IMG/VR virus record: IMGVR_UViG_3300036831_000090
Span: 1 to 54,879 of that record
Length of the DNA: 54,879 nt
From: a virus
Strand: one strand, 5' to 3'
The notes below the pieces were generated by a model. It did not search any database, was not told where the DNA came from, and saw nothing but the letters and a program-made list of their open reading frames with translations. The translations under genes and the position numbers were made by a program. The number at the start of each line of letters is the position of its first letter. The stretch's first letter is position 1. Shown piece after piece: positions 1 through 54,879 of the stretch.

Positions 1-48
1 ATCACCGCGACACTCGGCCGGAGAAGTCCCGCCGAGTGTCGCGGTGAT
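1..48. other. Terminal fold-back (probable assembly artefact)
   Basis: Bases 1-18 are the exact reverse complement of 31-48, with a 12-base loop. Bases 1-14 do not match the sequence preceding the repeat copy at the right end, so they are probably an assembly or amplification fold-back and not part of the genome. Confidence 0.8.
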
Positions 49-573
49 TCCGATGGCCGTGATGCCGCCATTGCCCGAGGTTGCGCTCGCGCCGCTGATG
101 AGTTGTCCGACGGCCCCGCCGCCCGCGCCCGATGCTGCGGTGTCGATCAGGAAGTCCTTCTCGTAGTCGAACCACGAGGTCGTCGAGAGCGTGACCGCGG
201 TTCCAAAGTTCAAGTCGTCGAAAACGACGCTGTTAGTCCCGTCGGAGGCCACGATCTGCAACTTCGTCAGAGTCGGCGAAGTGCCCGCGCCGTTATAAAC
301 CTTGATGCGGATACGCCCCGCGGTGACCGTTGGCTGCAAAACGAGCGCGGCCGTGTGCGCGGGAGCCGTCGACGGAACGAAATACTGCGTTCCCGACGTA
401 ATCGCGAGCCCTGAAAAAGATTGCTGCGTCTGGAACGAACTGACGCCAAGGCCGGGAAAGACCCGCGCGATGCCGACGTTGATCGCGTTCTTCCCGATGG
501 GAAGTTTTCTCGCATGTTCCAGAAGGAATTTGTCGAAATCAACGAAAGTCAGGCGCGACGTCTTGAATTCCAT
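1..573 (-). CDS. Structural protein next to major capsid (N-terminal part; continues at 54753-54719)
   Basis: ATG at 573 follows an AGGAG-type ribosome site. Read through the 126-bp overlap, the frame continues at 54753 and stops (TAG) at 54719-54721, giving a 197-residue protein. It is rich in G, T, S and A, with beta-prone segments such as GRIRIKVYNGAG, and has no signal peptide or membrane segment. It is the first gene downstream of the major capsid gene and lies just before a strong stem-loop, so a head decoration or minor capsid role is likely, but I recognise no family. Bases 1-14 are probably not real sequence. Confidence 0.75.
   Translation of the reverse strand, partial: MEFKTSRLTFVDFDKFLLEHARKLPIGKNAINVGIARVFPGLGVSSFQTQQSFSGLAITSGTQYFVPSTAPAHTAALVLQPTVTAGRIRIKVYNGAGTSPTLTKLQIVASDGTNSVVFDDLNFGTAVTLSTTSWFDYEKDFLIDTAASGAGGGAVGQLISGASATSGNGGITAIGITATLGGTSPAECRGD
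15..140. repeat. Left copy of 126-bp direct terminal repeat
   Basis: Identical to 54754-54879. One structural gene reads continuously across the join, so the repeat marks the overlap of a circular or terminally redundant genome rather than an internal duplication. The base before the repeat differs (t at 14, g at 54753). The unique circle is therefore about 54,739 bp. Confidence 0.95.
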
Positions 574-618
574 GTAAGGCTCCTTTACAGAATCACAATC
601 CGAAAATCGAATCACCGA

Positions 619-1623
619 TTAGGACAGGGTAGTTAGGGCCACTTGCGCAAGCGGTCTATTGCAGCCGAGTTGCGCTATCAGGTGAATTCTCGCGGTGATA
701 ACGTCCTGGTTCGACGGCATAATCCAGGGAGTCATCCGGAAGTAGCTGCCCAGGTTGTAGATCATCCAAATGTATTTCGTGTTCAGCAGGTATCCGGTTC
801 CCGCCGGGAAATGCTGGTCCGCGAGCACAACGGCGTTCTTGAATCGCATGTGGTAGCGGAACGAGGTTTGAATCGGCGCGGTGTCGGCGTAATTGTCGGA
901 CGCGCGGATGATGGTGGTCGACGCCGCCGAGTTCGAGTTCTGCGTGAACTGTCCTTCGAAGTTCGCGAAGTCGGTGTTGTTCAGAATCAAGAGGTTCGGC
1001 TCGTCGTATCCGTAAGTCGTCAGGAAATACGCCGGGAGCAACTTGATGGGCGTCAGGTGCCCGCCGATGGCTTGGTTCCCGGCCGGCTGCCAGAAGGTGT
1101 TGGTCGTCCGGTTGATGCCCGCGATGGTGTTGGTCGTCGACAGCACCCACGAATTGATGGAGTCGAGGTCGATCGAGGAATTGAACGGCGCGTTGCCCGC
1201 GACCGCTTCGGCCAGCATATCGAGCAGCGAACCGGCCGCGGCCTGCACGTAAGTCTTCACAAGGTCGAGACCGACCGGGCCTCCGCGGCCAATCACGATG
1301 TCCATGACCGGCAGCGTCACGGCCTGGAAATAGCCGCGCCATACCTGATCCGCCGGCTGAATCGCGTCGATGGCCGAGGTCGGCAAAAGCTGGTCGCCCC
1401 AGTACGCGCCACGAGTCGTAATCTTCGTGGTCAGCAAGGGGTAAACGATTTCGGCCCCGGCGTTGTATTTCTTCGCGTATTGGTTCAGGAACGAGAACGT
1501 CGGCGACGGCTGGAACACGAGGTCCGCAACCTTCGGATAGATCATCTTCTGCGAGATCGACTGCAGAGTGTTGACCAGTAGCGCGGAAGGCTGATTGATT
1601 CCAGTTCCAACTGTGAAGGCCAT
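619..1623 (-). CDS. Probable major capsid protein
   Basis: 334 residues with no signal peptide or membrane segment. Composition and length fit a HK97-fold shell protein: an N-terminal amphipathic stretch, long mixed alpha/beta segments and an aromatic-rich C-terminal half (for example KYIWMIYNLGSYF). It follows a coiled-coil scaffold-like gene 20 bp upstream and the portal operon, which is the classic order portal, scaffold, capsid. The start ATG is preceded by AAAAGGAGCC, a strong ribosome site fitting high expression. The capsid assignment rests on gene order and length, not on a diagnostic motif. Confidence 0.75.
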   Translation of the reverse strand: MAFTVGTGINQPSALLVNTLQSISQKMIYPKVADLVFQPSPTFSFLNQYAKKYNAGAEIVYPLLTTKITTRGAYWGDQLLPTSAIDAIQPADQVWRGYFQAVTLPVMDIVIGRGGPVGLDLVKTYVQAAAGSLLDMLAEAVAGNAPFNSSIDLDSINSWVLSTTNTIAGINRTTNTFWQPAGNQAIGGHLTPIKLLPAYFLTTYGYDEPNLLILNNTDFANFEGQFTQNSNSAASTTIIRASDNYADTAPIQTSFRYHMRFKNAVVLADQHFPAGTGYLLNTKYIWMIYNLGSYFRMTPWIMPSNQDVITARIHLIAQLGCNRPLAQVALTTLS

Positions 1624-1643
1624 GTTCTATGGCTCCTTTTCTG

Positions 1644-2459
1644 TTATTGCAAGAATGATGGTCCCATCTGCTCGATGAGATTCCGCAATTCCGGGTCTTT
1701 CAGGGATTCGGTATAGATGTCGCCGAGCACGTCGGTGTCGGCGTTGACGGGGCGCTGGCGTTGCGCTGGCCCCTGTCCGATGCCGGAAACTCCCGGCGGC
1801 GTGACGCGCGCGGCCATCGCTTCGAGACGGCCTTCTTCACGGCCCTTTTCGAGTGCCTGTTGCCGCGCTTCTTCGAGGCGGTCGCCTTCGCTCATCTTGT
1901 CCCAGGCGAGGCGCACGGACGGCATTCCGTCCTGATCGACAATCTTCTGCTCGTTCGCGTACTTCAGGATTTCATCGCGGGTGGGCTTCTTCTCGCGCTT
2001 GCCGAAGTTCAGGCCGTCGTACTCCCGCTGCCATTCCCGGCTCATAAACACTTTTGCGGCCTGAGTCAGCGTGGCCTGCAATTGGTTGGCGCGGTCTTCG
2101 AGAGCCTTGTACTTTTTGTCGCGCTCGTCGAAGGCGTTCTTGACGGGCGAGAGCCAGGGATCGGCGAACGGGTCGGCGCCGGGATTCGGTGGCTGCGCGG
2201 TGATCTTGGCGCGGGCTTCTTCGGCGGCTTGAAACGCCGCTTGCGCCCTCTGTCCAAGGTCGATAACCGTTTGCTGTCGGCGTTCAACTTCCTGCTCTTT
2301 CGTTTCGACGGCCTTCAGGCGGTCCGACAGGGTGGTGCGCTCCGAAGCATTTAACTGCCGTAGCGAACCGAGTTGAAATTCGGTTTCTCCGATACGAATA
2401 GGCGTCGTGTCGGCGTAACTCGCGTGATCGTCGAGAAACTTCTTAATATCGTCAGCCAT
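1644..2459 (-). CDS. Probable capsid scaffold protein
   Basis: 271 residues, highly charged and rich in E, K, Q and A. Long heptad-like stretches around residues 40-110 and 180-215 suggest coiled coils, with a P/G-rich break between (around residues 90-100). It lies immediately upstream of the capsid gene in the same direction. Scaffold proteins of tailed phages have this size, charge and position; no protease motif is visible. An assembly chaperone or virion protein cannot be excluded. Confidence 0.65.
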   Translation of the reverse strand: MADDIKKFLDDHASYADTTPIRIGETEFQLGSLRQLNASERTTLSDRLKAVETKEQEVERRQQTVIDLGQRAQAAFQAAEEARAKITAQPPNPGADPFADPWLSPVKNAFDERDKKYKALEDRANQLQATLTQAAKVFMSREWQREYDGLNFGKREKKPTRDEILKYANEQKIVDQDGMPSVRLAWDKMSEGDRLEEARQQALEKGREEGRLEAMAARVTPPGVSGIGQGPAQRQRPVNADTDVLGDIYTESLKDPELRNLIEQMGPSFLQ

Positions 2460-2475
2460 TATTTTTTCTCTCCCT

Positions 2476-2904
2476 TTATGTCAAGCTCGGGGCGTTGTTT
2501 CCGGTCGGCGGTTGCCCCTGCTGTACGGCACTAAACCCGATGGGTGGTCCCTGACTCTGTTCCGAGTTCTTTACGGTGTCCGTGATGTTCGCGGCCTTCT
2601 TGGCCGATTCGATGGTCTTCGTCAGTTGCTTCATCGTTTGGCTGATGTCGTTCGCCAGTGCCGGAACGGTCTGAAACACCTGCACAAACAACACTCCGAG
2701 CATCTGATGAATTTGATTGAGTTGCCGGAGAACCATCGAAGGGTCGGCACCTTGAGACGCTGCCGAGGACTGTGAAAAATCCTGCGCGGGATTCGCCTGG
2801 TCGTCGGTGTTCTTCGACAGAGCGCCGAGAATGGTCCCGAGCATCCCCGAACCGTTGCCGGGGTTGCCGGGATTGCCTCCAAGCGGGTTGGGCGGCGTCG
2901 CCAA
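2476..2904 (-). CDS. Hypothetical protein, G/N/Q-rich, capsid operon
   Basis: 142 residues with an N-terminal disordered segment rich in G, N and P, a central hydrophobic helix (around residues 60-90, including MLGVLFVQVF) and a polar tail. There is no signal peptide. It sits 16 bp upstream of the scaffold gene in the structural operon. The function is unknown; a minor virion or assembly factor is possible. Confidence 0.6.
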   Translation of the reverse strand: MATPPNPLGGNPGNPGNGSGMLGTILGALSKNTDDQANPAQDFSQSSAASQGADPSMVLRQLNQIHQMLGVLFVQVFQTVPALANDISQTMKQLTKTIESAKKAANITDTVKNSEQSQGPPIGFSAVQQGQPPTGNNAPSLT

Positions 2905-2910
2905 TCGTAA

Positions 2911-3099
2911 TTAATCCTTGCTCGACGGGCCGATGTTGCGCGGCTTCGCGTCAGACGGCATTACACCCATCGGGTCACGGGGTTCATCACTGGCAACTTC
3001 TGCCGCCCCGCCGTAGTTAATATCGCCCTCGGCGGAACCCTTCGGGGGTTGCGTTTCGTACGGCGTGTCGAACACTGTGAAATGATCTTTTTTGGCCAT
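2911..3099 (-). CDS. Small acidic/polar hypothetical protein
   Basis: 62 residues, polar and probably disordered, beginning MAKKDHFTVFDTPYETQ. It overlaps the upstream 65-residue gene by one base, as co-translated genes do. No recognised family; structural-operon context only. Confidence 0.5.
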   Translation of the reverse strand: MAKKDHFTVFDTPYETQPPKGSAEGDINYGGAAEVASDEPRDPMGVMPSDAKPRNIGPSSKD

Positions 3100-3296
3100 T
3101 ATCTTTTCTTCTCCCTCGGCATGAAGCCCACTCGATCGGTGGGCATTTGGTCGTAGAGCCGTTCGCCGTAATCGGCGTCGCCCGCCATGATCTCTTCTGA
3201 AAATGGTGTTTCCATGAGCGAGTCTTCAGTCAGCCGGATATTCCGGTCGATCTGCTTTGTGTCGATCTTGTCGGTACGTCCATTGTCTCGGTCCAT
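3099..3296 (-). CDS. Small charged hypothetical protein
   Basis: 65 residues, strongly charged (DRDNGRTDKIDTKQ at the start, PREKKR at the end), with no hydrophobic core. It is the last gene after the hairpin-rich stretch 3319-3479 and overlaps the next gene by one base. Function unknown. Confidence 0.5.
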   Translation of the reverse strand: MDRDNGRTDKIDTKQIDRNIRLTEDSLMETPFSEEIMAGDADYGERLYDQMPTDRVGFMPREKKR

Positions 3297-3318
3297 GTGC
3301 TTTTCTCCGCGTGCAGCG

Positions 3319-3353
3319 GGGGACGAGTCCCAGCCCTCACTTACCTCGTCCCC
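3319..3353. other. Stem-loop, 9-bp perfect arms
   Basis: GGGGACGAG at 3319-3327 pairs perfectly with CTCGTCCCC at 3345-3353 around a 17-base loop. It lies between the 12-codon ORF and the 65-residue gene in the structural operon. There is no T-run after it on the transcribed strand, so an RNA processing or stability element is more likely than an intrinsic terminator. Confidence 0.6.
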
Positions 3354-3383
3354 GCGCCATAAACGCTCTGCCCTCCCAGGCAG

Positions 3384-3422
3384 TTACTTCCGGCGGCCGT
3401 GACGGCCTTTGCGACGAGCCAT
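3384..3422 (-). CDS. Possible 12-residue basic peptide
   Basis: ATG at 3422 follows GGAGAC at good spacing, and the frame encodes MARRKGRHGRRK before a TAA. More than half of the residues are R or K. It is flanked on both sides by stem-loops and follows another basic mini-gene. Either a tiny nucleic-acid-binding peptide or a leader-type ORF. A chance ORF cannot be excluded. Confidence 0.35.
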   Translation of the reverse strand: MARRKGRHGRRK

Positions 3423-3440
3423 ATTGGTTGTCTCCTTTCT

Positions 3441-3479
3441 ACTCGGGCATCCTCAGCTTGCGAGGAGAGACCCCCGAGT
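3441..3479. other. Nested stem-loop between basic mini-genes
   Basis: ACTCGGG (3441-3447) pairs with CCCGAGT (3473-3479), and inside it CCTC (3451-3454) pairs with GAGG (3462-3465). This gives a two-tier hairpin in the gap between the 27- and 12-residue ORFs. There is no adjacent T-run in the leftward direction, so intercistronic control or mRNA stabilisation is more likely than termination. Confidence 0.6.
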
Positions 3480-3497
3480 CAAACGTCGAAACATCGT

Positions 3498-3581
3498 TTA
3501 GTAGCGGCCGGCCTTGCGCGCGCCGGGATTGCGACCCGCCATCTTGGTATTCATCGAACCGCGCTTCATTCGTCGGGCCAT
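3498..3581 (-). CDS. Small basic peptide, 27 residues
   Basis: ATG at 3581 is preceded by AGGAGCGG, and the frame encodes a peptide rich in R, K, G and M that ends ARKAGRY before TAA. Together with the peptides at 3384, 44502 and 54118 it belongs to a set of very basic small products in the virion operon, plausibly DNA-condensing or minor virion peptides. No family recognised. Confidence 0.5.
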   Translation of the reverse strand: MARRMKRGSMNTKMAGRNPGARKAGRY

Positions 3582-3590
3582 GATCCGCTC

Positions 3591-3821
3591 CTAGTTCGGA
3601 AGCACTATGCTGCTCACGCCGTTTTCGGCGAGTGCCGCTTCCGCTTCAAGTTTCAAACTTTCCATCCAGGCGTCCTCACCCATTTCCACACGCGCTTTCT
3701 TCGTCGACCAAAACGGCGGCGAAGGCTTCCCGTCGACGGCAAATTGCACGAGGTAAACGGGGCACGGATAATCAGGATTGACGTGTTCGGAAAGATGGAT
3801 GAGTTCGTGACGAGATTGCAT
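3591..3821 (-). CDS. Hypothetical protein, 76 residues
   Basis: Soluble, mixed composition, with motif-like PCPVYLVQFAVDGKPSPP and an acidic helical C-terminal half (EMGEDAWMESLKLEAEAALAENG). It lies downstream of the small HTH gene in the structural operon. No recognised family. Confidence 0.5.
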   Translation of the reverse strand: MQSRHELIHLSEHVNPDYPCPVYLVQFAVDGKPSPPFWSTKKARVEMGEDAWMESLKLEAEAALAENGVSSIVLPN

Positions 3822-3888
3822 CGCGCAAGCACAATGCAGTAGGAGTCAAGAGGGACGCAACGGTACGAGTTCAGACTGTTCGGAGTGT

Positions 3889-4047
3889 CTAGTTTACTTT
3901 TAAGAGGAGCCAGCGGCCTTTCGGATCCCGTTTGACGCGGAATCCGAGATGCAAAATGAAGCCGGAGCTACACCAACGCTTGATGGTGATGGGATTTTTT
4001 TGATACTCGCGGGCTATCGTTGATACCGGAACCCAGTTCTCGGTCAT
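3889..4047 (-). CDS. Small HTH/excisionase-like DNA-binding protein
   Basis: 52 residues starting at ATG 4047, which overlaps the portal stop by four bases (ATGA). Residues 8-32 (STIAREYQKNPITIKRWCSS) read as a helix-turn-helix of the MerR/excisionase type, followed by a basic beta-like wing (LGFRVKRDPKGRWLLLKV). Such proteins bind DNA as small regulators or recombination directionality factors. No integrase is present, so a regulatory role is more likely. Its place inside the head-gene operon is unusual. Confidence 0.6.
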   Translation of the reverse strand: MTENWVPVSTIAREYQKNPITIKRWCSSGFILHLGFRVKRDPKGRWLLLKVN

Positions 4048-5771
4048 CGGGGTTTCCTGAGTTTCGAAAGTGCCGCGAGTTCTTGAGCCTTCTGCGAATC
4101 GGCAGCCAATTCGTCGGCATTCGGCAAGCCCAAAGTTTCGAAGATAAATTTCGGCGGCAACGCACCTGTCTTCGAAAGTGACAGCACGAGGTTTTTCATC
4201 ATGGCAGACGAAACCGCCTGAATCGACGCTTCATCCATTTCGATTTCGCACTCGCTGCCGTCGGGAATCGGCGTCCATGAGCACGGCTTCCGATTCTTGC
4301 GCGCCGGGATCATCACGTCGTCCTGCTTTTTGAATCGGGCCATCGTGAAGAACGTCATTCTCGCAAGACGCTGGTAGGATTCGGCGAGCAGTCGAGCCTT
4401 CATGCGCACAAACTTCTGCCCCTGAAACACTGCCGCGTCGAACAGTTCAGGAGAGACGTTTCCTCCGCCGGCCTGGCCCTGGCGTTCGGGCGTCGATCCA
4501 CAGTAGCGGCCCACCTTCGAGAGAAAATATTCCGGCAACTGCGTCATGTGCTGTGGCAGTTGCGGCGGTGCGGTCACGGACGGTGGTTTGTCGCCGTCGT
4601 AAACCTGCACTTCGCCGGGAAGCCCGCCGTAAGCGTCGATGTCGATGCCCGAGTCCCGAGGAATCCAGCACTGCACGTTGTTGGTGCGGATTACGTTTTC
4701 GACGAGTTGAGTAGAGAGTTTTTCAGAGATTTCTTGAGGGCTACGCATGTAGCGGATGGGCGCAGGTCCGTAGAGGCTATTGAGATGGGGCATGGACCAC
4801 ACACCGACGAAAGGAAATGTTCCAAAATCATCTTCCGGTAAACGAGGGATGAAATTAGGTCCATCCGCGAGGACAATTCCGTTGCACTCAACGATGAATC
4901 GACCATTCGGGTACTTCCACTTCGTTTTCGGCTGGATGACGAGTTCGAACCCTTTGCCCGCTTCGACACCGGCAATCTCCTCGACACGTTCTTTCGTGTA
5001 GTCCTTGACCCAAACCCATCTTACCCGAACCCGGGGACCATTCCTTTGATGCTCGAAACCTTCAGGAGCATCCACACGCAGAGGACCAGGAGGCAGTTCC
5101 ATGCTAAGGTCGAAACGGCTGCCTTCCATTTCCTCCTGCTCGTAATCGTCATAGCCGCCGCCGATCTTCACGAAGCGTCCGCGGTCGGGGAACATGCGGC
5201 GCACTTCGTCCACGTAGAAATAGCGTTCCTTCACGATGTACCCCATAGTGCGGTCATCGGTCGCGTGCGGGTCGGGATCAATCGTCGATGGATCGTCGGC
5301 GGCGATCCACACCATTCCCTTGCCGTAGCGCGCGGTCGGGTTGTAACCCACTTGGAGCCATGAAGGATTTACGAACTGCGACCAGAACACGGCGTCGAAT
5401 ATCCGGTTATTGAACATCCCGAGGCGCCACGCGGCATTGAAAGCCTTCTCGCGCACTTCGTCGGTTTTGCCGTCAACGCTGATGTAGGTTTTCGGTGTGT
5501 CGTTGGTGAGGTCGGTTGCTTCGCACATTAAAAGAAATTGCGATTCGGGGAGCACGACGCGGGGGCGGTAGGAGGGTGTGGCGGTCGACGGATAGTAATT
5601 CAGGTTGTAGTAGTCGACCATCGACTTCGCGTGGTCGGTGCCTTGCTTCTGGTCGCGCTCGGCGCGGGACATCCGCTGGAGTTGGTCGATTTGTCGAGAG
5701 ATGCGCTGTTCTTCCGTCGTCTGCTGGTTCGACTTCCGTTCGGTCATCACCGTTACATACGACAGGCTCAT
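4044..5771 (-). CDS. Portal protein
   Basis: 575 residues, forming the dodecameric DNA gate at the capsid vertex. It fits a portal by length, by an N-terminal charged helix (residues 10-45), by the early segment describing a long helical clip region, and by a C-terminal helical part. It lies between TerL and the scaffold/capsid genes. Its stop overlaps the ATG of the HTH gene, and it overlaps the upstream 87-residue gene by four bases. A downstream in-frame ATG exists at codon 9. No catalytic motif is expected. Confidence 0.8.
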   Translation of the reverse strand: MSLSYVTVMTERKSNQQTTEEQRISRQIDQLQRMSRAERDQKQGTDHAKSMVDYYNLNYYPSTATPSYRPRVVLPESQFLLMCEATDLTNDTPKTYISVDGKTDEVREKAFNAAWRLGMFNNRIFDAVFWSQFVNPSWLQVGYNPTARYGKGMVWIAADDPSTIDPDPHATDDRTMGYIVKERYFYVDEVRRMFPDRGRFVKIGGGYDDYEQEEMEGSRFDLSMELPPGPLRVDAPEGFEHQRNGPRVRVRWVWVKDYTKERVEEIAGVEAGKGFELVIQPKTKWKYPNGRFIVECNGIVLADGPNFIPRLPEDDFGTFPFVGVWSMPHLNSLYGPAPIRYMRSPQEISEKLSTQLVENVIRTNNVQCWIPRDSGIDIDAYGGLPGEVQVYDGDKPPSVTAPPQLPQHMTQLPEYFLSKVGRYCGSTPERQGQAGGGNVSPELFDAAVFQGQKFVRMKARLLAESYQRLARMTFFTMARFKKQDDVMIPARKNRKPCSWTPIPDGSECEIEMDEASIQAVSSAMMKNLVLSLSKTGALPPKFIFETLGLPNADELAADSQKAQELAALSKLRKPR

Positions 5772-6031
5772 TCGTCACTCACCTTGAAAATTCGGATGGC
5801 GTTGTCCATATCGGAATCACGAACGACCTCAACTGAAGTTCCAGCAGGAAATACCCGCGATTGCCCTTGGTTTGAGCAAAAATCGTCAATGTCGATGCTC
5901 GCTGGATTGAGCAGTATTAAGTAGCGTGCCTTCGGATCAATCTCATAGGAGCGTCCAACATCTTTTCCGTCGAGCGTGACAACTGCGGCGGGCAGTGCGA
6001 CTAGAGCTTGCAGCAGTTTACGCCGTTCCAC
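5768..6031 (-). CDS. Small protein with Tat-like N-terminus
   Basis: The GTG start at 6031 follows GAGGGGGAAAC. The product (87 residues) begins with a twin-arginine-like leader, ERRKLLQALVALPAAVV, followed by a small soluble domain with acidic and beta-like segments. Genuine Tat leaders have S/T-RR-x-F-L-K, so this is only an approximate match; Sec export or a simple membrane anchor is possible. It overlaps the portal start by four bases. Function unknown. Confidence 0.5.
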   Translation of the reverse strand: MERRKLLQALVALPAAVVTLDGKDVGRSYEIDPKARYLILLNPASIDIDDFCSNQGQSRVFPAGTSVEVVRDSDMDNAIRIFKVSDE

Positions 6032-6185
6032 GTTTCCCCCTCACTTCTAGCGGTGGTGCCCAGCGGTGCTCGTTCTTGAAGTATATCGTTCCCCGGCAGC
6101 CGCACATCCACTGTTTCGCGTTGGCGTTCGACGCGGCGGTGTTCAGTTGCATCGGTCGGGCACAGTGGGGGCAAGTTGGCGGCAT
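6018..6185 (-). CDS. Small zinc-ribbon protein
   Basis: 55 residues; ATG at 6185 shares its A with the upstream TAA (TAATG). It carries CPHC at residues 5-8 and CGC around residues 30-32, a probable zinc ribbon, then a basic tail. It overlaps the next gene by 14 bases. Function unknown. Confidence 0.55.
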   Translation of the reverse strand: MPPTCPHCARPMQLNTAASNANAKQWMCGCRGTIYFKNEHRWAPPLEVRGKRGTA

Positions 6186-6400
6186 TATTCGGCCACCAAC
6201 TGCCCGTCGATAGGATAGGCTTCGAAAATCTGCCAGCCCAGTGTCGGCGGTTCCAGCATGTCGCCACCGTACCAGTGGCACTTTTCAACAACGCGGATTT
6301 TCGTCAGCCAGCGCGTTTTGCCGTCCTCACACTCGATCGGAAACCACGCGAATATGACTCGCTCGCGGGTGTCGCCGTCGGATTTTGTTTTCCATTCCAT
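6185..6400 (-). CDS. Hypothetical protein, 71 residues
   Basis: Soluble, aromatic-rich protein (five W, including EKCHWYGGDMLEPPTLGWQ), beginning MEWKTKSDGDT. It is coupled to both neighbours by one-base overlaps. The composition suggests a compact beta fold. No family recognised. Confidence 0.5.
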   Translation of the reverse strand: MEWKTKSDGDTRERVIFAWFPIECEDGKTRWLTKIRVVEKCHWYGGDMLEPPTLGWQIFEAYPIDGQLVAE

Positions 6401-6753
6401 TATTGCTTCGTGACTTTTATACCTTCGAGCGGAATCCTCGACAATTCCAGTTTTCCGGTCAGCCAGTCGGAAATCACTTCCGCCGGATTCTCGGTCTCCA
6501 CCGGATTCTCCGAATTCTTCATCTGCTCTTTGACCTTGAAGACCATTTCCATGTGGTCCTTCATGTTCGTATAGGTCGGCACGAGTTCGCTGGCGTTCTT
6601 GCAGAGTGCTCGCCGTAAATTACGGCAAGCGTTGTTCCAGCTTTTGTCGGCGTCGCGGTTGAACTTCGCCCACATCTTGTCGTAGGACTTGCGGGCGCGA
6701 TTGGCCATCGCTTCGAAGTCTTGCGGCACCGGGCTTGATATCGACTTGGCCAT
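6400..6753 (-). CDS. Hypothetical helical protein, 117 residues
   Basis: ATG at 6753 overlaps the upstream TGA by one base (TGATG). The product is mostly helical and basic in the N-terminal half (NRARKSYDKMWAKFNRDADK), with an acidic middle. It is one of several small genes between TerL and portal. An assembly or packaging accessory role is possible but unproven. Confidence 0.5.
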   Translation of the reverse strand: MAKSISSPVPQDFEAMANRARKSYDKMWAKFNRDADKSWNNACRNLRRALCKNASELVPTYTNMKDHMEMVFKVKEQMKNSENPVETENPAEVISDWLTGKLELSRIPLEGIKVTKQ

Positions 6754-7004
6754 CACATTTTCAGGTTGGAAAGGATTTTACGGGTGCGCGCCTCATTGTG
6801 GATGTCGCCGCGGGCCTGCGCTATTTTCTGCTGCGCGAGAAGCAGTTCCAGGTGGTTCTCTAGGAGCCGCTTCGCCCGTTCGATGATCGACAGCGCGTAC
6901 TCGATATTGATTTCCGGCGCGTTAATGTCGAGGTCGTAGTTGCCATCGAGATGCTGCACGAGTTCAATGCGGACTACGTTTTCCGATGCTTCCGATTCTG
7001 CCAT
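6753..7004 (-). CDS. Hypothetical protein, 83 residues
   Basis: ATG 7004 overlaps the preceding stop. The N-terminal half is beta-like and acidic (VVRIELVQHLDGNYDLDINA), followed by a helical heptad-rich half (LENHLELLLAQQKIAQ) that could dimerise. No recognised family. Confidence 0.5.
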   Translation of the reverse strand: MAESEASENVVRIELVQHLDGNYDLDINAPEINIEYALSIIERAKRLLENHLELLLAQQKIAQARGDIHNEARTRKILSNLKM

Positions 7005-7804
7005 TACGCCCCCACGTTTGCTTGCGCACAACCGCTAGATTTTGGATTCTTGCAGTCGGAATGATGAACGTCCTGCTCGCTGCGAAACCACAGCGGGCCA
7101 GTTCCGTTCCATGAATTCGTCCATGGTGAGTAACCCCATGTAAATCGTCCGCCACAATCCGCACAGCGCGAGAAAGCCCAGCGCTTGAACTGATCTACTG
7201 GTTGGCACTGCAATTTCCAGTGCCAGAAATGCCAGCGCACGTGACGATACCAAGGACGACGTTCGCGGAGGATGTATCGGGCGATGGCACGGAAGAACTG
7301 TTCGGCGTGGTATTGGCGGTCTTCTACGCGATCCTCGTCTCGATTGCTACTCCATCCCGGCAGAAACGATAGTGATGTTCGGAAATTATCGACGGGGTTG
7401 CCGAGCATTTCACAGGCCCAAGATTCTGCTTCACTGAACGAGACTCGTTTCGTCGGAGGTTCGCATAAATGCTCTTTCGAGAGCACTTTTCCAACGATGA
7501 CAAACGCCTGCCGCAAAAGGGTCTCGGCTTCGGTCGGACTCTCTATCTGCTTTCCGAGAAACTTCTGAAAGTACGGTTCCCGCGCCTCGTCACCGGAAAT
7601 GCTTTTGATTCGAGAGACCTGATCCTTGCTGAGTTTGGGAGCAAACCAGCCACACGAGTCGTCGGTGCCGTCGGCTTCTGGATCAACGTGCCAGATCGTA
7701 ATGAACGTATGCCGATAACCCTTCGGAAAGAGTTTTAAGTTGCCGGGAGATTTGTCGCGCCACGGATACTTGATCTCGAACGCGACTGTCATCGGGTCGT
7801 GCAT
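7004..7804 (-). CDS. Hypothetical protein with C-terminal zinc-binding motif
   Basis: 266 residues, soluble and rich in W, R and F. A CADCGG knuckle near residue 213 and HHSDC near residue 247 could form one zinc site. The N-terminal part (around residues 30-60) is beta-like. It sits between a 145-residue gene and the small pre-portal genes, overlapping the former by one base. No catalytic motif is visible. Confidence 0.5.
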   Translation of the reverse strand: MHDPMTVAFEIKYPWRDKSPGNLKLFPKGYRHTFITIWHVDPEADGTDDSCGWFAPKLSKDQVSRIKSISGDEAREPYFQKFLGKQIESPTEAETLLRQAFVIVGKVLSKEHLCEPPTKRVSFSEAESWACEMLGNPVDNFRTSLSFLPGWSSNRDEDRVEDRQYHAEQFFRAIARYILRERRPWYRHVRWHFWHWKLQCQPVDQFKRWAFSRCADCGGRFTWGYSPWTNSWNGTGPLWFRSEQDVHHSDCKNPKSSGCAQANVGA

Positions 7805-8241
7805 TACGCCTCTCTCTGCTGCCGCGCGTTGCGGGCCATGTCCTCGCGCAAGAGTGATGCTATCCTACGCTTTTGTAAAGTGGCTTCCATCGCGGCGAGT
7901 TTTTCGTTGTCTAAAGTGGAACCTTTGCCGCGAACCGCGTCGAAGTTAATTTCCTGCTCCTCGGCGGGTTTCTTCTTGATGGGGTCGGCGGCAATCACTT
8001 CTTTTCCCATCTGCTTTTCCGGTCGCGCAATGAAAACTTCCCCGAAGCCACCCATGTGGGTGCGCAGAACAAGTTCCTGCTTTTTCGAATCCCAGTCCTT
8101 GAGCAGCGTCACCGACTGGTCGATCACGTCGATCTGGTCGCCACGGATTCGGAGTTCGCCACCGTTTTGACGGCACAGCGCTGCGATGATTTTTACGAGG
8201 TAGGCTTCGAGGCTGGCTTCACCACGGTTATAGGCCGGCAT
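7804..8241 (-). CDS. Hypothetical helical protein, 145 residues
   Basis: Mixed N-terminal domain (residues 1-75) followed by a long charged helix (around residues 100-145, ending ARNARQQREA). It is located just after the terminase gene. The charged C-terminal helix could mediate oligomerisation. No family recognised. Confidence 0.5.
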   Translation of the reverse strand: MPAYNRGEASLEAYLVKIIAALCRQNGGELRIRGDQIDVIDQSVTLLKDWDSKKQELVLRTHMGGFGEVFIARPEKQMGKEVIAADPIKKKPAEEQEINFDAVRGKGSTLDNEKLAAMEATLQKRRIASLLREDMARNARQQREA

Positions 8242-8254
8242 TTATGGCTCCAAC

Positions 8255-8533
8255 TCAAATCGTAGTCTGATCTTCTTTTACTGCATAATTCCTGCCACGT
8301 ATTTTAGAAATTTTCCCGGTAGCGTCCGAACAGTTTAGGGTTTCTGGATCGAATTCAAATCCGAGGCAATCTCTGCCGATGAGTTTCAAAAGTTTATTTT
8401 GGTAATGACGCCAAAGGAATCTTTTCCAAATAGAATCAAGAATAATTCTGTTCCACATCTGTTCTTGATCTTCGGCATAACAGAGATTTTTTATTTTTAT
8501 CGCCGTAATCCTATAATCTTTATCCTCGCTCAT
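8255..8533 (-). CDS. AT-rich small gene between terminase and head genes
   Basis: 92 residues, rich in I, K, N and Y, with no signal peptide. The base composition is visibly more AT-rich than its neighbours on both sides, which suggests a recently acquired insertion. It overlaps the TerL stop by four bases, so it is still co-translated. No recognised family. Confidence 0.5.
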   Translation of the reverse strand: MSEDKDYRITAIKIKNLCYAEDQEQMWNRIILDSIWKRFLWRHYQNKLLKLIGRDCLGFEFDPETLNCSDATGKISKIRGRNYAVKEDQTTI

Positions 8534-10332
8534 ATCCCCGCCAATCGGTCGATTTTCCTTCGGCCAGTGCCCTTCATAAAAGTTTGCTGCTGGTGACTCA
8601 GGCCCGCGCGTGTCATGTTATTCCAGAGTTCTTTCCGAAGCGTTCCCGCCATCTCATCTTTGGGCTGAATGTTCAGCGACGCCAACATTTCCTTCGGCGT
8701 GTTCGATTCCATCGTGTTTTTCGGAGCGTACTTGTATCGCGCAGGAGGATACTGTTCTTTCGTCAAAACCGCAATCATCCAGGCAACGGCAATGTCGTCG
8801 TGGTCGCGCATCACTTCCCAGCGCCATTCCTTGATGGTCATAAGCGCCAACTGGCTCATCAGGGCGCGGTCGTTGATGACCAGAGCTCCGGCTTCATTCT
8901 TGAGACCCATGCGGATTCCGCTTCGTGCGGCGTCGACGATCAGCCGGCGCGTCGCCTGATTCATTTCGAAGCCGAGAGCAAAACTCTTGTCCCGGCCGCG
9001 CTTGCGGTCGTCGCGGCCCTTCCAGCGGTAAATCTTTGGGTAGCGGTATTCGTCGCGCAACTTCACAAGCGCCCAGCGGCCCAGGTTTCCGGTGAGTTCG
9101 ACATTCACCATCGCGAGGTTGTAGAAGCGCCCGACCATATCGAGTTGCTGCGCGAGGACTTCGGGCGCGATGCGTTCGGCGAAGCGGCAGGCCAGTTCCC
9201 CGGTCTCGCCGCAAATGCCAACGTAAGCCGCGAAGTCCCCTTCCTCAGTTCCGAGCGCGGCGTCGGCGCCGAAGAAGTAATGCAATCCGTCGCTGCGCTT
9301 TTCCGGGTTGTAGGGAAACTTCCAAACGAATAGCGGTCCATTGTCGTCCTTCTCGAACACGACGCTGTTGTTTATGCCGCGGTGTAGCGATCCCCGCGCA
9401 ATAGGATCGCGCACCGTGCTCTCGGCGTAGGCCAATTCCTCGCGCGGGAACGCCGGGAATCCCGACACCTGAAAAGCGACTTCCGGACAATGTGGATAGT
9501 CGGTCAGCCACTTCACTTCCTGATCGCGGCAGTCGTCGGCCTTGGTTCGGCGCATCCATGCGATTTGCTCTCGGGTAGCATTGAACGGCGGAAGCATTAA
9601 TTCTTTTTCGAGGTCGTCTTTCGGGGCGTCGGAGGCTTCTTCTTCCGGTCGGCGGCACTGCGGGTCGTTCAGCCAGCCGAGGAACATCGGAATGTATCCG
9701 TTCGCGCCCTTGACGGCGTTATCCCAGTATTCCGAAAACGCGGCGCCGGGTCCTTCTCTGCCGTTCGCCGTCGATTCGATCACCACAATGGAGCCTTCGC
9801 CCTTCGACACCGAAGAAATCATGGCCGTAAACGATTCGTCCGACGGATAAAAGGCCGCCTCGCTGAGATGAAGTGCCGACAACGTGCCACCGCGCCCAGC
9901 CGACGGCGTTCCCGCGGTGGCCATCGTGATATTGCTTTCGCCGCCCTTGTGCGGGAATCGCAGCCGCTTTTGCTGTACGTCTTCGAGCGCGAAGCCGGGG
10001 AAGGCGCGCGACAGGTCGGACGGCACGCGGAAAAGCTCCTCGGCTGATCCCGCGAGGTGCGCCACGATCTTCGCGTTCATGTTCGGATAGGCGAGGCAGA
10101 AGGCCCACATCATTGCGTCGGTCTGAGCGGATACGCCGACGCGCCGGGCTTTAAGGTCAATGATGCGGATTTTCTTTTCGCGCTTCCACTGCTCGGACAT
10201 CACACGCCAACGGATATTCTGGTTGGGATTGAAATTGAACGAGGTCATGCGGTGGGTGCCGATGTCCTTGATCGGTAGGTGCGCGAGGAGTTGGCGGGAA
10301 CGGTGGAGCCAGTTTGGTTCTTCGGCTTTCAT
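8530..10332 (-). CDS. terL: Terminase large subunit
   Basis: 600 residues. The ATP-driven packaging motor and nuclease would cut concatemers and pump DNA through the portal. An ATPase N-terminal half has an arginine-rich Walker A-like segment (LKARRVGVSAQT, residues 60-71), a Walker B-like segment (ALHLSEAAF, about 153-161) and a coupling motif (VVIESTANG, about 183-191). The C-terminal half holds an RNase H-fold nuclease, with the metal-binding region starting at FFGADAALGTEEGD and later VELTGNLGRWALVKL. The start ATG overlaps the stop of the upstream mini-gene (ATGA). No typical small terminase is obvious next to it. Confidence 0.9.
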   Translation of the reverse strand: MKAEEPNWLHRSRQLLAHLPIKDIGTHRMTSFNFNPNQNIRWRVMSEQWKREKKIRIIDLKARRVGVSAQTDAMMWAFCLAYPNMNAKIVAHLAGSAEELFRVPSDLSRAFPGFALEDVQQKRLRFPHKGGESNITMATAGTPSAGRGGTLSALHLSEAAFYPSDESFTAMISSVSKGEGSIVVIESTANGREGPGAAFSEYWDNAVKGANGYIPMFLGWLNDPQCRRPEEEASDAPKDDLEKELMLPPFNATREQIAWMRRTKADDCRDQEVKWLTDYPHCPEVAFQVSGFPAFPREELAYAESTVRDPIARGSLHRGINNSVVFEKDDNGPLFVWKFPYNPEKRSDGLHYFFGADAALGTEEGDFAAYVGICGETGELACRFAERIAPEVLAQQLDMVGRFYNLAMVNVELTGNLGRWALVKLRDEYRYPKIYRWKGRDDRKRGRDKSFALGFEMNQATRRLIVDAARSGIRMGLKNEAGALVINDRALMSQLALMTIKEWRWEVMRDHDDIAVAWMIAVLTKEQYPPARYKYAPKNTMESNTPKEMLASLNIQPKDEMAGTLRKELWNNMTRAGLSHQQQTFMKGTGRRKIDRLAGI

Positions 10333-10481
10333 ACAGGTTTATGTCCGGAGAGACGCTGCCGTAGCGTCAAGGTTTCCTTCGGCTTCCACCAAAGAGGGTC
10401 CTTCCGCACCTTTTCGATGTGCTCGATGAGGCTCACATTCAGGAGCATTTTGTTGTCTTCGAATTGGACTCTATTGCTCAA
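10329..10481 (-). CDS. Small protein upstream of terminase
   Basis: 50 residues if it starts at TTG 10481, 39 if at ATG 10448. It ends four bases into the TerL start, which argues for real coupling. The sequence is basic with a KDPLWWKPKETL motif. It may be a fragment or accessory of the packaging module. The start is uncertain. Confidence 0.45.
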   Translation of the reverse strand: MSNRVQFEDNKMLLNVSLIEHIEKVRKDPLWWKPKETLTLRQRLSGHKPV

Positions 10482-11037
10482 CGCTTGCGTCTTTCGCTTC
10501 CTGAATGAATCGGTCGCGGCGCTGGTCGATGCGGAACTGGTGCCAGCGGATCACACACAGTTCGCCGCACAGGTCGATGCGCGGGAAAAGTCCGGTATCG
10601 GGATCGCGGTAGGAGTAGTCGGTCATGCCGGGTCGGCCACCGAACTGCTTCTTGCACATGTAGCAGGTGTAGCCGTCTTTTTCGGCCATCGAGCGGGCGT
10701 TGAGTATTTTTCCGGCTTTCTCGAACTCGGCCTTAATATGAGCGTAGAGTCCCTGCGCCTCAGCCATCGAGATTCCGTGCCAGTCGACGTTCACGATAAT
10801 CTGCGGAGGTCCATAACTGCCCTGCACCATCGGGATCACTTCTGCGATTTGCTCTTTCGGTAGGATTGGATCACCGAATGTTACCGCGCCGCGCGTCGGC
10901 ACTTTCGCCATTGCTTCTTGCAGGGGATTGTTCCCTGGTTCCTTCGGCTTCTCGGCGGCTTTCTTGGCGAGGCGGTCGGCGTTCAGGGATTTCATTCTTT
11001 CGGACATCGCCGCACGGGCGGCTTCGGACATCGGCAT
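10471..11037 (-). CDS. Hypothetical zinc-finger-like protein upstream of terminase
   Basis: 188 residues. A basic, alanine-rich N-terminal helix (residues 1-40) is followed by a beta-like core and a cysteine cluster (CYMCKKQFGG near residue 125, then CGELCVIRWHQ near residue 157) suited to zinc. Its position just before TerL makes a DNA-binding packaging accessory (small-terminase substitute) conceivable, but the fold is not that of known small terminases. Function unknown. Confidence 0.55.
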   Translation of the reverse strand: MPMSEAARAAMSERMKSLNADRLAKKAAEKPKEPGNNPLQEAMAKVPTRGAVTFGDPILPKEQIAEVIPMVQGSYGPPQIIVNVDWHGISMAEAQGLYAHIKAEFEKAGKILNARSMAEKDGYTCYMCKKQFGGRPGMTDYSYRDPDTGLFPRIDLCGELCVIRWHQFRIDQRRDRFIQEAKDASVEQ

Positions 11038-11040
11038 GTT

Positions 11041-11295
11041 TTATTCTCCACGGTCGGCAAACGAGAAAGACGGGCGGCTCGATTCGTGACTGACTTGCGC
11101 CTCGCGGGCGGCCTTATGTTTTAAGAACGCCTGAAACTTTCCTGCATTTTCATCGCGGTCTTTCGGCCAGACGTTGATGGATTTACAGGTGCGGCACCGA
11201 ATGACGAATGCTCCGTCGGTTTCCTTTGACACGTATGTGTCGGAGCGCTCGCAGGAACCTTCGAGGTGATTGGCGCATCTTGGAATCTGTGGCAC
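11041..11295 (-). CDS. First gene of leftward late operon, Cys-rich protein
   Basis: 84 residues from GTG 11295, with four cysteines in the N-terminal half, two of them as CRTCK, compatible with a zinc site, and a basic C-terminal helix. The GTG lies six bases after a good -10 (TATAGT), so the transcript may be leaderless. An upstream in-frame TTG at 11316 falls inside the promoter and is less likely. Function unknown. Confidence 0.5.
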   Translation of the reverse strand: MPQIPRCANHLEGSCERSDTYVSKETDGAFVIRCRTCKSINVWPKDRDENAGKFQAFLKHKAAREAQVSHESSRPSFSFADRGE

Positions 11296-11301
11296 GCGGC
11301 C

Positions 11302-11331
11302 ACTATAAAACCGCAACCGACATTTTCACAA
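11302..11331 (-). promoter_or_regulatory. Leftward promoter of the packaging/virion operon
   Basis: On the minus strand, -35 TTGTGA (11331-11326), an 18-base spacer, then -10 TATAGT (11307-11302). Predicted start of transcription falls on or next to the GTG at 11295. It is divergent from the rightward promoter at 11350. This is the only clear promoter seen for the whole leftward packaging and virion block. Confidence 0.65.
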
Positions 11332-11349
11332 GCGCTTTATTGGGAACCG

Positions 11350-11378
11350 TTGCGTATGCCCATCTAGTATGGTACGGT
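11350..11378 (+). promoter_or_regulatory. Rightward promoter with spacer operator-like element
   Basis: -35 TTGCGT (11350-11355), 17-base spacer, -10 TACGGT (11373-11378), then seven bases to ATG 11386. The spacer holds TGCCCATCTAG (11357-11367), nearly the same element as in the promoters at 23405 and 26077, which points to a shared repressor or activator. Confidence 0.55.
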
Positions 11379-11385
11379 GTCGGCC

Positions 11386-11559
11386 ATGAGAGGCAAGCTC
11401 ACAAGAGGAATTTGTAAGGTGCATTCTCGGCCGTTCCCGTGTTTGTCGTGTCGGGCAGCGAAGGGCGGGCGGGTGTCGTCGCCGAAGAAGACAGCGGCGA
11501 ATAGACTCAAATGTCGCGCAGCCGCGGCAGCAAGGTGGCATCCACAGGTGAGCAAGTGA
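11386..11559 (+). CDS. Small Cys/basic protein, first gene of rightward cassette
   Basis: 57 residues, basic, with CKVHSRPFPCLSC suggesting a zinc knuckle and an alanine-rich basic tail (LKCRAAAAARW). No Shine-Dalgarno; the ATG lies seven bases after the -10, so translation may be leaderless. It overlaps the next gene by 49 bases. A small nucleic-acid-binding protein is plausible. Confidence 0.5.
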   Translation: MRGKLTRGICKVHSRPFPCLSCRAAKGGRVSSPKKTAANRLKCRAAAAARWHPQVSK

Positions 11560-11693
11560 TCCGATTCCTGCGGGATTTATACCACCGATACGATAAATGG
11601 GTAATGGAAGTAGGTTACCTGCTGCATCCAGAATGGCGGAAGCTCGACGAAATGATCGCAATAATTGATAAATTAGAGAAAAACAAATCGTGA
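11511..11693 (+). CDS. Small helical hypothetical protein
   Basis: 60 residues, helical and charged (VIRFLRDLYHRYDKWV, ending IDKLEKNKS). The stop overlaps the GTG start of the next gene (GTGA). Function unknown. Confidence 0.5.
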   Translation: MSRSRGSKVASTGEQVIRFLRDLYHRYDKWVMEVGYLLHPEWRKLDEMIAIIDKLEKNKS

Positions 11694-12124
11694 TCGAGCG
11701 AGGACTTTGCGATGCGTGCGCGAACGGCAATCACTCCGCCTGTTCCAGTATCGGCTGCATCTGCGGGCACAGAATCGCAGAACGTAAACGGGAAGCTGTT
11801 CCACAAGGAACGTCGAGCACGTCGCCGCTCGTTTGCCCGAATTGCTCGAAGGTTCCGCGAAATGGAGACACGTTTTGCCGCGCCGACGGGTCACGACTGA
11901 CGCTTGGTAGCCGATGCTCCTGCGGGCATGGGATGGAACAAGAAGACTGGTTCTGCGGGGCGTGCGGTAAGCGGCGGGAAATACCGACGAAGCAATCGGA
12001 GCCCATCATCGACGGAAACGCGGAAATAGCCTCCGACGAATTCAAGCACATGGAAGAAGAACTGGCAGCGAAGGCCAAGGCCCGACCGTCGGACGTGGAA
12101 GTAGCGGCAACGGAGGTTCGATGA
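11690..12124 (+). CDS. Multi-zinc-ribbon protein
   Basis: 144 residues from GTG 11690. Several paired cysteines (CDAC, CSSIGCICGH, CPNC, CSCGH, CGACGK) suggest at least two zinc ribbons in the first 95 residues, followed by an acidic helical tail. Such proteins usually bind nucleic acid or act as adaptor modules. It is coupled by overlaps to both neighbours. The specific role is unknown. Confidence 0.6.
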   Translation: MIERGLCDACANGNHSACSSIGCICGHRIAERKREAVPQGTSSTSPLVCPNCSKVPRNGDTFCRADGSRLTLGSRCSCGHGMEQEDWFCGACGKRREIPTKQSEPIIDGNAEIASDEFKHMEEELAAKAKARPSDVEVAATEVR

Positions 12125-12387
12125 GCGAAATCACACAGGGACTTGTCGATCGGATTATCGCCGACCGCCCATTTAAGCTAAACGCCGAGGAAGTGAATTA
12201 CCGACCGGCCAATGGTGAGGACCCTTGCGACACCTGCATCCACCTGTTCAAGCGCGTGCTCGACGGATTCCACACTTGTGAAATTTTCAGAGATGAACAG
12301 ACAGACGAAAAGGGCGTCGACCCCACCTACGTCTGCGACTTCTGGAACGACGGAAAAGAGACCGAAGATGCGCACAGTAAATCCTGA
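12121..12387 (+). CDS. Hypothetical Cys-containing protein
   Basis: 88 residues, acidic, with CDTCIHLFKR and later CEIF and CDFW, four or five cysteines in positions compatible with a metal site. It starts inside the previous stop (ATGA overlap). No family recognised. Confidence 0.55.
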   Translation: MSEITQGLVDRIIADRPFKLNAEEVNYRPANGEDPCDTCIHLFKRVLDGFHTCEIFRDEQTDEKGVDPTYVCDFWNDGKETEDAHSKS

Positions 12388-12457
12388 TACCGTCGACTAC
12401 CTGATTGCCGCCGGCGTCGCCGCGCTGCTGTTTCTGTTCGCGTGGGTGATTCGGTGA
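12368..12457 (+). CDS. Single-span membrane peptide
   Basis: 29 residues, MRTVNPDTVDYLIAAG then an alanine/leucine/phenylalanine hydrophobic segment of about 17 residues. ATG at 12368 lies inside the previous gene, and its stop overlaps the next GTG. A tiny inner-membrane peptide; function unknown. Confidence 0.45.
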   Translation: MRTVNPDTVDYLIAAGVAALLFLFAWVIR

Positions 12458-12621
12458 TCCCGAAACTCAAAGAACCGATTCCGCCACCGAAACCTGGATC
12501 AATCGTCGTATACGATGTGCCCAGTTGGCTTGACCGGAATTATAGGCTCATCATGCTTTTGTCGATGTTCGCGGAACTTGCTCTCCTCGCGGTCTTGGTG
12601 GTGCTCGAATGGAAAAGGTAG
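12454..12621 (+). CDS. Small membrane protein with proline-rich N-terminus
   Basis: 55 residues from GTG 12454 (GTGA overlap). The N-terminus is proline-rich (KEPIPPPKPGS), followed by a hydrophobic helix of about 20 residues and a short basic end. It is paired with the preceding membrane peptide, so they may form a complex at the membrane, where the glycan cassette would act. Function unknown. Confidence 0.5.
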   Translation: MIPKLKEPIPPPKPGSIVVYDVPSWLDRNYRLIMLLSMFAELALLAVLVVLEWKR

Positions 12622-13208
12622 ACCTGTTTATTAGGACTTTCGAACCGGGAGTACCCGACCTCGGTTGGGGCAGCCTCGGCATCCGACGCGGGATGGCAAT
12701 GTCGGTTACGGCTCGATGGGCTCTCCAACCCGACGTGCATCCCACCATCTTGTGTAACGAATTTTACTCAACTGCGCTCGACATTCGAATCGTCGACCAT
12801 ATCGGCTTCCACATGAAAAGTAAGCGCGCCGCCGAGCGCCTGTCTAAGTCTCCTGTCTATGTGGTCTGCGACGATGACTGCTTAATCCTCCAAAAAAACT
12901 TTATTTCTATGGGCTTGATGGCGATGCGATCTTTTCCTGAATTCGGAATGATTGGTGGATGGAATATCACCGATGATCCTGACTGTTCGGGCCATGCTGG
13001 TTTAGTCGAGAAGGACCCCGGAGGGATTGTCTTCGTTCGCAAGGGAATTCTCACCGATTTCGAGGATCACGGTGCCGATAAAGTCGACGGATCACTGGCC
13101 GATGAAATGCGCCGGAAGGGACACAAGGTAGGCGTAACACAGGTGTCAAAATTTAATCACATTGGGTCCGGCTACTCTCTGACGAGCAAAGGAAACTGGA
13201 ACGCATGA
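12609..13208 (+). CDS. GT-A type glycosyltransferase-like protein
   Basis: 199 residues. A VVCDDDCLI segment (DDD at residues 88-90) matches the metal/nucleotide-sugar DxD motif of GT-A glycosyltransferases. The flanking beta-like strands fit a compact catalytic core, although it is shorter than typical family 2 enzymes (about 250-300). It opens the glycan-type cassette and overlaps the following gene by four bases. It would transfer a sugar from a nucleotide-sugar donor; the acceptor is unknown. Confidence 0.6.
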   Translation: MEKVDLFIRTFEPGVPDLGWGSLGIRRGMAMSVTARWALQPDVHPTILCNEFYSTALDIRIVDHIGFHMKSKRAAERLSKSPVYVVCDDDCLILQKNFISMGLMAMRSFPEFGMIGGWNITDDPDCSGHAGLVEKDPGGIVFVRKGILTDFEDHGADKVDGSLADEMRRKGHKVGVTQVSKFNHIGSGYSLTSKGNWNA

Positions 13209-13594
13209 GATTCAGTCCGAAACTAGAACCGTTTCGTTTGCGCGATGGTCCATACGCTTCTGATCCTGGCAGCGATTATGGTGCATTCTTAATCCCCGGT
13301 CCAAAAGGCGCAGACCTGCGCGTGATTGCCTCTCCCGGCGATGCCGACGAAAACATTCCTTGGGAACACGTCAGCGTCTCGACGACGCACCGATGCCCAG
13401 ATTGGCCGGAGATGTGTTTCATCAAAGAACTGTTTTGGGACGAAGAAGAAACCGTAATGCAACTTCATCCGCCGAAATCCCAATGGATCAACAATCACAA
13501 TTTCTGTTTGCATCTTTGGAAGCCGACGAATGCGGAGATTCCGCTTCCCCCTAGCAATACGGTGGGGAATAAAGAACTCGGCGTCCTGAAATGA
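13205..13594 (+). CDS. DUF7694 domain protein
   Basis: 129 residues. The C-terminal half has the pattern CFIKELFWDEEETVMQLHPP followed by NHNFCLHLW, which I recognise as a DUF7694-type phage family of unknown function. Conserved W, H and C residues look like a compact small domain. It is coupled by ATGA overlaps between two glycosyltransferase-like genes, so it may be a cassette component, though it also occurs in other phage settings. Confidence 0.65.
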   Translation: MRFSPKLEPFRLRDGPYASDPGSDYGAFLIPGPKGADLRVIASPGDADENIPWEHVSVSTTHRCPDWPEMCFIKELFWDEEETVMQLHPPKSQWINNHNFCLHLWKPTNAEIPLPPSNTVGNKELGVLK

Positions 13595-14580
13595 AAAAAT
13601 CACTCGTGGTCACCACGATCCAAGCTCCGACCACCGCCATGCGCAAGCTGGCCGAGGGAGCCATCGCGCACGGGTTCGACTTCCACGTTGTCGGCGACGA
13701 GAAGACTCCCAAGGACTTTGATCTGTCGGGCGCGGCGTATTACGGCACGGGACTCCAATCCACATTGGAATTTAAGATCGTCTCCAAACTGTCACCGAAC
13801 AGCTACGCCCGTAAGAACATCGGATACCTAGTGGCGATGGGATTGGGTGCCGACATTATCAAGGAAACCGACGACGACAATTCGCCCCTGCCGACCTTTT
13901 GGAATGAACCGAAGCGAACCGTAAAAGCCTACATCCAACACAAATGCTGGGTGAATCCCTACCAGTGGTTTACGTCGTCGAAAGTGTGGCCGCGAGGACT
14001 GCCGCTCGATGAAGTGGGTCCGAAAGTTCTGTCGTCGGAGTCGGCGGATGCGGACTGCCCCATTCAACAGGGACTTGTGAACGGTGATCCTGACGTCGAC
14101 GCCATCTTTCGATTGACGGCCTTGCCGATGCGCGATTTTCGGGAGAGCGGGATCCGCATTGCTGTCGGCGAGGGAGCATGGTGCCCATTCAACAGTCAGA
14201 ACACGCTCTGGTTTCAGGATGCGTTTCCGCTGATGTATCTGCCGTCGACGTGCAGCATTCGGTTGACCGACATCTGGCGCAGCTTCGTCGCCCAGCGGAT
14301 TTGTTGGGAGCACGGATGGTCGGTGCTGTTTCATGGGCCGACCGCAGTTCAAGAACGAAACCCGCACAACTTGATGAGGGATTTTGAGCACGAGATTCCT
14401 GGCTACGTGTGGAACAAATATATCGCCGAACAACTGGAATCCCTGTCTCTTGGGAAGTCGATCGCGTCTGACTTGGTTGCTTGCTACGAACTCCTCTGCA
14501 AGATGGAGTTACTGACTCCGGCCGAAATGCCTATTCTCGAAGCGTGGCTTGAGGACGTAGGAGGATTATGGCAAAAGTAA
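13591..14580 (+). CDS. STELLO/DUF288-like glycosyltransferase
   Basis: 329 residues. The segment ARKNIGYLVAMGLGADIIKE followed by TDDDN (DDD at residues 94-96) is the hallmark pattern of the STELLO (DUF288) group, with a donor/metal-binding acidic triplet. A glycosyltransferase role is inferred from the fold. It overlaps the radical SAM gene by 13 bases. It lacks a signal peptide or membrane segment, so it acts in the cytoplasm, on a glycan, lipid or protein acceptor that cannot be read from sequence. Confidence 0.65.
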   Translation: MKKSLVVTTIQAPTTAMRKLAEGAIAHGFDFHVVGDEKTPKDFDLSGAAYYGTGLQSTLEFKIVSKLSPNSYARKNIGYLVAMGLGADIIKETDDDNSPLPTFWNEPKRTVKAYIQHKCWVNPYQWFTSSKVWPRGLPLDEVGPKVLSSESADADCPIQQGLVNGDPDVDAIFRLTALPMRDFRESGIRIAVGEGAWCPFNSQNTLWFQDAFPLMYLPSTCSIRLTDIWRSFVAQRICWEHGWSVLFHGPTAVQERNPHNLMRDFEHEIPGYVWNKYIAEQLESLSLGKSIASDLVACYELLCKMELLTPAEMPILEAWLEDVGGLWQK

Positions 14581-15926
14581 TTTTAGTTGGGGGTCCCTCA
14601 TTTGAGCTTTTTAATCCGTCGCTTCACGCTTCTCTCGGAACACTTTATCTCGGGGCCGCGCTCCGTGCTGCGGGCCATGAAGTCAAGATTCAGGACTGCC
14701 ATAAACTCTGCTCATTCGCAGATGGCAAGCTGGATGTGAACACGGACCTTCTGGAGCCGTGCGACGTGCTCGGTGTGTCGATCGTGACGCCCAACGCGGA
14801 GTTTGGCGGACAATTGGCCGCCGCTTGGCCGGCGAAATACAAGGTGGCCGGTGGCCCGCATGTAACCTACATCATTGAAGGCCCGCACGAGCAGTTCAAA
14901 AAGAAATCGTACTTCGAGGGATTCGACTACCTGATGACGGGAGAATGTGAGGAATCCTTTGTCGCATTTGTGGATGAAATTCGGCGAGGCGGGTCTGAAT
15001 CATCCCTTCGCCGTGTTCCTGGTGTGGTTTGGTTTGACGGTCTTGGTTATCACCACATGCCTTCTCCGCCTTTACCAGACGTCACGAAAATGGCCATGCC
15101 CGCGTACGACCTTTGGGAAAACTACTCCTCCGGCGGGCTCCAAGTCGCTTCCAAGAGCGGAAAGTCTATCGACGCCGAGGAACGGAAAATTGGTAGTCTT
15201 TGGACCGCGCGCGGTTGCCCATACGGGTGCCACTTCTGCGCCGACGCCCGCACCAAACTCCGCGAGGAAACCTTTGAGCAGATCGAGAGGGAAGTTAGGG
15301 CACTTGCCGACCTGGGAGTAACAGCGCTACGGGTGTGGGACGACGTGCTGACGATCAAGGACAAGCGATGTCGGGAACTAGCGGCCCTGTTCCATGACTA
15401 CGGGATGCTGTGGCGCGGCTGGAGCCGGGTGAACCTGATGAATCCGACACTGTTCCAGTATCTCGCCACGAAGGGTTGCACGGAGATGGGATTTGGTGTT
15501 GAGCACGGCTCTGCTCGGATGCTGAAGGAAATGAACAAGGGAACGACGCCCGAAGCCAACGAGAAGGGCATCAAGATTTGTCAGGATGCGGGAATCGTAG
15601 CGCGAGCCTACCTGCTCATCGGCTTTCCCGGCGAAACGTGGGAGTCGATCTACGAGATGCGGGATTGGCTGGCGCAGGTAATGCCGGATGCGGCGAGTCT
15701 TCACAGTTTTCAACCCTACCCAGGGTGCGATGTCTGGAACCGTCCGGAACATTATGGCGTGAAGGTTTCCGCGCAAACATTTTCTTCCATGTGGGAACTG
15801 TCCGAAGACGAAAGCACCTGCACGCTGGAAATTCCGACGATGACGAAATCAGAAGTAGTCGAGGCCCGCAAGTATCTACACGAATGGATCACTGAAAACA
15901 TTTCCCTGCGACCCGTGAACCGATGA
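14568..15926 (+). CDS. Cobalamin-binding-type radical SAM enzyme
   Basis: 452 residues. N-terminal Rossmann-like domain (residues 1-140) of the B12-binding type: a flavodoxin-like start VILVGG, then GAALRAAGHEVKI. The radical SAM core has the CxxxCxxC iron-sulphur motif (Cys217, Cys221, Cys224) and later GFGVEHGSARMLKEMNKGTT and LIGFPGET. Class B radical SAM enzymes methylate unreactive carbons, phosphinates or other positions. The classical DxHxxG cobalamin motif is not obvious, so B12 may bind differently or not at all. Its substrate is probably made by the surrounding glycosyltransferases. Confidence 0.75.
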   Translation: MAKVILVGGPSFELFNPSLHASLGTLYLGAALRAAGHEVKIQDCHKLCSFADGKLDVNTDLLEPCDVLGVSIVTPNAEFGGQLAAAWPAKYKVAGGPHVTYIIEGPHEQFKKKSYFEGFDYLMTGECEESFVAFVDEIRRGGSESSLRRVPGVVWFDGLGYHHMPSPPLPDVTKMAMPAYDLWENYSSGGLQVASKSGKSIDAEERKIGSLWTARGCPYGCHFCADARTKLREETFEQIEREVRALADLGVTALRVWDDVLTIKDKRCRELAALFHDYGMLWRGWSRVNLMNPTLFQYLATKGCTEMGFGVEHGSARMLKEMNKGTTPEANEKGIKICQDAGIVARAYLLIGFPGETWESIYEMRDWLAQVMPDAASLHSFQPYPGCDVWNRPEHYGVKVSAQTFSSMWELSEDESTCTLEIPTMTKSEVVEARKYLHEWITENISLRPVNR

Positions 15927-16615
15927 ACCTGTCCGTCGTGATGACCACAAGGAACGACTCCCGGCAGGCGAATTTCCTGCAAGCGATTCGGCAATTCAAG
16001 AAACTGGATGCGGAGATCGTGGTCGTCGAGTGGCATCCGCTCCTGAACAACCAACCTTTGTGGAACACGGTCGAAGGCGTTCGTATTATCACCGTGCCCG
16101 GCGACGGCAAGTTCGAGGAATTTAAGGCCAAGAATGTCGGCATCCGTCGGGCGAAGGGAGACTTTATCCTCTCGACCAATCCCGACATCCTTCTCTCGCA
16201 GGAAATGATCGACTGGCTGAATCAGGTTCCTACGAAGTTGCGACAGGATTGTTTCTATCGGGCGAACCGGCACGACCTCGATGAAGAAGGAAATGTTTTC
16301 AACATCCACCGGAATACGATGTGCGACCGCGTACACCACACGAATGCCGCGGGCGACTTCATGCTGATGCACCGCAGCCAGTGGGATTATTTGCGGGCAT
16401 ACCTGGAGCTAGAAACTACTGATATGGTCGACGCCTATATCATCCACCACGCAATCCGGCGCAGCGCGTTGAAACAAGTAATCCTCGAAGAACCGATCTA
16501 CCATCTGCCGCATCCCGTGAGTTTTACTCCGAGCGCCGTGTTTCGCGACGAAATGAATAATTCGTGGAACGAAGAAAGTTGGGGCATGGCCGGAGTCGAG
16601 TTGGAGGAATCTTGA
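15923..16615 (+). CDS. Family 2-like glycosyltransferase
   Basis: 230 residues. It starts with the GT-A-like MNLSVVMTTRNDSRQ and contains FKAKNVGIRRAKGDFILSTN, where the usual DxD is replaced by a TNPD sequence (around residues 89-92). The altered acidic motif could mean a different metal requirement or a non-canonical transferase. It overlaps the next gene's TTG start. Confidence 0.65.
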   Translation: MNLSVVMTTRNDSRQANFLQAIRQFKKLDAEIVVVEWHPLLNNQPLWNTVEGVRIITVPGDGKFEEFKAKNVGIRRAKGDFILSTNPDILLSQEMIDWLNQVPTKLRQDCFYRANRHDLDEEGNVFNIHRNTMCDRVHHTNAAGDFMLMHRSQWDYLRAYLELETTDMVDAYIIHHAIRRSALKQVILEEPIYHLPHPVSFTPSAVFRDEMNNSWNEESWGMAGVELEES

Positions 16616-17613
16616 AAGTTGCGGTCCTCAGTCCGACGGTCCTTGCGATCTACGAAAAGATGGCGGTCCTGTTTCCCGACGAGGGAATTGATGTGGTCGG
16701 CCCGCGCATCGACGACAACCCGCCCGAGCGGCTGTTCGAGATTCAACGCCGTGTGCGCGAGTGGGCGGAAGTTGGGCTTCAGATTCGATTCGTCGACAAA
16801 CCGTACTCCGAGATTGATTTCTCCGGCTACGACTTGCTAATCGAAACCGTGGAAACCTTTCAGTACGCCGAGGATTGGAAAAACCACTGCACCCGCGTCG
16901 AATGCCCGATCATCGTATCGTCCTGCTGGTACGATTCTCCGCGCACGCTAATTCCGTCGGGATATATCGAAGCCGTGAGGAAGTTTCCAGTCGTCGTGCA
17001 GATGCCAGCGAACTTAGCGGGATGGCGGGCTTCTCCGTTTGCCGATGTCACGGCTATCGTCAATCCGGTCGGCGAGTGGTACTTCGATGAGCCGTGGACG
17101 GGCGACAACGGTAAAGCTCTCTACGTTCTTGCTGGCAAAGACCTGTGGCGTCCCGCGGATAAGCGTGTACTGGGGCTCGACATTGTGGAGCGATTGCAAG
17201 AGCGGTTCCCCAGCCGGATTCTACACCACGACGGCGCCGTAAACTACCTGACGCCGAAAGAACTGGGAAAGTTGTATGCTTCGTCGCGCGTGTTCCTGCA
17301 ACTGGATGATCCGGATTCGGGAAGGCCGCTGTGCGGAACTTTTACCGAGGCGGTCGCGGTCGGGTGCCCGGTGCTGACGAAATCATCGACAGCAATGGAC
17401 TACACGAAATACGTGAACGGAAACGGATTGATGACGAACGACTTCGAGCAGATGTGTACGTTCATCAATCTTCTGTTCACCGATGATTCGCTGGCGCAAA
17501 TCGCCAGTCACAACGGTCGCGAAATAGGACGAGAACATTTCTCCTACGCCGCCGTCCGACCCCAGTACGACGCCCTGATCCACCGCGCCCAGGAGGCGTT
17601 TCGAAGCCGATGA
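16612..17613 (+). CDS. GT-B-like glycosyltransferase
   Basis: 333 residues from TTG 16612 after TTGGAGGAAT, in preference to an upstream in-frame ATG inside the previous gene. It begins with a Rossmann-like strand (MKVAVLSPTVLAIYEKMAVLF) and has a C-terminal domain with the pattern LYASSRVFLQLDDPDSG then GTFTEAVAVGCPVLT, the acidic/glycine motif of GT4-type enzymes. It is probably cytoplasmic, using a nucleotide sugar. The acceptor is unknown. Confidence 0.65.
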   Translation: MKVAVLSPTVLAIYEKMAVLFPDEGIDVVGPRIDDNPPERLFEIQRRVREWAEVGLQIRFVDKPYSEIDFSGYDLLIETVETFQYAEDWKNHCTRVECPIIVSSCWYDSPRTLIPSGYIEAVRKFPVVVQMPANLAGWRASPFADVTAIVNPVGEWYFDEPWTGDNGKALYVLAGKDLWRPADKRVLGLDIVERLQERFPSRILHHDGAVNYLTPKELGKLYASSRVFLQLDDPDSGRPLCGTFTEAVAVGCPVLTKSSTAMDYTKYVNGNGLMTNDFEQMCTFINLLFTDDSLAQIASHNGREIGREHFSYAAVRPQYDALIHRAQEAFRSR

Positions 17614-18443
17614 TCTCCATTCTCTTGCCGAGCCGCAAACGTGGTCCTGAACTGCTACGAATGGTCTCATCTATTTGGACGACGAAGGCCACTCCTAAAA
17701 TTGAAATCGTAATTCGGTTTGATGAAGATGACACAGAGACTATCTACGGATTTAGGAATCACGGCGATTGGACAACTCTTGATATTAAAATTCTGGTCGG
17801 CCCACGAATCCGAAAAAGGACCCAGTACTGGAATGAGTGTTTTACGGCATGCTCTGGAGACATTGTGTGCCAGGCCAATGACGATTGTGTCTGGAGAGAT
17901 GACGGATGGGATTTGCTTGTCGAGAACGCATTCGCCGAATGCCCCGACCAGATTCTCGTGGTCCACGGAGACCACCTTGGCGGATATGACGGCAGACTCT
18001 TTGGTCCGCATCCATTTACCAGCCGCAAGTGGGTTGAGACCGTCGGTTACTTCACGCCGCCACACTATTCTTCCGACCACGGGGATACTTTTTTGAACGA
18101 TGTAGCGAACGCGCTCGGACGCCGCAGATTCTTGCCGTTCGTCCTGGAACATATGCATTTCGGCACAGGCAAGTCGGAACTCGATGAAACCTATCGCGAC
18201 AGGCTGAAAGACCATGACGAAGATAACCCCGAGGCACTATACGTGTCGCATCTGCCGGAGCGCGTTGAAGCGGCCAATAAACTTGGAGCCGTGATGGTTC
18301 CCCCTCGCAGAATCATAGCGTCGCGCTTTAGTCCGCACCGCGGCGCTGGTGAATGTCCTAAGTGTCAATCGCAGTCGACCGTGTTTCAGGATAATGGTAT
18401 CGCTTGTAATTCTTGCGGCCATCGGTGGGCGTTCCGACGATGA
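17610..18443 (+). CDS. GT-A glycosyltransferase-like protein with C-terminal zinc ribbon
   Basis: 277 residues. The N-terminal domain follows the GT-A pattern (MISILLPSRKRGPELLRMV, then NDDC at residues 90-93). The last 35 residues hold a zinc ribbon (CPKC, then CNSCGHRW) separated by about 13 residues. The same architecture recurs in the protein at 18873. The local base composition is a little more AT-rich than the cassette upstream. The zinc ribbon might recruit a nucleic acid or protein acceptor. Confidence 0.6.
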   Translation: MISILLPSRKRGPELLRMVSSIWTTKATPKIEIVIRFDEDDTETIYGFRNHGDWTTLDIKILVGPRIRKRTQYWNECFTACSGDIVCQANDDCVWRDDGWDLLVENAFAECPDQILVVHGDHLGGYDGRLFGPHPFTSRKWVETVGYFTPPHYSSDHGDTFLNDVANALGRRRFLPFVLEHMHFGTGKSELDETYRDRLKDHDEDNPEALYVSHLPERVEAANKLGAVMVPPRRIIASRFSPHRGAGECPKCQSQSTVFQDNGIACNSCGHRWAFRR

Positions 18444-18456
18444 ATCAGAGGATTTT

Positions 18457-18882
18457 GTGAAAGCTAGGGGACCCGATAACGGAAAGTTTAAGCACGGCCA
18501 CAACGGTGCGTCAGGGAAAAGTCCGACGTATATCTCATGGGACATGATGCTCCACAGGTGCAGCAATCCCAAATACGGTGCGTATAAATTCTACGGCGGG
18601 CGTGGTATTCGAGTCTGCAAACGGTGGAGAGTATTTCATAATTTTCTAGCCGACATGGGTGAAAGGCCAGTGGGGACTAGTTTGGATAGAATTAAGACCA
18701 ATGGGAATTATGAGCGTTCAAATTGCCGATGGGCCACGCCATCTCAGCAGCATAGGAACATGAGAAGTAATATCTGGATCGAGACCGATGGAAAGAGGTT
18801 GATTTTAGCGGACTGGGCCAGATTGCTGCGAGTGAATCGTGAAACACTACGGCACCGGTACAAGGTTGGCCTATGGCCTTAA
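18457..18882 (+). CDS. HNH-type homing endonuclease-like protein
   Basis: 141 residues from GTG 18457 after cAGAGGAttttGTG. The core matches a common free-standing phage HNH-related family: TYISWDMMLHRCSNP, KFYGGRGIRVCKRW, FLADMGERP, TSLDRIKTNG, NCRWATPSQQHRN. The C-terminal tail ends with a helix-turn-helix-like segment (RLLRVNRETLRHRYKVG). It sits between two similar glycosyltransferase genes and overlaps the second by ten bases, suggesting a mobile intruder. Confidence 0.7.
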   Translation: MKARGPDNGKFKHGHNGASGKSPTYISWDMMLHRCSNPKYGAYKFYGGRGIRVCKRWRVFHNFLADMGERPVGTSLDRIKTNGNYERSNCRWATPSQQHRNMRSNIWIETDGKRLILADWARLLRVNRETLRHRYKVGLWP

Positions 18883-19547
18883 AATGGCAGATTCTAACTC
18901 TTACGATGCCGACGCGAGTGGAATTCCTCGCAGGTCTAAGGAAAATACTAGAACCTCAGTTGAGGGATGGTGTCGAGTGGATTGTGAAGGTGAGTGACCC
19001 ATCCATTTCTCTCGGTGCGAATCGGGAACAGATGCGTCGAGATTCCACGGCTGAATATATAAATTTTTGCGATGATGATGACGAATTGAGTCCGAACTAT
19101 GTGGCCCGTATCCTACCGCTCTTAGATCGAGATTATGTTGGCTTCTGGCTGCAGGCTTTCGAAGACGGCGTACCACTTCCCAAGAGAACGAAACACTCCC
19201 TGACCTGCAATGATTGGTTCGAAGGCGATCAATTTTATGGGCGGGATATTTCACATTTGAACCCCATAAAACGGGAACTTGCAATTCAGGTTCCGATTTA
19301 TGGTGGCTTCGGAGAAGATTCGCGGTGGGCTGGAGACATTCGAAAACTAAAGATCGTACAGACCGAACGGTTCGTCGACGACGTGATGTATTACTACTAC
19401 TCGCGGACCGACAAAACGGATGGAGTGAAACCCGGTAGATTCAGTGCCGGAGTTTGCCCGCACTGCGGTAGTGAGTCGACGGTCGTAGTGGACCGCGAGA
19501 TGGTTTGTAACGCTTGCGCTGCCCGTTCTGAATTTCATATTTCCTAA
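18873..19547 (+). CDS. GT-A glycosyltransferase-like protein with C-terminal zinc ribbon
   Basis: 224 residues. FCDDDDELSP (DDDD at residues 67-70) is a GT-A metal/donor motif, and the C-terminal end carries CPHC then CNAC, a zinc ribbon as in the gene at 17610. The two proteins share this two-part design and may be diverged copies. It overlaps the HNH gene and precedes the dehydrogenase by eight bases. Confidence 0.6.
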   Translation: MALKWQILTLTMPTRVEFLAGLRKILEPQLRDGVEWIVKVSDPSISLGANREQMRRDSTAEYINFCDDDDELSPNYVARILPLLDRDYVGFWLQAFEDGVPLPKRTKHSLTCNDWFEGDQFYGRDISHLNPIKRELAIQVPIYGGFGEDSRWAGDIRKLKIVQTERFVDDVMYYYYSRTDKTDGVKPGRFSAGVCPHCGSESTVVVDREMVCNACAARSEFHIS

Positions 19548-19555
19548 GAGGGTGA

Positions 19556-20359
19556 ATGAGAATCTGCGTTGTCGGACTCGGGAAAGTGGGCCGTCCGTTA
19601 CTCGAAACCTTGCGCCGCTTCCACGGCCAGGTGGTTGGCTACGACATCAAGCCTTCCGTGTCCGAGGGTTCCGTATCCCAGTGCGTCACCGCTTCCGACT
19701 GCGCCATCTTCATCGTGCAGACGCCATCGAAGGAAGACGGATCGTTTTCGAATGATTATCTTTTGTCGGCGCTTCGCGCCTTTAAGGCCGCGGCCGGCAA
19801 GCAGGGGAAGGACCACTACCTGTTCATCGTTACGAGCACGACCGTCCCGGGATCGTGCGAGGAGTTTTCGAAGATTGTCGGGAAGCGGCTGGTCTACAAC
19901 CCGCTGTTCATCCGGCTGGAGTTCATCGACGAGGATCTTCTGAATCCCAGTTTCCTTTTGTTCGGGGCGTCGAATCCTGATTACGCGATAGAAGCGCTTT
20001 CCATCTACCGGCCGATTACCGCCTGCCCGTCGATCACGATGACATGGACCGAGGCCGAGCTCGCGAAGATCACCTTGAACTGCGCGCTGACCGCTAAAAT
20101 TTCTCTCGCGAATCAGTTGTACCTGGTGGCCGAGCGGATGGGATGCAACCCGAAGAAGATCATGCAGGCAGTCGGCATGGACCCGCGCATCGGTCAAGCC
20201 TACCTGACTCCTGGCTGGCCATTTTCCGGTCCGTGCCTGCCCCGCGATGGACGTATGTTTCAATACGTCGCCGACAAAGCGGGAACCGACGCGCCGCTGG
20301 CCGCCGCCGTCGACGAAATCAACAACCGCATGTATCGGGCGATCGTGAGGAAAAAATGA
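19556..20359 (+). CDS. Short UDP-glucose/GDP-mannose dehydrogenase-like protein
   Basis: 267 residues. N-terminal NAD-binding motif GLGKVG (residues 7-12), then TSTTVPGS, YNPLFI, a helix with Lys171 and Lys181, and a catalytic cysteine in FSGPCLPRD (Cys227). Family members of about 430 residues oxidise a nucleotide sugar to its uronic acid. Here the C-terminal sugar-nucleotide domain is missing, so it is either truncated, works with a partner, or has a different substrate. It is coupled to the lipoprotein gene by ATGA. Confidence 0.75.
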   Translation: MRICVVGLGKVGRPLLETLRRFHGQVVGYDIKPSVSEGSVSQCVTASDCAIFIVQTPSKEDGSFSNDYLLSALRAFKAAAGKQGKDHYLFIVTSTTVPGSCEEFSKIVGKRLVYNPLFIRLEFIDEDLLNPSFLLFGASNPDYAIEALSIYRPITACPSITMTWTEAELAKITLNCALTAKISLANQLYLVAERMGCNPKKIMQAVGMDPRIGQAYLTPGWPFSGPCLPRDGRMFQYVADKAGTDAPLAAAVDEINNRMYRAIVRKK

Positions 20360-20601
20360 GACGCATTATGTTTGTCGCGCTTCTAACGCTGCTTTCCGGA
20401 TGTACCTATGCGAGCCATTCGACGAAAGTTCTGCTCGACGAAGGATATACCGATATTCACATCACTGGCTGGAGACCGTTCTCCTGTGGAGAGGGTGATT
20501 TTTATATGACCGGATTTAGCGCCAAAGGGCCATCGGGACGTCCTGTTACGGGCGTGGTTTGCGAAGGATTGTTCAAAAGCGCAACGGTGCGGCTCGACTG
20601 A
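20356..20601 (+). CDS. Small lipoprotein
   Basis: 81 residues. The N-terminal basic-hydrophobic leader ends in the lipobox LLSGC (Cys16), so the mature form would be lipid-anchored in the cell envelope. The remainder is a small beta-type domain (ITGWRPFSCGEGDFYMTG, then TGVVCEGLFKSATVRLD), which I recognise only as a small phage/bacterial exported type. It lies in the glycan cassette, overlapping both neighbours. Confidence 0.65.
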   Translation: MRRIMFVALLTLLSGCTYASHSTKVLLDEGYTDIHITGWRPFSCGEGDFYMTGFSAKGPSGRPVTGVVCEGLFKSATVRLD

Positions 20602-21347
20602 TGACCAACGACTCGAAAAAGTTCTGGCAAGAGCATCCCTGCGAGGCGTGGCACTCGCGTTCCGAAATCGGAACACGCGAATGGTCCGACGAAATCTCCA
20701 ACTGGCGCTACTTCGTGCAGCCGCACATCCCGCGCTTCGCGGAGTTCGGTAAGTGGCGAGGGAAAAGCGTCTTGGAGATCGGAACAGGGATCGGCACGGA
20801 TGCCTTGCGTTTTGGGGCCGCTGGCGCAAATGTTGTGGCGATTGACTTCTCCGGACATTCGATCGACCTAGCCAAAGGACGGCAGCGCAGATCTCAAATC
20901 GACTTCGAAATGTGGAACAGCGCCGAGGAAGACCTGCCGACCGGAAAATTCGACCTGATCTATTCCTTCGGGGTGCTGCATCATATGCGCGATCCCCTGG
21001 CCTGCCTGAAACTCGCGCGGCAGCGAATCAAGGCCACCGGCGAACTGCGCATCATGCTCTATGCCCGCTGGAGCCTGAAATTCCTCACCGGCCAGCAGCC
21101 GGAAGCCGCCGCGGGATGCCCGATCGTGAAACTCTACAGCGCGCGCACCGCCACGAAGCTACTCGCCGACGCCGGATTCGGAGTCATCGGCATCAAGAAA
21201 ACCCATGTGTTTCCGTGGGATGTGAAAGCCTACCGCGAAGGACAGTTCATTCCCCGCCGACTATACCGCTTCATGCCCGATGGGGTTTTTCACTGGCTGG
21301 AGTCGGTCGCGGGCCACCACCTCTTGATTTCTGCCCGACCGATCTAA
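20601..21347 (+). CDS. Class I SAM-dependent methyltransferase
   Basis: 248 residues. SAM-binding motif I VLEIGTGIG (residues 57-65), motif near VAIDFSG, and YSFGVLHHM around residue 128, typical of small-molecule methyltransferases. The start at ATG 20601 shares one base with the lipoprotein stop. The DNA methyltransferase catalytic DPPY/NPPY motif is not seen, so a sugar, lipid or small-molecule acceptor is more likely than DNA bases. It ends with CTAA overlapping the oppositely directed gene. Confidence 0.75.
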   Translation: MTNDSKKFWQEHPCEAWHSRSEIGTREWSDEISNWRYFVQPHIPRFAEFGKWRGKSVLEIGTGIGTDALRFGAAGANVVAIDFSGHSIDLAKGRQRRSQIDFEMWNSAEEDLPTGKFDLIYSFGVLHHMRDPLACLKLARQRIKATGELRIMLYARWSLKFLTGQQPEAAAGCPIVKLYSARTATKLLADAGFGVIGIKKTHVFPWDVKAYREGQFIPRRLYRFMPDGVFHWLESVAGHHLLISARPI

Positions 21348-21652
21348 AGAAAAGCGCGTCGATCGCGGCAACCCCTAGTCCAAGGACCTGTTAAATCGGT
21401 GATCCTCCAGTATTTTAGGGCTCGAAGAATCGCTTCCTCGTCGCGTTCCACCGAATAGATCGCAACTTGCTCTCCGCGCGTCAGACAAAAGTAATCCTGA
21501 ACTTCGGCCGCGCGTTCAGATTCCTCCGTTAGATCCGGGTTGCATTCGCACACCGTAATTCTACGCGGAAGTGGGATGTGCATAATGGGAGGGGCATCTC
21601 TCCAACTTTTCGTTTCTCCGGCAATCGGCCCGTCAATATAAACCTGAATCAT
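21344..21652 (-). CDS. Conserved hypothetical protein (MIQVYIDGPIAG type)
   Basis: 102 residues. Opening MIQVYIDGPIAGET and PLPRRITVCECNPD are familiar from small phage proteins of unknown function. No signal or membrane segment. It is last in the leftward block. Its stop CTA overlaps the TAA of the methyltransferase gene on the other strand. It overlaps the upstream 32-residue gene by four bases. Confidence 0.6.
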   Translation of the reverse strand: MIQVYIDGPIAGETKSWRDAPPIMHIPLPRRITVCECNPDLTEESERAAEVQDYFCLTRGEQVAIYSVERDEEAILRALKYWRITDLTGPWTRGCRDRRAFL

Positions 21653-21747
21653 TTTCTAGGATCCAGCGTTCCGCACCGCACGCACCGGCCGCGCTCGAAC
21701 TGGTGCCGCTTGCGCCGCTGGCCGTCGACGATGCACTCGCGTTTCAT
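21649..21747 (-). CDS. Small zinc-knuckle peptide
   Basis: 32 residues, MKRECIVDGQRRKRHQFERG then CVRCGTLDPRK. ATG 21747 follows GGAACGCGAAAA. It may bind zinc through C5 and the CVRC pair, and is strongly basic. It overlaps the stops and starts of both neighbours by four bases. Confidence 0.45.
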   Translation of the reverse strand: MKRECIVDGQRRKRHQFERGRCVRCGTLDPRK

Positions 21748-21911
21748 TTTTCGCGTTCCAAAATTTCATTCATCTTTGCCAGTTGGAGCGCAATCTCGAT
21801 GAGGGTAACAGCATTCAACTCACTGAGCGAGTATACCAGTTGGCCGTTATTTCGACCCTTGATTTCCTAATTAAAGGCCAGTTCGGCACGCTCTAATTCT
21901 TCCGGCTTCAT
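21744..21911 (-). pseudogene. Small ORF interrupted by in-frame amber codon
   Basis: ATG 21911 opens a frame that encodes 14 residues, meets TAG at 21869-21867, and then continues open for 40 more codons (EIKGRNNGQLVYSLSELNAV onward) to TGA at 21744. The 3' end overlaps the next ATG by four bases, as expected for a real gene. Options are a recent nonsense mutation, a sequencing error, or amber readthrough. TAG is used as an ordinary stop elsewhere in the genome. Confidence 0.5.
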
Positions 21912-21912
21912 A

Positions 21913-22110
21913 TCAGTACCTCTCGTCGGCCTTGCGGTACTTGTCGAAATTGAACTTCCCCGACTTCAGCCCCGGCGCCGTCTCAATCAAATGCCGAAAC
22001 TCCCGGCACGACCGGCACCCGCAATACTGCCATTGCGACTTCGCGGTATGAACCTCGGTCGCGACAAACTCTGCCCGCGCCGGCATCACCGCCATCTGTC
22101 CGCTAAACAT
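21913..22110 (-). CDS. Hypothetical Cys-containing protein
   Basis: 65 residues. A CGCRSCREFRHL motif suggests metal binding in the middle, followed by a basic C-terminal tail. ATG 22110 overlaps the stop of the overlapping frame ending at 22103. No recognised family. Confidence 0.5.
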   Translation of the reverse strand: MFSGQMAVMPARAEFVATEVHTAKSQWQYCGCRSCREFRHLIETAPGLKSGKFNFDKYRKADERY

Positions 22111-22612
22111 TCTTCGCCGCCTTTATTTTCGGTTGCCCGAAACAGAATCCGCAGTATTGATCCTTGCTTCTTCCGTGGGCGCACGTCGGAATTGATTTCG
22201 AAATACTTCCAGAATCGTCCGCACGAGGCCCGTCTTCGCGTCCGGCACGTACCGCACGATGTCGCCCGACAGCAGCTCTCTTTCGACCACTTCCACGATC
22301 TCCGCTCCCCACCGCTCCGCCGCCGGCACCAACTCCCGCCTCAGCCTCCCCGTCGCGTCCATCCACGGCGGCCGCACCGACACCTCGCCCCACAGACTCT
22401 CCGGACATAGGCTCCCGTCCTCCATCCGCCAGAACCTCCGAACCACGCCGCACATCCGGTACTCGATCGCTTCCATTGCTCTCCCTTGGACTGGGCTCGC
22501 CCAACTTCCACTTCATCCAACCCGCCACACTTTTCCCGTTCGCTTTCGCCGCGGCCTTCCACTTCCCCAACTCCTCTACCCCTACCCGCAGCTTGAACGT
22601 CGTCTGTTCCAT
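22103..22612 (-). CDS. Ribbon-helix-helix-like small protein with long overlapping extension
   Basis: Starts at ATG 22612, with MEQTTFKLRVGVEELGKWKA then ANGKSVAGWMKWKLGE in the first 45 residues: a beta strand plus two helices as in Arc/MetJ-type ribbon-helix-helix regulators. No stop occurs until 22103, so it would be 169 residues. The rest is G/R/A-rich and lies in another frame over the gene at 22123-22476, but ends in a plausible CAHGRSKDQYCGFC zinc knuckle. The short N-terminal domain is the convincing part. It is probably an autoregulator of its own promoter repeats. Confidence 0.5.
   Translation of the reverse strand: MEQTTFKLRVGVEELGKWKAAAKANGKSVAGWMKWKLGEPSPRESNGSDRVPDVRRGSEVLADGGREPMSGESVGRGVGAAAVDGRDGEAEAGVGAGGGAVGSGDRGSGRKRAAVGRHRAVRAGREDGPRADDSGSISKSIPTCAHGRSKDQYCGFCFGQPKIKAAKNV
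22123..22476 (-). CDS. Hypothetical protein nested in another frame
   Basis: 117 residues, MEAIEYRMCGVVRRFWRMED onward, with balanced composition and a helical middle (EIVEVVERELLSGDIV). It lies entirely within the open frame of the RHH-like gene, in a different frame. Amino-acid composition favours this frame as coding over most of the shared region. No family recognised. Confidence 0.5.
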   Translation of the reverse strand: MEAIEYRMCGVVRRFWRMEDGSLCPESLWGEVSVRPPWMDATGRLRRELVPAAERWGAEIVEVVERELLSGDIVRYVPDAKTGLVRTILEVFRNQFRRAPTEEARINTADSVSGNRK

Positions 22613-22677
22613 GTGGGTACATCTACCGCAGTGTGGGTACATCGTCAACCGTTTTTTGTGGGTACGAATGTGGGTAC
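22613..22677. repeat. Four copies of GTGGGTAC (GTACCCAC) in 65 bp
   Basis: The 8-bp word occurs at 22613-22620, 22633-22640, 22658-22665 and 22670-22677, all in the same orientation, spaced 20, 25 and 12 bases. Two copies have the context TGTGGGTACATC. They overlap the -35/-10 region and the ATG of the RHH-like gene, so they look like binding sites for a repressor or replication initiator (iteron-like). Confidence 0.65.
22620..22648 (-). promoter_or_regulatory. Leftward promoter of the RHH-like gene
   Basis: On the minus strand: -35 TTGACG (22648-22643), 17-base spacer, -10 TAGATG (22625-22620), then seven bases to ATG 22612. No Shine-Dalgarno precedes the ATG. It overlaps the GTACCCAC repeats, consistent with autoregulation. 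Confidence 0.6.
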
Positions 22678-22980
22678 ATTTGGCTTGGGCATGAAATTGG
22701 CCTATCGTGCGCAAACCCTTGGCTAGAGGATTCCCCCGTAGTCGCCGGTGAAGTCCCGGCCCCTCGCGCATTCGCCGATGGGTACCTAGATTTGCGGTGG
22801 TTTACGGGCTCGAACGAGCGCCGCGGGAGCGCTGCCGAACGCCTGCCAATCGTGCGCCGATGTGCTGCCCATCCCGTGCCCATCCAAATGCCCAGCTTGC
22901 TACAGGAATCGACGCGTGTAAACCAGTAGCATTACTATGTAAGTGTATTGTTATGTTGGCGTGGCTGAGAGTGTAAGATT
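22678..22980. other. Intergenic stretch without clear gene
   Basis: About 300 bases between the regulator gene and the 80-residue gene. I see a GCTCG/CGAGC hairpin near 22807-22818, another gGGTACc near 22780 resembling the repeats, and an AT-richer run near 22930-22975. No convincing ORF on either strand. It is probably a control or unrecognised replication region. Confidence 0.4.
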
Positions 22981-23223
22981 CTAACCCTGCAGCATCTTGC
23001 GTTCGAACGCGCGTTGAGCTTTGACCGCTCGGGCTTTCGCGCACGGATCAGTGATTCCACGCGCGCGGTAAGCTGCCTGCGACCTGCGGCCGGAGAGAAT
23101 TGCGAACAGCCGCAAACCAAGCGCGCGCCGTTCTTCAATGGACATGCGCGTGAGTTGTTCTTTGCGTCCAATTCGCATGGCCATCGTACGCTCTGTGACA
23201 GTCTTTTGTGGTTTGCGGTCCAT
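22981..23223 (-). CDS. Small basic hypothetical protein
   Basis: 80 residues from ATG 23223, very basic and helical (ALGLRLFAILSGRRSQAAYRA, then KARAVKAQRAFERKM). A -10-like TAGGAT lies exactly seven bases upstream with no Shine-Dalgarno; an in-frame ATG nine bases further upstream exists but falls on the -10. It faces the rightward gene block. Possibly a DNA-binding regulator; no family recognised. Confidence 0.45.
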   Translation of the reverse strand: MDRKPQKTVTERTMAMRIGRKEQLTRMSIEERRALGLRLFAILSGRRSQAAYRARGITDPCAKARAVKAQRAFERKMLQG

Positions 23224-23404
23224 ACGGAGCATCCTAGCAGGTTCTAGTGTCGAATCAGCAGTCGAAATCGGATGATTGGCGCTTAAATGACAAGGGATTA
23301 GCGTCGAAGTGTCGGGAATCGGGGGCTGTGGTGTCGGATTCTTGCGCCGGGGTGCGCATAAGTCTTTTAGAGGCGTGTTTCTACCGGCGTGCCCAACTAT
23401 TCCC

Positions 23405-23434
23405 TTGACAATTCGTATGCCCAACTAGTAAGAT
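23405..23434 (+). promoter_or_regulatory. Rightward early promoter with operator-like repeats
   Basis: Consensus -35 TTGACA (23405-23410), 18-base spacer, -10 TAAGAT (23429-23434). TGCCCAACTAG fills the end of the spacer (23418-23428), and a second partial copy, TGCCCAACTA, lies just upstream of the -35 (23390-23399). This arrangement suits a repressor bridging two sites. It drives the replication/recombination block, and its first gene has a leader with a Shine-Dalgarno. Confidence 0.7.
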
Positions 23435-23477
23435 GCTTGCAGGTTCGGGTAGCTCCTGAGCCTAGAGAGAGGCGAAC

Positions 23478-23675
23478 ATGAATTCCTATTCCAACGACCC
23501 GAGATGGACTGAAGCGCGATTCCCGTCCGTTTGCAGGTGTGGTGTCGCGATTCGCAAGGGCGCGCGTATCTTCTATTTCCCGCTGTCGAAAATGCCGTAT
23601 TGCGAGAAGTGCGGCGCCGAGGAATCCGCGCAGTTTAATGCGTCGCGTTTTGACGAAGAATCGAGCGCGCGATGA
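23478..23675 (+). CDS. Small zinc-ribbon protein
   Basis: 65 residues with CRCGVAIRKGARIFYFP then CEKCG, a typical small phage zinc-ribbon pattern. A GAGAGAGGCG ribosome site precedes ATG 23478. It overlaps the AAA+ gene by four bases (ATGA). Likely early and DNA- or protein-binding; role unknown. Confidence 0.65.
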   Translation: MNSYSNDPRWTEARFPSVCRCGVAIRKGARIFYFPLSKMPYCEKCGAEESAQFNASRFDEESSAR

Positions 23676-24364
23676 GTCTATTTGACGGTTTGACGGACGA
23701 TTCTCCGAACCAAGACCTGTTTTCGGAAGAATCGCCTAAATTCGAGTTTCCAAAGCCGTTAGCAGAGAAATATCGGCCGCGCGCCATTTCCGAGTTTATC
23801 GGGCTCGAAAAGGTCAAAAAGGTTATGGCCGCGTTTGCCCAGCGGCCGACACCTAGCGCATGGCTCTTTACCGGGAGCTCCGGAACCGGCAAAACGACAA
23901 TGGCGCAAGCGCTGTGCGAGACGATCGGCGGAGAATTTCATCACATCCCGAGCCAACGTTGCGACGCGCGCACGATTGATGAAACCGTTCGCATGTGTTG
24001 GTACGCGACGCGGACCCCGCACGGTTTCCACGTCGTGCTGGTAGACGAAGCCGACCGTATGACGGACGGCGCGCAGTTGGCGCTTTTGTCGAAGCTCGAT
24101 TCGACCGCGGCGCCCCCAGCAACGATATGGATTTTCACGTCTAACTCCGTCGACGGGCTCGAGAAACGGTTTCTCTCACGTTGCCGGGTGCTCGAGTTTT
24201 CCAATTACGGGATGCGCGAAGAATTGGCGTCGCTCTTGGCAAAAGTATGGCGCGCCGAGGGTAAGCAATCGGACGGACCAGACTTCGCACGTATCGCAAA
24301 AGACTCGACAAACAACGTACGCGATGCTTTGAACCCCTTAGAAGTGGAATTGCTGGGAGTTTAG
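23672..24364 (+). CDS. AAA+ ATPase, clamp-loader-like
   Basis: 230 residues. Walker A GSSGTGKT (residues 68-75), Walker B VVLVDEAD (121-128), sensor-1 FTSN (155-158) and a FLSRC arginine-finger region (Arg170). The N-terminal LAEKYRPRAISEFIG is characteristic of clamp loader small subunits (RFC/DnaX type). The C-terminal collar is short, so it may be a reduced loader or helicase-related remodeller. No phage clamp gene was recognised, so it may act with a host clamp. Confidence 0.75.
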   Translation: MSLFDGLTDDSPNQDLFSEESPKFEFPKPLAEKYRPRAISEFIGLEKVKKVMAAFAQRPTPSAWLFTGSSGTGKTTMAQALCETIGGEFHHIPSQRCDARTIDETVRMCWYATRTPHGFHVVLVDEADRMTDGAQLALLSKLDSTAAPPATIWIFTSNSVDGLEKRFLSRCRVLEFSNYGMREELASLLAKVWRAEGKQSDGPDFARIAKDSTNNVRDALNPLEVELLGV

Positions 24365-24370
24365 GTCTAC

Positions 24371-24431
24371 CGGGTTTCGCTCACTTCGAGCGATTCCCGC
24401 TACATCTAAACTCAAAGTGGGTAGCTCCCAC
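24371..24431 (+). other. Two tandem intercistronic hairpins
   Basis: First hairpin: CGGG (24371-24374) and TCGCTC (24377-24382) pair with GAGCGA (24388-24393) and CCCG (24396-24399). Second: GTGGG (24417-24421) with CCCAC (24427-24431). They sit between the AAA+ gene stop and the next start. No T-run follows, so mRNA processing or differential expression is more likely than full termination. Confidence 0.55.
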
Positions 24432-24444
24432 GAATGGAGACGAA

Positions 24445-24744
24445 ATGTCGAAACACACACCCGGGCCCTGGCATTTGATCGAGCACGAATCCGAACCTTG
24501 CGAATTGATGGGCGGATCCGTCCATATCGCGGACATCTTCGCAACGGACTTCCCGCAAGCGCAGTTGGACGCGCGCCTAATCGCGGCCGCACCGGAATTG
24601 ATTGAAGCCGTAAAATTCGCGCTTAGAGACGTTCTGAGCCGGCAATATACGTTGTCTGTTCACGACATTGAGCAACTTCTGATCCTGAAGCAACAGGAGA
24701 AACGCTATCGGGAAGCGATCGAGAAAGCCGAGGGCCGCGAATGA
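24445..24744 (+). CDS. Conserved small phage protein (HTPGPW type)
   Basis: 99 residues. MSKHTPGPWHLIEH then ARLIAAAPELIEAVKFAL is a familiar small phage protein of unknown function, helical in the second half. A GGAGACGAA ribosome site precedes it. It is coupled to the lipoprotein gene by four bases. Confidence 0.65.
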   Translation: MSKHTPGPWHLIEHESEPCELMGGSVHIADIFATDFPQAQLDARLIAAAPELIEAVKFALRDVLSRQYTLSVHDIEQLLILKQQEKRYREAIEKAEGRE

Positions 24745-24965
24745 GATATCTTGCCAGTATCGCGCTATCGGCTGTTCTCTTGTCGGGATGCGCCGCGCGC
24801 CGGCCGATGGTTGAGAATTTCGATTCGCCGAGCGACGAATACGAAGCCGGCGACGGCGACACACCCACCCAAGCGGAGATCGAGCAAGCGGTACGCGATT
24901 CGATTCACGCGATTTGCGAACGGCATCCGAAAGCCAAAGAGTGCCAGAACGAGGGCCGCGAATGA
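24741..24965 (+). CDS. Small lipoprotein
   Basis: 74 residues. MRYLASIALSAVLLSGC ends in a good lipobox (LLSGC, Cys17), then an acidic, probably extended mature region. It would be anchored in the envelope. Phage-encoded lipoproteins are often superinfection-exclusion or lysis helpers, but nothing here decides the role. Confidence 0.6.
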   Translation: MRYLASIALSAVLLSGCAARRPMVENFDSPSDEYEAGDGDTPTQAEIEQAVRDSIHAICERHPKAKECQNEGRE

Positions 24966-25123
24966 GCCGGCGACAGGAACATCACATTCAACCGATAACC
25001 CCGCTGGCCGTCCTGGTCACAGCGCTGGTGCGCATTCAATTACTGTGCGCGAAGGGCTCGAGCCTCGAAGACATTTGGACGGAGTGCGAACGGGCGATTT
25101 CTGCTGTAAAAACGAGGCACTGA
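24962..25123 (+). CDS. Small hypothetical protein
   Basis: 53 residues from ATG 24962 (ATGA overlap), with a hydrophobic middle (LAVLVTALVRIQLL) that could be a helix or short membrane segment. Function unknown. Confidence 0.45.
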   Translation: MSRRQEHHIQPITPLAVLVTALVRIQLLCAKGSSLEDIWTECERAISAVKTRH

Positions 25124-25183
25124 AATGCTCTGGATTGTCGTAATAGTAATCATCATGGCCATCGAAGAACACGCGGGACGGTA
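25124..25183 (+). CDS. Possible 19-residue membrane peptide
   Basis: ATG follows the previous TGA directly and encodes MLWIVVIVIIMAIEEHAGR. It is almost entirely hydrophobic up to residue 12. Tiny membrane peptides are common in phages; a chance ORF cannot be excluded. Confidence 0.35.
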
Positions 25184-25237
25184 ACGACGACCGGGAATGT
25201 CGCGCGCCGGTAGCGCCGGCGAAAACGGAGACGAAAC

Positions 25238-25864
25238 ATGGGATACACACACTACTGGTATCGGGAAATGGAAATCGACTCGGCCGCGTTCGCTAACATT
25301 GCGACCGACTTCGGTAAAATCGTGCTGGCATTGGACGATATGGGGGTCAGACTCGCGGACGGTTTTGGCGATAACGTACCGGAAATTACTCCGGAGAATG
25401 TCTGGTTCAACGGGTTGTCGAAGTGCGGACATAGGAAAAATTCGGAAGTGTCGATTCCCTGGCCGTCCGATAAGGCAACGGGCGGTGTCGGCTCGAGCGT
25501 TACGGCGGTATCCGGGCATTGGTTCGCTGGGTCACTACTTGATAAACGGTGCTGCAACGGCGATTGCTCCTATGAAACAATGAATTTTCCGCGGGTCATG
25601 CCGAAGGAAAGATATATGCAGGCTGGCACTGAACCGCGCAACCTCGGCCTGTGGTTTGCGTGCTGCAAGACGGCATACCGGCCGTACGACGTGGCCGTGA
25701 CCGCGTTTCTGATTATCGCGAAGCATCAGTTGCGCACGAAAATTGCCGTCGCGAGCGATGGCGTCGATTGCAACTGGGAAGATGGCCGGCAATTGTGCCA
25801 GCAAATTCTTGATTACGGGGCGCCGTACCACATCGACGCGGAGGGAGACCTGCAGTATGTGTGA
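25238..25864 (+). CDS. Conserved hypothetical protein (MGYTHYWY type)
   Basis: 208 residues. The opening MGYTHYWYREMEID is a widespread phage/prophage hypothetical type; there are ten cysteines, no signal peptide, and several aromatic patches. A GGAGACGAAAC ribosome site precedes the ATG. Function unknown; the cysteine content suggests a metal or disulphide-stabilised domain. Confidence 0.65.
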   Translation: MGYTHYWYREMEIDSAAFANIATDFGKIVLALDDMGVRLADGFGDNVPEITPENVWFNGLSKCGHRKNSEVSIPWPSDKATGGVGSSVTAVSGHWFAGSLLDKRCCNGDCSYETMNFPRVMPKERYMQAGTEPRNLGLWFACCKTAYRPYDVAVTAFLIIAKHQLRTKIAVASDGVDCNWEDGRQLCQQILDYGAPYHIDAEGDLQYV

Positions 25865-25964
25865 AATCCTCGAGGCCATCGTGCTACTGTACGTCGGCGG
25901 GATCGCGTTTCTGTGGGTTCTCGTCGGCGTGTTCAGTGTGTTTCGTGTTTTCAGTCGAGATTAA
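25857..25964 (+). CDS. Single-span membrane peptide
   Basis: 35 residues from ATG 25857 inside the preceding gene's end. After MCEILEAI there is a hydrophobic helix of about 20 residues and a short basic end. A small inner-membrane protein; role unknown. Confidence 0.45.
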   Translation: MCEILEAIVLLYVGGIAFLWVLVGVFSVFRVFSRD

Positions 25965-25970
25965 CAAAGG

Positions 25971-25986
25971 CTTGCCGGCGGGCAAG
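25971..25986 (+). other. Short hairpin before the next promoter
   Basis: CTTGCC (25971-25976) pairs with GGCAAG (25981-25986) around a four-base loop, seven bases after the previous stop. Without a T-run it is a weak terminator or spacer element. Confidence 0.4.
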
Positions 25987-26076
25987 ATGGTCACCTCGTC
26001 TCCACTCGCCGCTTGACGCTACCGGTCGCTCCGGTTCTGGCCCTGTGCGATAAGCGGGGCCGATTTAACTTAGGCA

Positions 26077-26106
26077 TTGACATGCCCAACTAGCAAATGA
26101 TAGAAG
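26077..26106 (+). promoter_or_regulatory. Rightward promoter with operator-like spacer
   Basis: Consensus -35 TTGACA (26077-26082), 18-base spacer, weak -10 TAGAAG (26101-26106), seven bases to ATG 26114. The spacer starts with TGCCCAACTAG (26083-26093), identical to the element in the promoter at 23405. Alternative -10 placements exist. Confidence 0.55.
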
Positions 26107-26113
26107 GTGTCGA

Positions 26114-26329
26114 ATGACTCCCGATGAAAACTTGGAGCGTCGCGCAAACCCGTATTGCGAGTTCGACGAAGACCCGTTCGCGTGTCCGAACCTGCGCCAG
26201 TGGCTCGCTCCCGAAGACATTCTCGACGGCGGAGAGTATGCGCACCGGCGCTTTGTGGCCAATGTCGAGTTCTGGCTCGTGTTTCTGATCGTCCTGGCCG
26301 TCGCCGCGGCCGCGATTGTGGGGTTGTGA
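26114..26329 (+). CDS. Small membrane protein
   Basis: 71 residues. Polar, acidic N-terminal half (residues 1-45) and a single hydrophobic helix near the C-terminus (FWLVFLIVLAVAAAAIVGL). ATG 26114 has no Shine-Dalgarno and may be leaderless. Function unknown. Confidence 0.55.
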   Translation: MTPDENLERRANPYCEFDEDPFACPNLRQWLAPEDILDGGEYAHRRFVANVEFWLVFLIVLAVAAAAIVGL

Positions 26330-26511
26330 TGAGCGAATGGCTGGCCCTGGCGCGTGACATCGTGGAGAAGGCGCAACGGATCCGCGAGGAATTGCCGACC
26401 TGTATTCGGTGCGGCTGCAACTGGCCGAAGGAATACTTGGACGCGAAAAAAGTATGCCCGAACTGCCGCGGAGAAAAAGTTATTGATCCCGTAGTTGGGC
26501 GCGAAAGCTAA
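26329..26511 (+). CDS. Small zinc-ribbon protein
   Basis: 60 residues. Helical start MSEWLALARDIVEKA then CIRCGC and CPNCRG, a zinc ribbon. The stop overlap of TGATG type links it to the preceding membrane gene. Function unknown. Confidence 0.5.
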   Translation: MSEWLALARDIVEKAQRIREELPTCIRCGCNWPKEYLDAKKVCPNCRGEKVIDPVVGRES

Positions 26512-26525
26512 ATTCTGGAGGGAAA

Positions 26526-27287
26526 ATGTCGGAAACACGTCTGGCACTTACCGATCAGTCGAAACTCACTTCCGTTCTCGCGGTCCTGCAGCACAAGGCG
26601 GCGTCGATCGTCGTCAAGGATGCCGAAACCTGCCTCGAGGCCAAGACCGCGCAGCGTGACGTCCGCAACTACCTGAAAGACGTCAAGGCCAAGCTGGATC
26701 CGTTCGTAAACTCCGCCAAGGCCGCGTACGACGCCGCGAAGGACGAGCGCGCCCGATGGCTGACGCCGGCGGAGGCGATCGACGAAGCGCTGGCCGTAAA
26801 GGTCAAGACCTACGAGCGTATCGAGCGCGAAGCCGCCGAGGCCGAGACTCGTCGCGTCAACGAGCATAACCGCCGCGCCGCCGAAGCTCGCGCGAAGGCC
26901 GAGCGCGCCGAGGCCGACCGCCTGGCCGCTGAGGTACGCAAGGAAAACGAGAAGCGCATAGCGGAGGCGCAGAAGGCTGGCGACCTGAAGAAGCGCGAAG
27001 CCGAGAAAATGCGCAAGGAAGCGGCCGAAGCCGAGGCCCGGGCGAAGGCCATCGCCGCCGAGGAAGCCGCGCGCACTGCGGCGAACGTGCAAACGGTCAC
27101 AGTGGCGCCGTCCATCCCGAAGGTGGCTGGTGTGCCGTCGCGGCGCAACTACCGCGCGCGCATCATCGACGTCGCGAAGATTCCCGATCAGTGGTGGATT
27201 GTCGACATCCAATCGCTGAACGCCGAGGCCCGCGAGCAGAAGAAAGTCGGGGAGATTATCCCTGGCGTGATGTTCGAAGAATTTTAA
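26526..27287 (+). CDS. Coiled-coil protein upstream of Bet/RecT
   Basis: 253 residues. Residues about 75-185 are an extremely charged, alanine-rich helix (EAETRR, KAERAEADRLAAEVRKE and so on) giving a long coiled coil; a beta-like C-terminal domain (YRARIIDVAKIPDQWW) follows. Proteins of this shape precede recombinases in many phages. It probably helps the annealase or DNA repair machinery. A GGAGGG ribosome site precedes it. Confidence 0.6.
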   Translation: MSETRLALTDQSKLTSVLAVLQHKAASIVVKDAETCLEAKTAQRDVRNYLKDVKAKLDPFVNSAKAAYDAAKDERARWLTPAEAIDEALAVKVKTYERIEREAAEAETRRVNEHNRRAAEARAKAERAEADRLAAEVRKENEKRIAEAQKAGDLKKREAEKMRKEAAEAEARAKAIAAEEAARTAANVQTVTVAPSIPKVAGVPSRRNYRARIIDVAKIPDQWWIVDIQSLNAEAREQKKVGEIIPGVMFEEF

Positions 27288-27301
27288 GGCTTGTCGGCAG
27301 T

Positions 27302-27335
27302 GAGCCACGACCCTCCGGTCAGTTCCAGGTGGCTC
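27302..27335 (+). other. Intercistronic stem-loop before bet
   Basis: GAGCCAC (27302-27308) pairs exactly with GTGGCTC (27329-27335) in the 130-bp gap before the annealase gene. There is no T-run after it, so it may regulate or protect mRNA rather than terminate. Confidence 0.5.
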
Positions 27336-27417
27336 TAAGCCGCAAGGTGCGAGGTGGGCCACTGGCGTTAGAAGCGCGTCTTAGTCACGGCGGCCCTAAT
27401 CGCACACGGAGGATTCG

Positions 27418-28542
27418 ATGAAAGCAGTAGTGAAGCGCAAGCCGCGGGCAGTGAAGCGCAAGCCGGAAATCAAACCGCAAACGGTTGCGCTCGCGGTCGG
27501 GCCGGTGTCCGAGAAGCCGTGGCTCCTGACGTCCGACGAAGTAACCCTAATAAAGAACAACGTCGCCAAGGGCGCGTCGGACGAGGAATTGAAATTCCTG
27601 TTGACGGTCGCGCGCCGCTACCGGCTCGACCCGTTCAAGCAGCAGATTTGGTTTGTCCGACGGTGGGACAGGAGTGCCGACAATGGACAGGGCGGCAAGG
27701 GCGCGCACGTCTGGACGCCGCAAGTGGGCATCAACGGGCTGCTATTCGCCGCGGGACGCGATCATAAGCAGGATCTTGGCTCCGTGTCGGTGCCCGAATA
27801 TGGCCCGATGCTGAAGGTTGGCACGGTCCTCGCGCCGGAGTGGGCCCGGGTGAAGGTCTACAAGAAGGGCGAAAGCATTCCCACTGAGGCGGAAGCGTGG
27901 TGGACGGAATACGCACCTGCCGAGCTCTACAGGGCGCCGTTCTGGAAACGGATGCCGCGGCGGATGCTGGCCAAGTGCGCGACGGCCCTAGCCATCCGCC
28001 AAGCCTATCCCGACCTCGGAGGGCTGTACATCCCTGAGGAAATGGACCGCATGGCCGAGGACGTCACCCCGAGCGGGCGCCAGATCGTGCAGGACGGTGG
28101 CTCGGTAGCGGCCGCAGAGCAAGTCGCGCAGCGCAAGATCGAAGCGCACAAGGAAGGGAAGGTAATCGACGTGGCGCCGGAACCTGAGCCGGAAGTGGTG
28201 ACGATAGCGCTTGCAGAGTTCATGGAAGGGGTTCTATCGGTCACGGGCACCGAAGGACTGGCCATCTTGAAGGCCGAGATCGAGACGGAAACGCTCAAGG
28301 AGTTGGGATTCCGCAAGGACGGCGAGCACCTGACCATTCCCGCGAAGAACGCCTTTAAACTCGAGGACCTGTGCAAGCGCGCGAAGGTCGTGCCACACTG
28401 GATCCAGACTTCGCCAGAGCAATCCCCTGCGCCGGCGAACGGCGGGGCGGCCGAGGGCGCAAAGACTCCCGAAGCCGCTCCGTCGAAAAGGAAGCGCACC
28501 ACGAAGAAAGCGCCGGAGGCAGAACAGGGCAGCTTGCTGTGA
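27418..28542 (+). CDS. bet: Single-strand annealing recombinase (Bet/RecT family)
   Basis: 374 residues; binds single-stranded DNA and anneals it to a complementary strand, used in phage recombination and concatemer formation. The core includes EELKFLLTVARRYRLDPFKQ QIWFV, then TPQVGINGLLFAA and RMLAKCATALAIRQAYPD, the conserved Bet/RecT pattern. The N-terminal 25 residues are lysine/arginine-rich and the C-terminal 60 are disordered. No obvious exonuclease (exo/RecE) accompanies it, but a small PD-(D/E)xK nuclease lies 2.5 kb downstream. Confidence 0.85.
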   Translation: MKAVVKRKPRAVKRKPEIKPQTVALAVGPVSEKPWLLTSDEVTLIKNNVAKGASDEELKFLLTVARRYRLDPFKQQIWFVRRWDRSADNGQGGKGAHVWTPQVGINGLLFAAGRDHKQDLGSVSVPEYGPMLKVGTVLAPEWARVKVYKKGESIPTEAEAWWTEYAPAELYRAPFWKRMPRRMLAKCATALAIRQAYPDLGGLYIPEEMDRMAEDVTPSGRQIVQDGGSVAAAEQVAQRKIEAHKEGKVIDVAPEPEPEVVTIALAEFMEGVLSVTGTEGLAILKAEIETETLKELGFRKDGEHLTIPAKNAFKLEDLCKRAKVVPHWIQTSPEQSPAPANGGAAEGAKTPEAAPSKRKRTTKKAPEAEQGSLL

Positions 28543-28754
28543 AAAAGGCAATCCGAGAATTACTGGATCGAAAAAATAAACTCGTACCCAGTATGTTTGA
28601 GGATAAGCGGCTGTCTCCGAGAAATCGCCACGACATATACATGAACGCGATTCGAGAATTACGCGACTACCACGCGAGGGAAAAGCAGGAAATTCAGTGG
28701 CTCATTGAGCAGTTGGAGAAACTCGCCGCTGATTCCCTGAACAAAAGAACATGA
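28539..28754 (+). CDS. Small helical protein
   Basis: 71 residues from GTG 28539 (GTGA overlap with bet). Helical and charged, including AIRELRDYHAREKQEI QWLIEQLEK. No family recognised. Confidence 0.55.
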   Translation: MKKAIRELLDRKNKLVPSMFEDKRLSPRNRHDIYMNAIRELRDYHAREKQEIQWLIEQLEKLAADSLNKRT

Positions 28755-28990
28755 GCGACGAAGCGCGGGTTGATGTCGATAACGAATGGCGCACCTTCCA
28801 TCGGGTGTGGCCGCTCGACCTATACAACGAAGTCAAACACTTCGACTCGATGGTGGCCGACGCGATGGGACTGCCGCCCGACTACAAGAGCATAGGAGTT
28901 TCTACCGAAGTTTGGACCGTAATTACCCAGCACCTCCGCGACACCCAGGATGCGCTGGTCGCGCTCGCGAAAGAGAAGGCCACCCGATGA
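28751..28990 (+). CDS. Hypothetical protein, 79 residues
   Basis: Acidic and helical. Repeated small motifs of W, H and F near its middle. ATGA overlaps with both neighbours. No family recognised. Confidence 0.5.
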   Translation: MSDEARVDVDNEWRTFHRVWPLDLYNEVKHFDSMVADAMGLPPDYKSIGVSTEVWTVITQHLRDTQDALVALAKEKATR

Positions 28991-29160
28991 ATGCCGATCA
29001 TATCCAGAACATGCAGCGCACGGCGCTCGAAAGCACGCACTTGGAATGGTTGGCGCTCGGAATCTTGTGCGAGATCGCGCTCCAACTGCAGCGCCACAAC
29101 GACATTCAGGAGCAGTCGCTCGCGTCGCTGAAGAAAGTGACCGGCGAAAATCCGAAATAG
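28987..29160 (+). CDS. Small hypothetical protein
   Basis: 57 residues from ATG 28987; mostly helical (LEWLALGILCEIALQLQRH). It is the last gene before the candidate origin and pseudoknot region. Function unknown. Confidence 0.5.
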   Translation: MNADHIQNMQRTALESTHLEWLALGILCEIALQLQRHNDIQEQSLASLKKVTGENPK

Positions 29161-29162
29161 AG

Positions 29163-29180
29163 TTATCCACATTTCCACAA
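29163..29180 (+). promoter_or_regulatory. DnaA-box pair
   Basis: TTATCCACA (29163-29171), a perfect consensus DnaA box, is directly followed by TTTCCACAA (29172-29180), a variant. They lie in an AT-richer gap immediately before the replication gene, so an origin is plausible. TATCCACA recurs at 29543, 30147 and 33053 inside genes. Confidence 0.55.
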
Positions 29181-29268
29181 TAGTGTCGGAAAAAATGGTT
29201 TGCTTTGAGAGTTGGAAATATCATAGCGTGCTCGCTGCCGAGATTACAGTTTGTGGCACACGACGATT

Positions 29269-29313
29269 GGCCGGGGAGCCCTTATCTCCTCGGCCGGTCG
29301 CCGCTCATAAGGG
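29269..29313 (+). promoter_or_regulatory. Predicted H-type pseudoknot upstream of replication gene
   Basis: Stem 1: GGCCGGGGAG (29269-29278) pairs with CTCCTCGGCC (29286-29295), ten pairs including one G-T. All seven loop bases, CCCTTAT (29279-29285), are complementary to ATAAGGG at 29307-29313, giving a second stem. That second stem covers part of AAGGGGAG (29309-29316), the best ribosome site before the TTG start at 29330. Confidence 0.6.
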
Positions 29314-29329
29314 GAGCGGGTCGACTCCA

Positions 29330-30133
29330 TTGCAAAAACCACCTGCCTTTCAGTTCTACGCAAAAGACTGGCGAAGCAGCCCAACAATCGCACAGATGAC
29401 GCTAAGTGAACGCGGCATGTTCATTACCATGTTGGCCGCTGCGTGGGACTCCGATGAGCCGGGAACTTTACCCCTCCCACTGTCGGCTTTGTGCAAAGTG
29501 GCGCAACTTAGGCTCCGAGATGTGCGCCATTTCTTAGCCAAATATCCACAACTGTGGCGCAACGATGGCGCAAGATTGGTCAACGATAAACTTTCTGAAA
29601 ATTGGGCAAACTATTTAGAATTAAGGGATAAGAGGAAAAAGGCCGCTGAGGTAAGGCATGCAAATGCACCACACATGCAGCAGTCTGCTCCTGCTCCTGC
29701 ATCTGCATCTACTCCTGAGACCTTAAATCTTAAACCAACGGGCGAACTTTTTGGCTTTGAAGTGTTTTGGGAAGCGTATCCGAAACAGATAGGAAAACCT
29801 GCCGCTAAAAGAGCGTGGCTTCGTTCAGTGAAAGCGGACATTCTCTGGCCAGAAGTAGTCGATGGATTGGAGCGCTGGAAACTTTCCGAGCAATGGCTCG
29901 ATCAGCAATATATTCCTCATCCCGAAAAATTCCTGAACGAAAGGCGATGGCAAGACAAACCATTGGAGGGCACGAAACGTGAGCGACAAATTGAGCAATC
30001 CTTCCGCGAGAGCGTCGAGCTCGCCCGTGAGTACGGCATCGGAGAAGATGATCTTCAAATGGGTGACACTCCTCGACGTGCATTACAACCGGCGCGAACT
30101 CTTCTCACCCGAAGAAAAGAAAATCTACATTGA
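29330..30133 (+). CDS. DUF1376-type phage replication protein
   Basis: 267 residues from TTG 29330. Core: FQFYAKDWRSSPTIAQMTLS ERGMFITMLAAAWDSDEPG and so on, the DUF1376 pattern found in phage replication-initiation proteins, where a winged helix-type region binds DNA. The C-terminal portion (ELFGFEVFWEAYPKQIGKPA) is common in this family. A longer frame upstream to GTG 29183 is open, but its N-terminal part overlaps DnaA boxes and the pseudoknot and looks non-coding. Confidence 0.7.
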   Translation: MQKPPAFQFYAKDWRSSPTIAQMTLSERGMFITMLAAAWDSDEPGTLPLPLSALCKVAQLRLRDVRHFLAKYPQLWRNDGARLVNDKLSENWANYLELRDKRKKAAEVRHANAPHMQQSAPAPASASTPETLNLKPTGELFGFEVFWEAYPKQIGKPAAKRAWLRSVKADILWPEVVDGLERWKLSEQWLDQQYIPHPEKFLNERRWQDKPLEGTKRERQIEQSFRESVELAREYGIGEDDLQMGDTPRRALQPARTLLTRRKENLH

Positions 30134-30488
30134 GGGTCTGCGAGAGTATCCACACGACCGCTTGGAGTCAGCATTCCATCGGGCGATGCACGAATGCGAA
30201 TTTATGCCGAAGGTTGCGGACATCGTAAAGCGACTACCGGATGTCGAGCCAAAGAGTTACCACGAAAGTGGCGATTTTGTTCCAATCAAGGATTGGTACG
30301 AGCCCTACACATCCACCTCAAAACTACACATCTGGCAGGACATTCACGGAAATAAACGGGTCGCTCCGGTGAAACTGAAAGATGGCGAACGACCTCCGCA
30401 AATCGGTCCCGATGCGCCCGAAGATCAAATGTCTTGGGCCGAGGCGTGGGCGAAGATCAAAGGAATCTCGCGGGACAAAACACTGTGA
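30048..30488 (+). CDS. Possible helicase-loader-like replication protein
   Basis: 146 residues from ATG 30048 with a GGAGAAG leader; an upstream in-frame ATG at 29979 would give 169 residues. The N-terminal 65 residues (LLDVHYNRRELFSPEEKKIY to MPKVADIVKRLPD) follow a helical pattern used by small loader/inhibitor proteins of phage replicative helicases. No phage helicase is present, so it may recruit the host helicase. It overlaps the DUF1376 gene by 86 bases. Confidence 0.55.
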   Translation: MIFKWVTLLDVHYNRRELFSPEEKKIYIEGLREYPHDRLESAFHRAMHECEFMPKVADIVKRLPDVEPKSYHESGDFVPIKDWYEPYTSTSKLHIWQDIHGNKRVAPVKLKDGERPPQIGPDAPEDQMSWAEAWAKIKGISRDKTL

Positions 30489-30628
30489 ATGACCGAAGGA
30501 TGAAAGATTTCACGGCGGCGCGCAAGGAGTCGCGCACTGGGCCGCGTTGGGCCTACCACGAGGAACGCGTAGGGCGCCGACTGAGTGAATCCGAAAAAGT
30601 TATCTGGCGGAAAGCGAGCCAACGATGA
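30485..30628 (+). CDS. Small basic protein
   Basis: 47 residues from GTG 30485 (GTGA overlap). Basic and helical, with R/K-rich stretches (KESRTGPRWAYHEERVGRR). A possible DNA-binding peptide. Overlaps the next gene by four bases. Confidence 0.45.
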   Translation: MNDRRMKDFTAARKESRTGPRWAYHEERVGRRLSESEKVIWRKASQR

Positions 30629-30798
30629 ACGAAAACGAGATTTCCAGAAGACTGATGGCGCTCGTCGAACTGAAGCGGCCGGAATACCCGCGACTGACGG
30701 CGCACTACTTTATCAAGCTGATTGTGCCGGAAGTATCGAAGATGCTCAAAGAGTCGGCGGCGGAAGAACGCCGCCGGAGGCCAACGGTGCAGGAGTAG
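30625..30798 (+). CDS. Small helical protein
   Basis: 57 residues, with a central hydrophobic stretch (HYFIKLIVPEVSKML) between charged helices, and a very basic C-terminal end. ATGA overlap with the preceding gene. Function unknown. Confidence 0.5.
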   Translation: MNENEISRRLMALVELKRPEYPRLTAHYFIKLIVPEVSKMLKESAAEERRRRPTVQE

Positions 30799-30810
30799 CC
30801 AGTTCCGGAG

Positions 30811-30894
30811 ATGCTGAACTCCGAGCGCGAGACGGAGCAGCAACAACGACGGTCGCGGTCCCGACGACGCTCCAAAGAATCGGGCACCTATTGA
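30811..30894 (+). CDS. Possible small arginine-rich peptide
   Basis: 27 residues (MLNSERETEQQQRRSRSRRR then SKESGTY) starting right after CCGGAG. Extremely basic and probably disordered. No RBS spacing typical of the other genes, so it may be non-coding. Confidence 0.3.
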   Translation: MLNSERETEQQQRRSRSRRRSKESGTY

Positions 30895-30921
30895 GGCGAT
30901 TTAAGCGATCGAAAGCGGCAG

Positions 30922-31005
30922 GATGATGCAAAGTGGCTTGGAAAATAGATCGTCGCTCGGCTACCAGCCCGCTTTGCGGGAATCGGCATTCTGGAGGGTG
31001 TTTTG
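30922..31005 (+). CDS. Possible small peptide before the nuclease gene
   Basis: 27 residues from ATG 30922 (MMQSGLENRSSLGYQPAL onward), stop overlapping the TTG start of the nuclease gene. Overlap supports coding; composition is not decisive. Confidence 0.35.
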
Positions 31006-31353
31006 AAGCGTTCGAAGACCAAGCGACCAGCCTACATTCTCATGGAGACCTACTTCCGAGAGTTGGGAATCGCTTATGCGGAAGAATGGAAGTTTTCGTC
31101 CCAACGCAAATGGCGTTTCGACTACGCTTTTACGTTGTTTGGACCTCGGCGACTGTTCGGCGTCGAAATCGAGGGCGGTTCGTGGGTTCAGGGGCGCCAC
31201 ACCCGCGGCAAGGGATTTCAGGACGACCTCGAGAAGTACCAAGAAGCAGCGGTTCTCGGATGGGTAGTCCTGCGATTTTCGACGCAAGATGTCTTGAACG
31301 GGCGGGCGAAAGACGTGATCAAGCGGGCGATCCGCTATCAACTGGAAGGGTGA
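31003..31353 (+). CDS. PD-(D/E)xK-type nuclease
   Basis: 116 residues from TTG 31003 after GGAGGGTGTT. Active-site pattern RFDYAF (Asp40) followed by GVEIEGG (Glu55, Glu57), with a downstream Q/E and a terminal helix. Small nucleases of this type act as resolvases or very-short-patch-like enzymes. It may process recombination or packaging intermediates together with the annealase. Neighbouring HNH nuclease is four bases downstream. Confidence 0.65.
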   Translation: MKRSKTKRPAYILMETYFRELGIAYAEEWKFSSQRKWRFDYAFTLFGPRRLFGVEIEGGSWVQGRHTRGKGFQDDLEKYQEAAVLGWVVLRFSTQDVLNGRAKDVIKRAIRYQLEG

Positions 31354-31356
31354 GGG

Positions 31357-31728
31357 ATGGCCTGGGCGAGATTTCGTACGATCGAGGCGGATGCTCTGAG
31401 GCTCGCGGCGCTGAAAAGCGGCAGATTCAAGAGCCGCAAATCCCGCATCGGGATCCGGCCCGACGGCACGGAGTTCGAGGACTTGGCCGGCGTCGACCGG
31501 GAACGGCGCCGACACGAAGTTTGGGTGCGGGCCGAGAACAAGTGCCAAGGTTGCGGAGCGTTTCTCTTTGAGCATCAGGGTGATTGGGACCACATCCGGT
31601 CGCGCGGCCGCGGCGGGGACGACTCGCTCGAAAATGGGCAGTGGCTGGGGAATAGATTCTCGGCGTGTCAGTGTCACATCAAGAAGCACGTTCGGGTGAT
31701 GCCGCTACGGCGAGCACGCGGGCAGTAG
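31357..31728 (+). CDS. HNH endonuclease
   Basis: 123 residues. Structural cysteines CQGCG (63, 66) and CQCH (104, 106, His107), catalytic DHIRSRGRGGDDS with Asp78-His79, and Asn93 in LENGQWL. A short zinc-bound HNH fold, commonly a packaging or recombination endonuclease near the terminase, though here it lies in the replication block. Unrelated to the HNH at 18457. Confidence 0.75.
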   Translation: MAWARFRTIEADALRLAALKSGRFKSRKSRIGIRPDGTEFEDLAGVDRERRRHEVWVRAENKCQGCGAFLFEHQGDWDHIRSRGRGGDDSLENGQWLGNRFSACQCHIKKHVRVMPLRRARGQ

Positions 31729-31738
31729 GGGGTAGCGC

Positions 31739-32029
31739 ATGGGCGATGAATTCGAATGGCAACCTGCTCGATACAAAGGGCCGTGTCCTGATGAAAATAA
31801 GAACATTTATCGCCGAAAGACTATCTCTAAACCGAAAATTGGTCCGAAAAAGAGGATTGGATTCTTGATGCGAGTTCGGCCCGTAGAGCCTGCGCATAAT
31901 GTGGAAATTAAGTGCGGCGGCCGTCTGCTGCAAGTTCATCCCGACGACGTTGCCCGCGCTCTCGATCTAATTCCAGAAGAGGAGTATTCGGTATTTGTCT
32001 TATGTGAGCACCGAGTTTGCACGGATTAG
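31739..32029 (+). CDS. Hypothetical protein, 96 residues
   Basis: Starts MGDEFEWQPARYKGP, basic, with cysteines near the end (KCGG, CEHRVC). The local composition is more AT-rich than the flanking HNH gene. No recognised family. Confidence 0.5.
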   Translation: MGDEFEWQPARYKGPCPDENKNIYRRKTISKPKIGPKKRIGFLMRVRPVEPAHNVEIKCGGRLLQVHPDDVARALDLIPEEEYSVFVLCEHRVCTD

Positions 32030-32090
32030 CCGGGTCGCCACAGGAAGGCTAAAAGACGCAGTTAACGCAGCAACTAAGAGGAGTAACGAT

Positions 32091-32399
32091 ATGAAATCAG
32101 TGGTGATAATTTTTGGATTTCTCATTATGGGCATCGGCGTGTATCGACTGGCGAAGTTGGATGCCGACAGATACTATGCCGCTCGTCCTGTCGCGGCTCC
32201 GGTAGATTATCAAAAATCAGTGGGCCAATTCCCAATTCAAGTCGTTAAAGATGACGACCCGGAAGATCTCCTGTCTTTCATTTACGGATATGTAACTATT
32301 GCCTGCAGGAATGAGAACGAACGTGGAATGTGTGAGCTTCAAAAAGACATGGAAATAAGAATGCCTCACTTCATGTATGAACTTGCGCGTCATGAATGA
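32091..32399 (+). CDS. Small membrane-anchored protein
   Basis: 102 residues from ATG 32091 after AGAGGAGTAACG. An N-terminal hydrophobic segment (VVIIFGFLIMGIGV) could be a signal anchor, followed by a soluble acidic region with C and H residues. No lipobox. Function unknown. Confidence 0.5.
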   Translation: MKSVVIIFGFLIMGIGVYRLAKLDADRYYAARPVAAPVDYQKSVGQFPIQVVKDDDPEDLLSFIYGYVTIACRNENERGMCELQKDMEIRMPHFMYELARHE

Positions 32400-32472
32400 G
32401 TGGCGCAGCAACTAATCGGTTTTTAGTCCCACAGAGGCAACCCGTATTTGCAAGTGCGATGGAGGAGTGACG

Positions 32473-32961
32473 ATGAAGTTCTACTTGGACACTGAATTTA
32501 TCGAGGCGGGTCCTTATCGGCCCGTTCAATTAATCAGCATTGGATTGGTTTCTGAGAAAGGATCGACTCTTTACGCCGAGAGTTCGGAGTTTAATAGTGC
32601 CGACGCTAGTGAATGGGTGCTGGACAATGTGCTTCCACATCTCGGCAATCCCGAATCGCGTGAAAAGCTGGCATCAATCGGAGAGCGAATTAAGTGGTTT
32701 GTTAACGGGGAAAACGAGGGGAAGATAGAGTTCTGGGGATACTACGCAGATTATGATTGGGTTGTTTTCTGCCAGATTTTCGGAACGATGATGGACCTTC
32801 CCAAGGGTTTCCCAATGTATTGCCGAGACATTAAGCAGTTGTGCGATTCTCTCGGCAATCCAAAGTTACCAGAACAATCGAGCACTGAGCATAATGCGTT
32901 GAACGACGCACTGTGGAATAAAACGGCGCACGAGTTCCTGAATGAGCGGGGTCGCCACTGA
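32473..32961 (+). CDS. DEDDh exonuclease, RNase AS-like
   Basis: 162 residues from ATG 32473 after GGAGGAG. MKFYLDTEFIEAG gives Asp6 and Glu8, WGYYADYDW a further Asp, and EHNALNDALW the histidine and last Asp, matching the DEDDh exonucleases. The start closely resembles polyadenylate-specific 3' exoribonuclease (RNase AS). It could trim RNA ends or degrade host transcripts. A DNA exonuclease role is possible. Confidence 0.75.
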   Translation: MKFYLDTEFIEAGPYRPVQLISIGLVSEKGSTLYAESSEFNSADASEWVLDNVLPHLGNPESREKLASIGERIKWFVNGENEGKIEFWGYYADYDWVVFCQIFGTMMDLPKGFPMYCRDIKQLCDSLGNPKLPEQSSTEHNALNDALWNKTAHEFLNERGRH

Positions 32962-33022
32962 GATGCTAAATCCCAAGCGTTAGCGCACCCACCAAGAGCA
33001 CGAAGGAGGAGGTTTACGGACC

Positions 33023-33370
33023 ATGAGCGCCATTCGTGAGTTGAAAGCAAAGTATCCACATCCGGTGCGGGCTATTGGTGCCGATCTAGATTGCTATTGC
33101 GTGGGCGGAGCTTTCTGCTTGGAATTCGATAAAGAACTCTCCGAGGATCATCGGCACTTTCCAAACGCTTACGAGTTATTCCGATCCGTACTGAAGTTTC
33201 GTGAGTTAGAACGCGATCTCTTGCCAGATGCTGATTACGACAAGATGCTGGATCTGGCAGAGGGCGTCACGCAAGCCAATGACATCGGCAGTTTCACTGC
33301 AGCATGGAAGTTGCTAGGAAAACTGCTGACCGCTCGCGTTAGACAGGAATTTCCGCAGGGGCAGCCATGA
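33023..33370 (+). CDS. Hypothetical protein, 115 residues
   Basis: Starts MSAIRELKAKYPHP after GGAGGAGG. Cys-rich early segment (DCYCVGGAFCLEF) and a long helical middle. It overlaps the next gene by four bases (ATGA). No recognised family. Confidence 0.6.
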   Translation: MSAIRELKAKYPHPVRAIGADLDCYCVGGAFCLEFDKELSEDHRHFPNAYELFRSVLKFRELERDLLPDADYDKMLDLAEGVTQANDIGSFTAAWKLLGKLLTARVRQEFPQGQP

Positions 33371-33546
33371 GCGCCGACGAACGCGCCACACAAGCCGCTG
33401 GGCGAATAATCATACTTACAAACCCCACATCGATATGGAAATTCTGGCTTTGGAAGAAGTGTCGGAAAAATGTAGAAATATGTTACGTCCAAGATGAAGG
33501 GCCGATTGTTTTACTGTGGCCCATTGGAAGGAAGGTTCAGCCATGA
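33367..33546 (+). CDS. Small protein with duplicated MSADERA start
   Basis: 59 residues, MSADERATQAAG then a hydrophobic-aromatic middle. The first codons and upstream bases are nearly identical to those at 33543, so this may be a partial duplication. Coupled by ATGA to both neighbours. Confidence 0.45.
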   Translation: MSADERATQAAGRIIILTNPTSIWKFWLWKKCRKNVEICYVQDEGPIVLLWPIGRKVQP

Positions 33547-33716
33547 GCGCCGACGAACGCGCCGCCAAAGTTTCATCCGGGGAAGTTCGCCACCTAATAA
33601 AGTGCTACCAAAAGGATTTGCGTACCGAAACTCAGGCTTCGGAAACAGTTCGAGATTCCATAAGGAAGATGATTTCTATCTTGAAAGAACTTTTGACGCT
33701 GCGGAGGAAGCCATGA
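33543..33716 (+). CDS. Small helical protein with duplicated MSADERA start
   Basis: 57 residues, MSADERAAKVSSGEVRHLIK then a helical lysine-rich tail. Shares its translation start region with the gene at 33367 and overlaps the following gene by four bases. Function unknown. Confidence 0.5.
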   Translation: MSADERAAKVSSGEVRHLIKCYQKDLRTETQASETVRDSIRKMISILKELLTLRRKP

Positions 33717-34561
33717 GCAACGAGCCAGCCAAGCGGCACGAAAAGAAGCGGAGCGAATTCAATTCTCCCGCTGAATGGGAAGCCTATCTCGATTCGATGA
33801 GCGACAAGGGAGCCGCCGAGCCGATGGTGCTGTTGAGCCAGTTGGACGCAATTTTTAATGAGCGGGATAAGAAACGTGGCGGAATTGGTGACGATATACT
33901 CGCTGATCGCTGGACGATAAAACAGATACTTAACTTGCGAGAAGCCGCCAAGCAACCCGCACCGCCCGCGCCGGAATGCACCTGTCACCATTGCTGCGCC
34001 GCCTTGGAGTCGAACGATACCGCACCCTGTGATTGTGGTTGCAAAGTTCACATGCCCGCGCCGGAGCCGCCATCCGAGACGGTGAGCGGCACGTTCGAGG
34101 AATGGTGGGCCACTTACGATCCGAAGGACCACGCGGGAACGATGCAAATGTTACGGGATGCGTGGAATGCCGCCGCCCTCGCCCAGCGTCCCGCGCCAGC
34201 CGTTGTGCCGGTTTGCCCAACGTGCTGTGGAAGTGGTCTTGTACCCGCAATGTTCTCCGAGGCTTACATCAAACACGCGATGGAGGAAGTCTCGAAATAT
34301 CTTACGGATCACGGATTCCCTGCGAGTGGGACAACATGTCGCCGTGTTGTGGAAATCGCAATAGACAGCGGTTGCGTGCCTCACGCCGCGCCAGCCGTTG
34401 TGCCGATGTCGGTGGAGGATGCTGCCCGAGCCAAGGCAGCCGATACTTGGGGCCATGTGTTTCAAGGTCTCGATGAGCCATGTGGATGCACAGAACATCG
34501 CAAGTTATTTCAACGGATCGACGAAATCAGGCGAGTGGCGCATATCAAAGGGCTTGAGTAA
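33713..34561 (+). CDS. Hypothetical proline-rich, cysteine-rich protein
   Basis: 282 residues. Domains in order: acidic helical start (1-85), proline-rich linkers with repeated PAPAVVPV and HAAPAVVPM, a CTCHHCC/CDCGC cluster near residue 85-115, a GTFEEWWATYDPKDHAGTMQMLRDAWNAA segment and a CPTCCGSGL knuckle. This resembles modular accessory proteins of temperate phages. No catalytic motif; zinc binding is likely. Confidence 0.55.
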   Translation: MSNEPAKRHEKKRSEFNSPAEWEAYLDSMSDKGAAEPMVLLSQLDAIFNERDKKRGGIGDDILADRWTIKQILNLREAAKQPAPPAPECTCHHCCAALESNDTAPCDCGCKVHMPAPEPPSETVSGTFEEWWATYDPKDHAGTMQMLRDAWNAAALAQRPAPAVVPVCPTCCGSGLVPAMFSEAYIKHAMEEVSKYLTDHGFPASGTTCRRVVEIAIDSGCVPHAAPAVVPMSVEDAARAKAADTWGHVFQGLDEPCGCTEHRKLFQRIDEIRRVAHIKGLE

Positions 34562-34564
34562 GCG

Positions 34565-34714
34565 ATGCTGCTGGCGATTCAAGAGCGAGACGTGCCGGAT
34601 TCAGAAGGCGGCAATATCATTCGGCATGATGCTTGCGACAATGTGCGGATTCTGATTCGTGAGGCCATCCGCGCCCTCGCCGCTCCCGTTCCCGGTTCGC
34701 CGGAGGGGAAATGA
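34565..34714 (+). CDS. Small hypothetical protein
   Basis: 49 residues from ATG 34565, mixed composition, with an ILIREAIRALAAPVPG helix at the C-terminal end. The stop overlaps the ATG of the next mini-gene. Function unknown. Confidence 0.4.
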   Translation: MLLAIQERDVPDSEGGNIIRHDACDNVRILIREAIRALAAPVPGSPEGK

Positions 34715-34815
34715 GCGACATCGCCCGACAGTTACATGAGATTGCCAGTGCGCTTGGGAGCATCGCTGGGGCAATTATCGGTGCTGCGATAATCAGGGCG
34801 TTTTTCAACAAGTAG
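34711..34815 (+). CDS. Small amphipathic/membrane peptide
   Basis: 34 residues from ATG 34711 (ATGA overlap), MSDIARQLHEIASALGSIAG then a hydrophobic end. Could sit at the membrane. A short coupled gene; function unknown. Confidence 0.4.
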   Translation: MSDIARQLHEIASALGSIAGAIIGAAIIRAFFNK

Positions 34816-34823
34816 AGGAGTCG

Positions 34824-34979
34824 ATGCGCGCCCGACCCAAGATCAAGATTCGCAAGTGTCGGGGAGCGTGGTTTGTATTTATTCCCGGCGACATGCCCGA
34901 GATGCCGCGCTTCCGCGAGTTCCACCAGGCGCTCGACGCCGCGCTGTACGCTTTTTACCGGAACAAAGTTGAAAACTAA
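34824..34979 (+). CDS. Small basic protein
   Basis: 51 residues from ATG 34824 after AGAGGAG. Basic first 17 residues (MRARPKIKIRKCRGAW), then a mixed helical part. Function unknown. Confidence 0.5.
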   Translation: MRARPKIKIRKCRGAWFVFIPGDMPEMPRFREFHQALDAALYAFYRNKVEN

Positions 34980-34993
34980 CAAGGAGGAACCAA

Positions 34994-35524
34994 ATGTTCG
35001 GATACTACGCTTTGACGAAGCCGAAGTTGCACCGGGAACCTTTACTCTCAGCCGAGGAAATCACCACCAATGAACTGTCGGCGGAGTTGGGAGCGAAGGC
35101 GAGCAAAGTTTTTGGCTACAAAACACTGTCGACCGAGCTCTCGAAAAAAGAAAAATCGGACAAGGTAAAAGCATTCGTCGCCAAGGCGTTTGCCGAAATT
35201 GGCTTCGAGCCACTGTCGACCGATAAGGTGATCGAATACAAAGACTGGTACAGTCGGAAATACTCGTACTCAAACGATTATCCAACCGTGACCGTGCGCT
35301 GGGAAGCGGTTTGGCTCCAAAACTACACGTCGCCAGTTCCGGAGTTCGCGTTGTCTCGGGCAGTCGAACTCAAGGAAAAGTTTCCCACCGCCAACTTCGC
35401 CATCGAGCATCCCGTACTCGATAGTGTAATGAGCGACCCTTTTCTCGTGATGGCCTACGAGGGCGAGGTCTTCTATTTGGAGGTGTGGGAAGAACCGGCT
35501 TTCGAGGGCCGGAGAACCGTCTAA
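34994..35524 (+). CDS. Hypothetical protein, 176 residues
   Basis: Soluble alpha/beta protein with an early cluster of charged helices (residues 20-75) and an aromatic second half (SRKYSYSNDYPTVTVRWEAVW). GGAGGAACC precedes the ATG. It ends the rightward block, and its TAA overlaps the stop of the leftward gene. No recognised family. Confidence 0.55.
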   Translation: MFGYYALTKPKLHREPLLSAEEITTNELSAELGAKASKVFGYKTLSTELSKKEKSDKVKAFVAKAFAEIGFEPLSTDKVIEYKDWYSRKYSYSNDYPTVTVRWEAVWLQNYTSPVPEFALSRAVELKEKFPTANFAIEHPVLDSVMSDPFLVMAYEGEVFYLEVWEEPAFEGRRTV

Positions 35525-35883
35525 CTTCCCGGCTGAGTCTGAGCCTGCGTCTTCACGATCGGCAAAGCAGCCTTGACGGCGTTGACCGCGGCAGTGTCGA
35601 GTTCGACGTTGACCGCATCCGCCGAGGCTGCCGCCCCGAGCGCGTCGACCGCAGAGAGCGCCTTTGCGAACACTGCCTCGATGGCGGCCGCCACAACGTC
35701 CGAGCCAGGGTAGACCGCCGCGACAACCTTGTTCACGACGTTCTCGACGGCCGTAATTTCCGGCGCGAGAGCCTGTTCTTCACCGGCGGCCCACGTCAAT
35801 GCCGCTTTCAGTTCGGTGGCGCCCTTCACGAAAGCGTGCCCGACCTTTGCCAGATCCGTTTCCACCTGCACAAGAATCGACAT
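35521..35883 (-). CDS. Alanine-rich small protein at end of lysis cluster
   Basis: 120 residues from ATG 35883 with AGGAAGG upstream; an upstream in-frame ATG at 35901 is possible. Helical and alanine/valine-rich throughout (AAAIEAVFAKALSAVDALGA). No clear signal peptide. It is last in the leftward virion block. Function unknown. Confidence 0.5.
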   Translation of the reverse strand: MSILVQVETDLAKVGHAFVKGATELKAALTWAAGEEQALAPEITAVENVVNKVVAAVYPGSDVVAAAIEAVFAKALSAVDALGAAASADAVNVELDTAAVNAVKAALPIVKTQAQTQPGS

Positions 35884-35903
35884 GTAATCCGCCTTCCTCA
35901 TTT

Positions 35904-36206
35904 TCAGATTTTGCTGATGCTAACAAAATTCCCGAGTACGGAAGCAATTCCCTTGACGATGGCCAGCGCTTTCGGCGTCGGCTTCTTCAGTTCGTTTACT
36001 TCGTAGCTAACACCTGAATCCACGTCCTGAGTGGTCTGTTTAGCCGCTTCCATTTCTTCGGCGGCGTTGCCGATAAGCGTCCCGAGTTTACCCGCGAGCG
36101 GCGATAAATCAATCTGCAAAGCATGAAGCAGTAACCCAAGCGCCACGAGAGCGAACGCGGCGGCGAGTAGGACGATGATCTTTCCGACGAGCCAAATGAT
36201 CTTCAT
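35904..36206 (-). CDS. Single-span membrane protein in lysis cluster
   Basis: 100 residues from ATG 36206 (ATGA overlap with the lysozyme stop). Residues 4-34 are strongly hydrophobic (IIWLVGKIIVLLAAAFALVA), giving one transmembrane helix, then a polar tail. It is a candidate holin or spanin-type partner of the lysozyme; a single span leaves this open. Confidence 0.5.
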   Translation of the reverse strand: MKIIWLVGKIIVLLAAAFALVALGLLLHALQIDLSPLAGKLGTLIGNAAEEMEAAKQTTQDVDSGVSYEVNELKKPTPKALAIVKGIASVLGNFVSISKI

Positions 36207-36619
36207 GTTTCGTACCAAACTCCGGTGCGCATCTGCTGCGCGAGGCGTAGAGCGCGGGCTCCGACCTGTTTAGCCCAAATCGAGTCCAACATTTCCTGTG
36301 CCGCTAAGTCCCAAGTGCCGCGCGCAATCGCCGTCAGCATGGCCGGAAACTGATCGAGCCGATTGAAACCAATGTTAAACGTCATGTTAATAAGCACAGC
36401 TTGACGTACTTCATTGAGTGCAGGGAACCACGGCAGCCGGAGTTTGAGCGTGTCTTCGACGGCCTTGATGTCGTTCTGCAACAGGAAGTCGATCTCAGTG
36501 TCCGAGAGCCCAACGTCCGTAAGATTCCTTCCGACGCCGATACTAGTCTTGCCCACCGTGTCGGTGTAAGGAAACCGACGAACCCCTTCGTCCTGTCGGA
36601 TTTGAGTCACAACGTCCAT
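36203..36619 (-). CDS. T4-type lysozyme (endolysin)
   Basis: 138 residues. GH24 muramidase hydrolysing the glycan bonds of peptidoglycan to lyse the host. The catalytic pattern QDEGVRRFPYTDTVGKTSIG has Glu11 and Asp20 in the same positions as T4 lysozyme; residue 26 is Ser where T4 has Thr. Further LPWFPALNEVRQAVLINMTF NIGF follows. No signal peptide or SAR segment, so it needs a holin. It overlaps genes on both sides by a few bases. Confidence 0.85.
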   Translation of the reverse strand: MDVVTQIRQDEGVRRFPYTDTVGKTSIGVGRNLTDVGLSDTEIDFLLQNDIKAVEDTLKLRLPWFPALNEVRQAVLINMTFNIGFNRLDQFPAMLTAIARGTWDLAAQEMLDSIWAKQVGARALRLAQQMRTGVWYET

Positions 36620-36855
36620 CAGAGAGTCTTGGGCGGTTGCTGTCCAGCGGGACCGTCGGAGGCCTTCGAGCGGTTGTAGTTTGCCGCCAATGTGTTCGCG
36701 AACTTAAACGCGAATCGGTAAAACTTTCCGCTGGTCGCGTCGGGCATTTCGAGCGAGTCGATCACCGCGTTTAGAATGTGATAAAAACCCAATGTTAATG
36801 CGGTTAAAGTGGCTGGGTGAATCGCCAGGTAGTGCCAGGGATGGACTGGGGGCAT
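36619..36855 (-). CDS. Small conserved-looking protein before lysozyme
   Basis: 78 residues from ATG 36855 (TAATG with the previous gene) after GGAGGAAA. A mildly hydrophobic middle (ALTLGFYHILNAVIDSL) and a basic C-terminal segment (FKFANTLAANYNRSKAS). A possible lysis accessory or minor virion protein; no family recognised. Confidence 0.5.
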   Translation of the reverse strand: MPPVHPWHYLAIHPATLTALTLGFYHILNAVIDSLEMPDATSGKFYRFAFKFANTLAANYNRSKASDGPAGQQPPKTL

Positions 36856-37112
36856 TATTTCCTCCATGCGTCTTCTCGAAGCAGCTTGGCGTGAAGTTTG
36901 GCCTCGTCGAGTGTCGCTGCGGTCTCAATCTGCGTGGCAATCATGTGCAGCCACCGCCGTTGGTTCTGGCTATCAGATTCCTGCCGGAGCTTCCCGAGGT
37001 TATTCACGTCCTGTTTTGCTTTCGCAGTATCATTGCGCATGGTGGCGACAAATAAACCTGTACCGAAGACTAGCTGCGCTAAAACAATCAACAGTCCGAT
37101 TTCGATGGTCAT
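36855..37112 (-). CDS. Membrane-anchored coiled-coil protein in lysis cluster
   Basis: 85 residues from ATG 37112 (ATGA overlap). One N-terminal transmembrane helix (IGLLIVLAQLVFGTGLFVAT) followed by a charged coiled-coil-like tail. The shape fits an inner-membrane spanin or a holin; the outer-membrane spanin partner was not identified. Confidence 0.55.
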   Translation of the reverse strand: MTIEIGLLIVLAQLVFGTGLFVATMRNDTAKAKQDVNNLGKLRQESDSQNQRRWLHMIATQIETAATLDEAKLHAKLLREDAWRK

Positions 37113-37495
37113 GCCCGATCCGGCGGGAGTTGGGGATGCTGAAATCGGCGCTTCTGGCGTTCCTCCTCGATGCGGTGCATGGCCGCTTCTTTCCTCGATC
37201 GCGCTTCGCGCAGCATGTCCCACAGCATGAGTTTTCGGCCTTCGTCAGCCGCTTGCTTACTCATGGATGAACCGATGGCCTTCTCCTCGGCCTCGGCCTG
37301 GATGAATTGCACGTAGGGTTCGAACAGTTCGGAGAAGTCCTCGGCGCGCGGGATTCGCGGCCGCGCCATCCCGAGCCAAAATTCCGTCAGGAAGTCGTAA
37401 GCCGCGCCTCCGAGGACGTCGCTTGGGGTTTTGTTCTGTCCGCTGCGTTCGTCCAAGTTGCCCCCGTGGCCCTTGTGAGTTATTGAATCGTGCAA
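37109..37495 (-). CDS. Hypothetical protein between fibre and lysis genes
   Basis: 128 residues if it starts at TTG 37495 after TAGGATTT, overlapping the fibre stop by 16 bases; TTG 37456 would give 115. The N-terminal part holds a short soluble domain (VLGGAAYDFLTEFWLGMARP), then charged helices rich in E, R and K. Function unknown. Confidence 0.5.
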   Translation of the reverse strand: MHDSITHKGHGGNLDERSGQNKTPSDVLGGAAYDFLTEFWLGMARPRIPRAEDFSELFEPYVQFIQAEAEEKAIGSSMSKQAADEGRKLMLWDMLREARSRKEAAMHRIEEERQKRRFQHPQLPPDRA

Positions 37496-40400
37496 AATCC
37501 TACCAGCGTTCCGGTGGCGCTCGTTCCGGTCAGGCTTACCGTAGGAGAGTAGGTTCCGCTGGTCGCACTTCCTGTAAAAGTAGTCCACCAAGTTGTTGTG
37601 AATATCGTGGCTGAAGTCGTTAGACTTCCCGTGGCTAAAATGTTTCCATTGGAGGTCGATGCAGTCGTACCCTGTATACCTACCCCAGCATTCGTCGTGT
37701 CGATGTTCGCGGCTCCGAACACGCCAGATGGAGTTTGCGACCACGTATTTCCGACCGCGAAAGTGGGAGTCGTTCCTGCCGGAACTGACCAGCCGCCTTG
37801 ACAATTCACGCGCCACACCACCGCAGCGTTGGGAAGTGTCATGGTGCAGAGGCTTACGGGAGACAAGGCCAATGTGAGGGTTGAGGTTGTCAGCGCGAAG
37901 CTGCATTGCTTCCGCTGTTCAAGGGGAGCGCTGGCGTTGAGATATGGCGTCGTGCCGCTGAGAACTACGGCAGGTGCTGATCCAGCTAGACTCACGCCAT
38001 TGGTTCCCGCCCATAGGAGGGTTGCCGCCGTTGAGTCGGTAGAGAGAAGTGTTGTTCCAGAACTCGATCCCGAGAACTTCAATCCGGCGTTCCCGCCCTT
38101 GGCCAGTGTGAGCACGCCGTTCTGATCGAATGCCCAGGTAAATCCCTGGTTTGCAGAAGTCAGTTGCCAGTATTGATTGCCCGAATCGTATTTTAGAAGG
38201 TCTGAACCCGTACTTCCGGATACGTTAATCAGAGTAGTGGCGCGGTTCGCGGCGCAGCCATTCGGCGGGCAACCGATATTCAACACGCCATTGGCCGGTC
38301 CCGTATTCATGGTAAATCCGGTACTCCAAACGCCGGTAGAATTGAAAGCACTCGCTGGTGGAGGGAGATGGCCTCCGAGAGTATCGACGTTATAAAGCGC
38401 AGAAGAAGTATTGTTGACAACTCCCATGCCGGAATCATTCCCCGACCAAACGCCGTTGTAATTAAGCGTGAATCCCCCGGAACCGACTCCCTCTGCCGGC
38501 CAATAACGGTTTAGTTGGAAATTGCCAAATGAGAACTTAAAGAAAGGCCCGAGGGCCATCGCCACGGAATCCGCACTGGTCCACGCCACTTTATTCGGCT
38601 CGACCACAATCGTGTTTCCGGCGTTCGTACCCGCGTTCGTCACGTCCACTGACAGAGCCATCGGATACAGATTGTAGGAGCCTCCCGCTTGATTTGATCC
38701 GTTATAGCCTCCGCTAAATCCGATGAAAATGGTGAGGGTTGTGGCGTTCGTGACGCTCACAACCGGCCAGCATTGCCGTAGCGGTTGCACGACCGTCCAG
38801 AATCCAATCCCGCCACTGGTTGTCCAAGTATCGGCTACCAATTCCATGCAATCCCCAGCCTGAGATCCTGATGGCGCGGTATCGGCAACTGTGGCTCCCG
38901 TGGCGTGTGGCTGGGTAAACACCGCTGTGATGTGTGTTCCATCGGGCACGGCGGTAATCTTCACCGTTTCATAGGTGGTCGTATCTGCGATTACAGCAAC
39001 ATCGTTTACCGAGAAACTTGAAGAACTCGCTACCTGTACATTCTGCAAACCAGGCTGCAACTGAGCGATAGTCGCGCCACTCAAATGGGTCTTAGTGAAG
39101 TTCGCGGTAATGTGCGTCGTATCGGCAATCGCGGTGATTGTAACCGCCTCTTGATTCGATTGCGTCTGGTCATTGATGACCATGATGCTGTTGACGGCGA
39201 ATCCCACGGAAGTCGTCACCTGCACACTCTGGCTTCCAGTAATGGTGATGGCCGCTGCCGTGGTGCTGCTCGGCACGGAAATGGCCGCGCTGGTCGTGGT
39301 GTTGGTCGATGCGGTCCATGCGGTGCTGGAACCGGTCACGGTGACGAGACTCGTCCCACTGAAACTGGTAATCGTTCCGGTATTGTATTTGCGAGTGATG
39401 TTGTAGAGGGCGCGGCCATTGCCCTGCGTTCCTCCTCCGGCTGTATTGGCAATCGTGAGCGTGGTCGCTCCCGTACCCGGAGAACCGGAAATCGTTCCGG
39501 CATATTCGACATATCCCTGGCCGCCGCTGGCCGTGAAAGCATGTAAGCCTTCATCGCTGCCGGCGTTGATTCCTCCGAAATCGACCGCGCCATCCTCCAG
39601 CGGGATGCAGTCGCCCATCCCGTAGCACTGCGCTTGGAAATTCTGAGCATTGACTTGAGCATTCGACCAGCTATTCGTCTGCGTGTAGAGCGAGCCAATG
39701 TTTGTTTTATTGGTATACCCGTTCTGGTTGATGTTTTGCGTGCCGTTCATGAAGTTGGTCTGCCATGCGGAAGCAAATGTGTTGTTGGGATTGATCGAAT
39801 CGAGGAGGCCGTTGTAGTAGTGGGTCACGTACTGGCGGGCAAACTGGAGATTGGTCAGGCCATCCCAGCCGGGATTGTAGAGTGTGTCGGCATATCCGGC
39901 GTTGCTATAGTCGATAATGTAACTGCCAGATGGCTGATTGGTGATGGTTGGAAAATACAAATTGGCGATGTGCGCTCCGGTTGGGAATGCTCCGATATAG
40001 GCCCCTGGCGCAAGCGTGGTGCTGCCATTCGCAGCCGTGATTGCCGCTTGCTCCGTCGCATAACAGGTAGACCCACTGACAAACATTCCGTTGTCTTCAC
40101 AGGATGCCGTGCTCCCCGGAGCAATGAACGTCGAAGGAATGGAGAGTACGGGCGTTGCGCCGCCCGTCGATGCAACCTGGTTCGCGGTGCCGGTTACGGA
40201 GGTTACGGTCCCCGATCCTTTTGAGTTGAACGTCGTCCAGTCTGCCGAAGATAGACAACCCGCTTGCGATCCGGAGGCAGTTTGGCATCCAACTGTGCCC
40301 GTGGTGGTGATAGTCCCGCCGGTGATTGGACCGGTAGTAGCGATACTGGTAACCGTTCCGCCGCCGCTCGCCCCGCCGCCTCCGCCGCGAGCAGAAGCGG

Positions 40401-40788
40401 TCGATTGAATGATCGAGACCGTCGTGGTCCCGCCAACAAGCGTGGACATGCGCAGTCGTACATTGGTGTAACCTGCCGTGTTGCCCTGCCAAGTTCCAGT
40501 CGAAGTGACTGAAGTGACCGCCGTAGTCCCGTTGCTTGGCGTTACGTTGAACGGAACCCACGATGCTGCACCGTCGCCAGATGCTTCGACTTGAATGGTG
40601 TTGCCGCTGGCGTTATTGGTGATCGTAAACGTCGCTCCGCCTTGCGTTTGATCGACCGAAACGGAGAGACAATTCGCCGAAACGCCGTTGCCGCATGTTG
40701 CCCCGGCCGCGGTGAGTGCAACCTTTTGCTGCGATCGAGCCAACTGCCAACTGCAAAGAATGAGAAGCGCCAGCACGAGTTTTTTCAT
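37480..40788 (-). CDS. Large exported tail fibre-like protein
   Basis: 1102 residues, third of three exported fibre-like proteins. It has a Sec-type leader (MKKLVLALLILCSWQLARS) that is unusual for a phage virion protein. Residues 20-140 are paralogous to the protein at 40804. Then glycine/threonine tail-fibre motifs (SADWTTFNSKGSGTVTSVTG) and, near residues 500-620, two tandem beta-repeats of about 55 residues (each with AVTITAIAD.THITA- or VKITAVPD.THITA-type cores). The C-terminal part is beta-rich. It may bind the receptor or be a secreted decoy. Confidence 0.65.
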   Translation of the reverse strand: MKKLVLALLILCSWQLARSQQKVALTAAGATCGNGVSANCLSVSVDQTQGGATFTITNNASGNTIQVEASGDGAASWVPFNVTPSNGTTAVTSVTSTGTWQGNTAGYTNVRLRMSTLVGGTTTVSIIQSTASARGGGGGASGGGTVTSIATTGPITGGTITTTGTVGCQTASGSQAGCLSSADWTTFNSKGSGTVTSVTGTANQVASTGGATPVLSIPSTFIAPGSTASCEDNGMFVSGSTCYATEQAAITAANGSTTLAPGAYIGAFPTGAHIANLYFPTITNQPSGSYIIDYSNAGYADTLYNPGWDGLTNLQFARQYVTHYYNGLLDSINPNNTFASAWQTNFMNGTQNINQNGYTNKTNIGSLYTQTNSWSNAQVNAQNFQAQCYGMGDCIPLEDGAVDFGGINAGSDEGLHAFTASGGQGYVEYAGTISGSPGTGATTLTIANTAGGGTQGNGRALYNITRKYNTGTITSFSGTSLVTVTGSSTAWTASTNTTTSAAISVPSSTTAAAITITGSQSVQVTTSVGFAVNSIMVINDQTQSNQEAVTITAIADTTHITANFTKTHLSGATIAQLQPGLQNVQVASSSSFSVNDVAVIADTTTYETVKITAVPDGTHITAVFTQPHATGATVADTAPSGSQAGDCMELVADTWTTSGGIGFWTVVQPLRQCWPVVSVTNATTLTIFIGFSGGYNGSNQAGGSYNLYPMALSVDVTNAGTNAGNTIVVEPNKVAWTSADSVAMALGPFFKFSFGNFQLNRYWPAEGVGSGGFTLNYNGVWSGNDSGMGVVNNTSSALYNVDTLGGHLPPPASAFNSTGVWSTGFTMNTGPANGVLNIGCPPNGCAANRATTLINVSGSTGSDLLKYDSGNQYWQLTSANQGFTWAFDQNGVLTLAKGGNAGLKFSGSSSGTTLLSTDSTAATLLWAGTNGVSLAGSAPAVVLSGTTPYLNASAPLEQRKQCSFALTTSTLTLALSPVSLCTMTLPNAAVVWRVNCQGGWSVPAGTTPTFAVGNTWSQTPSGVFGAANIDTTNAGVGIQGTTASTSNGNILATGSLTTSATIFTTTWWTTFTGSATSGTYSPTVSLTGTSATGTLVGFCTIQ

Positions 40789-40803
40789 TGACTCGAAAAC
40801 CCC

Positions 40804-43104
40804 CTATGGAGTGATCCTGAATGCCACTCCCTGCGATGTCCACCCACCCGTTGCACAGGTAAAGGTAGCGTTGGCAGATGCCGTGGAGAGACCAGTTTGA
40901 TCTTCGAGCATTGACTCCGTGCTCGCTGTTCCACGACTTACAAAGCCAGCCCCTACAGAGATGCCAGTTGCGTTGCAAGTTCCGAATCCGACGACCAGAT
41001 CGCCCTGTGTGACGGCAAACGCGCCACTCGCGAGGGCCGTTCCGGTGCCATTGGTCGTCGCTCCCGCACCGTCTTTCGGAGAAATCTGTCCTATCCCGAT
41101 GTAGGCCGCTTGAACGACTTGAAGCAATGTGCAACTGCCCCCGCTCGAGACTGTCACCGTGGTAGTTCCACCGGCCGCGCCCGGGAAGAACCAAATCTGT
41201 TGAAACACACTTCCAGCGGGATTGGCTTGCACGGCATTCGCCGAGGTGTAAGTGCCGTTGAGGTTGTCGGAGACGGCAAATGTCGGAGCCGAGGGCGCCG
41301 AACAACTTACCCCCACCACTAGAAAGCCGCCGGCGATTACGTTCGCTCCGTAGGCTTGCGTTGTGGTCGAGGCGCCGACCTGTTTTCCGGCTCCACTGCT
41401 CGGAACAAAGGTCCAACTGGCGCTCGATTGTCCGAAAAGCTGCCCGCCCGCGTTGAATAGAATGTTTGAGCTACCCGTCTGTGGGGAGCGACCAGCACCG
41501 CAGTTCGAGCAGTTAAACATCGAACCATTTCCGGATACGATCGCCTGAATGGTAGCCAGTTGGAGCGGCTGGCCCATTTCTACTACGACGTCCTTGGTGC
41601 TTCCACCAGAAAAACCGCCGTTATTGATCACGAATTCCGCATAGTAATTAGTCTGATTCGTGGAATCCGTTCGCAGTAGGCAGGTTGTTTCATGGGTGCA
41701 GGCGTTGTCCCGCCACATATTCTCCGAGGCTTCGGTCGCGAGAGCTTGGGTGTTATTAAAATAGTACCCGATCGCGGAGGCTCCGCCCGAAACGACTCCA
41801 TTAAATCCGTTGTGCTCGACCGTGTTTTGGTACATGTGATTGGAGCCGACTCCAACGGTCAGGCAGACCCCATAATTCACATTTCCCGCCGCTGTGCCAT
41901 TCACGACAGTCCCGTTCGAACTCACGATGCTTTGCAGAACGTCGCCCACGACGTCGATCGCGCACAGGCCGGTCACACTGGTCGTCGCTGGATTGATCGA
42001 AACGGTATTTCCCTGAACAAGACTGGAGTTTCCGATGGCCGCGATTCCGTCACCGTCCTCGCCAATCACAATATTGTTTAATGCTTTTCCGCCCGAAACG
42101 CTGATCGCTGGACTCGTCGACGTCGCGGCGCCTGTGACAACATTCTTTTCGACCAATGCGACGTTCCCTATGATTCCCGAGGTAGCCTCATTCGAAATGG
42201 TGTTCCCACGTACAACTACGTTGTTCTGCGTCGTTGTCACGTTGATGCCATTGCCGGTGAAGGATCCGGAGACGCCCAAAAGCGCGCAGTTTTCAACGCT
42301 GGTCAGAGCCGCATTCAAAACAAACTGGTCGATGTTTCCGCCCTTGGTAAAGACCGCCGAACGGTCAGAAGGGCAAAGGACCGCTGAGTTGGAATTGGAT
42401 AGCGTGATGGCCGCTGTTTGCGTAATCGCTATCTGCGATGGAATGTAGAGCGTGGCGTTCGCCGGAATGGTTACCGCGGTCGAAAGCGTTTGGGTGCCGG
42501 AAAAATCGCTGACGACACACCGGCCATTTGCCGTCAGCGCCGTAAAACAAGTATTGATCTGCGCTCCAAGGTCGGCACCTGAAAAAGAACTCACGTACAA
42601 AGTCTGCGCGTCGCCGGTGATGGTGTTCGCCGATAACCCGAAAGCCTGCTGTCCCGTTGCGATGGTTCCTGCGATTCCGCTACTCGATCCACTACTTCCG
42701 CCCGCCCGAGCGGAAGCAGTGGACTGAATGATCGAAACGGTAGTGCTGCCGCTGACCAGCGCGGACATTCGCATCCGAATGTTCGTGTAACCGGCGGTAT
42801 TTCCCTGCCAAGTCCCGGTTCCGGTCGTGGAAGACACTGCGGTGGTGCTGTTGCTGGGCGTGACGTTGAACGCTACCCATGACGCTCCACCGTCACCGGA
42901 CGCCTCAATCTGAATTGTATTTCCGGCGTTGGCCGTGACCGTAAACGTCGCTCCGCCTTGCGTCTGATCGACCGAAAGCGAAAGGCAGTTGGCCGACACC
43001 CCGTTTCCGCACGTCGCCCCGGAAGCGGTCAGTGCTACTTTCTGCTGTGACCGCGCCAGATGCCAGCTACAGAGAATCAGAAGCGCTACGACTAGCTTTT
43101 TCAT
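40804..43104 (-). CDS. Exported beta-helix fibre/spike-like protein
   Basis: 766 residues. Sec-type leader (MKKLVVALLILCSWHLARS) and an N-terminal domain of about 140 residues closely similar to that of the 37480 protein. Residues about 250-520 are a repetitive right-handed beta-helix-like region (short turns such as GNTISNEATSG, VEKNVVTGAA, LVQGNTVS), the architecture of receptor- or glycan-binding tail spikes. The C-terminal part is a beta-rich domain with several cysteines. The leader implies transport out of the cell unless it is not processed. Confidence 0.65.
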   Translation of the reverse strand: MKKLVVALLILCSWHLARSQQKVALTASGATCGNGVSANCLSLSVDQTQGGATFTVTANAGNTIQIEASGDGGASWVAFNVTPSNSTTAVSSTTGTGTWQGNTAGYTNIRMRMSALVSGSTTVSIIQSTASARAGGSSGSSSGIAGTIATGQQAFGLSANTITGDAQTLYVSSFSGADLGAQINTCFTALTANGRCVVSDFSGTQTLSTAVTIPANATLYIPSQIAITQTAAITLSNSNSAVLCPSDRSAVFTKGGNIDQFVLNAALTSVENCALLGVSGSFTGNGINVTTTQNNVVVRGNTISNEATSGIIGNVALVEKNVVTGAATSTSPAISVSGGKALNNIVIGEDGDGIAAIGNSSLVQGNTVSINPATTSVTGLCAIDVVGDVLQSIVSSNGTVVNGTAAGNVNYGVCLTVGVGSNHMYQNTVEHNGFNGVVSGGASAIGYYFNNTQALATEASENMWRDNACTHETTCLLRTDSTNQTNYYAEFVINNGGFSGGSTKDVVVEMGQPLQLATIQAIVSGNGSMFNCSNCGAGRSPQTGSSNILFNAGGQLFGQSSASWTFVPSSGAGKQVGASTTTQAYGANVIAGGFLVVGVSCSAPSAPTFAVSDNLNGTYTSANAVQANPAGSVFQQIWFFPGAAGGTTTVTVSSGGSCTLLQVVQAAYIGIGQISPKDGAGATTNGTGTALASGAFAVTQGDLVVGFGTCNATGISVGAGFVSRGTASTESMLEDQTGLSTASANATFTCATGGWTSQGVAFRITP

Positions 43105-43121
43105 CGTTTGGGAAACCTCCT

Positions 43122-44498
43122 CTATTGGATTCCTTCGACTCGAATGTGAAGGTTATAAGCCATCTGTGCCGCCGTATTCGAAGCGTAGGCGAAGGCGTAG
43201 GTCACGGCCGTCGAACCGTCGGTATTCAAGAGCAGGGGCACGCCGATTAAAACCGTGGTGGTCGCATTGCCGGTATCGGTCGTCTCGATCGTTCCGGCGT
43301 GACTCGTGGCTGGGCAGGTGATGGTCTGCGTTACGCCATCCGGGTCCTTGTAAACAATGGTGAGAGCGCCGAGCGTAGAAGTTGCCGCGCCGGTCGTGGC
43401 TGGCGTCGTGACTTTCGCGTTCCAATTGACCCGATACTGGTTCGTTCCCGAGAATGCCCCTCCGGAATTCGGAGTGAACAGCGTAGTCGTTCCGATGGCT
43501 GCTGTTTGGGCCGTTTTGTCGGTACTGCCGTCGACGTCGACAAGTGCTGCGGTATTGAATTGGATACCGATGGGGTTTCCAACGGTCGCGGTCACAACCT
43601 GGGTATTCACAGGGTTGGCGGTCGGCGACGACCAGGCGTTCATCGACGTTCCTACGTTCGCCGCTTCGAGAGCCCAAAGGCCACCGCCTGCGCTGGTCAT
43701 CTGAATCGCGCCAGTTACCCCGGTATCACCGATGGTTAGTATCCCCATCTGAAACTTGACTTGCGAATTGCTAACCGTTCCAGATGGCGTCGGAACCCTA
43801 AAGAGCAGAGTCGAACTTGGCATGGTAGAAATCTGAGTCTGCACGTTGAAGCAGGATTGCGCGGACGCGGAGCCCGTCCAGTAGTTTCCGCACCAGGCCG
43901 AAGTGGGAGAACTCTGGTTCGTCGGCCCAGCCGTTGCCGGGACGAGGCTCGCGAGAGTCGCGGTGTGCGAGACCACGTTGTAGACGTTCGATCCGTCGCA
44001 GGTAAGCGTGTTGCTCGTTCCGTTTTCGTAACCGACACCGCCATTGGTCGTGCAGTTGAGAATAAAACCGCTTGCTGGGATCGGCAGAGGCACCGAGAAA
44101 GCGGAAATAGCCGCTGAGAGGTCGACGGGGCCGGCGCCGGTCACCGGAGTCCCTGAGCCCGATGCGCCGATACTTGGAGCGATGAAGGCGGTGATGCCGT
44201 CCTTCCAAGTGATCGCGTAGCGGTACGAGCAGCCCGCCGGTTGAATCAAGTTCACGTCGTAAAGAACCTGGGTGAAGTGCCCATTGCCGTCGCCGCCGAC
44301 AATGGTGAAGTTTCTCGGCACCGTATAGCCGTTGTAGGTCGGCTGCTGATTCCCGGGACAGTTGAGGCTTGCGCTCCCCGTGAGAAACGTATACGGAAGT
44401 CCAATCGGGTCGGTGATCGTCGCGGTGATAATCGTATTTTGGCCGAAGCACACCGCCGGCATAAACAGCACCGCGAGCGCGAGTAAAAGTCGTTTCAT
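43122..44498 (-). CDS. Exported structural or host-envelope-binding protein
   Basis: 458 residues. N-terminal signal peptide-like segment (MKRLLLALAVLFMPAVCFGQ), then a Thr/Gly/Ser-rich beta protein. It is the first of three consecutive genes with signal peptides. The sequence carries no spike repeats. It could be a fibre base, a chaperone for the larger proteins, or a secreted surface protein. Confidence 0.55.
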   Translation of the reverse strand: MKRLLLALAVLFMPAVCFGQNTIITATITDPIGLPYTFLTGSASLNCPGNQQPTYNGYTVPRNFTIVGGDGNGHFTQVLYDVNLIQPAGCSYRYAITWKDGITAFIAPSIGASGSGTPVTGAGPVDLSAAISAFSVPLPIPASGFILNCTTNGGVGYENGTSNTLTCDGSNVYNVVSHTATLASLVPATAGPTNQSSPTSAWCGNYWTGSASAQSCFNVQTQISTMPSSTLLFRVPTPSGTVSNSQVKFQMGILTIGDTGVTGAIQMTSAGGGLWALEAANVGTSMNAWSSPTANPVNTQVVTATVGNPIGIQFNTAALVDVDGSTDKTAQTAAIGTTTLFTPNSGGAFSGTNQYRVNWNAKVTTPATTGAATSTLGALTIVYKDPDGVTQTITCPATSHAGTIETTDTGNATTTVLIGVPLLLNTDGSTAVTYAFAYASNTAAQMAYNLHIRVEGIQ

Positions 44499-44501
44499 GG
44501 G

Positions 44502-44633
44502 CTATCCCCGCTTCGATTTGCGACCGTGCTTCTTAGACTTCTTGCCGCCCTTTTTGCCGAATCGCATCATTTCCTTTTTCGCTTCCGGTGCCGATTCCAT
44601 TTCCGATCCTGCAATCTTTTTGCTCGCGAACAT
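44502..44633 (-). CDS. Small basic protein
   Basis: 43 residues from ATG 44633 (after AGGAGGGG), glycine- and lysine-rich end (FGKKGGKKSKKHGRKSKRG). Extremely basic; possible DNA-binding virion peptide. Overlaps in the structural operon. No family recognised. Confidence 0.55.
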   Translation of the reverse strand: MFASKKIAGSEMESAPEAKKEMMRFGKKGGKKSKKHGRKSKRG

Positions 44634-44795
44634 TTATCCCCTCCTCGATTTCTTGCTGGTGCGTTTGGCGTGCTGAACTTTGTGGCGCTTCCCGCCGACG
44701 ACCACGGATGTCGCGTGAGTTGGGATGTGGTGAATATGAGTGTAGGCCCGCGATTTTCGATATGCTTCCGCGTCCTTGAAATGTTCGGTTGGCAT
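44634..44795 (-). CDS. Small basic protein
   Basis: 53 residues from ATG 44795 (TAATG with the preceding stop). Histidine- and lysine-rich (YTHIHHIPTHATSVVVGGKR then KRTSKKSRRG). Probably binds nucleic acid or a metal. It lies between ejection-type and exported genes. Confidence 0.5.
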   Translation of the reverse strand: MPTEHFKDAEAYRKSRAYTHIHHIPTHATSVVVGGKRHKVQHAKRTSKKSRRG

Positions 44796-46780
44796 TATTT
44801 CATCCCCAAAACTAGTTTTACGAAGGCCGGATTTGAGTACAGCCGACTCAAGGCCCGGAAATACGGCAACTGCAAAAACTGCCACATGGTCGTCGGTTGC
44901 CGACTGGCAAGGCGCTGCTGGTATTCGAGCAGACGTCCCTGTTTCCACGCTTCCGGATCAAATGACGGGTTCGGCTTCGGAGCGCCGATCGCAGGATACT
45001 TGGCTTCTGTCGGCAATGGCTTCGGAGTAGGCTCCGCAGGCGGCGCTTGGCGCGTTGGCTCCTCGAGCGTTGGCGCACTCTTAGCGCTGGCCGCACGCAG
45101 AGCTCGTACCTTGCCCGCAACTTCCGGCTCCCCACCGAATCCTCGGTACTTATGCAGAATGTCGATGAGGTTCTGGCCCTCGCGGCCGACGATGATCGAA
45201 AGTTTGCTGTCGGGATTCGTGGCTTCCATCAGCTTGAACGCCGGAGAATCCTTGTCCAGAAACCGTTGTGCAAATTCACTGTAATCGCCCTGCAGTTTCT
45301 TCCACGCTTCGCCCTGGCCTTTGGCGTCGGCCGCTTCCTGCAGTACGGGGTCGATGCCTTCCTCTTTCACGTACTTCAGCGCGCGGTAGACGTCGCTCGG
45401 AAGGCGCGCGCCGTGCAGCTTCCCGTTCAATTCCTGCGCGTAACCCCAAGCGTCGGAATGCGGAATCTTGAGCCCTTGCGTGATGGTGTTCTGTGGCGGG
45501 GCGGTGCCGCCCTCCTCACGAAACAGGTCGTTCACGGTCAATCCCTGCTTGGCAAGGTTCGCTTCGATGCCGCGCTTCATGGCTGGATTCGCGCGCTTGT
45601 AGATGTCGGCGAGATTCTGCGCGGCTTCGACGCGCTGGCCGGTCTTGAAAACCGATGCTTCGTCGAGTTGCGGCCCCTCTTTGATGATGTTTCGGAACAG
45701 GGCAATACTTTCCGGAGATCCCTGCAGGATGTTGTCCTCAGCGTATTTCACCGCTTCTTGTGCCGGCGTCCAATTCACCTGCGGGTCGGGTCCGAGCGCG
45801 TCGCGAAAGGCGCTGTACCGCTTGTTGAACGAATCCTTGATCGCCGCCTGAGTCTTCGAGGTGATTTCGCCCACTCGGTCCGACCACGCCTGCAATCGCT
45901 GTCGCGTCGAACCCGCGGCTTCCGTAGCCATCGCTGGCCGCTTGCCCTTCCCCTGCGAGGTCAGCGATTCGCCCGCGCGCGCCTGATCGAATTTCTGCTT
46001 GTCCCGCTGGTACTGCGCCTCGTTGCGCCGCTTGGTCGCTTCGTAGTCGGCCTGGGCCTTGGTATTGGCCTCCTCGATCTTGCGCACCGCGTCCTCGTGG
46101 GTCTGCCGCGCTTCCGAGGTCGCCTGGGTGTTCTCCTGCACGGTTTTGTGGTTCTTTTCGGCGATTTCCTGCATGGCTTGGTTGTGCGCCAGCGTGGCAT
46201 CGGCTTCTGCCGCCGAATTGATGCCCAGCGGCATACGCGCGACGGAGCGCGGAGCCTCCACGAGCGCTGCCGTCGACTTCTTGATCGGTTCCGCTTCGCC
46301 CTTCATGGCCGCCAGTTGCCCGAGACCTGCCGCCACTTGCGTAAGACCTTTCGAGAGGTTGTATTTGTCGCCGCTCTTGTACGACTGGTAGGCCAGCGTG
46401 CTTCCGTTGCGAATTTGATGCTGCGCGCCGTCGATTCCCTGGGCCAGCATGTGAACAGGCGCAAGCGGACCGGTCTTTACGAGTCCTTCAAACATCGACT
46501 CGCCCATATTGTTCGCGACATCGCCCGCGGCGCCCGTGGCAGCCGATGAGAAGCTGTCGGCCTGCTCCACCTTGTCGGCGTCGATCCCGAACGATTCCAG
46601 AATGGTGCGCGGGATGGCGCGAATCGGGTGTTGCTGCTGCGTGGCGTTTAGAATCGGCCCGCCGGGCTTCGTCTGCATGGCGCCGGGTTGCGCTGCGAGG
46701 TCCACCCAAGCCTTCCCGTCCCATCCGAATCGGTTCGTTCCCTTGTCGTCCTGCGCGAAATAGGTGTAATTATCGGCCAC
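44795..46780 (-). CDS. Large coiled-coil protein, ejection/internal virion candidate
   Basis: 661 residues. Residues about 190-275 form a long charged helix (EKNHKTVQENTQATSEARQ and beyond), and the rest is helical. Together with the two preceding genes it matches the set of internal proteins that podoviruses eject into the host envelope. No signal peptide and no catalytic motif visible; transglycosylase activity was looked for but not found. Confidence 0.6.
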   Translation of the reverse strand: MADNYTYFAQDDKGTNRFGWDGKAWVDLAAQPGAMQTKPGGPILNATQQQHPIRAIPRTILESFGIDADKVEQADSFSSAATGAAGDVANNMGESMFEGLVKTGPLAPVHMLAQGIDGAQHQIRNGSTLAYQSYKSGDKYNLSKGLTQVAAGLGQLAAMKGEAEPIKKSTAALVEAPRSVARMPLGINSAAEADATLAHNQAMQEIAEKNHKTVQENTQATSEARQTHEDAVRKIEEANTKAQADYEATKRRNEAQYQRDKQKFDQARAGESLTSQGKGKRPAMATEAAGSTRQRLQAWSDRVGEITSKTQAAIKDSFNKRYSAFRDALGPDPQVNWTPAQEAVKYAEDNILQGSPESIALFRNIIKEGPQLDEASVFKTGQRVEAAQNLADIYKRANPAMKRGIEANLAKQGLTVNDLFREEGGTAPPQNTITQGLKIPHSDAWGYAQELNGKLHGARLPSDVYRALKYVKEEGIDPVLQEAADAKGQGEAWKKLQGDYSEFAQRFLDKDSPAFKLMEATNPDSKLSIIVGREGQNLIDILHKYRGFGGEPEVAGKVRALRAASAKSAPTLEEPTRQAPPAEPTPKPLPTEAKYPAIGAPKPNPSFDPEAWKQGRLLEYQQRLASRQPTTMWQFLQLPYFRALSRLYSNPAFVKLVLGMK

Positions 46781-47786
46781 TTGGCACGACCTTTAGGCCC
46801 GGCATCGGTGGCGGTGGTGGTGGTGGTGCAGCATTCGTTTCCGGCGTCGGTCCGCTTGGCGATGGCGCTGTTAGCCACCCGGGAACGGTCATGCCAGCAT
46901 CCTGCAGGGCGCTGATCGCGTCGGTGCGCTTCGCGTTGTAATCGGCGAGAGCCTGCTGTGAGAGTTGCGAGGCCACTTTGGTATCGCCCCAACCCCACGG
47001 ACGCCAAACGCTCGTTTGATTCGAAACCGTCTCCTCGTTTTTCTTCTGTGTCTCGTAATTCTTGAATGCGTTCATGGCCGCGGTCACCGCATGGGTCGCA
47101 TTGGTGCGAACGTCGAGTTCTGGCAGGTCCACGTTCATTTTCTTCGCTCGCTGGGCTACCTGCGCCCCGAGGTTCCCAGTCGGCATCTTGGCTTGGCCGC
47201 CGATAATCGCCATGACGAGAGCGTCGAGCGGTCCCGCAGCCGCGGCGCCGCCTTCCCCGGGTATTGGAAACCGCGTCTTTCCCGTGTCCACTTGCACATA
47301 TTTATTCTGGCCCTTGTCGAATCCCCAAATTCGTCCCTGATTATCAACTTTCAGGTCGCTCAAGCCCTCTGGTTCCTTCGGCGGCCCTTTCAACTTGGCG
47401 ATCGCATCGAGGTACTGATTGTATTTTGCGATGTCGCCCCTCTGTAGGTAGTAGGCCGCGCCCGCTTGCAGCGTCGCAAACTTCGGTTCCGGTGGCGCAC
47501 CCGGCCGGAGTTCTTTGATGGAATAGGCGCTGGTCGAAGGATCCCACGAAACTCCCTCAATTTCTCCGCCTGCGCCTTTCTCGATGCCCGCTGGTGCCGG
47601 TGACCGCATCTGCTTCAGTCGTTCCTGAATTTCTTGTACTTCGAGCGGCCCTTTGAGGTCTGCGAGTTTCTGGCGCGCGTTGTCGATCGCCATTTGGTTC
47701 AAGCGCTGGCGCCAGTCGAGGTTGATGTCGTACCCTCGCCCGACGTCTGATCCGAAATCACCTATACCGCGTCCAAACCAGCCCAT
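46770..47786 (-). CDS. Probable internal virion/ejection protein
   Basis: 338 residues. Helical N-terminal third (residues 20-70), a mixed middle and a proline-rich end with a run of eight prolines (PPPPPPPM). It overlaps the next large protein by 11 bases and the gene upstream by one base. Its position in the head/ejection cluster is the main evidence. Confidence 0.55.
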   Translation of the reverse strand: MGWFGRGIGDFGSDVGRGYDINLDWRQRLNQMAIDNARQKLADLKGPLEVQEIQERLKQMRSPAPAGIEKGAGGEIEGVSWDPSTSAYSIKELRPGAPPEPKFATLQAGAAYYLQRGDIAKYNQYLDAIAKLKGPPKEPEGLSDLKVDNQGRIWGFDKGQNKYVQVDTGKTRFPIPGEGGAAAAGPLDALVMAIIGGQAKMPTGNLGAQVAQRAKKMNVDLPELDVRTNATHAVTAAMNAFKNYETQKKNEETVSNQTSVWRPWGWGDTKVASQLSQQALADYNAKRTDAISALQDAGMTVPGWLTAPSPSGPTPETNAAPPPPPPPMPGLKVVPSGR

Positions 47787-48448
47787 TATTGGTAACCCCC
47801 TACGTCCGGAGGAGCCATTTCCGGCGGCAGATTAGCCTGCGTCGGCGTCAGTCCGAGCCAGTCGAGCGGCTGATTCGGTGGCGGCATTGGCGTGGCACCG
47901 CCTGTGAGTTGCAAAAGGTTCGGCTGACTGGCTCCGGTGAAACCACCGCCTCCACCCGGCGCGGGAGGAGTTGCCCCGGGCGCGCTGAACGACTTCATCA
48001 GCATCGCGAGCAGAGGAGCAAGTTGCGCATTCTGCGGAATCGTGGCCGCAAACTCCGCCGGCAGTCCCAATTTCCGCATCACGAGTTGCAGTGCGTTCTG
48101 TTGGTTCTGCTGTGCGTAAGGCGCGAGCCCCTGTGTCGTCGCCTGAGCGATCAGTCCCGGCGCTTCGGAAAGCCCTTGTTCCGCGAGATTGGCGTTGGTC
48201 GCGCCCGTGACCGCTTGCACGAGGCTGGCGTTCAGCGGCGCAGTTGCGGCAGTGACTTCGTTGCCGAGCGCCTGTGGCGACAGATTCGCGTTGGCCTGAG
48301 CCTCTTTCGCGGCGATCGAGCGCTGGTGGTCGGCCGCGAGGTTGCCAATGAGGCCGGCACCGGTCGCGCCGAGGCCAGCGACTTCACCCAACCCTTTGAC
48401 AGCCGGTGAAGCGAATAAAGTTCCGAGACTACCAAGAAGTCCAGGCAT
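47786..48448 (-). CDS. Ala/Gly-rich protein, ejection-type
   Basis: 220 residues. N-terminal hydrophobic glycine/alanine helix (MPGLLGSLGTLFASPAVKGL GEVAG), then an alanine/glutamine-rich helical domain. This membrane-active composition is typical of podovirus ejection proteins. No enzyme motif. It overlaps its downstream neighbour by one base. Confidence 0.6.
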   Translation of the reverse strand: MPGLLGSLGTLFASPAVKGLGEVAGLGATGAGLIGNLAADHQRSIAAKEAQANANLSPQALGNEVTAATAPLNASLVQAVTGATNANLAEQGLSEAPGLIAQATTQGLAPYAQQNQQNALQLVMRKLGLPAEFAATIPQNAQLAPLLAMLMKSFSAPGATPPAPGGGGGFTGASQPNLLQLTGGATPMPPPNQPLDWLGLTPTQANLPPEMAPPDVGGYQ

Positions 48449-48456
48449 ACGTTCTC

Positions 48457-48888
48457 CTAAGAAAAATTATTCAGGAACGAACTGAGATTCACGTCCGTCC
48501 CGTTGACTGCCGCGTTCGTCGGTTGCTGGTTCGACGGCGTGAAGGTATCGCCGGTCGCAGCCTTCCCAGCCGCATTCGCACCTGGTTGTCCCACTACTCC
48601 CGAGAGGATTTGCGCAACGAGGCTGTCGTAATCCGGGTTCGCGAGCCCTGAGGTCGCCCCGATGACGTTAGGAAGTTGTTGGGAGACGAGGGCTTTCTGC
48701 TGTAAGAGTTGCTGCGCGTCCGGCGGCGTTGGCGCGGGCGTAGATGGCGCTGCTGCATTGGGTTTTCCCCCTCCAATGTTGGCGATGGTTTCTCCGAGAC
48801 TCGCGGCTCCGCCGATGGCTCCGATGGCCGGAGCGGCCGCACCGAGCCATGCGGGCAAGAAAGCCAGTGCGCCGATTAGTGGTGGCAT
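48457..48888 (-). CDS. Small Ala/Pro-rich ejection-type protein
   Basis: 143 residues from ATG 48888, within the previous gene's end. A hydrophobic N-terminal helix (MPPLIGALAFLPAWLGAAAP) followed by a proline/alanine-rich linker and a polar end. Similar composition to its downstream neighbour, so the set may act together at the host membrane. Confidence 0.55.
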   Translation of the reverse strand: MPPLIGALAFLPAWLGAAAPAIGAIGGAASLGETIANIGGGKPNAAAPSTPAPTPPDAQQLLQQKALVSQQLPNVIGATSGLANPDYDSLVAQILSGVVGQPGANAAGKAATGDTFTPSNQQPTNAAVNGTDVNLSSFLNNFS

Positions 48889-49283
48889 AAAATCCTCGCT
48901 GCTTTTTCGAGCGATCCGGCCAGCGGAATGTGACCTTCTTGAATCTGAAATCCGCCGCCGCGCTCGCACATCGGAATCATCGACCGCTCGACTTCCCCTT
49001 GCGGGTTGATGTACGTGAAATACGCTTTGAATCCCATCGCCAGTGAATCCTTGATCCATGCCCGAAACAGCAGCAGTGCGGTCGCCTTCGGTGCCGAATC
49101 CTCGATGCTCATGCGCACGAGGAAAATAAGCCCGTGGCACGGCGCGGCCATCAAAATCCCGACGATGCGGCCCCCGCGTTCGGCCACCCAGCAGAACGAA
49201 TTCATCACCGGCATGGACTCGAAGCCAGTCCCCAGGTGTTGCGGGAACGGTTCGCCTTCTCGAAGTGTGCGAACTTCGGTCAC
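48876..49283 (-). CDS. GNAT-like acetyltransferase-type protein
   Basis: 135 residues. Order and spacing of strands and helices (FCWVAERGGRIVGILMAAP, then a helix FRAWIKDSLAMGFKAYFTYI, then MCERGGGFQIQEG) follow the GNAT fold. The typical acetyl-CoA Q/RxxGxG/A loop is not clear, so it may be inactive or a structural relative. It lies within the head-tail operon. Confidence 0.55.
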   Translation of the reverse strand: MTEVRTLREGEPFPQHLGTGFESMPVMNSFCWVAERGGRIVGILMAAPCHGLIFLVRMSIEDSAPKATALLLFRAWIKDSLAMGFKAYFTYINPQGEVERSMIPMCERGGGFQIQEGHIPLAGSLEKAARILCHH

Positions 49284-49284
49284 C

Positions 49285-49509
49285 TCAAGCGCCCCAGCGC
49301 CAGATGCCTGCGTAATTTAAGAAAAAAAGCAGGAAGATCAGGAACACGATCAGGCCGAGAACCACCATGAGCGGCTGAGGAATCGGCAAACCGGTCAAAC
49401 TGAGTAGCCAGCGCCCGAGAATAATCACGATGGCCACACAGATGCAAAAAATTAGAAAATCCACCATCATCGTAATCGGACCGCCCACAAAGAACATCAT
49501 CAGATTCAT
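49285..49509 (-). CDS. Two-span small membrane protein (holin candidate)
   Basis: 74 residues. Two hydrophobic helices (residues 15-38 and 46-66) separated by a short polar turn with WLLSLTGLPIPQ. Two-span phage proteins of this size are often holins, but it is far from the lysozyme. It could instead be a virion or packaging membrane protein. Confidence 0.55.
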   Translation of the reverse strand: MNLMMFFVGGPITMMVDFLIFCICVAIVIILGRWLLSLTGLPIPQPLMVVLGLIVFLIFLLFFLNYAGIWRWGA

Positions 49510-49518
49510 CGCATCCTC

Positions 49519-52500
49519 CTAAATTGCGGACACCGGAACGCCAAAAGGTCTTCCTTCTATTGCCCAGTCCCATCCGTCGATCTCAATGTGCAAATTGCCG
49601 CTGAGTGTCGCGTCGAAGCGCAGTGCGGTCAGTCCTACGTCCGCGAACAGGTCGAAATCTCCATTCGGAGGAATGCGGTACTGCACTGGCGATTGCGCGA
49701 CTGCCGACGCCCGCGGCGTGACCGTCAAAAGCCCTGCGACGCTGCTATTCGTGCCTCGGAAGATCACCTTGCGCGCCCACAACCGTTGACTGACGTTCGA
49801 GGAAGCGATGGTAGGCGTGCGCACCGACCAGGCCACGTTCACCGCCGCCGCTCCGCCGCCCGTGTACCACTGCACGTCGCCCGCTTGCCACCGTTGGAGC
49901 ACGCCGTCACTAAATCCCGCGAGAATCGTCAGCGGATTTGACGTTACTGGCTGCACCTGGCAGATGGTTCCAATCGGGAACGGCAAATCAACCGGCGCGG
50001 CCCAGCACTTTAGTATCAGGTCGTAGAGGAACATGCGCGTCAGTTTTCCGCCGCTGTTTCCAATCGGAACGGCGATCGCATACATCGGAGGATTCGCGGT
50101 CTGCGCGGCCCACGACAGCGGCAGATAATTCGCATCGACCACGACAATATCCTGAGTATCGAAATCGTTGACCGGAAACAGGTACGGCCTGATCTGCTCG
50201 CTAATCACTTCATCACGGAAGCCATTGAACGTCGCGTATCCGAGATGGCAATAGCGCACGAGGCCGTAGCCCGGGACGAACTGAATCGTTCGCGGCGCGA
50301 GGCATCCCATGTCCGAAGAAACCGGCTGAATGGCGAAGTTGTTGGCGCCGAAAACGCCGATCAACTGGTACGGAACGCGATACTTGAAGGCGATGAGCGA
50401 ACCTTCCGGCGGAATGCCCTGCGCGGTGATGGTAAACTTTCCAAGTCCCATGCCTTCGGCGCCGTCGTCTTTGTCGAGAAACGCCTGATTGACGGGATTC
50501 CAGCCAAAAATGTTATTCGTGTTCGACATCCGAATGGCCGTTGGACCGTCGAGGCCGTTCGACGTGTTCGTTGGTGACGTGTTCAGCGCCCACAGTGAGC
50601 CAGCATAGATTTCGATGTGACCGGCGCCTGGCGGTGGAGGTGCGGTCGAGTTCAAAAGACCAGCAACCGTCCAGATGATGTTGTTATCCTCAAACTGCTC
50701 GCCCTGCGTCGGCTGCGGACTGTTCCACCCGGGCTCGGAAGCTCCCGAAGTACCTGCTTGCGTGCAGGTCAGGTAGATCGGGTTCCCCGGTTGCGTTGCC
50801 GGCACGATGATGTCGCCGACCGCATAAGCAACCATTGTCGTCCACACAGGGTAGGCCGGTGTGAAGTTACTGATAATCGGCGTGGTCGAAACGGTGTAGG
50901 TTCCGGTCGATGCGCCGCCGCTCGCCGTAGGAATCCGGATGGTAAACGTGCTGCCCGACACGGCAATTACAGGACCAACAAAGTCGTAACTCGAATCCGT
51001 CATGTTCGACAGAATCACGTTCGATCCCAAGGGAATGAAGCGTGCGGAAGTCGGGTCGGTCTGACTGATCGTGCCTCCGAGCGTCACTGTCACCTGATCG
51101 CCCGAAACGGCCACCGACACCACGTTCCCGGTCGGCGCCGGATTCACGCCGGTTCCCGTCGAATCCCAAAACGCCTGCATCGAAAAACCGTTCCCGAGCG
51201 CGATGACCATGCGATTCGTGAACTGCTTGAACTGCGGCAACGGTCCGACGAGGCCAATGATTCCGCCAGAAGGTGTCGAACTCGTGGAATTGCTCAAAGT
51301 ACCTGGCCCAGTCGTTCCGCCGCCGCCAGAACCGCCCGCGGGAGGAACGCCGAGCGCGACTTCCGCCGCCGGGAAATAGGCCACGATATTCGAAAACGAG
51401 TAAGGAATCGGAATCGCTCCGGTATTCGGCATTTGGTACAGAACGGTTTGCTGCGTCGTGTCCATCGTCGGCGGTTGCGACGACGGAGACGTATTGCTAA
51501 TCGTGATCGACGATGGCGTGCCTGTGCTGTAAGAAATAATAATCTGAACGAGGCTCACGAACGGAAGGGCCGTGCCAGGGTCACTGCTGCTGCTCCCGAC
51601 ACCGATGACATTCCCGAAATTAGCGTTATTGATATCGGCCGGCGCCCAAGTCGTCCCCCAAAGGTCCGTCGGCCCGCCGTAAATCACGGTCGCACCGGTC
51701 CACGGGGCTGCGCTCGAGCGGTCTGTACCCACCACCACGCCCGCTTTGAGCATGAACACGCCCTCGTCGGCAATTTCGTCGGCGAAGTGGCTGCTTACGC
51801 TTTTCGTGATGTTGACCTGGATTCCGAGGATGGTCGCGCCGCCGGGAATCGCGAAACCGAAGCCTTTCGACGCGAGATACTGGCTCGAGGAACTGAACGC
51901 CGGAAGGGCCACCTGCGCTATTCCAGCGCCAGTCACGCCGTTCGGATTCGACCAGGCTGTAGTCCCGGGGCCACCAGCCATGTTCGAGCCGTTGCCAGCC
52001 GTGGTCGGGCCGACGGTGATAGCTGACGTTCCACCGGTTCCTGATCCTGGGCCGCCTTTGACGATGACGTTCTTGGAGTTCGGAACGCTGAAAATGGTGT
52101 AGCTGCCGTTGAACGTGCCCGGGATGAAGTTCGCGGCCGTCAGCGGCAATCCCACGAGCGAACCCGCTGGCAAGGAATCGGTAGAGGCCAGTGTGAACTG
52201 GATGAACGCCTGCCCGCCGCTCGTGTATCCGGTCGCGGTGACGTCGTTGAACGTCATGGTGGTAAAAGACGAGATGCCGGTATCGAGAAACGTGGCCGTC
52301 GCGGTCAGCGGATTCGGCTGCAGGACCGGAAGGTTCGAAGCCACGAGCAGCGTTTCGCCACCCGGAGCCGTCCCGCGGTAGACGTTGTATCCGAAGGCAT
52401 TTGGAACTGTGTTCCACGTCAGGCGAATCTGATTGTCGCCGCCGCCGGTCGTTTGACTGGTTTCGTTCGAAGCGACCGTTTCGCCACCCACTCCGTCGAT

Positions 52501-52857
52501 CGCGGTGACCACGTAATAGAACGTCGTCGCATCAGGAAGCGTTCCGCCAGCGACAAGGGCCGAGGTGAGACCGGACGGCGCGCCCAAGCGAATCCCCGCC
52601 CGCTGCAAAGCAAGGTAGTACGGAGTCACGCCCGTAGGTTCGAACAGCGTTGTCGCGAGGAATTTCCCTTGATTGCCGAGCACCGCCCCGCCAAACCAGT
52701 TGATGATGCCGGTGCCGTCGCAGGGTGTCAGGCCGCCGCGCTCGATCATCACGAGGTTCGAGCCGCGCGGGAACGAACCTTTCGGCTGCGCGAGAGGTTG
52801 GTTGGACGCGACGAGCCCCTTGAGTATCGGCCCGCTTGATTGTGGCTGGTAGGACAT
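49519..52857 (-). CDS. Large head-tail stabiliser/hub-like protein (P22 gp10-like)
   Basis: 1112 residues. N-terminal region MSYQPQSSGPILKGLVASNQ with PRGSNLVMIERGG resembles P22 gp10-type packaged-DNA stabilisers. Residues about 105-185 look like a fibronectin type III domain (TYYVVTAIDGVGGETVASNE pattern). A beta-propeller-like C-terminal half (about 800-1112) contains repeated W and G motifs (DGVLQRWQAGDVQWYTGGG). No signal peptide. Overlaps its neighbour's stop. It would cap the portal and form the tail base of a short-tailed phage. Confidence 0.6.
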   Translation of the reverse strand: MSYQPQSSGPILKGLVASNQPLAQPKGSFPRGSNLVMIERGGLTPCDGTGIINWFGGAVLGNQGKFLATTLFEPTGVTPYYLALQRAGIRLGAPSGLTSALVAGGTLPDATTFYYVVTAIDGVGGETVASNETSQTTGGGDNQIRLTWNTVPNAFGYNVYRGTAPGGETLLVASNLPVLQPNPLTATATFLDTGISSFTTMTFNDVTATGYTSGGQAFIQFTLASTDSLPAGSLVGLPLTAANFIPGTFNGSYTIFSVPNSKNVIVKGGPGSGTGGTSAITVGPTTAGNGSNMAGGPGTTAWSNPNGVTGAGIAQVALPAFSSSSQYLASKGFGFAIPGGATILGIQVNITKSVSSHFADEIADEGVFMLKAGVVVGTDRSSAAPWTGATVIYGGPTDLWGTTWAPADINNANFGNVIGVGSSSSDPGTALPFVSLVQIIISYSTGTPSSITISNTSPSSQPPTMDTTQQTVLYQMPNTGAIPIPYSFSNIVAYFPAAEVALGVPPAGGSGGGGTTGPGTLSNSTSSTPSGGIIGLVGPLPQFKQFTNRMVIALGNGFSMQAFWDSTGTGVNPAPTGNVVSVAVSGDQVTVTLGGTISQTDPTSARFIPLGSNVILSNMTDSSYDFVGPVIAVSGSTFTIRIPTASGGASTGTYTVSTTPIISNFTPAYPVWTTMVAYAVGDIIVPATQPGNPIYLTCTQAGTSGASEPGWNSPQPTQGEQFEDNNIIWTVAGLLNSTAPPPPGAGHIEIYAGSLWALNTSPTNTSNGLDGPTAIRMSNTNNIFGWNPVNQAFLDKDDGAEGMGLGKFTITAQGIPPEGSLIAFKYRVPYQLIGVFGANNFAIQPVSSDMGCLAPRTIQFVPGYGLVRYCHLGYATFNGFRDEVISEQIRPYLFPVNDFDTQDIVVVDANYLPLSWAAQTANPPMYAIAVPIGNSGGKLTRMFLYDLILKCWAAPVDLPFPIGTICQVQPVTSNPLTILAGFSDGVLQRWQAGDVQWYTGGGAAAVNVAWSVRTPTIASSNVSQRLWARKVIFRGTNSSVAGLLTVTPRASAVAQSPVQYRIPPNGDFDLFADVGLTALRFDATLSGNLHIEIDGWDWAIEGRPFGVPVSAI

Positions 52858-54117
52858 TTAATCTACGATCAGGCCCCCCGCCTGGTCTCCGTAGTACACT
52901 GCCGGGCCCGACGGACCGCCGACTTGCCTACGGCGGATCACCCCGCGATTGGTCAGCGCCCAGGCCTTTATTTCCTTGGTCATATCAGTGTTGAACTGAC
53001 TGAGCGCTTGGAAATCGTGCTCGACAATCTTGAACCGGCCGGCGATGTACTGCACAAGTAGCTGATCCCAGCCGTTTGTGATCGGCAGCGTGGTCGTCGA
53101 CTGCCCGGGCGAATACTTCTGCGATGATTGCCGCTTTCCGAGCCACGCGATGTTGCACTCGACGACCGTTTCACCCATCAAGTGAGCAATGCCGCTCGTT
53201 CCGCCAAGCCCACGGATCAGCCCCGTAATTTGATTTCCATTGATGGTCGCGTACGCCACGATTTCGCTGCCGATAGAGCAAAATCCGAAGGGCAACACGA
53301 ACTGGCAACTGGTGAGCGTCGCGGTCGTGTCGCTGGCTCCCATCGCGACGGCGAGTGTTGTCGTTTGCGCCGTGCGAGCGGGTTGCGGGTACAATTCAAG
53401 AATTGCGCGGCCAGAGTTGTGCGAAATATGCGCCTGCGAGAGCACCTGGCTCGTGATGCTGTTCCGTCTCCAGAACGTCCCCGCGTCGCCGCCCTGCATC
53501 CAATAGCCGTCGTACCAGATGGAGTCGATGGAGTTCCAGTTTCCCGGAATCTGATAGAGCGGCTGATTGATGGTCGAGCCGATGGCCGAATAATCCTGAA
53601 ATCCGCCCGTGTTGCGAGCGATGAGTTCGAGACCCGCATTCAGCCAGCGGTAGACGGCGCCGACCGAAGCGAATCCGCCACCTGAATCCGGAAGCCATGC
53701 ACTCTCGCGCACCGGTGGCGCGCCCGCCAGCACCGGAGGCGTCGAAATCGTGAACGGCGAGACCGTGGATTCGACATACTGCGATTCGGTTCCAGATGCC
53801 CCGTTTACAGGAGTCAGATACGCGCGAATCTTGGTGGCGCCGACCATGAGCGCGGAGGTCACCTGAATCCCCTGGTTCACTCCGACCGTAATTTGCGCCG
53901 ATTCCGTCGAAGGGAGCGTTTCGCCCCACTGGTTCCACTGGGTCACATCGACGAAATAGGTTCCCGCGGGCAGTGTTGAGCCGACCGCAGCCACTTCGAC
54001 CGCCGCGGCGACTGGCGCCGGGAGTGAAGGGGGCATATCCGGTACGGTTTCCCGGGCTTGTATGATGACGTCGCCGATCAGGGATCCCGAAAACAGCGCT
54101 AGGGGTGTCGTGGCCAT
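52858..54117 (-). CDS. Head-tail connector/adaptor protein
   Basis: 419 residues with a beta-rich N-terminal domain (about residues 40-130, fibronectin-like) and a helical segment RWLNAGLELIARNTGGFQDY near residue 160 of the kind found in podovirus adaptors. It sits between a small protein and the large stabiliser. No enzyme motif. Adaptor assignment is by order and partial pattern. Confidence 0.55.
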   Translation of the reverse strand: MATTPLALFSGSLIGDVIIQARETVPDMPPSLPAPVAAAVEVAAVGSTLPAGTYFVDVTQWNQWGETLPSTESAQITVGVNQGIQVTSALMVGATKIRAYLTPVNGASGTESQYVESTVSPFTISTPPVLAGAPPVRESAWLPDSGGGFASVGAVYRWLNAGLELIARNTGGFQDYSAIGSTINQPLYQIPGNWNSIDSIWYDGYWMQGGDAGTFWRRNSITSQVLSQAHISHNSGRAILELYPQPARTAQTTTLAVAMGASDTTATLTSCQFVLPFGFCSIGSEIVAYATINGNQITGLIRGLGGTSGIAHLMGETVVECNIAWLGKRQSSQKYSPGQSTTTLPITNGWDQLLVQYIAGRFKIVEHDFQALSQFNTDMTKEIKAWALTNRGVIRRRQVGGPSGPAVYYGDQAGGLIVD

Positions 54118-54411
54118 TTAGCGTCTCTTGCTGCCCTTCTTTCGGTTCTGTTTACGGGTCAACACACGCTCGCCCTTGTGCAATCGGTGGAGTCCCGTCT
54201 TGCGCACCGTGCCACCGCGCTTCATGGAGCGAATATTCGAGTCCATTTCCTGCCGGCGAGCCTCGTCCGCGGTGTCGGCAACCGAGCCTTTCCAGTCGGT
54301 GTCGATCTTCGCGCTATCGGCAATGAATTTCTTGGCTTCCTCATGCGGCATGTTGGCCGCCTCGTGCCCGCGCGCCTGCGACAATCGTGCTTTTTGCTCC
54401 TCAGTCGGCAT
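54118..54411 (-). CDS. Small basic virion-operon protein
   Basis: 97 residues. An acidic N-terminal half and a basic C-terminal half with the pattern KRGGTVRKTGLHRLHKGERV, typical of small phage proteins of unknown function, ending in NRKKGSKRR. It overlaps its upstream neighbour by one base. Confidence 0.6.
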   Translation of the reverse strand: MPTEEQKARLSQARGHEAANMPHEEAKKFIADSAKIDTDWKGSVADTADEARRQEMDSNIRSMKRGGTVRKTGLHRLHKGERVLTRKQNRKKGSKRR

Positions 54412-54629
54412 TATTGCCTCCCGCTTTTCCGTGGTGCCGGTCGTGACGTCGGACGGTTCGCGCCCGCCGCCCGCGCCACTTGCCGCGCGCGTTCCTCATT
54501 CGGAACAGTCACCCGCTGATAGACCGCCTCGCGCATATCGGGCGATTCGACATCGGTGACCCAGTTGGAGTTGAATTTCGGTTCCGGTCGGCCGCTCTTG
54601 TCTACTTTGGCGTACAAATCATTCGGCAT
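54411..54629 (-). CDS. Small hypothetical protein
   Basis: 72 residues from ATG 54629 after AGGGGGC, soluble, arginine- and proline-rich at the end (ARAAGANRPTSRPAPRKSG). First gene after the capsid-module stem-loop. No family recognised. Confidence 0.5.
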   Translation of the reverse strand: MPNDLYAKVDKSGRPEPKFNSNWVTDVESPDMREAVYQRVTVPNEERARQVARAAGANRPTSRPAPRKSGRQ

Positions 54630-54648
54630 TTTGCCCCCTAAAACTGGT

Positions 54649-54686
54649 ACGAGCCGGAACCGGGCGTTATGCCCAGCCCGGCTCGT
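54649..54686 (-). terminator. Stem-loop downstream of capsid module
   Basis: ACGAGCCGG (54649-54657) pairs with CCGGCTCGT (54678-54686), and GGGC (54662-54665) with GCCC (54671-54674) inside. On the leftward transcript it is followed within a few bases by a TTTT run. It lies after the join-spanning gene and before the next gene, so it could tune capsid versus tail gene expression as a partial terminator. Confidence 0.6.
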
Positions 54687-54718
54687 TGCCGACCAGTGGA
54701 GAAACTTGTGTTTCGGCC

Positions 54719-54879
54719 CTAGATCAGACCGAGAAGTTCGACATCCATCGTGGCGGCCGGAGAAGTCCCGCCGAGTGTCGCGGTGATTCCGATGGCCGTG
54801 ATGCCGCCATTGCCCGAGGTTGCGCTCGCGCCGCTGATGAGTTGTCCGACGGCCCCGCCGCCCGCGCCCGATGCTGCGG
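54719..54879 (-). CDS. Structural protein next to major capsid (C-terminal part of the gene starting at 573)
   Basis: This is the C-terminal end of the join-spanning gene. It is in frame with the left-hand part through the 126-bp repeat and ends with DVELLGLI and a TAG. The last 35 bases before the stop (54753-54719) are found only here. See the entry starting at 573. Confidence 0.75.
   Translation of the reverse strand, partial: AASGAGGGAVGQLISGASATSGNGGITAIGITATLGGTSPAATMDVELLGLI
54754..54879. repeat. Right copy of 126-bp direct terminal repeat
   Basis: Exact copy of 15-140. It lies inside the 3' part of the join-spanning structural gene. This is the usual overlap signature of a closed circular phage contig. 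Confidence 0.95.

Follow-up and report, generated by a model that had tools for sequence, protein, structure and literature searches.

A phage-borne glycan module with a B12-type radical SAM enzyme, horizontal exchange between phages and a possible virion-protein acceptor

Why should a soil phage of about 55 kb carry a whole series of sugar-related genes, and what would the resulting sugar be attached to? The window, by which we mean the whole stretch of DNA analysed (54,879 nt; positions 1 to 54,879 of IMG/VR record IMGVR_UViG_3300036831_000090), contains 12 tightly coupled genes, all on the + strand at 12609-21347. They encode five or six glycosyltransferases (GTs), a B12-type radical SAM (rSAM) enzyme, a two-domain sugar dehydrogenase, a methyltransferase and accessories, namely a DUF7694 protein, a lipoprotein and an inserted HNH gene. 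Adjacent genes overlap by 1-13 bp at almost all junctions, and the cassette lies between the head/terminase genes, which are on the - strand, and the early genes. An earlier note had described a tightly coupled, one-direction cassette outside the virion and replication genes, and this description held. Each gene family that it named found a match (PF24746, PF03385, Radical_SAM, B12-binding, Glyco_trans_1_2, PF00535, UDPG_MGDP_dh, lipoprotein and methyltransferase), the B12 match being below cut-off and the GT-B match weak. Its view that the phage carries an operon-like cassette for making and transferring a modified sugar is supported. Its remark that this is more biosynthesis than a phage normally carries suits a genome of 55 kb, although bigger glycan islands are found in the large T4-like cyanophages.

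The most conserved gene of the module, g4 (14568..15926, +), encodes a class-B (B12-type) rSAM enzyme. Its radical SAM core matched PF04055 (1.3e-17; 64.9 bits, cut-off 29.5), and its CxxxCxxC motif (C217/C221/C224) was invariant in 11 sequences (identity 75-77%); a putative N-terminal B12-binding domain matched PF02310 at 1.6e-6, with 28.4 bits falling below the Pfam cut-off of 32.1. Fold neighbours, obtained from a poor structure model (pTM 0.47), were class B enzymes. The PDB relatives were AprD4, TsrM, MgmA, TokK and CysS, of which AprD4 was the best match by sequence; against the AprD4 equivalog NF033070, g4 scored 54.7 bits, with a cut-off of 500. In the isolated-phage collection no close relative was found (best 26%). 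More distant versions (53-70%) occupied deoxysugar-type cassettes of other phages, and those at 53-56% to the window enzyme neighboured sugar nucleotidyltransferase, dTDP-glucose-dehydratase-like, C-methyltransferase, GDP-mannose-dehydratase-like, FkbM and GT genes. Judging from these deoxysugar-type settings, a sugar is very probably the substrate of the rSAM enzyme.

Two further enzymes could modify sugars. The NDP-sugar-dehydrogenase-like protein g10 (UGD; 19556..20359, +) has two domains, matching PF03721 and PF00984 only. The catalytic Lys, Asn and Cys were retained in an alignment to PDB 3vtf, the NAD domain was shortened, and the UDP-binding C-terminal domain was missing in all copies, the same truncated form being found in 10 phages. 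Against the nucleotide-sugar dehydrogenase family TIGR03026, g10 scored 155.2 bits, below the cut-off of 189.8, and lacked its three-domain architecture; the substrate may be something other than a free UDP-sugar. The UGD query of the viral contigs, whose patterns came from one divergent sequence, returned 0 confirmed relatives although relatives exist. The protein encoded by g12 (20601..21347, +) resembles SAM-dependent small-molecule/sugar methyltransferases (phrog_22502, 1.8e-41); it is 41% identical to its counterpart in the glycan island of cyanophage Bellamy and weakly matched a D-glucose O-methyltransferase.

The GTs are of several kinds. The optional gene g1 (12609..13208, +; 199 aa) has no Pfam or PHROG match and is GT-A-like by its DDDC motif; homologues at 33-41% occur in other cassettes, being present in relatives G001, G009, G010 and G016. 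The STELLO/DUF288-like GT encoded by g3 (13591..14580, +) matched PF03385 at 5.5e-9 (35.8 bits, gathering cut-off 27.8), the match being partial (profile positions 1-102 of 387), and has homologues in most cassettes, in a 119-kb phage and in cyanophages. Gene g5 (15923..16615, +) encodes a GT-A-like protein without a Pfam match, whose homologues (31-37%) lie immediately or shortly downstream of the rSAM gene in most cassettes. The GT-B enzyme encoded by g6 (16612..17613, +; TTG start) matched Glyco_trans_1_2 weakly (4e-4) and has homologues at 46-50% in related cassettes. The remaining two, g7 (GT7; 17610..18443, +; PF00535) and g9 (GT9; 18873..19547, +; PF00535, 1.8e-5), are GT2 enzymes, g7 being of the GT-A type; its model (pTM 0.73) matched GT-A folds in the PDB and viral libraries.

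Both GT2 proteins end in a zinc ribbon in all cassettes. The ribbon spans approximately residues 244-277 of GT7, where its residues were conserved in 14 sequences, and residues 190-224 of GT9, where its Cys residues were invariant in 13 sequences; the corresponding homologues in G016, a relative lacking the rSAM gene, have no ribbon. A scan of 2.9 million viral contigs confirmed the ribbon nowhere except on these GTs and on a small protein encoded among the late genes of the same phages, and the peptide had no match in isolated phages. The gene for the small protein lies mostly in the head operon, and the N-terminus of its product resembles a scaffold protein in G007 (E = 5.7e-5), with weak matches in G014 (0.0075) and G001 (0.065). 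Among complete genomes, it was found in 5/10 with the cassette and 0/3 without it, numbers too few to prove linkage. No recognisable copy was present in the cassette-bearing window, G009 or G010, and the small protein therefore cannot be a general docking partner. Zinc ribbons may bind nucleic acid.

The remaining genes are accessory. The DUF7694 protein gene g2 (13205..13594, +; PF24746, 2.5e-27) lies outside the conserved module, and its sole relative (71%), in contig L007, is on the other strand approximately 5.3 kb upstream of the rSAM gene. Gene g8 (18349..18882, +; phrog_3377, 1.1e-42) encodes an HNH (homing-type) endonuclease, which is outside the sugar pathway and whose insertion junction differs from phage to phage; the sole in-frame ATG near its start, at 18394, is possibly the true start. 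Gene g11 (20356..20601, +; phrog_902) encodes a small lipoprotein with an LSGC lipobox, and no homologue was found in the relatives. We dropped the STELLO, DUF7694 and lipoprotein genes from the core for incomplete conservation. The ten-gene cassette listed earlier is present in the window, but the conserved core is smaller, as conservation does not extend to DUF7694 or the lipoprotein. No RNA families were found in the window, and as for a defence system, the PADLOC matches were weak and generic, to radical SAM and methyltransferase only.

The core genes occurred together in 13 other viral contigs (15-56 kb), indicating that their grouping is not due to chance, and the rSAM, GT-B, GT7 and GT9 genes were jointly present in related cassettes wherever the contig was intact. 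A scan of 84,980 bacterial and archaeal genomes with two exact 7-residue patterns, a short-peptide search of limited sensitivity that distant bacterial homologues could escape, gave 0 matches to the core. Given the 13 independent viral contigs and the empty scan with these two patterns, we reject misassembly or the capture of a polysaccharide locus from bacteria, one of the cases that the earlier note had named as refuting it. Isolated relatives in the phage collection were distant matches only, and the capsid protein, used in a prophage search for the host, had no match in the genome collection.

Two relatives whose backbone is foreign, with identities of 45% in the major capsid protein and 38% in terminase, carry the rSAM enzyme at 82%, compared with 81% within the lineage. 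G001 and G010 grouped as sisters by capsid and by terminase, whereas the rSAM tree did not pair them. These patterns indicate that the glycan module is moving horizontally between unrelated phages. The rSAM-less G016 has an alternative GT set at the same site. This site is marked by the conserved neighbours u1 (a double zinc ribbon) and u2 (11690..12387, +). In relatives, the cassette and these neighbours are on opposite strands; in the window they share one, indicating that the window cassette is inverted relative to them.

We propose, with a probability of roughly 0.5, that this horizontally exchanged module serves the cytoplasmic glycosylation of a phage protein, most likely a head or virion protein, with a radical-SAM-edited sugar. 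In the scheme that we infer for the sugar chemistry, the acceptor and zinc-ribbon docking, an unusual sugar would be made or edited, chiefly by the rSAM enzyme but also by the two-domain dehydrogenase and the methyltransferase, through steps such as deoxygenation, epimerisation or C-methylation; the five or six GTs would build a short glycan containing it and transfer this in the cytoplasm to the acceptor; and, in several phages, the matching late-gene zinc-ribbon protein may bring the tailed GT7 and GT9 to that acceptor. All cassette proteins look cytosolic or soluble: no multi-span hydrophobic membrane protein, flippase or polyprenyl-phosphate transferase was found in the cassette, and this lack of a flippase or lipid-carrier enzyme favours a cytoplasmic, probably virion, protein as acceptor. 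A virion acceptor is further favoured by the position of the cassette in relatives, usually upstream of and co-oriented with terminase, and by the zinc ribbon that a small head-operon protein has in common with two of the GTs. Counting against it, cassette transcription in the window runs away from the late genes, and the small zinc-ribbon gene of G001 is distant from the capsid gene.

Of the targets suggested in the earlier note (host surface, virion protein or DNA), the virion protein is thus favoured, and a host surface glycan is less likely. The module might remodel LPS, capsule or a teichoic-type polymer during infection, excluding competitors or altering adsorption, and we regard this as a real but distinctly weaker possibility. 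The glycan islands of cyanophages and pelagiphages, which have relatives of the methyltransferase, dehydrogenase, STELLO and GT genes, are usually linked with host envelope glycans; GT7 has the wall-teichoic-acid transferases TarP and RmlT among its fold neighbours; the alternative GT set of G016 fits diversification against host surfaces; and a lipoprotein gene lies inside the window cassette. However, that lipoprotein is not conserved, the cassette lacks membrane-spanning enzymes, and a host-surface role leaves the zinc-ribbon link to late genes unexplained. Nor was an integrase found in the cassette-bearing genomes searched, so lysogenic conversion is not indicated.

Glycosylation of a modified base in phage DNA, with the zinc ribbons as DNA-binding tails, is improbable. 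Phage GTs are capable of DNA hypermodification (Pyle 2024, as described in PMC12619734; T4, PMC13216743), zinc ribbons include DNA binders, and the tail of GT9 gave weak matches to GATA fingers. However, a thymidylate-synthase/dCMP-hydroxymethylase homologue (PF00303) was absent in 13 records in a search with a valid control, which disfavours DNA as the target; a C5-cytosine methylase was found in one genome only, PHROG and Pfam scans of the window gave no base-hydroxylation step, and Tet/JBP (PF12851) was not found, but its control search was likewise empty. Least probable is a small diffusible glycoside or modified nucleotide sugar, such as an anti-competitor or anti-defence molecule, for which five or six GTs, two with protein-like tails, would be excessive and neither an exporter nor a scaffold-building gene was found, even though the enzymes look soluble and the nearest solved rSAM relatives include the natural-product enzymes AprD4, TsrM, TokK and CysS.

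Within the favoured reading, glycosylation of a virion protein, a more specific and tentative version is that glycosylation is tag-directed and takes place during capsid assembly: a scaffold-like/zinc-ribbon adaptor would recruit the tagged GTs to the procapsid, where they would add the glycan with the rSAM-modified sugar. Glycan modules could then be swapped between phages with the acceptor unchanged. Phage-encoded glycosylation is already known; apparently new, no description having been found, are a phage glycan module whose most conserved component is a B12-type rSAM enzyme and a zinc-ribbon tail common to GTs and a phage late-gene protein. If right, this would provide a testable rule for how phages choose a glycosylation target, and would offer a source of glycan-editing enzymes, which seem to reside in phages and, at the sensitivity tested, not in bacterial genomes. 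Our literature search on radical SAM enzymes in phage glycan cassettes returned nothing relevant.

Among known systems, gtrABC-type serotype conversion combines a flippase and a polyprenyl-linked GT near an integrase in a temperate phage; the cassette has no multi-span hydrophobic protein, and no integrase was found in the cassette-bearing genomes searched. UDP-glucose/GDP-mannose dehydrogenases (PDB 3vtf) have the NAD and central domains and catalytic residues of g10, but also the UDP-binding C-terminal domain that g10 has lost. AprD4, a radical SAM 1,2-diol dehydratase of the apramycin pathway with an aminoglycoside sugar substrate (PDB 6fd2; PMC5461906), has the same layout of B12-like and radical SAM domains as g4, with approximately 18% identity in the fold alignment, and its pairing with the NADPH reductase AprD3 may loosely parallel that of rSAM enzyme and dehydrogenase in the window. 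The islands of T4-like cyanophages and pelagiphages (Bellamy, S-SCSM2R, Sf-CH8 and HTVC008M) are GT-rich, like the window cassette, to which they show identities of 41% (methyltransferase), 33% (UGD), 32% (STELLO) and 30% (GT2); however, these phages are 147-244 kb, their UGD is longer, and, unlike the window, they have annotated epimerases, carbamoyltransferase or NAD-synthetase-like genes. In mycobacteriophages, phage GTs have been tied to the glycans carried by capsid and tail-tube subunits, according to the accounts of Freeman et al. 2023 in PMC12619734 and PMC11256854. The logic proposed for the window system is similar, but to GTs such as those described, the window module adds an rSAM enzyme, a dehydrogenase, a methyltransferase and zinc-ribbon tails.

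The window spans a virus record of 54,879 bp, with late genes on the minus strand (major capsid protein, 619-1623; portal, 4044-5771; terminase, 8530-10332; other structural genes, 37-55 kb) and RecT-like and replication genes on the plus strand (24-36 kb). Between the terminase and the early genes sits the cassette (12609-21347, plus strand), nearly all of whose twelve genes are joined by end overlaps of 1-13 bp. Profile searches matched DUF7694, STELLO, radical SAM, two GT2 proteins, an NDP-sugar-dehydrogenase-like protein and a methyltransferase, and matched weakly GT-B and the B12-binding domain of the radical SAM protein; the gene families named in the earlier note (DUF7694, STELLO, radical SAM/B12, glycosyltransferases, dehydrogenase and methyltransferase) were thus correct. 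That note had missed an HNH endonuclease (18349-18882, plus), a further glycosyltransferase by appearance (12609-13208, plus) and a zinc ribbon at the C-terminal end of both GT2 proteins. Throughout the family the cassette boundary has a conserved neighbouring gene, u1 (11690-12124 in the window), whose product resembles a double zinc ribbon. Among the minus-strand late proteins, those of 1102 aa (37480-40788) and 766 aa (40804-43104) match the same or adjacent stretches of the related genomes G007 and G009 (up to 68%), which points to a common, duplicated tail-fibre-like domain in both.

Searches with the radical SAM protein (rSAM) recovered 11, then 14 viral contigs, mostly of 50-56 kb. Among 13 of them, with the 119-kb contig left out, rSAM, GT-B and the glycosyltransferases GT7 and GT9 co-occur in every uncut contig, and the dehydrogenase (UGD), methyltransferase (MT), STELLO and glycosyltransferase GT5 are present in most. 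The gene order in relatives is UGD-MT-STELLO-rSAM-glycosyltransferases; in the window, UGD-lipoprotein-MT lies at the cassette end, and the cassette is inverted relative to the conserved neighbours u1 and u2. Phages differ in the junction that holds the HNH gene, which fits a homing element. No rSAM relative was confirmed in 84,980 bacterial and archaeal genomes scanned with two exact 7-residue patterns, which distant homologues could escape.

The cassette moves between phages. Two related genomes, G001 and G010, carry the same cassette on a different backbone (capsid 45% and terminase 38% identical to the window lineage). Mean identities within and between the two lineages were 93 and 45% for capsid and 77 and 38% for terminase; for the cassette they were 81 and 82% (rSAM), 65 and 61% (GT-B), 61 and 59% (GT7), 54 and 53% (GT9), 68 and 70% (UGD) and 55 and 55% (MT). 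Capsid and terminase phylogenies each pair G001 with G010 as fully supported sisters; that of rSAM separates them, placing G010 with G014, G013, G006 and G009, and G001 with G007. Within the window's family, rSAM and GT7 were unmatched in G015 (capsid 89%), which encodes a tyrosine integrase (53049-53549) found in no cassette-bearing genome searched, and another glycosyltransferase/FkbM set occupies the same site in G016 (capsid 77%). Nor was rSAM found in G017 (capsid 43%). Because the cassette is common to different backbones and missing from members of the window's family, its site is an exchangeable glycan slot, of which rSAM is the most conserved content. The terminase of three relatives (G003, G005 and G008) is split near residue 281 by an intein-like segment of ~1 kb within a 948-aa open frame.

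The substrate of rSAM is, we strongly infer, a sugar. Its best PDB sequence match was AprD4, a radical SAM dehydratase acting on an aminoglycoside sugar with the NADPH-dependent reductase AprD3 as partner (PMC5461906). The protein fell below every equivalog cut-off, and its structural model was poor (pTM 0.47), with top fold matches all of class B (MgmA, TsrM, AprD4, CysS and TokK). Distant rSAMs in the records L132, L133 and L134 are 53-56% identical to the window protein; the capsid profile of the window's family had no match in these phages or in that of L012. The neighbours of these four genes include sugar nucleotidyltransferase, dTDP-glucose-dehydratase-like, C-methyltransferase, GDP-mannose-dehydratase-like, FkbM and glycosyltransferase genes, several of these names resting on scores below NCBI equivalog cut-offs. 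The rSAM of L012 (6300-8717; IMGVR_UViG_3300021479_000008, 119 kb) contains an in-frame, intein-like insert of ~351 residues, with Cys first and HN last before Cys, placed exactly ahead of the first cluster-motif cysteine (window C217); the dTDP-glucose-dehydratase-like gene of L132 (1350-3557) also has an apparent large in-frame intein-like insert (735-aa frame). A GGPGSG[R/C] motif is repeated in proteins flanking the distant cassettes (L012, L027, L132, L133 and L134), and a GGPGSG stretch occurs in the window's 1112-aa late protein (52056, minus). In Streptomyces phage SF3 (L013), a distant B12/radical SAM gene (11722-14296, 26%) precedes thymidylate kinase and NUDIX hydrolase genes, a context that differs from the glycan cassettes.

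GT7 and GT9 share a zinc ribbon with the pattern SAG-CPxCxSxSTV...CNxC, whose cysteines are kept in nearly all of 14 GT7 and 13 GT9 sequences; it is missing from the glycosyltransferase homologues of G016. When 2.9 million viral contigs were scanned for this pattern, with verification by tblastn, it appeared only in GT7, GT9 and a small protein encoded by the same phages. The gene for this protein adjoins scaffold and capsid genes in G006, G007, G013, G014 and three short contigs, lies away from them in G001, and was not found in the window, G009 or G010. Among complete genomes it occurs in 5 of 10 with the cassette and 0 of 3 without, a difference that is not significant (one-sided Fisher ~0.2). 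Its N-terminus matched a profile of scaffold N-termini in G007 (E 5.7e-5) and more weakly in G014 (0.0075) and G001 (0.065); the proteins of G006, G013 and related fragments have no scaffold-like N-terminal part. A simple reading suggested by these sequences is that the zinc ribbon is a docking tag, which would recruit GT7 and GT9 to a late-gene product, probably one of the head; the ribbon may bind nucleic acid.

No cassette protein shows a multi-span membrane profile, and the cassette therefore encodes neither a flippase nor a lipid-carrier transferase. Its usual place in relatives is upstream of the terminase, in the same orientation, which is not so in the window. Second to glycosylation of a virion protein stands alteration of the host surface, since cyanophage islands hold related genes and the predicted GT7 model, a GT-A enzyme (pTM 0.73), resembles teichoic-acid transferases; its fold neighbours were TarP, RmlT, GalNAc-T2 and giant-virus and phage GT2 proteins. 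DNA modification is disfavoured, as a search for thymidylate-synthase homologues, backed by a working control, found none in 13 records; one for Tet/JBP, which had no such control, gave no match.

In UGD the NAD motif is intact, as are the catalytic residues Lys, Asn and Cys; because the UDP-binding C-terminal domain is missing in 10/10 copies, the substrate of the enzyme may be something other than a free UDP-sugar. Cyanophage Bellamy has, in its glycan island, a methyltransferase 41% identical to MT. Phage glycosyltransferase cassettes and virion glycosylation are already known (PMC12619734, PMC11256854). We found no relevant paper on radical SAM enzymes in phage glycan cassettes in the open-access literature, so an earlier description is possible; what appears new, as far as we have seen, is that the core contains a radical SAM enzyme, that the dehydrogenase has two domains, that unrelated phages exchange the module and that a zinc ribbon is shared by glycosyltransferases and a small late-gene protein.
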